Positions 1-45,857 of a stretch of 45,857 bases of DNA are shown here, in pieces; the stretch's first letter is position 1; each line of letters opens with the position of its first letter. The translations under genes and the position numbers were made by a program. Origin of the DNA: Deltaproteobacteria bacterium (GTDB lineage Bacteria > Desulfobacterota > Desulfobacteria > Desulfobacterales > Desulfosarcinaceae); the NCBI GenBank assembly GCA_021824175.1, contig JAKALP010000040.1, positions 1 to 45,857 of the forward strand. Direction: 5' to 3'. The notes beneath the pieces were generated by a model. It ran no database searches. It was not told the DNA's origin and was given only the letters and a program-made list of their open reading frames with translations.

Positions 1-21
1 CCATTTACTTTCATTGTGGAG

Positions 22-55
22 GGTTGGATCTGTTCCCGCACCCCCCAATCCAACC
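22..55. repeat. Short inverted repeat at window edge
   Basis: GGTTGGAT at 22-29 is the reverse complement of ATCCAACC at 48-55, with an 18-base C-rich loop. There is no T-run after it, so it is not a clear intrinsic terminator. It may close a gene lying to the left of the window. The rest of 1-146 shows no coding potential. Confidence 0.35.
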
Positions 56-146
56 AACTCTAAAATTCAAAACGGCTTGACCACTATATGTTGGGGGTAC
101 CCATTAAAAAGCCGGATGCGGCTAAACTAAAAAAAGGAGACATCCC

Positions 147-581
147 ATGAGTGCCCAAGAAAAACTGCTGGCCATTATCCGCAGCGGCGAGGCCTGTCCC
201 GCCGACATCCTGATGCCCCTGTTCGAGCAGCTCGAACCCGCGTCGGCCGAGTCCATGATCGGCACCTGGCACGGCGGCAAATTCGACGGCGGCAAAGAGC
301 CTGACCCCATTCACTGGTACGGCAAACGTTTTGTTTCGCGCACCCATGTGGAACCCATGCTGTGCCAAAAGGAAGACGGCACGGTCTACGCCTGGGACAA
401 GTGGGGCGCGGCCCAATTGCGGGAAGTAGTCTTCGGCGGCAAGGTGCAAGCCTGCCTGATCTACGACAAACTGCCCATGATGGATTACTTCCGCAAAGTA
501 ACCGATAATCTGGTCATCGGCCTGGGCGACATCAAAGGCCGGCCCACTGAATTCTTCTTCTGGCTTGAGCGTGAAAAGTAG
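147..581 (+). CDS. GXWXG / DUF4334 domain protein
   Basis: A 144-residue soluble protein without a signal peptide. The N-terminal half carries the signature GTWHG (a GXWXG motif, about residues 40-44). The C-terminal half, with RTHVEPML, VYAWDKWGAAQLREV and a closing FFFWLER, matches the DUF4334 pattern. The two domains are usually found together in one protein of about this length, so it appears complete. The start is well supported: AAAGGAG lies about 8 bases before ATG 147. The family has no established biochemical role; members are small alpha/beta proteins in bacteria and fungi. The neighbouring lipase is on the same strand but over 120 bases away with its own ribosome site, so co-transcription is not shown. 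Confidence 0.8.
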   Translation: MSAQEKLLAIIRSGEACPADILMPLFEQLEPASAESMIGTWHGGKFDGGKEPDPIHWYGKRFVSRTHVEPMLCQKEDGTVYAWDKWGAAQLREVVFGGKVQACLIYDKLPMMDYFRKVTDNLVIGLGDIKGRPTEFFFWLEREK

Positions 582-705
582 GCTTTTCCCTTTGACAGCC
601 GATTAACAATAATATAAGCCGTAACCCATCTTTACACTCTCATCATTTTATACCCACATAAGGCTCCGGGAAGGGCTTCAATCGTTGGCAAAAGGAGGAG
701 GGCGT

Positions 706-1863
706 ATGAGGAAAGGGACGGCTTTTTGGATTCTAGTGTTTTTAATGGTCTTATGTACGGCTTCGGTCGCCTTTGGCAGAGCAGCCAAAACCACCTACCC
801 GGTGGTATTCGCCCACGGCATGCTGGGTTTCGATGAATTGGTCGGCATCGATTATTTTGGCAATGACTACGGCGTATTCGTGGGCGACCCCTGTGATGAA
901 CCCTTGGAAATTTCCTGCAACCCCAGAATCGATCGCGGCCAGCAGGCCTTCGCCACGGCGGTGAACCCGCTGCAGTCTTCGGAGAACAGAGGTCTGGCTC
1001 TGGCTGATCAGGTGGAAAGCTACATGGCCACCGTGGGCGCCAGCGCCGTCAACATGGTGGGCCATTCCCAGGGCGGCATCGACGCCCGCAAGGCCGCCAA
1101 GATCCTGGCGGAACGCAAGGGCCGCCAGGTGGTCAAGGTATTGATCTCCATCTCCTCGCCCCATCGCGGCTCGCCCCTGGCCAAATCCATTCTGGACCAG
1201 GGCGACGAGGCTATCAACAAACTGCTGAACATCCTGGCCAACGCGGTATTGACGCCGATCATGTTCGGGGATAAGGGCGATATCGTGGCCAGCATGAAAT
1301 CATTGATGTATGACGACTATGATGCCGATGACGGCGAAGTCACGGGCATGAAAGCGTTCAACCTCAAATACGGCATGGACAACCGCTATGTGGGGCACTA
1401 TGCATCGGTTATCACGGCCGACCAGGAGAATATGAACCCCATCCTGCAAGCCTTAACCGCCCTCGGGGGCGGCGGCATTGACGGCGACGGCTGGTGCGGC
1501 CCGGAAAACGAGGATTGCGATCACGATGGCGCGGCCGGCGCGGGCAATGGCAATTTCGATGATGTGGATGACGACGGCCTGGTAGGTATCAATTCCCAGC
1601 AAATGGGGTATCGCCTGAGCTTTAAAACCAGTACGTTCCTCGGCGGTTCCCTGACCGTGGACAGCAGCACCGGCTATGTGGCCGACATCAACCGGCCCGA
1701 CAAAACCCAATCCACTTCCCATAGCAGCGTGGTTAAAGCCGATCATCTGGATGTGCTCGGCCTGGGCGTGATTCCTTACCTCAAGCCCGATCCGTTTGAT
1801 GAGTTCACCTTCTACGGCGCGGTGTTCGACTATGTGGCGCATAATGAAGGATGCCGCAGATAA
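706..1863 (+). CDS. Secreted triacylglycerol lipase (true lipase family I)
   Basis: Predicted to hydrolyse triacylglycerols outside the cell. ATG 706 is preferred over the upstream TTG 685 because AAAGGAGGAG (691-700) sits 5 bases before it. The 385-residue product begins with a signal peptide (about residues 1-25, hydrophobic core AFWILVFLMVL). The oxyanion segment VVFAHGMLGF (about 33-42) and the nucleophile elbow GHSQGG (Ser121) are typical of Pseudomonas/Burkholderia-type lipases that need a foldase. DDDGLVGIN (about 288-296) should hold the catalytic Asp, and ADHLDVLGL holds the catalytic His347. An unusual Asp/Gly-rich insertion (about 257-290, with DGDG and DCDHDG) precedes the catalytic Asp and looks like added calcium-binding loops. 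Cys263 and Cys271 there could form a disulphide. A matching foldase gene follows at 2019, which supports the call. Confidence 0.9.
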   Translation: MRKGTAFWILVFLMVLCTASVAFGRAAKTTYPVVFAHGMLGFDELVGIDYFGNDYGVFVGDPCDEPLEISCNPRIDRGQQAFATAVNPLQSSENRGLALADQVESYMATVGASAVNMVGHSQGGIDARKAAKILAERKGRQVVKVLISISSPHRGSPLAKSILDQGDEAINKLLNILANAVLTPIMFGDKGDIVASMKSLMYDDYDADDGEVTGMKAFNLKYGMDNRYVGHYASVITADQENMNPILQALTALGGGGIDGDGWCGPENEDCDHDGAAGAGNGNFDDVDDDGLVGINSQQMGYRLSFKTSTFLGGSLTVDSSTGYVADINRPDKTQSTSHSSVVKADHLDVLGLGVIPYLKPDPFDEFTFYGAVFDYVAHNEGCRR

Positions 1864-1887
1864 ACTTTCGTAAGAACGGCGATATTC

Positions 1888-1918
1888 AAGGGGAAGGGGC
1901 GGTGGCCGCCTTCCCCTT
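1888..1918 (+). terminator. Strong GC-rich hairpin after the lipase gene
   Basis: The left arm 1888-1902 and right arm 1906-1918 pair almost completely around a TGG loop, with a two-G bulge on the left. It starts 25 bases after the lipase stop. The following bases (TTGTGCTTT) are only a partial U-tract, so it may be an incomplete terminator that lowers foldase expression relative to lipase, or an RNA stabiliser. Confidence 0.55.
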
Positions 1919-1936
1919 GTGCTTTGCCGCTACAAG

Positions 1937-1982
1937 CTATCTCAGAATAAAAATTTTGGGCCAAAAGATTATTTTGAGATAG
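1937..1982. repeat. Short member of the dispersed hairpin family seen at 30.1 kb
   Basis: CTATCTCA (1937-1944) pairs with TGAGATAG (1975-1982). The outer sequences CAAGC-ATCTCA and TTGGGCCAAAA-AT-ATTTT-AGAT closely match both ends of the longer repeat at 30126-30270, so this looks like an internally deleted copy. It lies between lipase and foldase, 36 bases before the foldase start. Confidence 0.55.
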
Positions 1983-2018
1983 ATAGTAGTTATCTCAACA
2001 AAGGAGCATAAACTTAAG

Positions 2019-3101
2019 ATGAATCGTTTTCGAATCAAAGGGCTGATCATCGCAGCGGTAGTACTTCTGCTCGCGGTCGGAGCCGGTCTTTTCGCCGCGT
2101 GGCACAAGGGCGCGGATCGCAAGGCGCCCGACGTTCAAACGAAATCCGATGATCGTGGCAACGCCGACGCCGAGCAGTCGCCGGAAGGGGCTCCCGACAA
2201 AACCCCAGGCCCAATCTCTATTTCAGACGCCAGTAAGGATCAGAATCTGCGCCAAGCCGTAACCAAGCAAATCATCACATCCAAATTGGTGGGGGAGTAT
2301 GGCGCCACCATCCGCCACCCGCGCATTCAACTGCAGGCCATCCAGATGCTGATCAACGAGCTGAAACAGATCTACCCCGACACTTGGCGCGATCATCTCC
2401 AGGAGTTTCTGCTCGCCGCCTTTCCCGATTTGGCCGATGAGTTGTATGCCCGCTTTTTAAAGCTGGAAGAATATCAGCAATGGGTGGCAACGGAATATAA
2501 AACATTGCTCAATATGCCGGCCCGGGAAAGAAACCAATATTTGATGGAAAAACGCAAACAGTTCTTTGGCGAAGAGGCCGCCCTGATCTGGGCCAAGGAG
2601 CTGCAAGCCCAGCAAGTGGCCGATGCCCTGGAGGAGCTCAACCAGCTCAAACAAGCCCCGTTCGAAGACAAGCTGAAGTACTACCAGTCGCGTCTGGAAG
2701 ATATCTACGCGGATCAGACCGAAGCCTATACGAAGAAAAATCCGCAAAAGGTCATGGATCAATTTTTATCCAGTGAAAGCGTTCAGGAAGATCTGGCCAA
2801 TATGAGCGAGGAACAGCGCCGGCAGAGCCTGAATAACTTTCGGCGCTCCGTGGGCTTAGATGACACGGCCCTGCAGCGCTGGTCGGAACTGGATGCGGCC
2901 CGGGATGAGCGCTGGCGCGCCGGTCAGGCCTATATGCGCCAGCGCGAGCAAATCGTGACTGAATTCCAGGGCGACCAGCAGGCCGAAAAACTCGATGCTC
3001 TGCGCAAAGAACTCTTCGGGGCCGAAGCCGCCACCATCAAGGATGAAGAACAAGCGGGCTTTTTCCGGTTCAACACCAAGCGCATCTATGGTCAAAATTA
3101 A
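2019..3101 (+). CDS. Lipase-specific foldase (lipase chaperone, Lif/LipB family)
   Basis: A steric chaperone that would fold the upstream lipase in the periplasm before export by the type II system. The 360-residue product has a short cytosolic N-terminus, one membrane anchor (about residues 8-30, GLIIAAVVLLLAVGAGLFAAW), a charged low-complexity linker (about 35-75), then a long Gln/Glu/Arg-rich helical domain. Segments such as FFGEEAALIW, MSEEQRRQSLNNFRRSVG and LRKELFGAEAA fit the foldase extended helical fold. AAAGGAG lies about 11 bases before ATG 2019. Oddity: I cannot find the conserved RxxFDYxLSA motif of the first mini-domain; the sequence passes directly to a region about HPRIQLQAIQMLINEL. 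The call rests partly on its position after the lipase. Confidence 0.75.
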   Translation: MNRFRIKGLIIAAVVLLLAVGAGLFAAWHKGADRKAPDVQTKSDDRGNADAEQSPEGAPDKTPGPISISDASKDQNLRQAVTKQIITSKLVGEYGATIRHPRIQLQAIQMLINELKQIYPDTWRDHLQEFLLAAFPDLADELYARFLKLEEYQQWVATEYKTLLNMPARERNQYLMEKRKQFFGEEAALIWAKELQAQQVADALEELNQLKQAPFEDKLKYYQSRLEDIYADQTEAYTKKNPQKVMDQFLSSESVQEDLANMSEEQRRQSLNNFRRSVGLDDTALQRWSELDAARDERWRAGQAYMRQREQIVTEFQGDQQAEKLDALRKELFGAEAATIKDEEQAGFFRFNTKRIYGQN

Positions 3102-3127
3102 GAGCCATCGCTTCGTGATCGCATCAA

Positions 3128-4177
3128 TCACGGGGGACAAGATAGGTTCATGTCATTGCACGAGCCGATATCCGTGCCGTTGATGGAAATACCATCGGCA
3201 TTGAAGATCACAGCCATGCTCACGCCCCCGTCGCCCGTTACATCGATGCGTCCGGCGGTTGGGCACTCATCGTTGTCACCCAACGAAATAGGCGCGGGCG
3301 TGAACAAGGTGACCCAGCCCCCCAGGCAGGGACCATACAGGTTTCCGGAAACCTGGAGCGTGTTTGGGCTCACATCCTCCACATAGTCACTAAAGGCCAG
3401 GGCAGCGATCTGACCTTGCAGCGTGGCGATGGCTTGACCGTTCATGACAAAATGGCCCGCGGTGATCAAAGCATAGGGGGAGGGAAGGACTCCAGACCAG
3501 GTAAGATTGGTGGCGTTGACCCGCAGTTGCGCGGTCTGCATCTGGTCATCGCCATTTCTGATGGTGAAATTGGTAAAGGTATTGGTCAGGGCCGCGGGTT
3601 GACAAAATGCGCCGTTGTAATAGACGTTGACCGTGCCGTCCATGAAGACTCCGTCCGCATCCGTGCAGCCGGAAAAAGACAGGATTCCATTAAGGTTTTC
3701 GATTTGGCCACAGCCCGCTGGCACGTTAATGTCCGTCCATTGCAGGGATGCCGAGGCGCTGCCTCCGTTGGGGCAATTCAGCGGTTCGGATAAGGACCCG
3801 GCGGCGGCGTAATCACCGCTCATGTCCATTTGTTGCGCCAGGAACCGCGAGATGGACCCGATCAGTATGGAGGCCTCGGCCGCATCCGGACGCCCCCCTT
3901 CTTGGCCCATGGCCGAGAGAGTGTTCGATCCGGCAATACCGCCCACCTGATGGGCGACAAATGCCACCCCCGTGGCTTTGACCATGTGACTTTGATCGAC
4001 GGTCATTTTCTGGCTCAAATCAGCGGGCTGAAAACTGGGGAAGGTGGGGCCGCCCCCTCCATCGCCACCGCCACCGCCGCCACCGCTCTCACCGCCACCG
4101 CCGCCACCGCATGAAAGCAACACAATCATGGTCATGCTGATGCAAAACCCCAAAATGATAAAAGCTACTTTTTTCAT
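3128..4177 (-). CDS. Hypothetical Gly-rich lipoprotein
   Basis: A 349-residue secreted lipoprotein. The signal peptide (MKKVAFIILGFCISMTMIVLL) ends in a lipobox LLSC with the lipidated Cys at residue 23. A Gly/Ser/Asp linker (about residues 24-43) follows, coded by a visible run of GCC/ACC-type repeats on the plus strand. The mature part is Ser/Thr/Asn/Gly-rich and probably beta-rich. It contains cysteine pairs (for example LNCPNGG, PAGCGQ, FSGCTD, GSCNDMNLSCPP) that suggest disulphides. I recognise no catalytic motif. The start is well supported by AGGAGG close upstream of ATG. It is convergent with the foldase gene, with only 26 bases between stops, and is probably transcribed alone. Confidence 0.75.
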   Translation of the reverse strand: MKKVAFIILGFCISMTMIVLLSCGGGGGGESGGGGGGGDGGGGPTFPSFQPADLSQKMTVDQSHMVKATGVAFVAHQVGGIAGSNTLSAMGQEGGRPDAAEASILIGSISRFLAQQMDMSGDYAAAGSLSEPLNCPNGGSASASLQWTDINVPAGCGQIENLNGILSFSGCTDADGVFMDGTVNVYYNGAFCQPAALTNTFTNFTIRNGDDQMQTAQLRVNATNLTWSGVLPSPYALITAGHFVMNGQAIATLQGQIAALAFSDYVEDVSPNTLQVSGNLYGPCLGGWVTLFTPAPISLGDNDECPTAGRIDVTGDGGVSMAVIFNADGISINGTDIGSCNDMNLSCPP

Positions 4178-4486
4178 GCCATCCTCCTATCCTGTTTAGG
4201 GTTAAGGGGTGCGCCATCCGCTTCTGGCTTGATGCGAGGACCGCGTGAGCAAGAGACGAATTCGACAACGGCGGCAGGAATCGCTTGCCGAGTCAAGAGG
4301 CTGAGGGGCGCGGGAATTAGCGGCTTTTCCGATCAATGTTTGTAATGGCTGGTATGTATAAATCAGATAGCTTGATACATCTCAAAATGCAACCCATTTG
4401 ATCGGCGGCAAATCAATGAAACAGCTTGCGTGGGGCAAACGCGAATACATGGCGGCGCTTGCTTGCAACCGGAAAAGCTTGCCGGG
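4178..4486. other. Non-coding interval without recognised feature
   Basis: This is the divergent intergenic space between the lipoprotein and the alpha/beta hydrolase. I see no convincing reading frame. It should hold both promoters, but I could not pick a good -35/-10 pair. An in-frame extension of the hydrolase back to 4430 exists, but it has no ribosome site and crosses the hairpin at 4487-4515. Confidence 0.5.
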
Positions 4487-4515
4487 CGGCCCGTTCTGTG
4501 CGAAGAACCGGGCCG
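4487..4515 (+). promoter_or_regulatory. Leader hairpin just before the hydrolase ribosome site
   Basis: CGGCCCGTTCT (4487-4497) pairs with AGAACCGGGCCG (4504-4515), apart from one bulged C, around a 6-base loop. It ends 15 bases before the AAAAGGAGGG ribosome site (4531-4540). It could be an attenuator or leader structure; function is not shown. Confidence 0.35.
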
Positions 4516-4543
4516 TAATTACTACCACCAAAAAGGAGGGCGC

Positions 4544-5338
4544 ATGCCGTACACCAAAGCCGGTGACATCCAGCTCTATTATGAGGAACATGGTAAGGGC
4601 GAGCCTCTGGTGCTGATTGCCGGCGCCGGCATGGACAGCCGGGGCTGGGGCGCTCAAACCGAAGCCTTCGCCCAAAAATTTCGCGTCATTGTCTTTGACC
4701 ACCGCGGCTCGGGGCGCAGCGAGGCGCCCAAGCAGCCCTATTCCATCGACATGCTGACCCATGACACCGCCAACCTGCTGAAGGCCATGGGCGTAGAGTC
4801 GGCCCATATCCTGGGACTTTCCATGGGCGGCATGATCGCCCAGCAATTGGCCATCGAACATCCCCAGGTAGTAAAGCGTTTGATCCTCGCGGCCTCCACG
4901 GCCCATGGCCGTTCAATCAATGCATATTTCGCCGGGGTAGTGAAACGCTGGGAAAGAGAGCGCACCCGCGTGGATCAGCGCATCAAGGAAATGCTGCCCC
5001 TGCAATTCACGCCAGGATTTTTGCGCAATAAGGCCACGGTGGGCATGCTGACCTTTTTGATCAAAAACGACCGCTATCCCCAGGCGGTGGATGCGCTGTC
5101 GCGCCAGGTGGATGCGGCCCTGGCTTTTGATTGCCGGGATCGCCTGGCGCAAATCACCGCGCCCACCTTGATCCTGGCGGCCAGGGAAGATATCAATGCG
5201 CCCGTGGCGTTGAGCGAAGAACTCCAACGGCTCATTCCCAAGGCCCGCTTGGCGGTCATCGATGGGGCCCATGGATTTAACCTGGAAAACCCTCGTCTGT
5301 TCAATCGGGAAGTACTTCAGTTTCTCGAAGCGCGATGA
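4544..5338 (+). CDS. Alpha/beta-fold hydrolase
   Basis: A 264-residue soluble hydrolase of the alpha/beta superfamily (esterase, lactonase or 3-oxoadipate enol-lactonase-like). ATG 4544 is chosen because AAAAGGAGGG ends 3 bases before it and the protein then starts directly with the first beta strands (YTKAGDIQLYYEEHG). The oxyanion region is LIAGAGMDSRGW. The nucleophile elbow is GLSMGG (Ser about residue 90). The acid is probably Asp in AAREDINAP, and the His is in DGAHGFN near the C-terminus, so the triad is complete. A cap domain lies between the elbow and the acid (about 120-200). The substrate cannot be told from sequence. It is not evidently part of an operon and faces the SSS-kinase gene tail to tail. 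Confidence 0.85.
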   Translation: MPYTKAGDIQLYYEEHGKGEPLVLIAGAGMDSRGWGAQTEAFAQKFRVIVFDHRGSGRSEAPKQPYSIDMLTHDTANLLKAMGVESAHILGLSMGGMIAQQLAIEHPQVVKRLILAASTAHGRSINAYFAGVVKRWERERTRVDQRIKEMLPLQFTPGFLRNKATVGMLTFLIKNDRYPQAVDALSRQVDAALAFDCRDRLAQITAPTLILAAREDINAPVALSEELQRLIPKARLAVIDGAHGFNLENPRLFNREVLQFLEAR

Positions 5339-5376
5339 GTCACATAAAAACGGAGTGCAGTTATCTGCGGGGACTT

Positions 5377-5531
5377 GATTTTTGGTTGATTCGTTGATTG
5401 ATTCATTGTTTTGATTTCTCCCTTCGGTCGAAATGACAAAAACCTTGTTCTTCAGTTTTTCTTCATCAAAATGAAATAGTAGAATATCCACCACAATAAA
5501 CGAATCAACGAACCAACCAATCAACCAACCA
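5377..5531. repeat. Imperfect long inverted repeat between convergent genes
   Basis: GGTTGATTCGTTGATTG (from about 5379) is roughly complementary to the GAATCAACGAACCAACCAA stretch before 5531, with an AT-rich centre holding CTCCCTTCGGTCGAAATGAC. The right arm runs into the last codons of the SSS-kinase gene. It probably acts as a bidirectional transcription stop, and resembles the other dispersed inverted repeats here. Confidence 0.5.
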
Positions 5532-8238
5532 GCGGCAAGGTCAATGAAAAGGTCGATCCCCGGCCGACTTCGCTGACCACCCAAAGGTTTCCCTGATGCC
5601 GATCCACGATTTGCTTGGCGATGGCCAGGCCCAGGCCGCTGCCCGACGGCCGCCGGTCCTTGCGGTTATGGGCCTGCCAGAAGCGTTCAAACACCAAAGG
5701 CTGATCTTCGGGCCGGATGCCGGGCCCATTGTCCTGCACATCGATGCGGGCCAGGCCGTCTTCCCGGTAGAGTTTGATGTCAATGGCGCCGGTTTCCGGC
5801 GGGCAGAATTTGATGCCGTTGGAGATCAGATTGAGCATGACCTGGATGAGCCGGTCGCGGTCGCCAGGGACCATGACCTTTTGCTCCTTGAGATACAAGA
5901 AGACATGCACTTTGCTCTCCGCGGCCATGAGTTTGGTGGAGTCCACGGCGTCGCGGATCACTTCGGCCAGATCCACGGGCGCCATCTGCATTTCTACCTT
6001 ATCCAACTCCAGCCGTTGGAAGTCGAGTACTTGATTGATCAGACGGGTCAGCCGCTCGCCCTCCTGAATGATGATGCCGGTAAAACGCTGCCGCTGGGGC
6101 GCTTCCAGGTTGGGGTTGTCGTGTAGAATTCCGGTCAACGAACGAATGGAAGTTAACGGCGTGCGCAGCTCATGGGTCACGGTGGCGATGAACTCATCTT
6201 TCATGGTGTCTAAGGCTTTGAGTTTCTGGTTGGCGGCCTTGAGCTCGGCCGTCACCCGTTCGAGCTCTCTGCCATAGGCGATGGCCTGGCGGGTTTCATC
6301 CAGAATCTCCATGACCTCTTGAATGCCCAACGGCTCTTCCTTGACCACCGAGGCCACCAGCACATGGGCCGACACCGAGCCGATCACGCCACCCAGCACC
6401 TTTTCGGCATGGCTGACCAGACCGGGATCGGCATTGAGCTCGCCCATGATGTCGATCTCATGCTGCCGAGCATACCCGGCAAGAACGCTCTCGGCGCGCG
6501 CCTTGCCCAGCACCCCGGCCAGCAACGATTTGAGATCCGGGATATAGGCCGTAATGCGGCGGTAGGGTGAATCGTCGGCGCGTTCCGAGAATTTGAACAC
6601 ATCCACAAACAGCGCGGCCTGGGTGTGTTCCAGGGCCGTAGGTTTGGTCAGCACCGACACCCCCACATACATGCTCAGGTTGACCAGCGTGCTCCAGAAC
6701 ACGGCATGGGAAATCTGATTGAAGCCCTGCAAGCCGAAGAGATGATGGGGATTAAGCCAGCTCAGACCAAAGGGACCGCTGGTCATGAGCGACATCGGCA
6801 GTATTCCGGTTTGGCACAAGGCCGGCACGATCAACGTATAACTCCAAACCACGAATCCGGCCGCCAGGCCGCTGATGGCGCCGGCGCGCGTGCCTTCGCG
6901 CCAGAAAATACCGCCAATGATGGCCGGCGCGAATTGGGCAATGGCGGAGAACGACGTCAATCCAATGGACACCAGGGTGTAGAATTCGCCGACAAAACGA
7001 AAATAGGCGTAGCCCAGCAGGAGCACCAGCACAATGGCGGCCCGCCGCACCCGCAGGATCAGGCGGCTCATGTCGCCACGCGGCGCCTGGCGCTGAAGGG
7101 GCAACCGCAAAATTACCGGCATGACCAGTTCATTGCAGATCATGGTGGACATGGCCACGGTCTCCACCACCACCATGCCGGTGGCGGCCGAGGTGCCGCC
7201 GATAAAGACAAAGAGCGCCAGTGCTTCTTTATGAAACACCATGGGCAGAAGCAAAGAGAAGAAGTCGGGGTCCACCGCCTGATCCTGGAAATGAAGCCGG
7301 CCGCCGAAAGCAATGGGCAGCACAAAGATATTGATGGCCAGCAGATAGAGGGGAAAGAGCCAAATGGCCTTGCTCAGATGATGTTCATTGACATTCTCCA
7401 CCACGGCCACCTGAAATTGCCGGGGCAGAAATACTACCGCCATCATGGAGATGAACAGATAGGTGCCCCAATCGGTGTAGGAGAGATTGCCCTGGGCCGG
7501 ACTCATGACAAAGAGTTTGCGCAACATCTCCTGGCCATTGGCTTGGGCCGCGATATCGCCGAACCCATTAAAGACCATGTAGGTGACAAATACGCCCACC
7601 GCCAGAAAGGCGGCCAGCTTGACAATGGATTCAAAGGCAATGGCCGCCACCAGGCCCTCATGGCGCTCGGTGGCATCCAGGTGCCGCGTGCCGAATAAGA
7701 TGGCAAACACGGCCAGCACAATGGTGATGTAAAACGCCATGTCCGCGAAGAAGGGGGCGGCGGCCACATGCGCGGGGCTGCTGATGGCGGGGTAGCCGCG
7801 CAAAATCATCAGGCTGTTGGAAATGGCCTTGAGCTGCAGGGAGATGTAGGGCACCACGCCCAGCACGGCGATGATGGTGGCAATCATGCCCAGAGCCATG
7901 CTCTTGCCGTAACGGGAAGCGATCCAGTCGGCGATGGATGTGATGTGGTGAATCTTGCTGATGCGGATGATCTTGCGCAACACCAGCCATCCCAGCATGG
8001 CCATCATGGTGGGCCCGAGATAGATGGGCAGAAAGCCGATGCCGCTGCGGGCCGCCATGCCCACGCTGCCGTAAAAGGTCCAGGCCGTGCAGTAGACCGC
8101 CAGCGAAAGCGCATAGATATAAGGATTGCTGATGATGCTGCGTCTCTGATCCGCGCGTTTGTCGCCGAAGTAAGCAATGGCAAAAAGCAAGCTCAGGTAG
8201 GCAAAGGAGATGAAGAGAATGGTGCCGGTGTTGAGCAT
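5521..8238 (-). CDS. SSS transporter-histidine kinase fusion (CbrA/CrbS-like)
   Basis: A 905-residue membrane sensor kinase. Residues about 1-560 form a sodium:solute symporter (SSS) domain with some 13 membrane segments (first: TILFISFAYLSLLFAIAYFG). About 570-670 is a soluble connector with a short coiled coil (ELERVTAELKAANQKLKAL). The HisKA dimerisation domain carries VTHELRTPL with phospho-acceptor His689. The HATPase domain has N, G1 and G2 boxes (NLISNGIKF, DNGPGI, SGSGLGLAIA). There is no receiver domain, so it needs a partner regulator. CbrA and CrbS proteins of this architecture control carbon-source use, and CbrA works with an NtrC-type regulator; the sigma-54 regulator at 8703-10082 on the same strand is therefore a candidate partner. 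No clear ribosome site precedes ATG 8238. Confidence 0.9.
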   Translation of the reverse strand: MLNTGTILFISFAYLSLLFAIAYFGDKRADQRRSIISNPYIYALSLAVYCTAWTFYGSVGMAARSGIGFLPIYLGPTMMAMLGWLVLRKIIRISKIHHITSIADWIASRYGKSMALGMIATIIAVLGVVPYISLQLKAISNSLMILRGYPAISSPAHVAAAPFFADMAFYITIVLAVFAILFGTRHLDATERHEGLVAAIAFESIVKLAAFLAVGVFVTYMVFNGFGDIAAQANGQEMLRKLFVMSPAQGNLSYTDWGTYLFISMMAVVFLPRQFQVAVVENVNEHHLSKAIWLFPLYLLAINIFVLPIAFGGRLHFQDQAVDPDFFSLLLPMVFHKEALALFVFIGGTSAATGMVVVETVAMSTMICNELVMPVILRLPLQRQAPRGDMSRLILRVRRAAIVLVLLLGYAYFRFVGEFYTLVSIGLTSFSAIAQFAPAIIGGIFWREGTRAGAISGLAAGFVVWSYTLIVPALCQTGILPMSLMTSGPFGLSWLNPHHLFGLQGFNQISHAVFWSTLVNLSMYVGVSVLTKPTALEHTQAALFVDVFKFSERADDSPYRRITAYIPDLKSLLAGVLGKARAESVLAGYARQHEIDIMGELNADPGLVSHAEKVLGGVIGSVSAHVLVASVVKEEPLGIQEVMEILDETRQAIAYGRELERVTAELKAANQKLKALDTMKDEFIATVTHELRTPLTSIRSLTGILHDNPNLEAPQRQRFTGIIIQEGERLTRLINQVLDFQRLELDKVEMQMAPVDLAEVIRDAVDSTKLMAAESKVHVFLYLKEQKVMVPGDRDRLIQVMLNLISNGIKFCPPETGAIDIKLYREDGLARIDVQDNGPGIRPEDQPLVFERFWQAHNRKDRRPSGSGLGLAIAKQIVDRHQGNLWVVSEVGRGSTFSLTLPLVG

Positions 8239-8293
8239 GACGCGATGCTTTCGCTACTTTATTTCAATCGGTTCCCAATGATCCTTTTGGCAT

Positions 8294-8406
8294 TTCAACG
8301 CCGAGACGCAGAGCACGCAAAGATATGCAGAGAAGACAAAAAGGCACGAGAATAAAATTGTTTCCAACCTCTGTGAATCTTCGCGGACTCTGCGCCTCTG
8401 CGTTGA
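8294..8406. repeat. Inverted repeat, CAGAGGCGCAGAG family (copy 1)
   Basis: The left arm TTCAACGCCGAGACGCAGAG starts at 8294 and the right arm ends with CTCTGCGCCTCTGCGTTGA at 8406. The arms match imperfectly around an AT-rich centre. The same family occurs with perfect 21-base arms at 25684-25782. It lies between the small membrane protein and the SSS-kinase gene and could form a long RNA hairpin. Confidence 0.7.
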
Positions 8407-8449
8407 GCAGCAATACTGCATTGCATAAGCAGTATCCGATGCGGCGCAA

Positions 8450-8653
8450 TTATTTTACAGACTGCGCCCTTGAAATCAACGCAATCGCCACAATCAATAC
8501 CGTCCAAAGAAGAAAAAGATAGACATAAAGCAATGGAAACCCGAACACCAGGAACTCCTGTGGTAACAGCGACATGATGGGATAACTGAACAAAACCACG
8601 CTGAACAGAAAAAGGGCGATCAAGCGCCGGCGCATCATTCTTTCAAACGTCAT
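8450..8653 (-). CDS. Small two-helix membrane protein next to SSS kinase
   Basis: A 67-residue protein with two membrane helices (LIALFLFSVVLFSYPIMSLL and FPLLYVYLFLLWTVLIVAIALI). ATG 8653 is preferred to GTG 8662 because the GGGAAGG ribosome site then has normal spacing. Small proteins of this shape with a FGxPLLYVYLF-like segment are often encoded beside SSS-family transporters and may help membrane assembly or transport; that role is inference. It sits between the sigma-54 regulator (stop 50 bases upstream) and the SSS-kinase gene on the same strand, so the four minus-strand genes from 11.9 to 5.5 kb may form one operon, interrupted by the inverted repeat at 8.3 kb. Confidence 0.65.
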   Translation of the reverse strand: MTFERMMRRRLIALFLFSVVLFSYPIMSLLPQEFLVFGFPLLYVYLFLLWTVLIVAIALISRAQSVK

Positions 8654-8702
8654 GGGGTTCACCTTCCCTGGCCCTGATCATGGCCGCAATCCAACCCCTT
8701 TG

Positions 8703-10082
8703 TCAAATGCCATATTCCTTGAGCTTGTTGTGCAGGGTCTTGCGGCTGATCCGCAAGCGGCGGGCGGTTTCGCTCTTGTTGCCGCCCGTGGCCTGGAGCG
8801 TGCTTAAAATGGCCTCTTTTTCAATCTCTCCCAGGGGCCGGTTGGCGGCTTCAGCCGTGAACAGGGGCGGCGCCATCCCCTGGGAAGCGCCTGGATACGA
8901 AACGGTCAGAGTCGAAGGCAACTCCTTTTCGGTGATGTACTCTCCGGATAGCAAAATCACCGCCCGTTCCAGAGTGTTTTCCAGCTCGCGCACATTGCCT
9001 GGCCAGGAGTATTTGCGCAGCATGTCCATGGCCAGGGGCGAAAAACCTTTGACTGATTTGCGGTTTTGGGCGGCATACCGGCTGAGGAAGTGATTGGCCA
9101 GCAGGGGAATGTCATCGCCGCGCTCGCGCAGCGGCGGCGCCTCCAGCGTGACCACATTGAGCCGGTAGTAGAGATCCTGGCGGAAACGCCCGGCAGCCAC
9201 CTCCGCGCTGAGGTCGCGATGGGTGGCGGCCACGATGCGCACATCCACGGGCAGCGTCTCTTCGCCCCCGACCCTTTGAATCTCGCGCTCCTGGATCACC
9301 CGCAGCAGCTTGCTTTGCATGGCCGGCGAGGTCTCGCCCACCTCGTCTAAGAAAATGGTGCCCTGGCGGGCCTGCATGAAGCGGCCCTCGCGGCGCCGGT
9401 CTGCCCCCGTGAAGGCCCCTTTTTCGTGGCCGAACAGCTCGGATTCCAGCAAAGTCTCGGCCAGAGCCGCGCAGTTGACCACCACTAAAGGATGGGCTTT
9501 GCGGGGGCTGTTGAAATGGATCGATTTGGCAATCAGCTCCTTGCCGGTGCCGCTTTCACCCGTGATCAGGACCGTGGCTTCCGACGGCGCGATCATGGCC
9601 AGCATGTCCAGCATGGCTTTCATCTTCGGGCTTTTGCCGATGATGTTGTCCCAATGAAATCCCGCGCCCAACTTGTCTTTCAGATTCTGGTTCTCGGCTT
9701 TCAGATGCTGGTGCTCCAAGGCCCGTTCAAAGGCAATGCGCAGCACATCGAAATCCAGGGGCTTGGTCAAATAGTCATAGGCGCCGGCCTTGAGGGCTTC
9801 CACGGCCGAATCCACCGAAGAATAGGCGGTCATGATCAGGATGGGAATGGCCGGATTGTAGGCCTTGATCTGTCTGAGGGCTTCGATGCCGGTCATCTGC
9901 GCCATGCGCACATCCATGAGGATCAGATCAAAGGGGCCGGCCTTGACGCTGGCTACGGCCTGGGCGCCGTCCTCGGCCATGGAGACCTTGTAGCCCCAAC
10001 TGGAGATGATGGTTTTCAGGGTCTTGAGATGGCCGGGGTCATCATCGACCACCAGAATATGAAATGGATTGGAATGGGCCAT
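8703..10082 (-). CDS. NtrC-family sigma-54 response regulator (ZraR/HydG-like)
   Basis: A 459-residue activator of sigma-54 RNA polymerase. The receiver domain (about 1-125) has acidic residues VVDDD, phospho-acceptor Asp in LILMDVRM (about 56), and the conserved Lys in YLTKPLD. The AAA+ domain (about 145-375) has Walker A GESGTGKE, the sigma-54 contact loop ELFGHEKGAFTGAD and Walker B GTIFLDEVGE. A Fis-type helix-turn-helix (NKSETARRLRISRKTLHNKL) ends the protein. Its start, with a GAGG ribosome site, lies 7 bases from the end of the upstream kinase gene, so the two are almost certainly a pair. A near-consensus sigma-54 promoter at 12463 before the ZraP-like gene is a likely target. Confidence 0.92.
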   Translation of the reverse strand: MAHSNPFHILVVDDDPGHLKTLKTIISSWGYKVSMAEDGAQAVASVKAGPFDLILMDVRMAQMTGIEALRQIKAYNPAIPILIMTAYSSVDSAVEALKAGAYDYLTKPLDFDVLRIAFERALEHQHLKAENQNLKDKLGAGFHWDNIIGKSPKMKAMLDMLAMIAPSEATVLITGESGTGKELIAKSIHFNSPRKAHPLVVVNCAALAETLLESELFGHEKGAFTGADRRREGRFMQARQGTIFLDEVGETSPAMQSKLLRVIQEREIQRVGGEETLPVDVRIVAATHRDLSAEVAAGRFRQDLYYRLNVVTLEAPPLRERGDDIPLLANHFLSRYAAQNRKSVKGFSPLAMDMLRKYSWPGNVRELENTLERAVILLSGEYITEKELPSTLTVSYPGASQGMAPPLFTAEAANRPLGEIEKEAILSTLQATGGNKSETARRLRISRKTLHNKLKEYGI

Positions 10083-10089
10083 GCGGACC

Positions 10090-11880
10090 TCACATGCTTT
10101 GCCGGGTTGGGAAAATCAGGCTGACCTTTGTGCCCCGGCCGGCAGTGCTACTGATCTTGACATGGCCGTTGTGGGCCGTGACGATCTTGTGCACAATGGC
10201 CAGGCCCAGGCCAGTGCCTTTGGCTTTGGTGGTGAAATAGGGATCAAAGACTTTATCCAGATCCTGGGCCGCGATGCCTTCGCCGCTATCTTCCACATCG
10301 ATGCGAACCGCGTCAGGGCCTAATGCTGTTAGGGTCACGGTCAGCTCCCCGCCTCGCGCCATGGCCTGCAGGGCATTGAGATACAGATTGAGCAGACACT
10401 GGGATAAGCGGTCGGCGTCGACTTCGGCCATTACAGGTTGGGGCGCTGGCTTCAGGCGAACGGCAATGTGTTGAGTGGCGGCTTCCTGCTGGATCAACCG
10501 CGCCGAATGGGCGATGAGCTCATTGAGATCCGTGGCTTTCCATTGCAGGTCCGTGGGACGGACAAAATCGAGCAGTTCGCTGATGACCCGGTTGAGGCGC
10601 TCCACCTCCTGGATCATCACCTCCGCGGCCTCTTTATCTTCGCTGCCGGTGGCAAATTTGCTCTTGAAGTAAGTGGCCATGCCCTTGATGGAACTCAACG
10701 GATTCCTGATTTCATGGGCCACGCCGGCGGCCAGCCCGCCGATGGCGGCCAGCTTTTCCTGACGCCGCAGGCTCTCCTGCAGTTGGCGCACTTCGCCGAG
10801 ATCGCGCAGGATCATCACGTGGCCCACCAGCTGACCGGCTTCATTCATTATCTTGGAAGCGCTGATGCTCACCGGCACGATTTTGTTGGCCACAAACTCG
10901 CAGGTCATCTCCTTTTCAAAAACGGCCGCCCCCTGCTCCAGCGACTCCCGCAGGCCGCAGAAATTGGCCGGCAGGACCGCGGCCGGCTCTTGGCCCCGGG
11001 CCTGGGACAGATCAAGGCCCGTGATGCGCTCGGCGGCGCTGTTGAAAAAGGCGATTTTGCCGCTCTTGTCCGTGGCGATCAGACCCACCGGAAGGCTGGT
11101 CACGATTTCATCGGCAATGGCGCTGGTGTCCTGCAAGGCCCTTTGGGCGGAACGGAAGCTCTGCATCCAGTACATGGAGATAAAGCCGGCCAGCCCCAGG
11201 ACCACCAGCACCGCGCAAAGCACCACCGTATTGCGAATATCGGTCTTGCGGGCGACCTCATAGGCGCTGGGGTCCAGCCCCACCAGAATGACCGCCCGAC
11301 CGCCCGGCGGATCATCGCCGCCAAAGCACCAGTCCTTGCCCTTTGGACCCATTGGGCCCTGATTGGGCAGATGTGGGCGCTCGTCTCGCATCCCGCCGGG
11401 CCCGGGCCGGCCGCCCATGGGCCTGAATATTTTGTAGACCTCAAAGGAGCGCGCTTGATCCGCGGTTCTGACGAGTCGCCACTGCACCCGCTCCGACGGA
11501 TCAAGATTTTTGAGATAGGGACGATCAACAGTCTGGGCGCCGATCAAGGCGCGATCGCTGGCCGCCAGGGCCCGTCCCTGGGGATCAAGGATCAGGATGT
11601 AGCGCACCTCGGGCACCAGGGCGCTCTCTTCGATCAAGGCCTGCACCTGATCGCCGCCCCACATCATGCGCATCATACCGGTGCGGGCGCCGGCCTCGAT
11701 GGTTCGAATCAGCGCGGCCCCTTTCTCGCTCAGAATGCGAGCCATATACTGTTCGTCGCGCCGATAGCTTTGCAGGGCCAGCACCAGGATGGTGACCAGC
11801 AAAATGGCCGCGGACCCGACCACGATCCACGGCGATGTCCGCAGGCCATACTTAAAAAGGGGTGGGTCGTTCTTAAACAT
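10090..11880 (-). CDS. Membrane sensor histidine kinase (ZraS/HydH-like)
   Basis: About 596 residues from ATG 11880; GTG 11883 directly before it is an alternative, and neither has a clear ribosome site. The first membrane segment (WIVVGSAAILLVTILVLAL) and the second (TVVLCAVLVVLGLAGFISMYW, about 225-245) frame a periplasmic sensor domain. A PAS domain (about 270-365, ATDKSGKIAFFNSAAERITG) follows, then HisKA with AHEIRNPLSSIKG (phospho-His about 389), then HATPase with NLYLNALQAM, DSGEGI and GTGLGLAIVHK. It would phosphorylate the regulator encoded 7 bases downstream. With the divergent ZraP-like gene, the arrangement mirrors the ZraPSR envelope/metal-stress system. The periplasmic part has no obvious His-rich zinc site, and its signal is unknown. 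Confidence 0.9.
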   Translation of the reverse strand: MFKNDPPLFKYGLRTSPWIVVGSAAILLVTILVLALQSYRRDEQYMARILSEKGAALIRTIEAGARTGMMRMMWGGDQVQALIEESALVPEVRYILILDPQGRALAASDRALIGAQTVDRPYLKNLDPSERVQWRLVRTADQARSFEVYKIFRPMGGRPGPGGMRDERPHLPNQGPMGPKGKDWCFGGDDPPGGRAVILVGLDPSAYEVARKTDIRNTVVLCAVLVVLGLAGFISMYWMQSFRSAQRALQDTSAIADEIVTSLPVGLIATDKSGKIAFFNSAAERITGLDLSQARGQEPAAVLPANFCGLRESLEQGAAVFEKEMTCEFVANKIVPVSISASKIMNEAGQLVGHVMILRDLGEVRQLQESLRRQEKLAAIGGLAAGVAHEIRNPLSSIKGMATYFKSKFATGSEDKEAAEVMIQEVERLNRVISELLDFVRPTDLQWKATDLNELIAHSARLIQQEAATQHIAVRLKPAPQPVMAEVDADRLSQCLLNLYLNALQAMARGGELTVTLTALGPDAVRIDVEDSGEGIAAQDLDKVFDPYFTTKAKGTGLGLAIVHKIVTAHNGHVKISSTAGRGTKVSLIFPTRQSM

Positions 11881-12050
11881 CACTGCACCGTCTATGGTTA
11901 GGCGACCCCCGGACCGCCCATTGGATAATTTTTATACACCCTGGGTGCGGATCCTGGGGCTGTTGTGTAATATAGAGCCAGTTTCCTCCAATTACCAGCC
12001 TTGCCTGAACTATATAACAATAGGCATGCCATGGCCGCGCCCAGTGAGAA

Positions 12051-12232
12051 TCACGGCCGTTGCTTGCGGCACCAAAACAAGGCTGAGATTTTCATCCTCA
12101 TCTTCATACTCGTACTCATGCACCAACTCGTACTCGTACTCGTACGCGTACTCGTACTCGAAATAATTTAAAAGCCTTTCGCGTACGCGTACGATCTAGT
12201 GGCGAAACACCTATTGGCAAACCGTGACTTAC
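12051..12232. repeat. GTAC-rich hairpin element, copy A
   Basis: The core has many TACTCG/TACGCG units: a left arm at about 12126-12161 and a right arm TTTCGCGTACGCGTACGA at 12178-12194. The left end is TCACGGCCGTTGCTTGC (12051-12067); near the right end ACCGTGACTTACAC (12221-12234) resembles it in the same orientation. Copies B (13437) and C (30888) share this plan: an end motif GCCGTTGCTT, a GTAC hairpin and a second end motif. It lies between the divergent kinase and ZraP-like genes. The rest of 11884-12460 shows no gene. Confidence 0.65.
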
Positions 12233-12462
12233 ACTTGGCCGCGCCAGGACCATTTTCCTTCCAGGGGCGCCAACTCAGCCTAGCGTAAAATCGACACAGC
12301 GATCGATCCACTTCAGGTGCGGGCTGTATAGAACTTACCCACTTCTTGGGCCACTGCATCGGGTGGAGCGGCCCACGACCCATACCCGCACGGCCACCGA
12401 CCATTCGCATTCATTGAAATAACAGGCAGATATGAAACCTACCAGCCCGTCCGGCGCCGCGC

Positions 12463-12477
12463 TGGCACACCCCTTGC
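12463..12477 (+). promoter_or_regulatory. Sigma-54 (-24/-12) promoter of ZraP-like gene
   Basis: TGGCAC at 12463-12468, then five bases, then TTGC at 12474-12477: the -24 GG and -12 GC have exactly the spacing of the sigma-54 consensus. Transcription would start at about 12489, leaving a leader of about 50 bases before ATG 12540. An NtrC-type activator is encoded about 2.4 kb to the left behind a divergently transcribed kinase, which fits. Confidence 0.75.
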
Positions 12478-12539
12478 CATGTAGGTTCTCAAACAGAAGG
12501 CGCAACCAACAACGGTTAAAGAAAGAAAGGAGCAGTAAA

Positions 12540-13085
12540 ATGAAATCCAAACTCACCACCAAATCCATGATCATCGGCGCCGCCATTCTCTTGGTAGGGG
12601 CGGCCGTGGCCCTGGCCAATGGCGGGCCCTGGGGCAATTATGGCGGAAACATGATGGGCTATGGCTACGGCATGGGGCCTGGCATGATGGGTTATGGCAT
12701 GGGCCCGGGCATGATGGGCTATGGTCAAGGTTACGGCATGGGGCCGGGCATGATGTACGGTTATGGGCCCCGCGGCTCTGGGGCCTGGGGCAATCTGACG
12801 GACGAGCAGCGCACCAAACTGGATGCAGCCCAGGAGAAATTCTTTAATGACACCCAGAAGCTGCGCGATCAAATTCAGGATAAACGCTTTGCCCTGCAGA
12901 ATGAATTGACCAAGGATACGCCGGATGCGGCCAAGGTCGGCACCCTGCAAAAAGAGCTCTCCAGCCTGGAGGGAGAATTCGACCAGAAAGCCATCCAGCA
13001 TCAACTGGAAATCCGCAAACTGCTTCCTGAAAACACGCGACGCGGTTTTGCCCGCGGGTATGGCGGCGGGTATTGCTGGCAGTAA
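12540..13085 (+). CDS. ZraP/Spy-like periplasmic protein with Met-Gly-Tyr repeats
   Basis: A 181-residue periplasmic protein. ATG 12540 has the ribosome site GAAAGGAG 6 bases upstream, and the signal peptide ends at about residue 26 (VALA). Residues about 38-77 are repeats of the type MMGYGMGPG, giving a Met-rich stretch that could bind soft metals such as Cu+. The helical part (about 85-165, LTDEQRTKLDAAQEKFFNDT and following) matches the Spy/CpxP/ZraP fold (LTxxQ pattern, heptad-like Gln/Lys/Glu). The tail is GYGGGYCWQ. ZraP proteins are zinc-binding envelope chaperones controlled by ZraSR through sigma-54; the promoter here and the adjacent kinase/regulator pair agree with that role. Zn versus Cu specificity is open. 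Confidence 0.8.
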   Translation: MKSKLTTKSMIIGAAILLVGAAVALANGGPWGNYGGNMMGYGYGMGPGMMGYGMGPGMMGYGQGYGMGPGMMYGYGPRGSGAWGNLTDEQRTKLDAAQEKFFNDTQKLRDQIQDKRFALQNELTKDTPDAAKVGTLQKELSSLEGEFDQKAIQHQLEIRKLLPENTRRGFARGYGGGYCWQ

Positions 13086-13178
13086 TCTCGGCCGGGCCGC
13101 GTTTTGACCGGAGGCGGATTCCCCCCCCCGCCGCCTCCGGAGAATTTTTTTGTAGAGCCATTAATGGGGAAGGCAATC

Positions 13179-13421
13179 ATGGCCACCAGACACAAAATCA
13201 ATATCGACCCGGTGTGCGGGTTGGTGGTGGAGCCGGCCACCGCGCCCGCCAAAACGAATTATAATCAAATTGAGTATTACTTCTGCACGCAAGGGTGCCA
13301 CGATAAATTCCAGGCGGCGCCCCAGAACTATCTCCCCAAGAAACGCAAAGGTTTTTGGCAACACTATTTGGAACGGGTCAACAAAGCCACGGGCGGCCGG
13401 CCACCGGCCTGCTGCCATTAG
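13179..13421 (+). CDS. YHS-domain protein with Cys-Cys-His tail
   Basis: An 80-residue protein. ATG 13179 is chosen because GGGAAGG lies about 5 bases before it; ATG 13164 is in frame but has no good ribosome site. It holds a YHS domain: DPVCGLVV, then an aromatic strand YYFCTQGCHDKF and NYL (about residues 9-52). This domain occurs in P-type ATPases and small metal-handling proteins. The C-terminal tail is basic, then ends PACCH, a possible extra metal site. It lies between the ZraP-like gene (94 bases upstream) and the ArsR-ZntA pair, which supports a role in metal delivery or sensing; the exact role is inferred. Confidence 0.8.
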   Translation: MATRHKINIDPVCGLVVEPATAPAKTNYNQIEYYFCTQGCHDKFQAAPQNYLPKKRKGFWQHYLERVNKATGGRPPACCH

Positions 13422-13436
13422 TTTCAAAATAGCCCG

Positions 13437-13576
13437 GCCGTTGCTCGTCAAATCGTACTCGTACGCGTACGCGTACTCGAAACAGTTGAAGAAGCCCCTC
13501 TAGTAAGCGTGCGCGCACGCGAACGCGTACGAAAAGATCAACCGCGTTTCTGTGCTGGAACCAACAGCCGTTACTT
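13437..13576. repeat. GTAC-rich hairpin element, copy B
   Basis: The left end is GCCGTTGCTC (13437-13446). The core runs from TCGTACTCGTACGCGTACGCG to the right arm GCGCACGCGAACGCGTACGA (ending at about 13531). The right end is GCCGTTACTT (13567-13576) in the same orientation as the left. The overall plan matches copies A and C. It sits between the YHS gene and the ArsR promoter. Confidence 0.65.
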
Positions 13577-13598
13577 ATGCCCCTCGCGAAAATCACGT

Positions 13599-13645
13599 TT
13601 GACAATCTCCAGACAGACATATACATATTATCATATGTTAATATG
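13599..13645 (+). promoter_or_regulatory. Promoter and ArsR-type operator of the Zn/Cd ATPase operon
   Basis: A perfect -35 TTGACA lies at 13599-13604. About 17-19 bases on, an AT-rich -10 region (TACATA or CATATT) merges with a 22-base near-palindrome at 13624-13645, CATATTA-TCATATGT-TAATATG, with two mismatches between its halves and centred on CATATG. Such AT-rich dyads over the -10/start region are typical ArsR/SmtB operators, so the repressor encoded at 13680 probably controls itself and the ATPase here. Confidence 0.7.
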
Positions 13646-13679
13646 TTTATAACCTACTTGCGCCGGGAGGAGATTTCAA

Positions 13680-14039
13680 ATGGATGCCATCATCGACACC
13701 TGCACCACCAAGGGCATTCACCGCGAGTTGCTGCGCGAACTGCGCCAGCGCATGCCTGAGACCGTGTCATTGTATGATCTGGCCGATCTTTTCAAGCTTT
13801 TTGGCGACAGCACCCGCCTGGGCATTTTGTGGGCCCTGAGTGAATCGGAGATGTGCGTCTGCGACTTGTGCGCCCTGTTGAAAATGAAGCAGCCCGCGGT
13901 CTCTCATCAATTGAAGAACCTAAAGCTGGCCAGGGTGGTCAAGTCCCGCCGGGACGGCAAAATTGTGTACTACTCCCTGGATGACGAGCACATCCGGGAT
14001 TTGCTCAATTTGGGCATGGCGCACGTTCAGGAGGCATGA
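13680..14039 (+). CDS. ArsR/SmtB-family metal-responsive repressor
   Basis: A 119-residue winged-helix repressor. GGGAGGAG stands 7 bases before ATG. The recognition region contains MCVCDLCALLKMKQPAVSHQLKNLKLARVVKSRRDGK. The Cys residues in CVCDLC match the alpha-3 metal site (ELCVCDL box) of CadC/ArsR-type sensors. The N-terminal Cys in IDTCTTKG could complete a CadC-like Cd/Pb/Zn site, and the C-terminal helix DDEHIRDLLNLGMAHVQ resembles the alpha-5 Zn site of SmtB/CzrA. Metal binding should release the operator at 13624. The stop overlaps the ATPase start (ATGA), so the pair is translationally coupled. Confidence 0.92.
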   Translation: MDAIIDTCTTKGIHRELLRELRQRMPETVSLYDLADLFKLFGDSTRLGILWALSESEMCVCDLCALLKMKQPAVSHQLKNLKLARVVKSRRDGKIVYYSLDDEHIRDLLNLGMAHVQEA

Positions 14040-16183
14040 GAGTTGACATCACAATGCAGCTGACCACAGAAAAATTCACACTCAAGAATCTGGATTGCGC
14101 CGCGTGCGCCCTGAAGCTAGAAAAAGAGTTGAACGCTCTGGAGGGGGTCGAGGAAGCGCTGGTGGATTTTGCTGGCCTGACCCTGCACATCAAGGCCAGG
14201 GATATGCAGGCCGTGGTCGCGGCCGCGCACCGCATCGCCCCCGAGGTGGAGCTGATCCCCAAATCCGGGCCCCAGGCAAAGCCCGGGGCGGACAAGACCG
14301 AACTGCGCACGCCGGTGCCTCGCCGGGAGATCGGATTTCTTCTGGCCGCCTTTGTTCTCTTTCTGATTCAACTTTTTTTCGAGAAGTATTTTCACCAACA
14401 CCACCTGGGACTCCTGGAAGCCGCGCTGGTATTGGCCGCCTACCTGCTGGCGGGCGGCAATGTGCTCCTCAACGCGCTGCGCACCATTCGCAAGGGGCTC
14501 TTCTTTGACGAGCACGTGCTCATGATGATCGCCACGGCAGGGGCCTTGATCATCCATGCCTATGCCGAAGCGGTTGGGGTGATGCTCTTTTATAAAGTCG
14601 GCGAACTGCTCCAGAACAAGGCGGTCTCGCGCTCCCGCCGCGCCATCAACCGCCTGTTGGCGGTAAAGCCGGACCGGGCCTGGGTTCAGACCCCCTTTGG
14701 CTTTGAAGAGATCGCGCCGGAACAAGTCCGCGTGGGCGACCTGCTGCTGGTCAAGCCGGGCGAACGCGTGCCCCTGGATGGCGAGGTTATAACGGGCCGC
14801 TCCTGGCTCGACACCTCGGCCTTGACCGGCGAATCAAAGCCGCAAACGGTGCAGATCGGCGACCAGGCGCTGGCTGGACAGATCAACCAAAGTGGCGCCC
14901 TCACCTTGCGGGTGACCCGGCCTTTCAGGGAATCTTCCGTTGCCAAAATGCTCGATCTGGTAGAAAACGCCACGGCCCGCAAAGCCAAAACCGAGAAATT
15001 CATCACCACCTTTGCGCGCTGGTACACACCCGCCGTGGTCATACTGGCCGCGGCCGTGGCCGTGGCGCCGCCCCTGATTCTGGCCGGCGCCACATTCGAG
15101 GAGTGGATTTATCGCGCCCTGGTGATGCTGGTCATCTCCTGCCCCTGCGCCCTGGTGATCAGCATTCCCCTGGGCTATTTCGGCGGCATCGGTAAAGCTT
15201 CCAGGGAGGGGATTCTGATCAAAGGCTCCAATTTTCTGGATGTGCTCTCCCAGGTCGGCACCGTGGTCTTTGACAAAACCGGGACCCTGACCCAAGGGGT
15301 TTTCGAGGTCCGTGAAATCATCAGCTTGTACGGCTTTTCCCAGGAGCAGCTCTTTGAGTTCGCGGCCGCCGCGGAATACTACTCCAATCATCCCATCGCA
15401 CGATCGATTCTTTCCGACTTTGCCAAACGCGGAAAGACTTTGGATGCCAGCCGGATTATGGATCACACGGAAATCTCCGGCAAAGGGGTCAAAGCCGGCT
15501 ATGGCGAGCACACCATCTTTGTGGGCAATGACCAATTGCTGCACGCTGAAAAAATTCTTCATGACAAGTGCGATTTCGATGCCACTGTGGCCCACATCGT
15601 GGTGGACGGCCGCTATGCGGGCTACATCACCATCGGCGACGCCCTGCACCCCGACGCCGAGCAGGCGGTGCATGATCTGCGCGCCCAGGGTGTTCATCGC
15701 ATTGCCATGTTGACCGGCGACAACTACTGCACGGCCCAGGCCGTGGGTAAACATCTGGGACTGGATCAAGTCTTCGCCGATTTGCTTCCCGAAGAAAAAG
15801 TGACCACCTTGGAACAACTTGGCGCGGGCGGCCCTCAGCGCAAGAAGATCGCCTTTGTGGGCGACGGCATCAACGATGCACCGGTGATTGCCCGCGCCGA
15901 TGTGGGCATTGCCATGGGCGCCAGCGGTTCGGATGCGGCCATTGAAACCGCCGATGTGGTGTTGATGACCGGCTCACCAGCCAAAATCGTGGCGGCCATC
16001 GCCATTGCCCGGACCACCCGGACCATTGTGTGGCAGAACATTGTGCTGGCCTTCACCATCAAGGGGTTGTTTCTCTGCCTCGGCGCCATGGGCCTGGCCA
16101 GCATGTGGGAAGCGGTCTTCGCCGACATGGGCACGGCTTTGCTGGCGGTGGTTAATTCAACGCGGGTGTTGCGGGGGAAGTAA
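14036..16183 (+). CDS. Zn2+/Cd2+/Pb2+-exporting P-type ATPase (ZntA/CadA type)
   Basis: A 715-residue P1B-type ATPase. The N-terminal HMA-like domain has LDCAACALKLEKEL (Cys21, Cys24). The actuator motif is LTGES, the membrane ion site CPC at residues 369-371, the phosphorylated Asp413 in DKTGT, and the hinge GDGINDAP. The last membrane segments contain FADMGTALLAVVNSTRVLR; the Asp there is diagnostic of the Zn/Cd/Pb subgroup (IB-2), unlike the Cu pumps. It exports divalent soft metals to the periplasm. ATG 14036 overlaps the ArsR stop, but AGGAGG is only 1 base from it, so ATG 14054 is a possible alternative. It is controlled by the ArsR repressor encoded immediately upstream. Confidence 0.93.
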   Translation: MRVDITMQLTTEKFTLKNLDCAACALKLEKELNALEGVEEALVDFAGLTLHIKARDMQAVVAAAHRIAPEVELIPKSGPQAKPGADKTELRTPVPRREIGFLLAAFVLFLIQLFFEKYFHQHHLGLLEAALVLAAYLLAGGNVLLNALRTIRKGLFFDEHVLMMIATAGALIIHAYAEAVGVMLFYKVGELLQNKAVSRSRRAINRLLAVKPDRAWVQTPFGFEEIAPEQVRVGDLLLVKPGERVPLDGEVITGRSWLDTSALTGESKPQTVQIGDQALAGQINQSGALTLRVTRPFRESSVAKMLDLVENATARKAKTEKFITTFARWYTPAVVILAAAVAVAPPLILAGATFEEWIYRALVMLVISCPCALVISIPLGYFGGIGKASREGILIKGSNFLDVLSQVGTVVFDKTGTLTQGVFEVREIISLYGFSQEQLFEFAAAAEYYSNHPIARSILSDFAKRGKTLDASRIMDHTEISGKGVKAGYGEHTIFVGNDQLLHAEKILHDKCDFDATVAHIVVDGRYAGYITIGDALHPDAEQAVHDLRAQGVHRIAMLTGDNYCTAQAVGKHLGLDQVFADLLPEEKVTTLEQLGAGGPQRKKIAFVGDGINDAPVIARADVGIAMGASGSDAAIETADVVLMTGSPAKIVAAIAIARTTRTIVWQNIVLAFTIKGLFLCLGAMGLASMWEAVFADMGTALLAVVNSTRVLRGK

Positions 16184-16191
16184 TGGGGAAA

Positions 16192-16439
16192 GGCACAGAG
16201 GGACAAAGGCACAAAGGGGCAAAGGGACTGAGGGACTGAGGGAAGGGACTTACCCCAGGCTCAGCGTTGGAACGCATGGTAGTCAATACCATTCACGCGC
16301 GGAGCGCGGAAACGAAGATATTGGTCCGGAGGACAATGAAGTTTAGCAATTATTCAATAGGCCATGGAGACACGCGGAGAACTACCTCAACCCCCCGGCC
16401 TCTTTGTGCCTTTGTGCCTTTGTCCCTTAGTCCCTTTAG
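16192..16439. repeat. Inverted repeat with GGCACAAAGG-type arms
   Basis: The left arm (16192-16241) is made of GGCACAGAGG, GGGACAAAGG, GGGACTGAGG units. The right arm (16399-16439) carries the complementary CTTTGTGCC, CTTTGTCCC, TTAGTCCC units. About 155 bases between them contain no reading frame I can support. It fills the gap between the two ATPase genes and probably acts as a transcription block or is a mobile-repeat remnant. Confidence 0.6.
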
Positions 16440-16488
16440 TTAAAGAATACTTTTTCTATAAAAAGCTTCTAACTTGGAAGAGAAGACA

Positions 16489-18936
16489 ATGACCGATAAG
16501 ACAATAACACTGCCTGTCACCGGCATGAGCTGCGCCAATTGCGCGGCCACCATCGAACGCGTCCTGGGCAAACTCGACGGTGTGGCCAAGGCCCAGGTCA
16601 ATTTTGCCAGCGAGACGGCCGAAGTGGCCTATGACCCAACCCACGTCAGCCTCCAGGATCTGGTGCAGCGCATTCAAAAGAGCGGCTACGGCGTGCCCAC
16701 GGCCCAGGTGGAACTGCCGATCACCGGCATGACTTGCGTCAACTGCGCGGCCAATGTGGAGCGCGCCCTGAAGAAAAAGACCGTTGGCGTTATCGATGCC
16801 AGCGTTAACTTTGCTTCCGAACGGGCCGCCATCAGCTATCTGCCCGGCGCCATCGGTATGGAAGAGATCATCGCGGCCATTGAAAAGGCAGGGTACGGCG
16901 CCATCGCGCCGGCCGAAGGCGATGGGGCCGAAGATGTGGAGCAAAAGGCGCGCCAGGCCGAAATCCACGACCAGGCCCGCAAATTCATCGTGGGCCTGAT
17001 CTTTGCCCTGCCCCTCTTTGTCTTCAGCATGGCCCGGGACTTCGGCCTGCTGGGGCACTGGAGCCATGGCGCCTGGGTCAACTGGCTCTTCTTCGCCCTG
17101 GCCACGCCGGTGCAATTCTACACCGGATCGGATTACTACACCGGCGGTTATAAAAGCCTGCGCAACGGCAGCGCCAACATGGATGTGCTCATCGCCCTGG
17201 GCTCTTCGGTGGCCTATTTTTACTCCCTGGCGGTTTTGCTGCTGCCCGACCTGGGCAGCCATGTCTACTTTGAAACCTCGGCCGTGATCATCACCTTGAT
17301 CAAAGTGGGCAAACTGCTGGAAGCGCGCACCAAGGGCCAGACTGGCAACGCCATCCGCAAGCTCATCGGCCTGCAGCCCAAAACGGCCGTGATCATCGAA
17401 CAGGGTGAAGAGCGTGAAATCCCGCTGGCCCAGGTTCAAAAGGAGGCCGTGGTGGTGGTGCGGCCCGGCGAGCGCATTGCGGTGGATGGCGTGGTGCTGG
17501 AAGGAAACTCCGCGGTGGATGAATCCATGCTCAGCGGCGAGCCCCTTCCCGTGGATAAAAAACCGGGTGATGCCGTGGCGGCCGGAACCATCAACGGCCA
17601 GGGCCGGCTTAAATTCAAAGCGACCCGGGTGGGACGAGAAACCGCTCTGGCCCAGATCATCCGCCTGGTGCAGGCGGCCCAGGGAAGCAAAGCACCCATC
17701 CAGGCCCTGGCGGACCGCGTGGCCGCGGTCTTTGTGCCCGGCGTGATCCTGATCGCCGTGATCACTTTCATTGTCTGGTGGGCGCTGAGCGGTGATTTCG
17801 TGGCCGCCATGATCCGCCTGGTGGCCGTGCTAGTCATTGCCTGCCCGTGTGCCCTGGGACTGGCCACGCCCACGGCCATCATGGCGGGCACCGGCAAGGG
17901 CGCGGAGAAAGGGGTCTTGTTCAAAAAGGCCGAAGCCCTGGAAAAGGCCACCCGGATAGATGCCGTGGTGCTGGACAAAACCGGCACCATCACGGCTGGC
18001 AAACCCGCGGTGGTGGCGGTCCAACCCTTAAACAGCGCGGTATCTAACGCCGATGAATTGCTGCAATGGGCCGCCTCGGCCGAGCTGGGCTCCGAACATC
18101 CCCTGGGCAAGGCCATTGTGCGCGCGGCCCAAGAAAAAGAGCTGAGTCTGCATGATCCCGTGGAATTCATGGCCCACGGCGGGTTTGGTGTGGCGGCCGT
18201 GGTCCAGGGCAAACACGTGCGCGTGGGCCAGCCCAAGTGGTTTGACGGTCAAACCATCCACCTGGATCAAGGCCGGAACGAGATCGACCGGCTGCAGTCC
18301 CAGGGCGCCACGGCCATGGTGGTGGTCCTGGAAGACCAGGCCATTGGTCTGATCGCCGTGGCCGATCCCTTGAAAGATGATTCCAAGCAGGCGGTTGAGG
18401 CTCTGCACCAGCAACACCTGAAGGTGGTCATGCTCACGGGGGACAATCCCCAGACCGCCAGATCCATCGCGGCCCAGGTGGGCATTGACGAAGTATTTGC
18501 CGAAGTACGGCCCGAAGAGAAATCCATCAAAGTAAAAGAGATCCAGGCCCAGGGGCTGCAGGTGGCCATGGTGGGCGATGGCATCAACGATGCGCCGGCC
18601 CTGGCCCAGGCCGATGTGGGCATGGCCATCGGCACCGGCACCGACGTGGCCATCGAGAGCGCCGACGTGATTCTGGCCAGCGGCCGGTTGAGCGGCATTG
18701 CCAGGGCCATTGCCATCAGTCGCAATACTATGGCCACCATCCGCCAGAATCTCTTCCTGGCCTTTATCTATAACATCATCCTGATTCCCGTGGCTGCCGG
18801 CGTGCTGGCGCCAGCGGCCCAACTGCCCATCTTCCTGCGCCAGCTGCACCCCATTCTGGCCGCTCTGGCCATGGCCATGAGCAGTATTTCGGTGGTCTCC
18901 AACAGCCTGCGGCTCTATCGGGCCAAGGTGGAGTAA
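16489..18936 (+). CDS. copA: Cu+-exporting P-type ATPase (CopA)
   Basis: An 815-residue P1B-1 ATPase that pumps Cu+ out of the cytoplasm. ATG 16489 has GGAAGAGA just upstream, so the TTG 16474 extension is dropped. Two HMA domains carry GMSCANC (Cys15, Cys18) and GMTCVNC (Cys83, Cys86). The core has [10 protein letters not shown] (actuator), CPC at 452-454, DKTGTIT (phospho-Asp496), EHPLG and [16 protein letters not shown]. The copper-specific residues of the last helices are present: YN in FIYNIILIP and MxxSS in [12 protein letters not shown], typical of CopA. Length is normal. Separated from the Zn/Cd pump by an inverted repeat, it probably has its own promoter; no CueR-type site was found. 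Confidence 0.95.
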
Positions 18937-18978
18937 ATTGCTGAGGGTTCGGCGTGTTTTTCGTTCAATGGCCCGTCA

Positions 18979-19048
18979 ATCCCGCGAAGAAGGGAACCCA
19001 GCACAGGATGCTTTCACACTGGATGCCCGCCTGTGCGGGCATGACGGA
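18979..19048. repeat. Intergenic repeat with TGCCCGC hairpin
   Basis: TGCCCGC (19024-19030) and GCGGGCA (19035-19041) form a tight stem, preceded by the segment AATCCCGCGAAGAAGGGAACCC and followed by TGACGG. This CTGGATGCCCGC/GCGGGCATGACG form resembles short intergenic repeats common in proteobacteria. It lies just after copA and could help end its transcript. Confidence 0.5.
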
Positions 19049-19101
19049 AGCAAATCCTCGATACCTGTAATAACCAGCACTCCCTGATTCTGATTGCTAC
19101 T

Positions 19102-19171
19102 CATCCGTGCCATCCGTGTCATCCGTGGTAAAAAAATTGACCACGGATGACACGGATGACACGGATGGCAC
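19102..19171. repeat. Perfect-arm inverted repeat of ATCCGTGTC units
   Basis: The left arm repeats ATCCGTGNC units (about 19102-19129). The right arm (about 19140-19171) repeats CACGGATGA four times. The loop is AAAAAAATTG. It sits between the convergent copA and sensor-kinase genes, so it can work as a terminator for both directions; the A/T run in the loop is not a classical U-tract. Confidence 0.65.
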
Positions 19172-19192
19172 TGATAGAATGCTCGGAAGTAT

Positions 19193-21148
<1,956 letters not shown>

Positions 21149-21330
21149 GGGTGACACCTCGGTTTTGCAAATCTTCCGACAGGTACCTAATGCAAAAAGC
21201 AGGCAATTGCCGCTTTCAACCTAGATTCAATACTTAAGGGGGTTTTCAAACGACGGAACGCTGTAGAATTTGCAGTTGATGGAGCGCTGCGCTTTGCGGG
21301 TTGTAAAAACTGCTGACACGCAAGGTGATT

Positions 21331-23442
21331 TTAAATCTTGAAGCGCCCCACCATGGCTTTAAGCTCGTCGGCCAGTTGAATCATCTGCTGGGCCCTGGAG
21401 CTGACGGCGGCGGCCTGATTGGACATGCCGTCGGCGGCGGCATTGATGTCGGTGATCTCCTGGGAGATCTTGTGGGCGGAAGTATTGCTGTTGGCCGTGT
21501 CTTGATTGATCGTCTCGATGCCGCCCGCGGTCCGGACCAGGTTGCCGGCAATGTCCTTGGTGGTGGCGGATTGTTCCTCCACGGCGGCGGCAATGGAGGC
21601 CACCACCTCGTTGACCTGGTGGATGATTTTGAGGATATCGTCGCTGTCGGCCAGCGCTTCCTTGCTGACCCCTTGAATGCCCTCGATTTTTTCTTTGATA
21701 TCCAAGGTGGCGCCCGCGGTCTGCTTGGCCAGCTCTTTGATTTCATTGGCCACCACGGCAAAGCCCTTGCCCGCCTCACCGGCCCGGGCCGCTTCGATGG
21801 TGGCATTCAAGGCCAGCAGGTTGGTCTGTTCGGAGATGTTGGTGATCAGCTCGGTCACCTTGGAGATGTCCTGGGCCGCGCCGCCCAAATGCCCAAGCCG
21901 CTCGGCGCTATGGCTGACTTTGGAAACCGCGTCGATGGTGATCTGGCGCGCGGTTTCCGAATTTTGGGCAATGGCATGGATCGTCGTGGTCATGCCCTCC
22001 ACGGCGTCGGCCACCATATGCACATTGGCCGCGGTTTTGGCCATGGCCCCGGCCACCGTGGAAATCGCGGCGCTCATGGCCTGGGCCGAGTCCGCCACAT
22101 TGTTCATGTTGGTGGAAATCCGGCCGCTGCCGCCCGACATTTGGTCCGAAAGTGCGCAGAACTCCCCAACGGATGCGTCTATGGTCTGAGCCTTGCCGGC
22201 AATATCGCGCATCATGATTTGCAATTTTTCGATAAAAGCGTTGAACCAGTGGGCCAGTTCGCCCACCTCGTCCTGGGTTTTGATGTTGAGCCGGGAAGTC
22301 AAATCCCCTTCACCCTGGGCAATGTCCCTGAGCCGGGCCACCACCAGCAACATGGGCCCGATCAGTTTTTTGGTAAAGAAAGCGGTCACCGGCCACACCA
22401 AAATCAGACAGGCCAATGAAACCAGGCAAAGCAGCCGGATCATCTGAAAGGTATAGGCCCGGACCGTTTGTTTGGATTCCAGAACCGTCAGCATGGCGAT
22501 CTGCTCGATGCCGGAAAATAACGGCAACCCGCCCTGGAAAAAGGCGCCCGAAGCCAGCGCGATGTCATTGTGCAGCACGGCCTGGTCGGCCAGACCATTG
22601 TTCGTGACGGCTTTGGATTGCGGCTCGATCAACTGGCCATACTCCGGCAGCGTTCCAACGTTGAGACGCCCCTGGCTGAAAATATTGACCTGCATCTCGG
22701 TCAGCCGGGCCATGCGCTCGATGAATGGGGTGTCCAGACTTCGCACGGCCATGGCGAAACCGAACTGTTTCTTTTCAATATTGCCGGTCTCGCTGTTGAT
22801 CTGGTCGCCCATCACGGGCGCAAAGGAGATCAAACAGATGCGGCCGCCAATGGAATCGAACCTGACCCGCTCCTGATCCGGCGCCGGGGTTTTGAATTTA
22901 AGGTTGAGGGGCAAGTTGCCCAGATCCTTGGTCTCCGTATAGGTCAGCTTTTCGATGGCCTGATCCGGCGCGATTTCGCCCTTTTTATAGGTCCCCGTTG
23001 CACGGTCCTGGGAAAAGGCCACCAAATGGCTGCCGGCCTCGCCAAAGATCGCAAACGCCACCACATCGCCCTCATTGTCGTACACCGCGGCTTGCCAGAG
23101 CCGGCCGGCGCTGCCGATGTGGTAGAGGTCGACCCCGATCTCGCGATGCACATTTTCGGTCATATCGTTGCCGGCCATGCGCTTGTATTTGGTCAGCAAC
23201 TTGACCTTGGAGCCCATGGTGTTGATGGTGGCCATCTGGCGGGCGTCCGCCTGCAGTTTGGCCTGCATCCCCAGCAGCTCTTGGCGCACGATGTTGATGG
23301 ATTTGGTGAGATTCCGGTTGGATGCATCGCGAAACTGCCGATTGAGCACCAGGGTGACCATCACCGTGGATACCACCATGACCAGCACCACCATGGCCAG
23401 CAACCCCAGAGTGATTTTGCTCTTGAGCTTCCAGGAATTCAT
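21331..23442 (-). CDS. Methyl-accepting chemotaxis protein
   Basis: A 703-residue chemoreceptor. ATG 23442 (MNSWKLKSKITLG) is chosen: an in-frame extension to 23526 would read through the palindromic repeat at 23481 and adds no domain. Membrane helix 1 (ITLGLLAMVVLVMVVSTVMV) and helix 2 (LLCLVSLACLILVWPVTAFF, about 365-385) flank a large periplasmic Cache-type sensor. HAMP follows (IGPMLLVVARLRDIAQGEGDLTSRL as a discontinuous match). The signalling hairpin tip is SEQTNLLALNATIEAARAGE with the conserved Glu/Arg contacts for CheW/CheA. It ends in GRFKI with no CheR-binding pentapeptide. The ligand is unknown. No other chemotaxis gene is in the window. Confidence 0.92.
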   Translation of the reverse strand: MNSWKLKSKITLGLLAMVVLVMVVSTVMVTLVLNRQFRDASNRNLTKSINIVRQELLGMQAKLQADARQMATINTMGSKVKLLTKYKRMAGNDMTENVHREIGVDLYHIGSAGRLWQAAVYDNEGDVVAFAIFGEAGSHLVAFSQDRATGTYKKGEIAPDQAIEKLTYTETKDLGNLPLNLKFKTPAPDQERVRFDSIGGRICLISFAPVMGDQINSETGNIEKKQFGFAMAVRSLDTPFIERMARLTEMQVNIFSQGRLNVGTLPEYGQLIEPQSKAVTNNGLADQAVLHNDIALASGAFFQGGLPLFSGIEQIAMLTVLESKQTVRAYTFQMIRLLCLVSLACLILVWPVTAFFTKKLIGPMLLVVARLRDIAQGEGDLTSRLNIKTQDEVGELAHWFNAFIEKLQIMMRDIAGKAQTIDASVGEFCALSDQMSGGSGRISTNMNNVADSAQAMSAAISTVAGAMAKTAANVHMVADAVEGMTTTIHAIAQNSETARQITIDAVSKVSHSAERLGHLGGAAQDISKVTELITNISEQTNLLALNATIEAARAGEAGKGFAVVANEIKELAKQTAGATLDIKEKIEGIQGVSKEALADSDDILKIIHQVNEVVASIAAAVEEQSATTKDIAGNLVRTAGGIETINQDTANSNTSAHKISQEITDINAAADGMSNQAAAVSSRAQQMIQLADELKAMVGRFKI

Positions 23443-23480
23443 GAAAATGATATCGGTTAGGCTGTGGCAAACTTTAACGT

Positions 23481-23617
23481 GCGTGGAGGAAAAGCCCCTA
23501 TTTTCCCAATTTCGGCGTTGGGGCAAAATTTTAATCCTCGAAATACTTCGAGTATTCCCGCGGTTAAAATTTTACCTCCGCCTTGAACTTGGAAAAATAG
23601 GGGCTTTTCCTCCACGC
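23481..23617. repeat. Dispersed palindromic repeat (TCCTCGAAATACT family), full copy
   Basis: GCGTGGAGGAAAAGCCCC from 23481 pairs with GGGGCTTTTCCTCCACGC ending at 23617. Inside, AAAATTTTAATCCTCGAAA and GCGGTTAAAATTTTACC form a second nested palindrome around TACTTCGAGTA. The inner part is shared with the repeat at 30126-30270. It lies just after glgB (stop 23637) and before the chemoreceptor start on the same strand, a likely transcription end point for the glycogen operon. Confidence 0.75.
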
Positions 23618-23636
23618 TCTTTTATTGAGTTCGCTC

Positions 23637-25661
23637 TCAACCACGTGATGGCCCCAGCACCAGGGCCGCCCGGCTGGGCAGATAGAGGCTGAGGCGATGG
23701 GAGGGGTGGTGCGGTTCGGCCGTTGGCAGGGTGAGGTGCGCCAGATCGCGGTCAATGCGGTTGTGTCCGCCAAATTCGGGCGCGTCGGAATCCAGCAGGA
23801 TCGCGTATTTTCCGGGCGCGGCTGAAAATTGATAATCGGCAAAGGATTGGGTGGGATGGAAATTGAAGGCCCAGACCAGTCCCGCGCGTTCGAAGATCAA
23901 AATCTTGTCATCATTATGCTCCCAAATGTGATGGGGCTGGGCCGAGAGCACTTCGTGCTTACGCGCTAAAGCGATCATGGCCTGGTCAAAGCGGTTCAAT
24001 TGCTGGTAGCGCAGGCGGGCGTTATCCACCAAAGACCACTGGCGCCGGGCGTAATGATAAGACCAGTTGTTACCCTGGCGGGGAAAATCGATCCATTCGG
24101 GATGGCCGAACTCATTGCCCATGAAGTTGAGATAGCCATTGCCGGCCGTGGCCAGGGTGATGAGGCGAATCATCTTGTGCAGGGCCATGCCGCGATCCAC
24201 CCGTAAATTGGGATCGTCGATGTTCATGTGATGATACATCTCGGCATCGATCATGCGGAAGATCAAGGTTTTGTCGCCCACCAGGGCCTGGTCATGGGAC
24301 TCGGTATAGGAGATGGTCTTCTCGTCGTGGCGCCGGTTGTTGAGCTCGAACCACAACCCGCCCATATGCCAATCCTCATCGCGGGTGTCCTTGGTGAGTT
24401 TGATCCAGTAGTCGGGCACGCCCATGGCAAAGCGATAATCAAAGCCGATGCCGCCCTCGCGCCAGGGCCGGGCCAGGCCGGGCATGCCGCTGACATCCTC
24501 GGCAATGGTCAAGGCATCGGGCCGCACCGCGTGAATCAGCTGATTGGCCAGCGCCAGGTAGCACAAGGCATCTTCATCCACGTTACCGGAGAAGTAATCG
24601 TCATAGGAAGTAAATGCTTTTTCCAGGCCGTGATCCAGGTAAAGCATGCTGGTGATGCCGTCAAAGCGAAAGCCGTCCACGCGGAACTCATCGAGCCAGT
24701 ACCGGCAGTTGGAGAGCAGGAAATGCAGCACCTGGGGTTTGGCATAGTCAAACAGCCGCGAATCCCAGGCGTGATGGCGGCCCCGACCACCCACATGGAA
24801 GAATTGGTATTCGCTGCCGTCAAAGCGGCTGATGCCCTCGACTTCATTGTTGACCGCATGGGAGTGCACCAGATCAATAAGCACGCGCAGACCGGCGGCG
24901 TGGGCCGCGTCGACCAGCGCTTTGAAGTCTTCGGGCGGGCCAAAACGTGACGAGGCCGCGAAGAAATTGGACACATGATAGCCGAAACTGCCGTAATACG
25001 GGTGCTCGGGAATGGCCATGATCTGTAAGGTGTTGTAACCGGAAACAATCACCCTGGGCAAGACATTGGCCGTGAACTCGGCATAGGTACCGACCCTTCC
25101 CTCTTCCTGGGCCATGCCGATGTGGACCTCGTAGATCAGGGGCGCGCCTTTGGGCGCTTTGAATTTCTCCACCCGCCATTGGTAGGGTGTATCCGGTCGC
25201 CACACCTGGGCGTTGAAGATCAATGTCGCGGGGTCCTGGACCACCCGCCGGGCCCAGGCCGGAATGCGGTCGCCGCTGCCGTCGGGCCACTGCACATGCA
25301 GACGGTAGAGGTCGCCGTGCTTTATTTGCTTGGCGGACAGGCGGATCTCCCAGGTGCCGTTGTTGTCGAGGCGCTTGAGGGCCCAGCGCTCTTCTATCCG
25401 CCAGCCGCTGAATTCTCCAACCAGATAAACGGCCGTGGCGTTGGGCGCCCACTCCCGCAGCACCCATTCGGCGTCGCGGAAATGCAGGCCGTAGTATTCG
25501 TGCCCGGAAGCAAAGTCACCCAGGCTGCGGCTTTTGGAAATCAGTTGTCGGGCCGTCTTGGATATTAGCTCAATGCGCCGCGCAACCACTTCTTTATGCG
25601 ATTCCAAATAAGGATCAGAGGAGAGAAATCGCTCCAGGCGCTGGTGATCTTGTTTGTTCAT
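23637..25661 (-). CDS. glgB: 1,4-alpha-glucan branching enzyme (GH13, eukaryote-like type)
   Basis: Makes alpha-1,6 branches in glycogen. The 674-residue protein has a CBM48 domain (about 55-155, EWVLREWAPNATAVYLVGEFSGW) and a GH13 barrel with the region DLVHSHAVNN, nucleophile Asp334 in GFRFDGITSMLY, acid/base Glu388 in TIAEDVSGMP, and His456-Asp457 in YTESHDQA. The sequence GFRFDGITSMLYLDHG and the lack of the long bacterial N-terminal domain place it near the eukaryotic-type branching enzymes (GH13_8) rather than the E. coli type. The ribosome site before ATG 25661 is weak. It follows glgA on the same strand, with an inverted repeat between them. Confidence 0.93.
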   Translation of the reverse strand: MNKQDHQRLERFLSSDPYLESHKEVVARRIELISKTARQLISKSRSLGDFASGHEYYGLHFRDAEWVLREWAPNATAVYLVGEFSGWRIEERWALKRLDNNGTWEIRLSAKQIKHGDLYRLHVQWPDGSGDRIPAWARRVVQDPATLIFNAQVWRPDTPYQWRVEKFKAPKGAPLIYEVHIGMAQEEGRVGTYAEFTANVLPRVIVSGYNTLQIMAIPEHPYYGSFGYHVSNFFAASSRFGPPEDFKALVDAAHAAGLRVLIDLVHSHAVNNEVEGISRFDGSEYQFFHVGGRGRHHAWDSRLFDYAKPQVLHFLLSNCRYWLDEFRVDGFRFDGITSMLYLDHGLEKAFTSYDDYFSGNVDEDALCYLALANQLIHAVRPDALTIAEDVSGMPGLARPWREGGIGFDYRFAMGVPDYWIKLTKDTRDEDWHMGGLWFELNNRRHDEKTISYTESHDQALVGDKTLIFRMIDAEMYHHMNIDDPNLRVDRGMALHKMIRLITLATAGNGYLNFMGNEFGHPEWIDFPRQGNNWSYHYARRQWSLVDNARLRYQQLNRFDQAMIALARKHEVLSAQPHHIWEHNDDKILIFERAGLVWAFNFHPTQSFADYQFSAAPGKYAILLDSDAPEFGGHNRIDRDLAHLTLPTAEPHHPSHRLSLYLPSRAALVLGPSRG

Positions 25662-25683
25662 AATGAAATTCCGTCAGATGTAT

Positions 25684-25782
25684 TTCAACGCAGAGGCGCA
25701 GAGGACGCTGAGAAACGCAGAGGAATCATTTTTTTCTCTAACCCTCTGCGACTCTCCGCGCCCTCTGCGCCTCTGCGTTGAA
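25684..25782. repeat. Inverted repeat, CAGAGGCGCAGAG family (copy 2)
   Basis: Perfect 21-base arms: 25684-25704 (beginning TTCAACGCAGAGG) and 25762-25782 (ending CTCTGCGTTGAA), with additional weaker pairing inside. It is the same family as 8294-8406. It lies between glgA and glgB, so it may reduce read-through from glgA into glgB. Confidence 0.75.
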
Positions 25783-25813
25783 TACACCCATCTACAAAAC
25801 TACTATCCATCTC

Positions 25814-27331
25814 CTACGGCAAGAGCGGCCGCTCGAGCATTTTTTCATACAAATCGATATAACTGCGGGCATTCACTGCATGGGTGAAAGTCTCCAAAGC
25901 CTGCCGCATGATACGGGCCACCTGTCGCTCTTTGACTTCCGCCGGCAATGCGTAATACTCCATGGCCTGATCGATGGCCCACATCAAACCATTGGAATCG
26001 TAGATGTCGAAGAGAAAACCACTGCCTGCGTCACGGCTCGGATCCAACGGCAAAACCGTGTCGTATATTCCACCGGTGTTGTGGGCCACGGGCAACGCAC
26101 CGTAGATTTGCGCGATCATCTGGGGCAGGCCGCAGGGTTCGAACAACGAGGGCATCAAGATGAAATCCGATGCGCCATAGGCCAGGTGTTCCAGATGTTC
26201 GCTGAAATCGCACACCGCCACGCGCTCGTGAAACTGGTGGTGATTGACGATGTTACGGAATACATGCTGGTAAGGGCCATCGGCCACGAAGACCACCTGC
26301 AGGTTCTTGCTCCAGTATTTTGAGACGAGGTGATAGAAAATATCGGCCAACAGCTGGCACCCTTTTTGGACCGGGTCCAGGCGTGACGGCCACAGGAACA
26401 TGGGGGCCTTCTCATCTTCAACCAGTCCGAGCAATTTTTGCAGGGCCCGCTTGTTGTGGCGTTTGCTGGCCCGATGTTTGTCCGGCCCATAGGTTTTGGT
26501 GAGCAAGCCGTCCTTGGCGGGATTGAAACCCGGATCGGGCGCGTTGAGCACGCCCGCGGCGCAGCCGGCGTTGACCTTGTTGATCAGTTCCCGGCGCAGA
26601 TGGCCCTCTACAAAATCGTGCCGGCCTTGGACGATCTCATCCAGAAAATGCTGACTGACCGTATTGACGAAGTGTGAGGCGAATACGCCACTGACCAAAA
26701 AGTCCACGGGGATATTGCTCCGGGCCGCCTCGTAACTTTCAGCATAATCGGTGTAGTAAAGATGATCCCAGAAATAGGCCGCGTCGATGCCGCGATCTTC
26801 AATGTGGGCCAGAGTGGTCTTGACGGTATGAATGTTGTGGATCGTAAAGAGGCAGGGCACCCCCATCTCGCGCGCCACCGGAGGGATCAGACCGGTCATC
26901 CAGTCGTTGCAGTGGATCAGATCCGGCCGTACCCGGGGGATGATATTGTTGATCACTTCGCGCTGGAACGCCAGAGCGATGTGGACATTTTCACCGCCAT
27001 AATTGGAGTACACGCGGTTGAGGTAGAAAAAGGCGCGGTCTTCGGCCAGGTGCACGCGGTCGTTGGGCATGACGCGGCGCAGCGTGCGCCGCTCCTTGCG
27101 CAGAAATGGCGCCAATCGATCTTCAAATATGGCGCGGTAGTCGGGCAGGGCCACATGCACGTCAGCGCCTTGCTCAAATAAGGCGCTGACCAACGCGGCC
27201 GACACATCGGCCAGACCGCCGGCCTTGGCAGTCAAAGTATTGGCCAGGCTGCCCATGCGATCGGGAAGATAGGTGACTTCGGGGGTGACGATCAGTACGC
27301 GTGGTTTTTTCTTCCGCTGTTTAAGTGCCAT
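25814..27331 (-). CDS. glgA: Glycogen/starch synthase, GT5 (GlgA-like, copy 1)
   Basis: Transfers glucose from a nucleotide sugar to the growing alpha-1,4-glucan. A 505-residue GT-B enzyme: the N-terminal Rossmann half starts VLIVTPEVTYLP with the donor-loop motif KAGGLADVSAAL (residues about 36-47), HCNDWMTGLIP and FTIHNIHT; the C-terminal half has WPSRLDPVQKG and YGASDFILMPSLFEPCGLPQ, holding the conserved acidic residue, then HNTGGIYDTV. The usual KTGGL is KAGGL here. The donor may be ADP- or UDP-glucose: no glgC lies in the window while galU does. It is placed between the phosphorylase and branching enzyme genes on the same strand. Confidence 0.9.
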   Translation of the reverse strand: MALKQRKKKPRVLIVTPEVTYLPDRMGSLANTLTAKAGGLADVSAALVSALFEQGADVHVALPDYRAIFEDRLAPFLRKERRTLRRVMPNDRVHLAEDRAFFYLNRVYSNYGGENVHIALAFQREVINNIIPRVRPDLIHCNDWMTGLIPPVAREMGVPCLFTIHNIHTVKTTLAHIEDRGIDAAYFWDHLYYTDYAESYEAARSNIPVDFLVSGVFASHFVNTVSQHFLDEIVQGRHDFVEGHLRRELINKVNAGCAAGVLNAPDPGFNPAKDGLLTKTYGPDKHRASKRHNKRALQKLLGLVEDEKAPMFLWPSRLDPVQKGCQLLADIFYHLVSKYWSKNLQVVFVADGPYQHVFRNIVNHHQFHERVAVCDFSEHLEHLAYGASDFILMPSLFEPCGLPQMIAQIYGALPVAHNTGGIYDTVLPLDPSRDAGSGFLFDIYDSNGLMWAIDQAMEYYALPAEVKERQVARIMRQALETFTHAVNARSYIDLYEKMLERPLLP

Positions 27332-27399
27332 TCGATATTCTACCTTCCTACTTGAACCTTTTACTTTCTACCATTTCCCTTTTACTTTGCTCCACCCAT

Positions 27400-29949
27400 T
27401 TACGCCCAGGAGATCAACCCCGGCGAGAACCTGATCCAGTCGTCGGCTCTGGGCAGCACGCGCACGGTAAACCCATAGCGGCCCGAATCCCGGCAAGTGA
27501 CGGTGCAACGGTAGAGATATTTGCCGTTGCCACGATCTTCCAACATGTTCATCTGCTGGGTGAAGCCTTTATCCAGTTCGGCCGTCCGGCGCATGGGACC
27601 GTAGTAAAGCTCCACATCCACTTCTTCGGGTTTGAGGCTGCCCAAATGCACCATGGTGCTGACGTTGAAGGCGTCTTCCACCTGGAAGGGTCCTTCATGG
27701 TCGCGTTCGGGAACCTCCACTCGAATTTCTTTCCACAGGTCTTTCAAGCGTTTGTGCAGCACGGCCAGCCGCTTGGCTTCCGCGGCCTCATTGGCCAGCA
27801 GTTCGCGCTGGCGCTGGACCGCTTGCAGGTAGTAGCGCAACTGGTATTCGCCCACCATGCGGTGGCTGCAAAATTCGGCCATGGCCATTTTCATGGAGGC
27901 CTTCATTTTGGCGATCCAATCCACCGGCATGTTGCCGGAGCCGCGATTGTAAAAGCACGGGATCACATCGTTTTCCAACACATTGTAAAGGGCCTGGACT
28001 TCCACCGCATCCTGGTAAGGCGCGTCGGAATACTCCTCGCCGCTGCCGATGCTCCAGCCGCGCTCGGGTGTGTACCCTTCGTCCCACCAGCCATCCAGTA
28101 TGCTCAGGTTGAGTACGCCGTTGACCGCGGCTTTCATGCCCGAAGTACCGCAGGCTTCCATCGGGCGCCGCGGCGTGTTGAGCCACACATCCACGCCCTG
28201 CACCAGATGGCGGGCGATGCCCATATCATAATTCTCCAGAAAGGCGATATGGTTGCGCACATCATGCTGCCGCGCAAATTGAATGATATTGCGGATCAGC
28301 TCCTTGCCCTCGTTGTCCTGGGGATGAGCCTTGCCGGCGAAGATAATTTGCACCGGGCGATCTTTGGAAGTCAAGATGGCCTTGAGTCTTTCCGGATCGC
28401 GCAAGATCAGATTGGCGCGCTTGTAGGTAGCAAAGCGGCGCGCAAAGCCGATGGTCAGCACTTCGGGGTCCAAGGCGTTTTCCGCGGCCTTGACCACCGC
28501 GATGGGCGCATTGCGCCGGGTATACTGCTTGACCAGCAGTTCACGCACCTTGCTGACCAAGCGGGTGCGGGTCATTTCGCGCGACCGCCACAACTCTTCA
28601 TCGTAGATCTCATCAATGCGCTCGATATTCTCCACCTTGCGGCTGCTGTAATGCCACTCCGGCCCGAGGTAACGCTCGAAGAGCATCACCACCTCCGGCG
28701 CGATGAAGCTGGAGACATGAATCCCGTTGGTGATGTGGCTGATGGGCGTATCTTCTTCGGCGTGTTCGGGCCACACGTGGGACCACATGCGCCTGGCCAC
28801 CCGGCCGTGCAACCGGCTGACGCCGTTGCAGCTTTGCGACAGCCGCAACCCTAATATGAACATGGAGAAATGGCCATGGGGGTGGCTGTTGGCGGTGCGT
28901 CCCCAGGAGAGAAGTTCATCGTCCGTGATCTTCATGCGCTTGGCCACTGCTTTGATATAGGGCCGCACCAGATCGGGGTGAAATTCATCATGCCCGGCGG
29001 CCACGGGGGTATGGGTGGTGAAGACCGAGGTGCGCGCCACGATTTCCATGCCGGTCGCGGGGTCCAGATCATACCGCAGCATCATCTGGGCCAGACGCTC
29101 CACGTTGGCAAAGGTGCTGTGGCCCTCGTTCATGTGGCAGATGGTCGGCTCGATGCCCATGGCCGCCAGGGCCTGCATGCCGCCGATACCCAGAAGTACT
29201 TCCTGGGCCAAACGGATGCCAGGGTCGCTGTTGTACAGGCGCGCCGTGATGTCGCGGATGGAGGGCGGGTTCTCCGGCACATTGGTATCCAACAGCACCA
29301 GCGGGATACGGCCGATCATGATCTTCCACACATCGGCCAGAATGTCGCCATTGGGGCCAGGGACGGTAATGCGCAAATCTTCGCCTTTACTGCCTTTGAC
29401 CCTTACCAGCGGAATGGTGTAGAGATCGGTTTCCGGATAGCTCTCCTGTTGCCAGCCGTTGGGATCGAGGAATTGTTGGAAATAGCCTTGGCGATAGAGC
29501 AACCCGACAGCCACCATGGGCAACCCCATGTGGGAAGAGGACTTGAGATGGTCGCCCGCCAGTACGCCCAGGCCGCCGGCAAACAGCGGCAGGCTTTCAT
29601 GGATGCCGAACTCCATGGAGAAGTAGGCGATACGGGCCGTGGGGCCGTAGGGATTCTGGATCATGTCGGGTGACGCCAGCACCCGTTCCTTGAACTGCTG
29701 CCGCACCCGATCCAGGTGGGCCAGGAAGCTGTCATCCTTGGCCAATTTCTTCAATCGTTCCTGGGAGACTTGGGTGGCAAAGACAATGGGGTTGCGCCCG
29801 GAGGCCTCCCAAAGGCGCGGATCAACCCGCCGGAAGAGTTCGATGGCGTCCGGTTTCCAGGACCACCACATGTTGCGGGAAAGAACACCTAAAAAACTCA
29901 GTGAGGCGGGAAGCCTGGGGAATACTTGAAAAGCGAGTATATGCTTCAT
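27400..29949 (-). CDS. glgP: Alpha-glucan (glycogen) phosphorylase, GT35 with DUF3417
   Basis: Releases glucose-1-phosphate from glycogen using pyridoxal phosphate. The 849-residue protein begins with a DUF3417 segment (about 12-125, NMWWSWKPDAIELFRRVD), which marks the Thermus/Thermotoga-type phosphorylases rather than the E. coli type. Visible motifs include YFSMEFGIHESLPLFAGGLG, HMNEGHSTF, THTPVAAGHDEF, ITNGIHVSSF, the KAHPQD segment, and the cofactor region EACGTSGMKAAVNGVL with the Schiff-base Lys. AGGAG lies 8 bases before ATG 29949. The gene sits in the middle of the glycogen cluster, 68 bases before glgA. Confidence 0.93.
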   Translation of the reverse strand: MKHILAFQVFPRLPASLSFLGVLSRNMWWSWKPDAIELFRRVDPRLWEASGRNPIVFATQVSQERLKKLAKDDSFLAHLDRVRQQFKERVLASPDMIQNPYGPTARIAYFSMEFGIHESLPLFAGGLGVLAGDHLKSSSHMGLPMVAVGLLYRQGYFQQFLDPNGWQQESYPETDLYTIPLVRVKGSKGEDLRITVPGPNGDILADVWKIMIGRIPLVLLDTNVPENPPSIRDITARLYNSDPGIRLAQEVLLGIGGMQALAAMGIEPTICHMNEGHSTFANVERLAQMMLRYDLDPATGMEIVARTSVFTTHTPVAAGHDEFHPDLVRPYIKAVAKRMKITDDELLSWGRTANSHPHGHFSMFILGLRLSQSCNGVSRLHGRVARRMWSHVWPEHAEEDTPISHITNGIHVSSFIAPEVVMLFERYLGPEWHYSSRKVENIERIDEIYDEELWRSREMTRTRLVSKVRELLVKQYTRRNAPIAVVKAAENALDPEVLTIGFARRFATYKRANLILRDPERLKAILTSKDRPVQIIFAGKAHPQDNEGKELIRNIIQFARQHDVRNHIAFLENYDMGIARHLVQGVDVWLNTPRRPMEACGTSGMKAAVNGVLNLSILDGWWDEGYTPERGWSIGSGEEYSDAPYQDAVEVQALYNVLENDVIPCFYNRGSGNMPVDWIAKMKASMKMAMAEFCSHRMVGEYQLRYYLQAVQRQRELLANEAAEAKRLAVLHKRLKDLWKEIRVEVPERDHEGPFQVEDAFNVSTMVHLGSLKPEEVDVELYYGPMRRTAELDKGFTQQMNMLEDRGNGKYLYRCTVTCRDSGRYGFTVRVLPRADDWIRFSPGLISWA

Positions 29950-30125
29950 AAAGCTGCTCCTGTCGGATTGATCAGCGTGGTTTCAGCGAATCAACAAGGG
30001 CCTAGGTTAATCACGGAAGAGAAATAGTCCACGTCTTGTGCGTCAATGCAACGCACTGCGCTCAATGGCAACGAGGAGCACAAGGTCTTTTCAACGCAAA
30101 CCTGGGGCGCTGTGGGGTATTTTAC

Positions 30126-30270
30126 AAGCCATCTCAAAAAAGCCTTTTGTCCTCCCGCCGAACTAAGGCGGGATTGGAGGCAAAATTTAAATCCTCGAAA
30201 TACTCCAGTATGTCTGCGGTTTAAATTTTGCCTCCGCCGCGATCTTGGGCCAAAAATCATTTTTTAGATG
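30126..30270. repeat. Dispersed palindromic repeat (TCCTCGAAATACT family), copy at 30.1 kb
   Basis: ACAAGCCATCT at the left end pairs with AGATGGCTTGT at the right end. Inside, GGAGGCAAAATTTAAATCC pairs with GGTTTAAATTTTGCCTCC around TCGAAATACTCCAGTA. The inner block is nearly the same as in 23481-23617; the outer ends match the short copy at 1937-1982. It lies between the small CBM48 gene and glgP. The remainder of 29950-30293 shows no gene. Confidence 0.75.
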
Positions 30271-30293
30271 GCTTGTCACGATGGAGTAAAGAA

Positions 30294-30602
30294 TCAAACC
30301 ACCACCACTGAGTTTTGGGCATTGTCCACGCCGGTTTCGACAAATTTGTCGGCCGCTTCGTCGGTGATCCAATGCTTGCCGTCCACCACATAGCGGTATT
30401 GGTATTCGCGCCCTTTATCCAGGGTGATGGTCGCGGTGAAATCGCCGTTTTTGAGGGCCTTCATGGGGGTTTTGTCCGCCCTCCAGTTATTGAATTCGCC
30501 AGCTACGGCCACTTTATTGGCCTGCCCAACACTTTTCTTTTCTAATCGGAAAGTCACTTTGCATACGGGTTGATCCTTGAGGTACTGTTTTTTAAGACTC
30601 AT
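30294..30602 (-). CDS. Small stand-alone CBM48 (isoamylase N-terminal-like) protein
   Basis: A 102-residue protein consisting of little more than one CBM48/early-set carbohydrate-binding domain: CKVTFRLEKK, VAVAGEFNNWRADKTPMKALKNGDFTATITLDKGREYQYRYVVDGKHWITDEAADKFV as successive strands (GEFNNW and YQYRYVVDG are the signature). Two ATGs are adjacent (30605, 30602), with GGAGGA just before them. Free-standing domains of this kind occur beside glycogen genes and resemble the AMPK beta-type glycogen-binding module; it probably binds glycogen and may tether enzymes. No catalytic part is present. The long gap to the debranching gene upstream suggests its own promoter. Confidence 0.88.
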   Translation of the reverse strand: MSLKKQYLKDQPVCKVTFRLEKKSVGQANKVAVAGEFNNWRADKTPMKALKNGDFTATITLDKGREYQYRYVVDGKHWITDEAADKFVETGVDNAQNSVVVV

Positions 30603-30887
30603 CATTGTCCTCCCGGCTCTAAGCGGTTCATAACGGATGAGTAAAACCAAGACATTCGTCCCCAAATAATTGATGGGGATTATTTCGGTGCATATTTACC
30701 GGCCATCCCTGCGGATTCGAGATCAAGATGAGAAGTGCGGTTTGCGGTTCCAGAAGGATGCTTTCTGAGTATAGGTGGATGGCACTGGCATAAGGCGACA
30801 AACTAAAACATTCTTCAATGCCGTCAATAGGTTCATAATTATGGCCGGCCGGGGGGTTTTGTCAATATCTCTTAAGTTTGCGGGGAG

Positions 30888-31057
30888 TCACGGCTGTTGC
30901 TTGCAGCTTAGAAACGAGGCCGATATTTTCGTACGCGTACTCAGCGAAGCGGTACTCGTACGCGTACTCGAAGGGCTTTTATCTATCATTTCGAGTACGA
31001 GTACGCGTACGAGTGCGATTTGGACAAACATCGACGTGCAATAGTCGCGACTTGCAC
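30888..31057. repeat. GTAC-rich hairpin element, copy C
   Basis: The left end TCACGGCTGTTGCTTGC (30888-30904) is nearly identical to that of copy A. The left arm GCGGTACTCGTACGCGTACTC (about 30951-30969) pairs with GAGTACGAGTACGCGTACGAG ending at about 31014; the right end is GTCGCGACTTGC (about 31044-31055). It fills most of the gap between the debranching gene stop and the small CBM48 gene. No gene is seen in 30603-31069. Confidence 0.65.
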
Positions 31058-31069
31058 ACTACTTTTGCT

Positions 31070-34000
31070 TTATATCAACTTCTTCCACACCCGAAGCAAT
31101 TCGCTCACACCCCACGCCTGGGCATCACAACCCCGCTGGCGGTGCGGGGCGTCGCCATCTACGATCTCCGGCACCTGTCCGACGCACAAGCTGTTGATCC
31201 ATCCAATACTGCTGGAAAGCCAGGCCAGGGCGGTCTCTTTACTATCGGGTCCGTAGCACATGGCCCAGGCTTCGCAAAAGGATGGAAAGGGCCAGGTCCA
31301 GGCCGTGCCATTATGGTAGGCGGGTTTGCGCCGGGTGTCTTCATCGCCCTGATAGTGGCCCCAATAGGGGTGCAGCGGGTCGTTGAGCAGTTGGCCCTCC
31401 CGGCGCACCTCCAGCGGCATCGTGACCGGCTGGTCGGCCAGCGAGCGGATGGCGCCGGGCACCAGCAATGTCAGACAGGCTCGCAAGATGGAACGAATCA
31501 TGGCCGGGTCATCCACGGCGCCCAGGGTGATGGCCAGGAGCTGATTGGGACGCAGGGCATCGTCGGCCAGGGCCTGGGTGGCGCCTTGGCCCGGCTGGGC
31601 ATGGCGGCAATCGCTTAGATAGCCGCTCTCGGGCAGCCAGAAGAGCGCGCGAATACTCTCCTTAACCATTTTGGCCATTTTGCCCCACGGCCCCTTTTTA
31701 GAGGCGTCTATGTGCGAAAGAAAATTCAAGGCCGCATACCACAGGGCCTGGATCTCGATGGGATAGCCCTGGCGCGGCGTGCCGGCCGGGAAATTGGTAT
31801 CCATCCAGGTGAAATGGGAGGGGCTGTAGAGCAGGCCCGAGGCCGGGTCCATGACAATGCCGTTGGGCGTGCCGGCCATGATCGCCGTGGCCATATCCAT
31901 GAGAATCCGCCGGATGGTGCGGCCATTGCACTCCTGCTCCAGAAAATCCTCCTGTCCGGCCACGGCATGCAGATCCGCGCAGGCCGTGAAAAACCACAAG
32001 GGCGCGTCCGAGGTGTCGCGGTTGCTGGCGTCATTGCCCCGGATCATATTGGGCAGCGTGCCGTGCTGCTCGAATTGGGCGAACTGCATCAGGATCGCCC
32101 GGCTGGTTTCCAAGCGTCCGGCGGCGATCAGGCCACGCACCACGATCAAAGTGTCGCGGCCCCAATCCAGGAACCAGGGAAAACCGGCGAGCACGGTGTG
32201 AAAAGTTCCCCGGCGAACTACGTATTGATCCAAAGCGGCCGTCATGGCCGTTTCCAGGGGCAGATCCTCGTGAAACGGTGGCTGCGATAACGGAGTTTTT
32301 AGCTTGGGCGTTTCGGTGTCGGCTCCCGCCGCCTGGGCGGTAAACACCACCCGGTCACCACCCAGCAGCTTGCAGGAGAAATAGCCCGGCCCGAAAAGAT
32401 CGGAATCGGGGTCCAGGCCGCGCTCGGCTTCCAGAGGCCGATAGACCATGTAGTACCACTCCGGCGCCACATGGAACTGGCCGCGATCGGCTTGCATCAC
32501 CAGACCGTAACCGGGCGTGGGGGCGAACCGGAAACCGGTCTTAAAAGCTTTGACCGCCGCCGGCCACTGATGTTCCGGCCCGGTGAAGGCCTTGGTGCAG
32601 TGGTGAAAGTTGCGGTCTTCCACATCCGGCCGCACGATGAGGGTCACGGCCTTTGGGTCGTCGAGTTCGGCCTGGCCCGAGAGCCGCAAGAGGCGCTCAA
32701 AATCAAGAATGAAGGTGTTGGGCCGCTCCGAGTCCATGCGGGCGTTGACCTGCAGCACGACGTGCTCACCCTGGCCGGTGTGGATCTGGTAGCGCCACAT
32801 GGCGCCGCCGGTATAATCAAAAGCAAACTGCTCCAGGCAGTCCAGTTTGATCTCCTGGGAGTAACCCTGGTAGACCACCCAGGCCCGGCAACGGGCCAGC
32901 AGCACCCGCCGGTCTTCGGGGAAATCGGGGTTCAAGTTGGCGGCCAGCCAGGCGTCGTAGCGGCTCTGCAGGCCCCAATCGGCATGCACCCGCATCATGG
33001 CCCCGCGGCCGTTGGTGCCCAGCACCAGCAGCGGCATGGCGTGGCAGTCGTTGCGTGAGAAAGTGGTGCGCACGCGTGCCAGGCGGCCATGGGCCAGGTA
33101 AAGTAGCTGGCTTTTAAAATGACGTGCTCCTTGGGGGTCGAACAACGAGATTTCTATCTGCAGCATTTGATGGGCCTTGGGCGTGAGCCATGGGGTGAAC
33201 AAGATGAAATGACCGCCCTGGACATCGCCAAGACTCTGTTCGGTTGCCAGAATTCGATCTTCACTCACAATGCGCGCCCGGAAGGCGTGCGGCGCGCGCA
33301 CCAATAGCAGATGGCCGGGGGGCACCATGACCTGCCGCCGCAGATCGGCGGGAAAGTGCCAGGGGATTACCCAGCAGGCATTGCCGCTGGGATGACATTG
33401 ACGGCAGAGGTCTTCGGGATCTCTTTGCAGCAACGCCACGGCAGGTTCCATGTCCGGCACCAGGCCGGGCTGCAGCGCATTGGCCACTTCCAGAACCTTG
33501 GCGCGCAGCCGCTGCCGGATGGCGGCCGGAGGCGCGGCGCCGGCATGGTGATGGTCCGTGGCTAACCATGGATCAAGGGCGTCGGCCAGGCACACCACCT
33601 GCCCTGGCGCCAGATCCAGCCGGCCGATTCTTTTGCCTAGATGAGCGGCCGCGTTTTGGCCGGTCAGCAGGTCCACCACGCCGTTTTTTAAAAATGGACT
33701 CTGCTTGGCATCCCAGCTTGCGGTCACCGGCTTGCCCGCATCCAGATTGGCGATCACCACCAGGCCGTGGCCCGAGGGCCGGTGCAGCCGCGCCAGGGTC
33801 GCAAAATTGCCGTCTCCCTGGCTGATCAAACTCAGGATGACCTCCGCGCCAAAGGCGGGATGGGTTTTGAGCAGCAGGCTCAGGCGGGCGATGGCCTCCA
33901 CCTGATTTTCAGCCGCGCCCCAGTTGAGGGCGCAGGCTTCGTGCACATTGATTTTTTCAGTGGCCAGCCATTCCGCACCGTTGGCGAAACCGAAAGCCCC

Positions 34001-35344
34001 ATGGGGCGCAAAGAGCGCGCACAGGGCCATGCGCATGCGGGCATAGGTGGAAGACGTGGCGGCCAGACGGTTGTTGTCGTGGGTTTCGGCAAAATGGATG
34101 TTGATGCCGTCGGTGGCGCTCATTTCGTTGGCGCCGGGCAGATACCATTCGATCTGGCCGCGGTCATAGTTCTGGAACAGCTCCGAATAGGCCCAGTTGA
34201 AATTGGCCTTGTTGAGCAGATCGCGGGTCACCGAAATCTTGCCGCCCAATCCTTCTAGCAGAAAAAGGGTGTCGGGGAACTGCTCGCGCACCTTGGCAAT
34301 GATGTAAGTCCAGGCCGGCGATGGGATCATGTAGCCGGCATCGCAGCGGAAACCGTTCACGCCCCGGCGGCACCAGGTCAAAAACACATCGGCCATGTAG
34401 GTCCACATGTCCTTGTGGCCATAATCCAGGCGGGTCAGATCAGCCCACACCACGCCCCAGGCGCCGGGGTTTTCAATCTCGCCGTTCTCCTTGCGGGCCA
34501 GCCACTGGGGGTGGGTTTCGTGCAGGCTGGCGGCCCAGCCGGTGTGGTTGATGGCGATGTCGATGATCATCTTGCCGCCCCGGGCATGCACTGCGTCCAC
34601 CAGCTCGATGAACTGCTCCAGGGGTGTGGCCTTGGGGTCAAAGACCGCCAGGGCCGGGTCCACGGCCGTAAAACTCAGGGCTGCGTACGGACTGCCGTAG
34701 CGGCCCATGCGGGCAAAGGTGGTGGGCGTGGGGTGAATGGGCAGCAACTGCAGCAGGCGGCAGCCCAGCCGGCCCATGATAAAATCCAGCTCGGCGATTA
34801 AGTCCCGGAAGGTGCCCGAAGGCGGAATGACCGTGAATCCAGCCTGGTCCAGCGTTTTGACGCACTCGGCCGCGGCCGCGGTGTCGCTGCGGGGGCAATT
34901 CTTGTGTGGACCGAACTGGCGCACGAAGGCATTGTAGGTGATGTTGCCGCACACCGTGTCGGCCGGTTCCACATTGATGGCGCTGTTGGGGCCTTCGGGC
35001 CATAAGGGTTCATTCTGGCCCTCGGGCAAAAACAGGCACTTGGCCTCGAAGTGGCCCACTTCGGTCAGAGCGATGACCGTTTCGAACTCACCCGGCGCCA
35101 CGGGATGCATGGGCACATCGTACCAATCCCGGGCCAGAGGCGCCTCGTTCAACTCCACCCAGCGGATGATTTCGCGCCGCACCGAGCGCGCATGCCCCAG
35201 GTTGGTGCGCACGAAAGCCGCGCCGGACAAGCCAGGATCGACATGCAGGCGGAACAGGACCAGATCGCCTTTAAAATGCAACAAATGCTGACCTGGCGGC
35301 GGTTCTTGAATCACGTGGCTTTTGCGAGCGATCTTAGCGGACAT
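31070..35344 (-). CDS. Large bifunctional-type glycogen debranching enzyme (GH13 + GH133)
   Basis: About 1424 residues from ATG 35344 (AGAGGAG 7 bases upstream; the extension to 35410 lacks one). The N-terminal half has a beta-rich domain (about 1-130) and a GH13 barrel (about 130-480) with IDIAINHTGW, Asp335 in GFRCDAGYMIPS, Glu364 in FLLEGLGG, and ETHDNNRLA (His422-Asp423), so the 4-alpha-glucanotransferase residues appear intact. The C-terminal half (about 1010-1424) is a GH133 amylo-alpha-1,6-glucosidase (FPWFLDWGRDTLIVVRGLI, GYPIEIQALWYAAL, NGTAWTWPFPSFCEAW). This two-activity layout is that of eukaryotic debranching enzymes and is less usual in bacteria than GlgX. It degrades phosphorylase limit dextrin, fitting the adjacent glgP. 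Confidence 0.9.
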   Translation of the reverse strand: MSAKIARKSHVIQEPPPGQHLLHFKGDLVLFRLHVDPGLSGAAFVRTNLGHARSVRREIIRWVELNEAPLARDWYDVPMHPVAPGEFETVIALTEVGHFEAKCLFLPEGQNEPLWPEGPNSAINVEPADTVCGNITYNAFVRQFGPHKNCPRSDTAAAAECVKTLDQAGFTVIPPSGTFRDLIAELDFIMGRLGCRLLQLLPIHPTPTTFARMGRYGSPYAALSFTAVDPALAVFDPKATPLEQFIELVDAVHARGGKMIIDIAINHTGWAASLHETHPQWLARKENGEIENPGAWGVVWADLTRLDYGHKDMWTYMADVFLTWCRRGVNGFRCDAGYMIPSPAWTYIIAKVREQFPDTLFLLEGLGGKISVTRDLLNKANFNWAYSELFQNYDRGQIEWYLPGANEMSATDGINIHFAETHDNNRLAATSSTYARMRMALCALFAPHGAFGFANGAEWLATEKINVHEACALNWGAAENQVEAIARLSLLLKTHPAFGAEVILSLISQGDGNFATLARLHRPSGHGLVVIANLDAGKPVTASWDAKQSPFLKNGVVDLLTGQNAAAHLGKRIGRLDLAPGQVVCLADALDPWLATDHHHAGAAPPAAIRQRLRAKVLEVANALQPGLVPDMEPAVALLQRDPEDLCRQCHPSGNACWVIPWHFPADLRRQVMVPPGHLLLVRAPHAFRARIVSEDRILATEQSLGDVQGGHFILFTPWLTPKAHQMLQIEISLFDPQGARHFKSQLLYLAHGRLARVRTTFSRNDCHAMPLLVLGTNGRGAMMRVHADWGLQSRYDAWLAANLNPDFPEDRRVLLARCRAWVVYQGYSQEIKLDCLEQFAFDYTGGAMWRYQIHTGQGEHVVLQVNARMDSERPNTFILDFERLLRLSGQAELDDPKAVTLIVRPDVEDRNFHHCTKAFTGPEHQWPAAVKAFKTGFRFAPTPGYGLVMQADRGQFHVAPEWYYMVYRPLEAERGLDPDSDLFGPGYFSCKLLGGDRVVFTAQAAGADTETPKLKTPLSQPPFHEDLPLETAMTAALDQYVVRRGTFHTVLAGFPWFLDWGRDTLIVVRGLIAAGRLETSRAILMQFAQFEQHGTLPNMIRGNDASNRDTSDAPLWFFTACADLHAVAGQEDFLEQECNGRTIRRILMDMATAIMAGTPNGIVMDPASGLLYSPSHFTWMDTNFPAGTPRQGYPIEIQALWYAALNFLSHIDASKKGPWGKMAKMVKESIRALFWLPESGYLSDCRHAQPGQGATQALADDALRPNQLLAITLGAVDDPAMIRSILRACLTLLVPGAIRSLADQPVTMPLEVRREGQLLNDPLHPYWGHYQGDEDTRRKPAYHNGTAWTWPFPSFCEAWAMCYGPDSKETALAWLSSSIGWINSLCVGQVPEIVDGDAPHRQRGCDAQAWGVSELLRVWKKLI

Positions 35345-35579
35345 TAAAGCTCCTCTTTGTTGCATCCATAAAGTGTGAGTTAGGATCGCTGGTCGCTGTG
35401 TGCGCGGCATCGGTATTTGAATCGGAACGCCATGATCCCGATACCGATGCTGCTACCGAATTTTACCACGGATATACGCGATGGGTCATTGTACGCTTCA
35501 TGCTCCCTTGAAAGACAAAGGGCCAAAGAAGCGATCCAACGCCCATTTGGCCCATTGCATACAATAGCTGCAACTTTTC

Positions 35580-36464
35580 CTAATTCTCAATGGCACACAC
35601 CTTCAACATCTGCCGCAGGAAAGGCATCAGCCGCTCGCGCATGTCGGGCCGGTCAAAGGCATACGAGAGGTTGGCCATCTGGAACCCCACCTTGGTGCCG
35701 CAATCAAAGCGCTGTCCTTCGTAGCGATAGCCGTAAATTGATTGCTGGGCCAGCAAGCGGGCCATGGCATCCGTAATTTGAATTTCGCCCCCAGCGCCGG
35801 TTTCCTTGAGCTCCAGAATCGAAAAAATTTCGGGTGTCAGAATATAACGGCCGATGATGGCCAGATTGGAAGGGGCTTTCTCGGGCTTGGGCTTTTCCAC
35901 TAAGCCTCGAACTTTGGTCAAACGATCCTTGGGCGGATCAGCATCCAGAATACCATAGCTGGCCGTGGCCATGGGGTCCACCTCTTCCACGCACACAATG
36001 GAGGACTGTAGTTTGTCAAACTGCTCGATCATCTGGCCCAAGACCGGCTTCTTTGACTTCATCAAGTCATCAGCCAGCAGCACGGCAAAGGGTTCATTGC
36101 CCACAATGTGGCGCGCGCACCAGATGGCGTGGCCCAGTCCCAGGGGTTCGTTTTGACGCGTGTAAATAAAAGTGCCGGATTCAGGCACCAGCAGCGCAAT
36201 CCCCTTGAGCAAGGCCTCCTTGCTCCGAGCAATCAGAGTCTGCTCCAGCTCGCAGAAATGGTCGAAATGATCTTCGATGGCCTGCTTGCTGCTCCCGGTG
36301 ACGAAGACGATCTCCTTGATTCCAGCATATAAAGCCTCTTCCACGGCGTATTGGATCAACGGCTTGTCCACCACCGGCAACATCTCCTTGGGCACGGCCT
36401 TGGTGGCCGGTAAAAAACGGGTCCCCAACCCCGCCACCGGGAAAACAGCTTTGCTGACTTTCAT
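35580..36464 (-). CDS. galU: UTP-glucose-1-phosphate uridylyltransferase (GalU, copy 1)
   Basis: Makes UDP-glucose from UTP and glucose-1-phosphate. The 294-residue protein has the nucleotide-binding signature GLGTRFLPATKAVPKEMLPVVDKPLIQY (discontinuous quote; residues about 12-39) and further GalU motifs FVTGSSKQAIEDHFD, QNEPLGLGHAIWCAR, VLLADDL and VEKP. Complete length. AAGGAG lies 7 bases before ATG 36464. It is on the same strand as the glycogen genes, 235 bases upstream of the debranching gene. In the absence of glgC it is the likely sugar-nucleotide supplier for GlgA. Bases 35345-35579 hold nothing recognisable. Confidence 0.93.
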   Translation of the reverse strand: MKVSKAVFPVAGLGTRFLPATKAVPKEMLPVVDKPLIQYAVEEALYAGIKEIVFVTGSSKQAIEDHFDHFCELEQTLIARSKEALLKGIALLVPESGTFIYTRQNEPLGLGHAIWCARHIVGNEPFAVLLADDLMKSKKPVLGQMIEQFDKLQSSIVCVEEVDPMATASYGILDADPPKDRLTKVRGLVEKPKPEKAPSNLAIIGRYILTPEIFSILELKETGAGGEIQITDAMARLLAQQSIYGYRYEGQRFDCGTKVGFQMANLSYAFDRPDMRERLMPFLRQMLKVCAIEN

Positions 36465-36553
36465 GGAGCACTCCTTATGGCACGAAAAAACTGATTACCA
36501 CGAGGGGTACCTAAGAATACCAGGGTTCATTAAAAATTCTATCTGTACGCCAA

Positions 36554-37618
36554 TCAATCCACTGGTTCGATCCACCCCATGGGGGCTGCAACACGGCCGT
36601 ATTGAATGTCGGTGATGGTATCGTATAACCGCTGGGCCAGGGGGCCGGACTGGCCCTGGCCCACCTTGATGGTTTTATCTTCGTACTTGAGCTCGCCCAC
36701 GGGGGATATGACCGCCGCGGTGCCCGAGCCGAAAATCTCAGTTAAGGCCCCGGCCTGGTGGGCCGCGAAAACTTCATCGATGCTGATGCGGCGCTCGATG
36801 GTTTTAATGCCCCACGATCGGGCCAAGGCCAGTACTGAATCCCGGGTGATGCCCGGCAAAATACTACCGTTGAGCATGGGGGTCACCAGTTCATTGCCGA
36901 TGACGAACAAAATGTTCATGGAGCCCACTTCTTCCACATACTTCTGCTCCACGCCGTCGAGCCACAGCACTTGGGTGAAGCCGGCTTGGTGGGCTTTCTC
37001 GCCGGCCAGCAGACTGGCGGCATAGTTGCCCATGGTCTTGGTGTCGCCCAGGCCGCCGCGCACGGCGCGGACATGCTCGCGGGTGACCATGATTTTGACC
37101 GGATTGAACCCTTCGGGGTAGTAAGCGCCCACCGGGCACAAAATGATAAAGAAGCGATAGGTGTGGGAGGCCCGCACGCCCAGGAACGGATCGGTGGCAA
37201 TGATGGTAGGCCGGATATATAAGGAGGTGCCCGGCGCATCGGGCACCCAGTCGCGTTCGATTTTCACCAACTCTTTGAGCGCATGGAGCGCAAAGGCCTC
37301 ATCAATGGGCGGGATGCACAGCTTGCGCGCGGAATAATTGAAGCGCTTGAAATTCTCTTTGGGTCGGAAGAGCTGGATCTGGCCCTTGCCCGTTCGGTAG
37401 GCCTTGAGCCCCTCGAAAATCCCCTGGCCATAATGGAACACCATGACTGACGGTGCCACAACAAAAGGCGCATACGGTTCGATGCGCGGGTTGTGCCATC
37501 CTTTTTCCACGCTGTAATCCATATTGAACATATGGTCGGTGAAAATAGTGCCGAATCCGAGTTTGTTGGCGGCGGGTTTGGGTTTCAATTGATTGCTGCG
37601 GGTAATGGTCAACTGCAT
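36554..37618 (-). CDS. ilvE: Branched-chain amino acid aminotransferase
   Basis: Transfers amino groups between Leu/Ile/Val and 2-oxoglutarate. From ATG 37618 (GAGGAG just upstream) it is 354 residues; ATG 37654 is in frame but lies before the ribosome site. Fold-type IV PLP enzyme: YGQGIFEGLKAYR, RPTIIATDP, GLGDTKTMGNYAAS with the probable Schiff-base Lys, QVLWLDGVEQKYVEEVGSMN, and the late FGSGTAAVISPVGEL. The length and motifs match the larger, eukaryote/BCAT-like (IlvE class of about 350 residues) enzymes. It is the last GC-rich gene before the composition change. No functional link to the glycogen genes is apparent; the gap to galU is 89 bases. Confidence 0.93.
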   Translation of the reverse strand: MQLTITRSNQLKPKPAANKLGFGTIFTDHMFNMDYSVEKGWHNPRIEPYAPFVVAPSVMVFHYGQGIFEGLKAYRTGKGQIQLFRPKENFKRFNYSARKLCIPPIDEAFALHALKELVKIERDWVPDAPGTSLYIRPTIIATDPFLGVRASHTYRFFIILCPVGAYYPEGFNPVKIMVTREHVRAVRGGLGDTKTMGNYAASLLAGEKAHQAGFTQVLWLDGVEQKYVEEVGSMNILFVIGNELVTPMLNGSILPGITRDSVLALARSWGIKTIERRISIDEVFAAHQAGALTEIFGSGTAAVISPVGELKYEDKTIKVGQGQSGPLAQRLYDTITDIQYGRVAAPMGWIEPVD

Positions 37619-37654
37619 GGCGATCTCCTCGCACCGTGGGAAATTGAATTTCAT

Positions 37655-38290
37655 TGTAATTAAGGAAAGTTCCCACTAGTGCCTAATAAAAAAAGTTTCA
37701 AAACCATAGCACTGACCAATGTCATGATGCAAGCCTGAGCTTAGTCATCTCTGATACAAAATTGTGAACCATTACCCCAATCAAGACTACACGTTCAGAT
37801 TGCATTGCATCTAATGCCAAACTCACATTGCATAGTATTCCGATAAGAATGCAATTGCGATGAGAGCCAACAATTAAATGCTATTCTACAAAATTTTCGT
37901 CTTAATGCTTCGCAAGTATAGGCAGAGAAATGGCATCGACCTGGCAATATTCTCAAAAAACAAGCCGACTTTCCCGGAAACAAAAGGCTTCCGACCCGTT
38001 AATCGACCCAGTCAGCAATGGTAAAAAGCAAGCCCCTGGGGGACAGAAGATGTCAATTCAATTTGCCCATAAATGATTAGGCCTGTCTGTTAATTTGGTT
38101 GCAATTGTCTCACAATTTGCTATGAATAACAGTATGATTAGTGGTTTGGCTCATTGAATTTATAACCGATATGCCCGTTTAAATAGACGATGCAATTGTT
38201 ATTGGTCTCTAATGTTACGCATTGATACTTTGCATGACAGCTGAAAAGATACCAACAACTTAACTACACTAATTACAACAGGTGCGCACC
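37655..38290. other. AT-rich non-coding interval at a composition boundary
   Basis: Over 600 bases with no supported gene. Compared with the left side it is visibly AT-rich and contains repeated short words around ATTGCAT/GCAATTG (for example 37801, 37829, 37848, 38098, 38190). It separates the GC-rich backbone from the second GalU and the minus-strand accessory operon. I found no tRNA, integrase or clear direct repeat marking an insertion site. It must contain promoters for both flanking genes, but no clear -35/-10 pair could be selected. Confidence 0.5.
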
Positions 38291-39163
38291 ATGCCAAAAA
38301 TCACAAAAGCAGTAGTCGCGGTTGCCGGAACCGGAACCAGATTTCTTCCCGCAACAAAATCAATGCCCAAAGAGATGTTACCGATTGTTGACAAACCAAT
38401 TATTCATTTAGTCGCTGAGGAATTGGTTGAGGCTGGAATTACAGATATAATCTTAGTGACCAATTCTGATAAAAAATCCCTGGAAGATCATTTTGATCAC
38501 AACCGATTGCTTGAGCATTCATTAGAAAAAACCGGCAAAATTAAATATCGCGACGAGATATCAAAAATTGCGGAGATGTGTAACTATATATTTATTAGAC
38601 AGAAAGGGCCCTATGGCAATGGAACCCCCGTCCTCTCTGCAGCCAATATCGTCGGCAATGATCCCTTTATCTATGTGTGGGGCGATGATTTGGTGAAATC
38701 AAAAGTGTCGTTCACTAAACAGATGATCAATGATTATACAAAAAGCGGACATCTGATGATTGGTGTTCAAGAGGTACCTTTAGAAGAAGTTAACAAATAT
38801 GGCATAGTCGAGTTGAAGCATGGCACAATGGAAATTATAGACATTATTGAGAAACCTCCCATTCATGAGGCCCCATCGAGGTTGGCGGATTTTGGGCGCA
38901 TGATCCTAAATAAAGAGATCGTTGATATCTTAAAAGAAACCCCTCTAGGAAAAAGCGATGAGCTTTGGATTGTCGATGCTATTCGTACATACGTGAAAAG
39001 GGGAGGGGTCTTCCTCGCGAAACAAGTCGAAGACGGTGAGTGGCTTACAACTGGTGACCCTTTAAATTATCTTAAAGCCGTTATTAAATATGCTCTTGAA
39101 CGTGAAGACATCGCTAAAGAATTGAGACAATTTATTGAATCAGTCAATTTGTGTAATATATAA
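38291..39163 (+). CDS. UTP-glucose-1-phosphate uridylyltransferase (GalU paralogue, copy 2)
   Basis: A 290-residue second nucleotidyltransferase of the GalU family. ATG 38291 is used; GTG 38282 is the in-frame alternative and the ribosome site is weak (ACAGG). The signature GTGTRFLPATKSMPKEMLP near residue 13 and IVDKPI follow the GalU pattern, along with ILVTNSDKKSLEDHFD, QKGPYGNGTPVLSA, YVWGDDLV, IIEKPP and GDPLNYLKAVIKYAL. It differs strongly from copy 1 and has AT-rich codon use, so it is not a recent duplicate; horizontal gain is likely. The gene faces the radical SAM operon tail to tail and may supply UDP-glucose to the second GlgA-like enzyme; that link is inference. Confidence 0.88.
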   Translation: MPKITKAVVAVAGTGTRFLPATKSMPKEMLPIVDKPIIHLVAEELVEAGITDIILVTNSDKKSLEDHFDHNRLLEHSLEKTGKIKYRDEISKIAEMCNYIFIRQKGPYGNGTPVLSAANIVGNDPFIYVWGDDLVKSKVSFTKQMINDYTKSGHLMIGVQEVPLEEVNKYGIVELKHGTMEIIDIIEKPPIHEAPSRLADFGRMILNKEIVDILKETPLGKSDELWIVDAIRTYVKRGGVFLAKQVEDGEWLTTGDPLNYLKAVIKYALEREDIAKELRQFIESVNLCNI

Positions 39164-39410
39164 TTCAAGCACTTTCTTTGGATAATTGCTTATAGGAGGG
39201 TTTTAACCTCGCGCTGAAGATTCGTTTAGACCTAAAGACAATTGACTTTGGTGGGGCCACATAGATCAATTCCGTCAGGACGTTGAATGTTTTGACTTGA
39301 AACATTCTTCACGATGAATGATCTGGAAAATCTACAGCAGATCTCGGATCCCTCATTGGGGTAGAAGAGGCACAATAAGAATTGCTTTATCACGTCGAAA
39401 ATTAGATTAT
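39164..39410. other. Convergent intergenic interval
   Basis: Between the stops of GalU copy 2 and the radical SAM gene. A 62-codon TTG-initiated minus-strand frame (39232-39420) crosses it but has no ribosome site. No strong terminator hairpin was recognised. Confidence 0.4.
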
Positions 39411-40931
39411 TCAAAGGCAAAACGATTCAACGTTAGCTCTATCAAGTCTTGCCGCACAAGTTTCCTTTGGCATTTCCCTGATGTCCCATAGCAAATCGGA
39501 ATCTTTCCATATGCTTTTCAGTCCTGCTTCATGTGTCAAAATGCCCGCAGGGCTGGCGCTAAAAGGGCATGCCTTAACTGTGCCGTTTGGAGATATAACA
39601 GCACTTGATCTGCCGCAGGTACACCTCCTGCCGAGGATGACTGCCTCAAATCTTGGAATCTCCCGCGAGAGGCGGTCGATCCATTCATTGCATTTTTCTG
39701 AAAGAATATCCTCCTGCTGGAGGCTTAATTCTCCTAGATTTCCTGAAGTACTCCGATAGAACTTAGAGAAATAGACCTTATGGATGCCATGGGTCAACAC
39801 GAAGTCTTCCAAGCCCTTTGTAACGATATCAAAATTGTCATTACGAATTGTTACAGATATCCCTATGATCGGAATAGCTTCTTTTTTTAAGAGTCTTATC
39901 GCCTGAATACTCTTATCAAACGTTTCTTTCCCACGGAAGCGATCATTATTTTTGGCGTCGAATCCGTCGAAACTAATCTCTATCTTATTTATACGGGATC
40001 GAGAGAGAAGAGCAGCGTTCTTGTTGTCCACCAGAGTGCCGTTGGTAATAAGCTTGACGTAAATATCCGCGTCACGAAGCATCGTTATTGCCTCTACCAC
40101 CTGAGGTAGGTCTAAAAGAACCTCCCCCCCAAGCAATGTGACGTAGCTTATACCAGATTCAACGACCTGTCTTAGGATGCGTTGCTTGAATTCAGGCCAT
40201 ATGAGGGGCTTTATCGAAGGAAAAGCATTACAATAACAGTCGCTGCAACGGAGATTGCATTGGTAGGTCATTTCGATAGCAGTGTAAAGGGGGAGTTCCG
40301 TGTAAGAAAATTGATCTTGGATAGTGGTTATGTTGGCGTCCCACCTGTTAGATAAAACCGCATCAAAAGTAGTGAGTTTGGGCCTGCCGCCCCAGTAGAT
40401 AAATCCGCCATCTTCAAGGTGATCAAGAAAAGCCAGAAAGATATAAGGGTCAATTTCATGACCATATTCATGGATAATCTGGTCGTAAATTTCTTTTGTC
40501 GTCTTAGCCCCATCGATCAGTTCGAACACTCTGGCGTAAGGCCGGATAAGGGCTAACATAGGATTATCCTTCATTTTACCCGATGGATCGAGCTGATTCA
40601 GGCTGGTTGTGTTATGAAGTAAAGTGATGTCGCCAAAGATCGGAATCCTCTTAACCCCGGATAATTTTTTAGGAGTCGTGTTATGGTGGGCTTGTGGAAG
40701 CGGCAGCGCAGCGATGGGGTTCGGGCAATAGAAATGCCTGATATTGAATTTGCTCCCCTGTTCAAAAGCTGGGAATGGCTCCCTGCTCAGATAAGCAGCT
40801 ATCCCGGGGCCTTTCACCTCAAAGACCTTACTTGTTCTATTAAAGACCTCGACTCGGGTCATATCTCTGTTCGCAGGTGCAGAGTAAAAGGCTGGATTCT
40901 TCTGTAGCTTTTTCTGTTGGCCTGATGACAT
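39411..40931 (-). CDS. Radical SAM protein with PqqD-like and SPASM-like regions
   Basis: A 506-residue protein of unknown substrate, from ATG 40931 (GGAG 6 bases upstream; TTG 40943 is rejected). Residues about 1-110 are unfamiliar. About 113-181 (LALIRPYARVFELIDGAKTT, then IIHEYGHEIDPYIFLAFLDHLEDGGFI) resembles PqqD, the peptide-recognition fold of RiPP maturases. The radical SAM core follows with CNLRCSDC (Cys225, 229, 232) binding the 4Fe-4S cluster, then LLGGEVLL and ITNGTLV. The C-terminal part has CTCG, then CPF (Cys437, 439, 455), ETC (491) and FCL at the end (505), like a SPASM/auxiliary-cluster domain but short of its usual final Cys set. It is last in a minus-strand operon, 53 bases after the 2H-like gene. 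It could modify a peptide or a sugar; no precursor peptide was found. Confidence 0.82.
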   Translation of the reverse strand: MSSGQQKKLQKNPAFYSAPANRDMTRVEVFNRTSKVFEVKGPGIAAYLSREPFPAFEQGSKFNIRHFYCPNPIAALPLPQAHHNTTPKKLSGVKRIPIFGDITLLHNTTSLNQLDPSGKMKDNPMLALIRPYARVFELIDGAKTTKEIYDQIIHEYGHEIDPYIFLAFLDHLEDGGFIYWGGRPKLTTFDAVLSNRWDANITTIQDQFSYTELPLYTAIEMTYQCNLRCSDCYCNAFPSIKPLIWPEFKQRILRQVVESGISYVTLLGGEVLLDLPQVVEAITMLRDADIYVKLITNGTLVDNKNAALLSRSRINKIEISFDGFDAKNNDRFRGKETFDKSIQAIRLLKKEAIPIIGISVTIRNDNFDIVTKGLEDFVLTHGIHKVYFSKFYRSTSGNLGELSLQQEDILSEKCNEWIDRLSREIPRFEAVILGRRCTCGRSSAVISPNGTVKACPFSASPAGILTHEAGLKSIWKDSDLLWDIREMPKETCAARLDRANVESFCL

Positions 40932-40984
40932 CGCATTCTCCAAAATTAAATCTTAAGACGATGGTTCCATAGGTCTTCAATCAA

Positions 40985-41716
40985 TCAGGCATTGTCTAAA
41001 GGAATGTTACCGAGCGGAGTGAATACTTCAGAGAATGCTATTGAAAAATTCAAGGATTCGCCTAGATGATAGATGAAATCCAACAGTGTTGAAAGTTGCC
41101 GATCATCCAATAGATTGATCAGATGCCCGAGTTTGATATGGGCCGTTTGGGGAGCCTTTTCCTTGAATTTCTCCACTTGGTCTTCCAAGCATTGTCTTAC
41201 ATGAAAAAGACACTCTCCTTTGGGATATCCTGGGACCAGGAGGGTACCAGTCGGAGCCAATATCATCCCATTATAATCAATGATTATGGGCCCGCGTTGA
41301 TAAGGAAGCAGCACCCTTTCGGCCGTTTGAAATTCGACCGGGGAAAGATACTCAATGCAGTCTGAGTTTTCGTAATGAGTCCGGTTTACAATCGTAGTAT
41401 GGTATCCTGATTTGGGAACAAACGCCAGTCCGCCCTTGTCTCTTCCCTTGCCAATGATTTTTTGAATATGAGAGCGCACTGCAATGGCCGTTTCCCACAG
41501 CATTTCTTCAACCCCTCGCTGGGGAAGAGGACATCCGAGGGCCAGCCCTGTAGGGTAGCAAGCACACTTTTTAAGGTAGATCGTTCCCTTATCTTCTATC
41601 TGGCTCAGATCTGCTGATGATCTACCTACCGCCTTCTCATCCAGCCCGCAATTCAAAATCTTTGTTTTGATTTCTTCATAATTATCCCGGCAAGCGGATA
41701 TTGAGTGATGGCTCAT
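40985..41716 (-). CDS. Small 2H-phosphoesterase-like (LigT-fold) protein, second motif degenerate
   Basis: A 243-residue protein. ATG 41716 overlaps the upstream gene's stop by ATGA; the in-frame start at 41746 lacks a ribosome site, while AAGGAG lies 11 bases before 41716. Two spaced His motifs with beta-strand surroundings suggest the 2H fold: GYHTTIV (His106, matching HxTh) and TAHIKLGHL (His193), where the usual Thr/Ser is replaced by Lys. LAPTGTLLVPGYPKGECLFHVRQCLEDQVEKF is the pattern of strand, turn and helix common before the second motif in LigT-like proteins. 2H enzymes act on 2',3'- or 2',5'-phosphodiester bonds. With one altered motif the protein may be a binding or altered-specificity version. 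The N-terminal third, with several Cys (ILNCG, KKCACYP), is unfamiliar. Confidence 0.55.
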   Translation of the reverse strand: MSHHSISACRDNYEEIKTKILNCGLDEKAVGRSSADLSQIEDKGTIYLKKCACYPTGLALGCPLPQRGVEEMLWETAIAVRSHIQKIIGKGRDKGGLAFVPKSGYHTTIVNRTHYENSDCIEYLSPVEFQTAERVLLPYQRGPIIIDYNGMILAPTGTLLVPGYPKGECLFHVRQCLEDQVEKFKEKAPQTAHIKLGHLINLLDDRQLSTLLDFIYHLGESLNFSIAFSEVFTPLGNIPLDNA

Positions 41717-44031
41717 TGGAGCGAGATCTCCTTTTCTATCTCCCATGAAGCGCTTAGATTTTGTCTCGTCATGATTGCGATCTTGCTAACACAAACGGAC
41801 TTGCTATGCCATCCTTTGATGAATTGTTCCTGCAGGTCCTTGCTTATTTGAATCATCTTATCTTCGGGCACCTCAGTTAGGAGGGTAAAGTGGGGGGCGA
41901 ACTTGGATAGAATATAAGGGGCCCGATAGCGATTCATTACCAGTAGGTTCCTAGGATCACTATCATCGTTTTTATCTCGTTTCATTTCCGCGCGGCTGAA
42001 GGTGTAATCCGAACCGACAGCCCTCCGGTATACCCTTTGAACCATTTCGTGATGAATGGCTTCCAAATTTCCAGTGCGGTCTACTGGGACAATGGAAATA
42101 CTGGATTTGTCTGGAAACTGCGATCTGACTTCCATGTTTTCGATCTCGAATTGTTTGAAATCCTTCAGCACGAATTCGATTTCTTTACAGGCACGTTCAC
42201 ATTCAGAGGCAGTCTGGAAGTAGAGCACATCGCAAATGGTTAGATGGAAACCAAACCATCGAGCGCCGCCAACAAGAGATTGCCAAACGGATTCTTTATT
42301 CACTTTTTTTCGCACATCATAGCCTAATATTTCTGATCCGAATTGATAGAAACCTGTATTTTCTTGAGGAATAAAATACAAAGCAATGGCTGGCATCCCC
42401 TCTATATTGACTGTTTTCTTGTCATGAAGGTCCATCGTGTCTTTGAGGTTCTGGGCAGATTTTCGTACCATGTCATATTGTGCATCCAGAAATCGAATCA
42501 TACTTTCATTGGCCGGCTCGGTCTTAGTAAATTGAATGACAGGGCTGAAATTTCCAAGTTTGGCATACCCATAAGGATAGACAAAATAATTATCATCGAC
42601 GATGATAAGGGCGAATGTGGGATAATGATTAAATAGACGCAGGCTGATCTTATCTGGGCTGCTCACCTTCTCCCATAGATCTAAAAATGTTCTTAAGCGG
42701 CTTAAAAGACCTAATTTACCAACAGGAGGGCGGTAGCTTCCCAATTCTTCCTCTATGAGTCGCCCCTCAATATCCGGGCTGAAAGGATTCGCCAAAAAGA
42801 TTTCCAAACTTTTATTTTCACGATTATCTCGAACGTTCTTCATGATCTCGCGAGCAAAGGCATCATTTTGTAATACGTTGAGCCCTGTGCCGATGAGCAC
42901 AATTCGTCGACCCATTCGCATTTTTTTCTTGATGAGGTCGTGAAATTCATCACATTGGCTTTCCTTGTAAATCTTGATGCCGAAGGTTAATTCTGGCCCA
43001 GAACATGTGGTTGATGTAATGCTAGCTGAACCTAGTGGGCGCCAAGGTTGATATCCTGGCATAATAAAAGTCATTACGCCATCTTTCCCCAGTTTGCAGT
43101 GGGCGTGCCATTTGTTTTTTTCAGAGTCCCATTTGCGGTAGTCAACTCGAACCTCGGAGTTGATCCAATCCAGAGTGATGTAATGAAACTGGGTGCCCGG
43201 TGCTGCTACATCTTGATAAGTTGCGCCTGCTTGTAAACTCAAATAGTCAATATCCTCATCTTTTTTCCCGTAAGTCCGAGTCTTGTGTGTGTGGCCGCTT
43301 AGCAAAACTGAATGATGAAAGAAGCGACGACACCGCTTAACGTCTTTGGTCCATAGCCAATCCATTGGATGATGAAACATAAATAATGTAAGATCAGATG
43401 GCTTATTGCTTCTTTTCTCTTTTGCTGCAATCGAAACCTGGTGTTCACCAATGGCAAGTTCAAATTTTTTTTCGTCTTTTCTATCTTGTTCTGACTTTTT
43501 TCGATATAGCCAGGCCGAATTCAGCCCCAAGATATCAAGTTGTTTTCCACATTTAGTTTGGTAGCGGCATACAAATGGCACTAGTCTCTGTTCTAAATCT
43601 TTGAGGTGCGCGCAATATTCGTTGGCAAAATCAAAATAGGCTTTCTGCCCTTTCATAAGTTCTTCTCTATATTCCCTTCGTTCAAGTTCTCTATTGAGCT
43701 TTTCCACGGTATCGTACGTAGGGGCGTCGGAGTCTCTGTACGCATCTAAATCCACATCATGATTCCCTGGCACAATGAAAAGGCTGCGACGTTCGCAACC
43801 TACCGCAGATAGAAGATCATTCAGAAATGGTTTCACATGCTGGTTATACTCCTCTTCCTTCCCGCTAAAAGCCAGGTCACCTGTAATAGCAATAATTTCG
43901 GGTGAAAATCCCCTAACCCTATCTTCCTTGACTCTATCCAGCAGACTTTCAAGCTTCGAGCTCTGATCTTGCTTAGTTTTTGACGATAGATGAAGATCCG
44001 AAATATGGAGAATCTGAGTTTTCTGGCTCAT
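41713..44031 (-). CDS. Calcineurin-like phosphoesterase / PLD-like / 2H-phosphoesterase fusion
   Basis: A 772-residue protein with three parts. (1) Residues 1-300: calcineurin-like metallophosphoesterase with all metal motifs, DLH (Asp12, His14), GD (51-52), GNHD (89-92), FHHP (220-221) and GHTH (246-249). (2) About 345-530: RIVLIGTGLN, FAREIMKNV, LEIFLANPFSPD, ISLRLFNHYPTFALIIVDD, YPYGYAKLGNFSP; this resembles PLD-superfamily/DUF5919-like regions, but I see no HKD catalytic motif. (3) About 545-770: a 2H-phosphoesterase domain like DUF1045, beginning MPAIALYFIPQENTGFY, with FHLTI (His596) and PHFTLL (His714), both HxTh motifs intact. The gene starts 30 bases after the second GlgA and overlaps the next gene by four bases. 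It probably cleaves one or more phosphodiester/phosphomonoester bonds; the substrate is unknown. Confidence 0.8.
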   Translation of the reverse strand: MSQKTQILHISDLHLSSKTKQDQSSKLESLLDRVKEDRVRGFSPEIIAITGDLAFSGKEEEYNQHVKPFLNDLLSAVGCERRSLFIVPGNHDVDLDAYRDSDAPTYDTVEKLNRELERREYREELMKGQKAYFDFANEYCAHLKDLEQRLVPFVCRYQTKCGKQLDILGLNSAWLYRKKSEQDRKDEKKFELAIGEHQVSIAAKEKRSNKPSDLTLFMFHHPMDWLWTKDVKRCRRFFHHSVLLSGHTHKTRTYGKKDEDIDYLSLQAGATYQDVAAPGTQFHYITLDWINSEVRVDYRKWDSEKNKWHAHCKLGKDGVMTFIMPGYQPWRPLGSASITSTTCSGPELTFGIKIYKESQCDEFHDLIKKKMRMGRRIVLIGTGLNVLQNDAFAREIMKNVRDNRENKSLEIFLANPFSPDIEGRLIEEELGSYRPPVGKLGLLSRLRTFLDLWEKVSSPDKISLRLFNHYPTFALIIVDDNYFVYPYGYAKLGNFSPVIQFTKTEPANESMIRFLDAQYDMVRKSAQNLKDTMDLHDKKTVNIEGMPAIALYFIPQENTGFYQFGSEILGYDVRKKVNKESVWQSLVGGARWFGFHLTICDVLYFQTASECERACKEIEFVLKDFKQFEIENMEVRSQFPDKSSISIVPVDRTGNLEAIHHEMVQRVYRRAVGSDYTFSRAEMKRDKNDDSDPRNLLVMNRYRAPYILSKFAPHFTLLTEVPEDKMIQISKDLQEQFIKGWHSKSVCVSKIAIMTRQNLSASWEIEKEISLQ

Positions 44032-44061
44032 ATTCGTTATGTCAGCCTCCTTTTTTATGCC

Positions 44062-45522
44062 CTACAATTCATAAGTGCATCCCGTTAAGCTTGCATCCTT
44101 CTCAAGGACTTGTTGATAGAGTGACAGGTAACGTCTTCCCAGGCTAAATTTCAATTGCCTTTCAAGGGCTTGATCCATAATTCTCTGAATTTGTAGTCGT
44201 TTAACTTCATCTGAGATACAATAAAAAGCCAAAGCCGATTCAACAGCACTTAAAAAATCGCTCCGAGAAAAAACCTTAAATGGGAATCCGCAACCACTAT
44301 TTTTTAATGTTAACAAAGGATCAATGGTATCATGAAGTCCGCCAGTGTCGTGTGCTATGGGAATAGATCCATAGATTGGACCAATAAGCTGTGGATATCC
44401 GCAAGGTTCGTATTTAGAAGGCATTAGGATAAAATCTGAGGCTCCATAGGATAAGCGAGATAGATCTTCGTCAAAATCAAGGACGGCCAAGCAGTTTTGA
44501 AGCCCTAAAGCCATTTTTTTAAGATGCCCTTGGGCATCCCCATCAGCTATCACCACAATCTCAGGCCGCTTTCCACGAAAATTTTTTGTCAGCTCCGGTA
44601 GAATGTCTATAAAAAGATCGCATCCTTTTTGTTGAGAATCCAGACGGGAAGGCCAATAAAAGAGAGGTGCTTCGGCATCTGGTTTCAAGCCGAGGGCCTT
44701 CTGAAGGAAGAGCTTATTCTCCTTCTTCCCCATAGGATGCGTGGATGAATCATAGTTACAGACCAGTGATGGATCATGGGCAGGATTGAATGAAAAATCT
44801 GGTGTGTTTAGAATAGCTGAGAGCTGACCGACTTCTTCCTTTATTTTTAGACATTCCAGGACTTCTTGGCTGACTAAGTGCTTATATGACATCAGTTCTT
44901 TAAGGAAAGTGGGACTTACGGTGTTGACATGAGTGGCTGACAAAATAGCCAAGGCAAGCAAATTCCTGAGCTTCCCAGAGATATGTCCATGTTTTATGGT
45001 GGCGTGTTGGTTTAAAATGAAATTGTTCCATCCTAACGCTAAAGAAACGTGTTCCGGGACCTTCATGGAGTGAACGCTATGCATTGTAAAGAGGGTAGGT
45101 ATGTTTTGGCGCATGGCTTCGGCAACGATCAGGCCTGTCATGTAATCATTGCAGTGAACGATATCAGGCTTGATTCGAGGCAAAACATCCTGAATGACTT
45201 CTTTTTGGAATTGAAAAATGCTCTCAGAACTACGAGTGTAACATGTTTTTGTAATCCATTCTTTCCCGCCTTTCGCGCCTTTTGTGAAATGGATGTGGTT
45301 GGTAGAGCGAATAGGCGGCGGAGAGCCGGGGCCTGGCCAAGGCATTACAAGGTGAAGGTCTATGCCGACACGCCACAGGTCGCCAATGAGAGCCGCCGAG
45401 AATTCCGCCAACCCTCCTGTTTTGATCTGGGCATACACAGCATGTGGCCCCATATTCTCGGGAACGCGGGCGACTTCTGGTGAAACAAACAAAACTCTAG
45501 AGGAATTATTAATAGCGACCAT
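44062..45522 (-). CDS. GlgA-like GT5 glycosyltransferase (copy 2)
   Basis: About 486 residues from ATG 45522 (GTG 45531 is the alternative; AAGG sits between the two spacings). A GT-B starch-synthase-type enzyme: VLFVSPEVARVPENMG, donor motif KTGGLAEFSAAL (about 34-45), HCNDYMTGLIV, FTMHSVHSMKV, then NTVSPTFL, FYWPSRLDSQQKGCDLF, YGASDFILMPSKYEPCGYPQ and AHDTGGLHDTI. It is homologous to GlgA copy 1 along its whole length but divergent and AT-rich. GCGG-type neighbours such as branching or debranching genes are absent beside it; instead it leads an operon with phosphoesterase and radical SAM genes. It may make a distinct glucan or glucosylate another acceptor; that is inference. Confidence 0.88.
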   Translation of the reverse strand: MVAINNSSRVLFVSPEVARVPENMGPHAVYAQIKTGGLAEFSAALIGDLWRVGIDLHLVMPWPGPGSPPPIRSTNHIHFTKGAKGGKEWITKTCYTRSSESIFQFQKEVIQDVLPRIKPDIVHCNDYMTGLIVAEAMRQNIPTLFTMHSVHSMKVPEHVSLALGWNNFILNQHATIKHGHISGKLRNLLALAILSATHVNTVSPTFLKELMSYKHLVSQEVLECLKIKEEVGQLSAILNTPDFSFNPAHDPSLVCNYDSSTHPMGKKENKLFLQKALGLKPDAEAPLFYWPSRLDSQQKGCDLFIDILPELTKNFRGKRPEIVVIADGDAQGHLKKMALGLQNCLAVLDFDEDLSRLSYGASDFILMPSKYEPCGYPQLIGPIYGSIPIAHDTGGLHDTIDPLLTLKNSGCGFPFKVFSRSDFLSAVESALAFYCISDEVKRLQIQRIMDQALERQLKFSLGRRYLSLYQQVLEKDASLTGCTYEL

Positions 45523-45620
45523 AAGAAGCACTGCCTTATTGCATAGGAATACGCCTTTATATGAAAAGTTGTGGGGATTGGTCGAAAAAGTGGTCTATAG
45601 CCATCAAATAATGCTGAAAT

Positions 45621-45649
45621 TCTATAATTGAATTTTTTGACACCCTCAA
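45621..45649 (-). promoter_or_regulatory. Possible sigma-70 promoter of the accessory operon
   Basis: On the minus strand TTGAGG (45649-45644) is followed after exactly 17 bases by TATAGA (45626-45621). Each hexamer matches four of six consensus bases. It would start RNA near 45614, about 90 bases before the GlgA-like start. The region 45523-45857 is AT-rich with no gene that I can support. Confidence 0.35.
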
Positions 45650-45857
45650 CACAAAAGTTGAATCCTTATATAGAAAATCATTAAAATCTAGTAACCGTTC
45701 ACAGGGATAGAAGATAAAATCATACTATCCAAGCCAAATTTGGCTTTTGATCTTTGAAATAAGCCTTCACCAAATCGGCAAGAACAAGAAAAGAAGATGA
45801 AGATTTAGATTTCATACGGCACGTTTCTTTTAATGACAGGATACGTTCCACCCAACG

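Follow-up and report, generated by a model that had tools for sequence, protein, structure and literature searches.

A four-gene operon encoding a metallophosphoesterase-2H fusion and a glycogen-synthase-like enzyme: a possible conflict cassette

What brings a glycogen-synthase-like glucosyltransferase (GT5), a metallophosphoesterase (MPE) fused to a 2H phosphodiesterase, a 2H-like protein and a radical SAM protein together in one operon? The window analysed here is a whole contig of 45,857 nucleotides from a Desulfosarcinaceae bacterium, in which four intact genes for these proteins lie on the minus strand, the visible sequence ending at 45857 and the upstream end of the operon lying beyond the contig. 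Our literature searches turned up no description of a system with this four-gene composition, in line with the initial annotation of this DNA. We tentatively favour the reading, possible rather than probable, that the operon is a rare, horizontally acquired conflict (defence-like) cassette, which would attack nucleotide or RNA phosphodiesters and glucosylate a non-glucan acceptor.

45720..45857, minus: IS66-type transposase, 3' end only, truncated by the contig end; 43 aa match an annotated IS66 transposase at 49%
44062..45522, minus: GT5 (glycogen-synthase-like) glucosyltransferase, 486 aa; PF08323 73.3 bits, TIGR02095 230.5 bits
41713..44031, minus: 772-aa fusion of a calcineurin-like metallophosphoesterase, an unassigned middle and a DUF1045-type 2H domain; Metallophos 53.9 bits
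43042..44031, minus: metallophosphoesterase domain of the fusion, aa 1-330; NF053861 (DS-8), PDC-S60
42397..43020, minus: middle domain of the fusion, about aa 338-545, no family assigned; one weak relative
41716..42387, minus: 2H phosphodiesterase domain of the fusion, aa 549-772; PF06299 (DUF1045), TIGR03223 61 bits
40985..41716, minus: 2H-like orphan, 243 aa from the better start 41716; longest frame 41746-40985 (253 aa)
39411..40931, minus: radical SAM protein, 506 aa from the better start 40931; frame 40943-39411 (510 aa); Radical_SAM PF04055 78.1 bits
38282..39163, plus: second GalU (UTP--glucose-1-phosphate uridylyltransferase-like), 293 aa; TIGR01099 278.6 bits

Operon layout, base composition and occurrence

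Gene coordinates and starts confirm the tight one-strand arrangement that had been proposed: with the better starts, a 30-base gap is followed by a 4-base ATGA overlap, in which start 41716 of the 2H-like gene runs into the stop of the fusion gene, and then by a 53-base gap. Shine-Dalgarno-like sequences precede starts 41716 (AAGGAG) and 40931 (GGAG), and inspection of the GT5 start revealed no clear one. The foreign look noted earlier for the opposite GalU was also borne out by low GC and GC3, which the operon shares. Near 37.5 kb, GC drops from 0.54-0.63 to 0.40-0.46, and it remains at this low level from there on; GC3 is 0.42-0.48 across the operon stretch and 0.39 in the second GalU, which stands tail to tail with the operon, against 0.70-0.77 in six of seven resident neighbour genes and 0.61 in the remaining one. 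The operon, which adjoins the contig end with its IS66 transposase remnant, was apparently acquired horizontally. Scans for Rfam families, tRNAs, repeats and promoters were uninformative.

The initial annotation had looked to conserved co-occurrence as the mark of a system; the four genes were found adjacent in this genome only, the outcome that it had itself counted against one, with no second copy of the set in the collections searched. The contig search of the genome collection used GT5 as its sole query among the operon's proteins; beyond the host's phylum the searches covered GT5, plasmids, phages and viral contigs, and the samples, which overlap, come almost wholly from within the phylum. 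Within own-phylum samples, no full relative was found of the 243-aa protein in 394 other genomes, of the C-terminal half of the fusion in 394 and 388 (overlapping samples), or of the radical SAM protein in 320. Plasmids held no full relative of these three proteins, phages none of the fusion or the 243-aa protein (the radical SAM protein was left out), and viral contigs, searched for close relatives only, none of the three non-GT5 proteins. No operon partner lies beside any of 14 near relatives of GT5, 7 of which adjoin GlgB and/or GlgP, nor beside any of the 80 GT5 loci among the matches listed, except for one 25% metallophosphoesterase fragment.

As the set turned up in no other genome searched, it is the operon layout that argues for a joint function, while foreign GC and patchy occurrence fit a mobile cassette. 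Occurrence in a single genome, an IS element at the contig end and a contamination estimate of 3.4% would also suit imported genes that are unrelated and share no function, brought together by chance or joined during assembly; we consider this quite improbable in view of the translational coupling through the ATGA overlap, the short gaps, the intact frames and a base composition that is alike in all four genes.

The metallophosphoesterase-2H fusion and its coupled 2H-like partner

The MPE domain of the fusion carries the metal-site motifs HISDLHL, TGDLA, PGNHD, FHHP and GHTH, invariant in a five-protein alignment, and is, by sequence relationship, a member of the DS-8/GASH conflict-effector family. 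It matches the DS-8 model NF053861 with 133.3 bits (E 6.9e-39) over residues 9-305 only, where the cut-off is 790 bits; two MPE-NACHT proteins of the same order also fall far below that cut-off (123 and 144 bits). The PDC-S60 model gives 90 bits, and identity with the N-terminal domain of one MPE-NACHT-FGE protein from the same order amounts to 43%. In a tree the domain clusters with L015, L016 and L017 at moderate support (88/70), and an MPE homologue heads a GASH GTPase operon in eight of ten plasmid relatives, hand-picked from 29 records. Because of this family membership, the suggestion that the operon might be a defence or signalling module turning over a nucleotide signal gains support.

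Like DS-8, a metallophosphatase-NACHT anti-phage protein, the fusion has an N-terminal MPE domain with its catalytic motifs present; unlike DS-8, it scores 133 rather than 790 bits, has three operon partners and, in place of NACHT (absent from a Pfam scan of the fusion protein), carries the middle domain and a 2H domain. With the GAP1-N1/GASH GTPase systems (PMC7159879) the operon shares the effector domain family, whereas its four genes, in the sequence up to 45857, include no GASH, GAP1 or GTPase. PMC7159879 gives calcineurin-like domains as the commonest effector of these systems, and DS-8, according to PMC13092281, loses phage defence when its metallophosphatase domain is mutated. What the metallophosphatase domains of DS-8 and DS-9 act on is not known, according to the same paper. 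The fusion of a DS-8-type domain with a second phosphodiesterase, beside a nucleotide-sugar enzyme, offers a direct handle on this question, as one purified fusion protein could test for substrates acted on by both domains in turn.

The 2H domain of the fusion passes the Pfam cut-off (PF06299, 32.4 against 24.3 bits) and has both HxT motifs (HLT, aa 596-598; HFT, aa 714-716), as do the DUF1045/TIGR03223 proteins of phosphonate operons; it differs from these in its fusion to an MPE domain, its TIGR03223 score (61 against 248.95 bits) and an operon that contains no phosphonate gene. The middle domain has a single weak relative, a 331-aa protein in another genome of the phylum (E 5.7e-5, 29%; 26% in a second comparison). 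A possible DUF5919 identity was dropped: the 331-aa relative reached 13.4 bits (cut-off 23.5), and an hhalign comparison between the pair and a DUF5919 protein returned 5.5% probability (E 0.007). Three hits of the fusion's C-terminal half, L004, L005 and L006, were read as the middle-domain relative, a histidine kinase and a DUF1045-like frame, none of them orthologous. A structure prediction for this half was unusable (mean pLDDT 33.2).

The initial annotation counted up to three phosphoesterase units. The calcineurin-like and 2H domains of the fusion stand, with their motifs; the third, a degenerate 2H in the 243-aa protein, comes down to one canonical HTT (aa 116-118 of the 253-aa frame) and an altered HIK (aa 203-205) where a 2H protein has its second HxT/S motif. 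This protein has no family over cut-off in Pfam, NCBIfam, PADLOC or PHROGs (top Pfam hit Peptidase_M43, E 0.064, below cut-off), aligns with the 2H domain of the fusion over only 27 residues (BLASTP E 0.12), and gave an unusable single-sequence AlphaFold2 model (253-aa frame, mean pLDDT 32.9).

In the conflict reading, the core of the cassette would be a double phosphodiesterase, a DS-8/GASH-type effector in which the middle and DUF1045-type 2H domains replace NACHT or any known sensor. Its two motif-intact domains may hydrolyse nucleotide phosphodiesters, either a cyclic (oligo)nucleotide signal or RNA 2',3'-cyclic phosphate ends, and the coupled 243-aa protein would probably bind or process substrates of that class too. 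Targets described for 2H enzymes in PMC9503650 and, for Acb1, in PMC10419184 include cyclic phosphates, 2'-5' oligoadenylate and cyclic oligonucleotides. Phage RNA-repair neighbourhoods contain 2H and calcineurin-like enzymes (PMC9503650), and the operon could accordingly be an RNA-repair or RNA-end-processing cassette that clears 2',3'-cyclic phosphates, its other genes being passengers; this is very unlikely, given that a Pfam scan of the operon shows no RNA ligase, kinase, KptA or sirtuin domain and that GT5 and the radical SAM protein are left unexplained.

A reshaped GlgA-like enzyme near a resident glycogen cluster

Glycogen partner genes had been taken to be absent. This was wrong: such a cluster lies on this contig, 3-16 kb from the operon, and six related loci share its order of genes.

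23637..36464, minus: resident glycogen cluster (context, outside the operon), GlgB-GlgA-GlgP-CBM48-debranching enzyme-GalU
23637-25661, minus: GlgB (name read from sequence)
25814-27331, minus: GlgA (model match)
27400-29949, minus: GlgP (name read from sequence)
30294-30665, minus: CBM48 (name read from sequence)
31070-35410, minus: debranching enzyme (name read from sequence)
35580-36464, minus: GalU (model match)

The operon GT5 is a second copy, 38% identical to the resident GlgA, and both score below the TIGR02095 cut-off of 328.45 bits (230.5 and 267.5). It retains the catalytic positions KTGGL, H148, R293/K299 and E372 (K, H, R/K, E), whose roles we take to be those of their counterparts in E. 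coli GlgA. Conserved columns are kept at 49 of 56 positions in the donor domain and at 48 of 81 in the acceptor domain (Fisher p = 5e-4), or 97 of 137 overall, while each of the other 44 clade members keeps at least 95.7%; its tree branch, at 5.47 changes per column, far exceeds the median of 0.35. On this alignment, GT5 is a reshaped GlgA-like enzyme with a donor domain better preserved than its acceptor domain. It resembles GlgA of Desulfobacterales-type glycogen clusters in identity (38-43%), catalytic positions and donor domain, and departs from it in its long branch, altered acceptor domain and non-glycogen operon partners.

The second GalU is 38% identical to the resident one. The genome has no full GalU match besides these two and no GlgA-grade match besides the two GT5s, and all four sit on this contig. 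No GlgC was found above cut-off in a profile search of the genome, which makes UDP-glucose the likely donor of both GT5s. Such proximity, the shared donor and the conserved donor domain could be explained if the second GalU and GT5 made a variant glucan or glucosylated carrier for the adjacent cluster, with the phosphoesterases editing phosphodiester decorations. We regard such tailoring as unlikely, considering the loss of 33 of 81 conserved acceptor-domain columns, the conflict-effector family to which the metallophosphoesterase belongs and the lack of the partner genes around other GT5 loci described above. Under the conflict reading, GT5 would use UDP-glucose from the second GalU to place glucose onto an acceptor other than glycogen.

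The radical SAM protein and a possible conflict role

The radical SAM protein consists of an N-terminal extension, a PqqD-like stretch, a CxxxCxxC core (CNLRCSDC, aa 229-236 of the 510-aa frame) and an incomplete SPASM-like end. Of the radical SAM assignment with a PqqD-like region made at the outset, the core holds firmly; the PqqD signal reaches 13.4 bits against a cut-off of 23.4, and SPASM 19.4 against 21.5. The best models are peptide- or cofactor-maturing radical SAM/SPASM enzymes, and among solved structures SkfB lies closest in sequence. A viperin (pVip) identity was dropped on model scores: PADLOC scores of 45-51 bits reflect the generic core only, and higher ones go to mycofactocin, NirJ2 and other models.

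The protein shares its core and the PqqD-like stretch ahead of it with PqqD-fused radical SAM/SPASM peptide maturases, and one PqqD-containing relative, on a plasmid, lies in a YcaO/TfuA cluster. These features would fit a RiPP-like pathway in which a peptide matured by the radical SAM protein is glucosylated by GT5, the 2H and MPE proteins serving immunity or adduct processing. Such a pathway seems rather unlikely here: unlike in those maturases, PqqD and SPASM stay below cut-off and no precursor peptide is recognised, small frames around the operon, inspected by eye within the contig, having yielded no convincing gene for one; the operon also contains no transporter or peptidase. To our knowledge, RiPP-type pathways have no usual place for three phosphoesterase-type domains.

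In a conflict cassette, the radical SAM protein with its PqqD-like stretch may instead modify some partner peptide or protein. PMC7159879 lists a radical SAM enzyme, as well as glycosyltransferases, among the effectors of MoxR-vWA conflict systems. The four operon proteins contain no NTPase or sensor of the NACHT, STAND, MoxR or GTPase kind, and GT5 and GalU would suit carbohydrate chemistry just as well. The neighbourhood had been put forward as a place to look for defence or glycogen genes: the glycogen cluster was found, and no defence gene was seen by eye in the rest of the contig, the defence-library scan covering the five cassette proteins.

If the defence reading were true, a glycogen-synthase-type enzyme would stand in a defence operon, a case that our literature searches did not turn up. 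A more specific version, which we hold doubtful, is an NTPase-free conflict system in which the MPE-2H fusion, the radical SAM protein and a captured and re-targeted glycogen synthase, fed by a UDP-glucose source of its own, would make or erase a glucosylated nucleotide or peptide signal; storage-glucan chemistry would then have been recruited into immunity.

Layout, base composition and distribution of the cassette

The window is one entire contig of 45,857 bases from a source genome of 6.07 Mb that is 99.5% complete. The features at its low-GC end are as follows.

45522-44062, minus strand: GT5 glycosyltransferase gene, intact
44031-41713, minus strand: gene for a 772-aa fusion protein, intact
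41716-40985, minus strand: gene for a 243-aa protein, intact; the start at 41716 has a Shine-Dalgarno-like sequence
40931-39411, minus strand: radical SAM protein gene, intact; the start at 40931 has a Shine-Dalgarno-like sequence
Contig end: 3' end of an IS66-type transposase

If translation begins at 41716 and 40931, the genes are spaced by a 30-base gap, a 4-base ATGA overlap and a 53-base gap, so that the intact frames and this choice of starts bear out the one-strand operon, with the same gaps, described in the initial annotation. The GC content of the contig is 0.40-0.46 from ~37.5 kb onward, compared with 0.54-0.63 across 31-37 kb, and GC3 is 0.42-0.48 in the cassette genes and 0.39 in the GalU gene opposite, against 0.61-0.77 in the seven genes from GlgB to BCAT. 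Judging from base composition, the IS66 remnant and the absence of the cassette from relatives, the segment looks like an import.

The test suggested in the same annotation was co-occurrence of the four genes in other genomes, and conserved linkage was not found in the samples searched. Among 394 further genomes of the phylum the C-terminal half of the fusion had three partial relatives and no full one, and among 388 of the order one partial relative, in the 2H region, and no full one. The radical SAM protein had no full relative in 320 other genomes of the order, where, with the four best candidates per genome scored, a single genome matched at E 1e-20, and then only within residues 217-497; nine genomes from the genus of the host gave no match at that threshold. 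The 243-aa protein had no relatives in the 394 genomes of the phylum, in plasmids, in phages or in viral contigs, and four family libraries gave it no hit above cut-off (the best, Peptidase_M43, at E 0.064). These whole-genome samples, all from the host's phylum, partly overlap. A scan of the genome collection, queried with the GT5 only, gave no cassette partners at its best 80 GT5 loci save a 25% metallophosphoesterase fragment at one and a 39% GalU at another. Because no second copy turned up in the samples searched, the set is, as far as seen, rare or unique, and no description of this composition was found in the open-licence literature searched. All domains except the middle domain of the fusion and the 243-aa protein are of known kinds, and their combination is new as far as we have seen. 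Chance assembly of the four genes would fit a single occurrence; given their tight spacing on one strand, we hold it to be distinctly unlikely.

The cassette GT5 and the resident glycogen genes

The initial annotation took the GT5 to stand apart from glycogen genes, which is wrong, as a cluster lies on the same contig, though in its resident high-GC part.

23637-36464, same strand as the cassette: GlgB, GlgA, GlgP, CBM48 protein, fused debranching enzyme and GalU (GlgA and GalU assigned by models, the rest read from sequence)

The GlgB-GT5-GlgP order was seen in six of 14 loci from related genomes, several of these stretches ending early, and the six include a debranching enzyme in four cases and a CBM48 gene in two. 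Full GalU matches number two in the whole genome, as do GT5 matches of GlgA grade, and both pairs are on this contig; the cassette-side GT5 and GalU are each 38% identical to their resident counterpart. No GlgC match over cut-off was found in the genome (best 69 of 424.9 bits), and UDP-glucose is therefore the likely donor. The resident cluster includes a GalU and the genome no GlgC match over cut-off, so glycogen here may come from UDP-glucose. Elsewhere in the window, P-type metal ATPase-like genes (14036-16183 and 16474-18936) lie near a small glycine-/methionine-rich protein (12432-13085), so that 12432-18936 looks, by eye, like a metal-efflux region.

A tree of 49 proteins (the cassette GT5, P0004; the resident GlgA; 43 of the best 80 genome-collection loci; four plasmid GlgA as outgroup) placed P0004 with the resident GlgA clade, mostly Desulfobacterales, against the outgroup at 100/100; its branch measures 5.47 changes per column versus a median of 0.35, a length at which placement may be wrong, and the bootstrap had not settled. 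The 44 other clade members define 137 columns with conservation of 97% or more, and P0004 retains 97 of these; when each of the 44 is scored in the same way against the remainder, none retains less than 95.7%. With the protein divided at residue 245, the count for P0004 is 48/81 columns in the N-terminal half, which binds the acceptor, and 49/56 in the C-terminal half, which binds the donor (Fisher p = 0.0005). The catalytic positions of GT5, whose roles we take to be those in E. coli GlgA, are present. Since these positions are present and the donor half is better kept than the acceptor half, we read the protein as a probable active glucosyltransferase with a changed acceptor.

In 194 further genomes near the host, no full-length GT5 match to P0004 exceeded 43%, and matches of 44-46% span only residues from about 100 on. 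We fetched the loci of 14 of the top 15 P0004 matches outside the host: seven adjoin GlgB and/or GlgP, and the rest match CBM48, match GlgP weakly or show neither; no other cassette gene lay beside any of the 14 (E limit 1e-4). A module that tailors a glucan would fit the presence of both GalU and both GT5 matches on this contig; set beside the poorly kept acceptor half and these neighbourhoods, it is an unlikely explanation. In several genomes of the order (G498, G418, G419 and G534), GT5 genes of GlgA grade number two or three, and three fetched GT5 copies (L152, L154 and L155) had no glycogen-gene match within the stretch examined.

Phosphoesterase domains, radical SAM protein and possible function

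Residues 1-330 of the fusion are a calcineurin-like metallophosphoesterase (MPE) with every motif present, matching the model of the anti-phage protein DS-8 at 133 bits (E 7e-39), PADLOC PDC-S60 at 90 bits and DS-9A at 70 bits. Matches to the fusion in 18 of 145 other genomes near the host are all confined to residues 1-350. The closest MPE relatives there are 43% identical, one being the first domain of a protein that joins MPE, NACHT and sulfatase-modifying-factor-like (FGE) domains and one being cut by a contig end; in a 22-row tree the fusion domain groups with both and with another MPE-NACHT-FGE protein at a moderate 88/70. Plasmids gave MPE-domain matches in 29 records, and in eight of the ten opened the homologue heads a GASH GTPase operon, the remaining two holding one long single protein (3198-base gene) and a different context. 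DS-8 is described in PMC13092281 as a metallophosphatase-NACHT protein of unknown substrate that loses defence when either domain is mutated, and PMC7159879 gives calcineurin-like domains as the commonest effector type in GAP1-N1/GASH systems. That the fusion MPE domain belongs by sequence to a family used as conflict-system effector, and shown by experiment to be needed for defence in DS-8, is the best-supported part of our interpretation.

Several of these loci have features of their own. Two MPE-NACHT-FGE proteins of the host's order (L030:7674-10904 and L031:3269-6634; 1076 and 1121 aa) consist of a DS-8-like effector and NTPase followed by a C-terminal FGE domain. At L032:971-6464, an MPE protein that scores weakly against EAD7 (26.2 bits; cut-off 32) precedes genes that by eye are of MoxR-type ATPase and vWA type, an arrangement resembling the ternary conflict systems of PMC7159879. 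The GASH operon of Aliivibrio salmonicida plasmid pVSAL840 (L139) has an IS30 transposase between its metallophosphoesterase side and its GTPase genes.

Residues 549-772 of the fusion form a 2H domain of the DUF1045 type, in which both HxT motifs are present. In the 243-aa protein a single 2H motif, HTT, is followed 87 residues later by HIK in place of HxT/S, and by eye the protein may be 2H-like. One relative of the fusion middle domain was found, a 331-aa protein (E 5.7e-5). This protein (L033:4937-5932), with apparently two N-terminal membrane helices (by eye) before the related domain, is a candidate membrane effector.

Known 2H substrates include cyclic phosphates, 2'-5' oligoadenylate and cyclic oligonucleotides (PMC9503650; PMC10419184 on Acb1), and among the effectors that PMC7159879 describes for other conflict systems are glycosyltransferases and a radical SAM enzyme. 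On the strength of the MPE effector family, these 2H substrates and such effectors elsewhere, we tentatively favour a conflict cassette, in which the metallophosphoesterase and 2H enzymes would act on nucleotide or RNA phosphodiesters while the GT5 and GalU would supply glucose to a non-glucan acceptor. This reading has against it that the operon lacks a sensor NTPase, that the set was seen in one genome only, and that two of the genes look like carbohydrate enzymes. Phage RNA-repair neighbourhoods also include 2H and calcineurin-like enzymes (PMC9503650); with a GT5 and a radical SAM gene in the same operon, we regard RNA repair as very unlikely.

The radical SAM protein of this putative conflict cassette has the CxxxCxxC core. 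Radical SAM enzymes that mature peptides or cofactors are its top models, in no case with a score near the cut-off, and SkfB is its top match by sequence among solved structures, which would suit a RiPP-like pathway; its PqqD-like and SPASM signals are both below cut-off and its C-terminus is shorter than in the PqqD-radical SAM protein compared, and we consider such a pathway rather unlikely. A RiPP-like cluster does occur on a Thiodictyon plasmid (L117:7911-13988), where two radical SAM proteins, one with a PqqD domain, an amidohydrolase, YcaO and TfuA adjoin an IS66 element.
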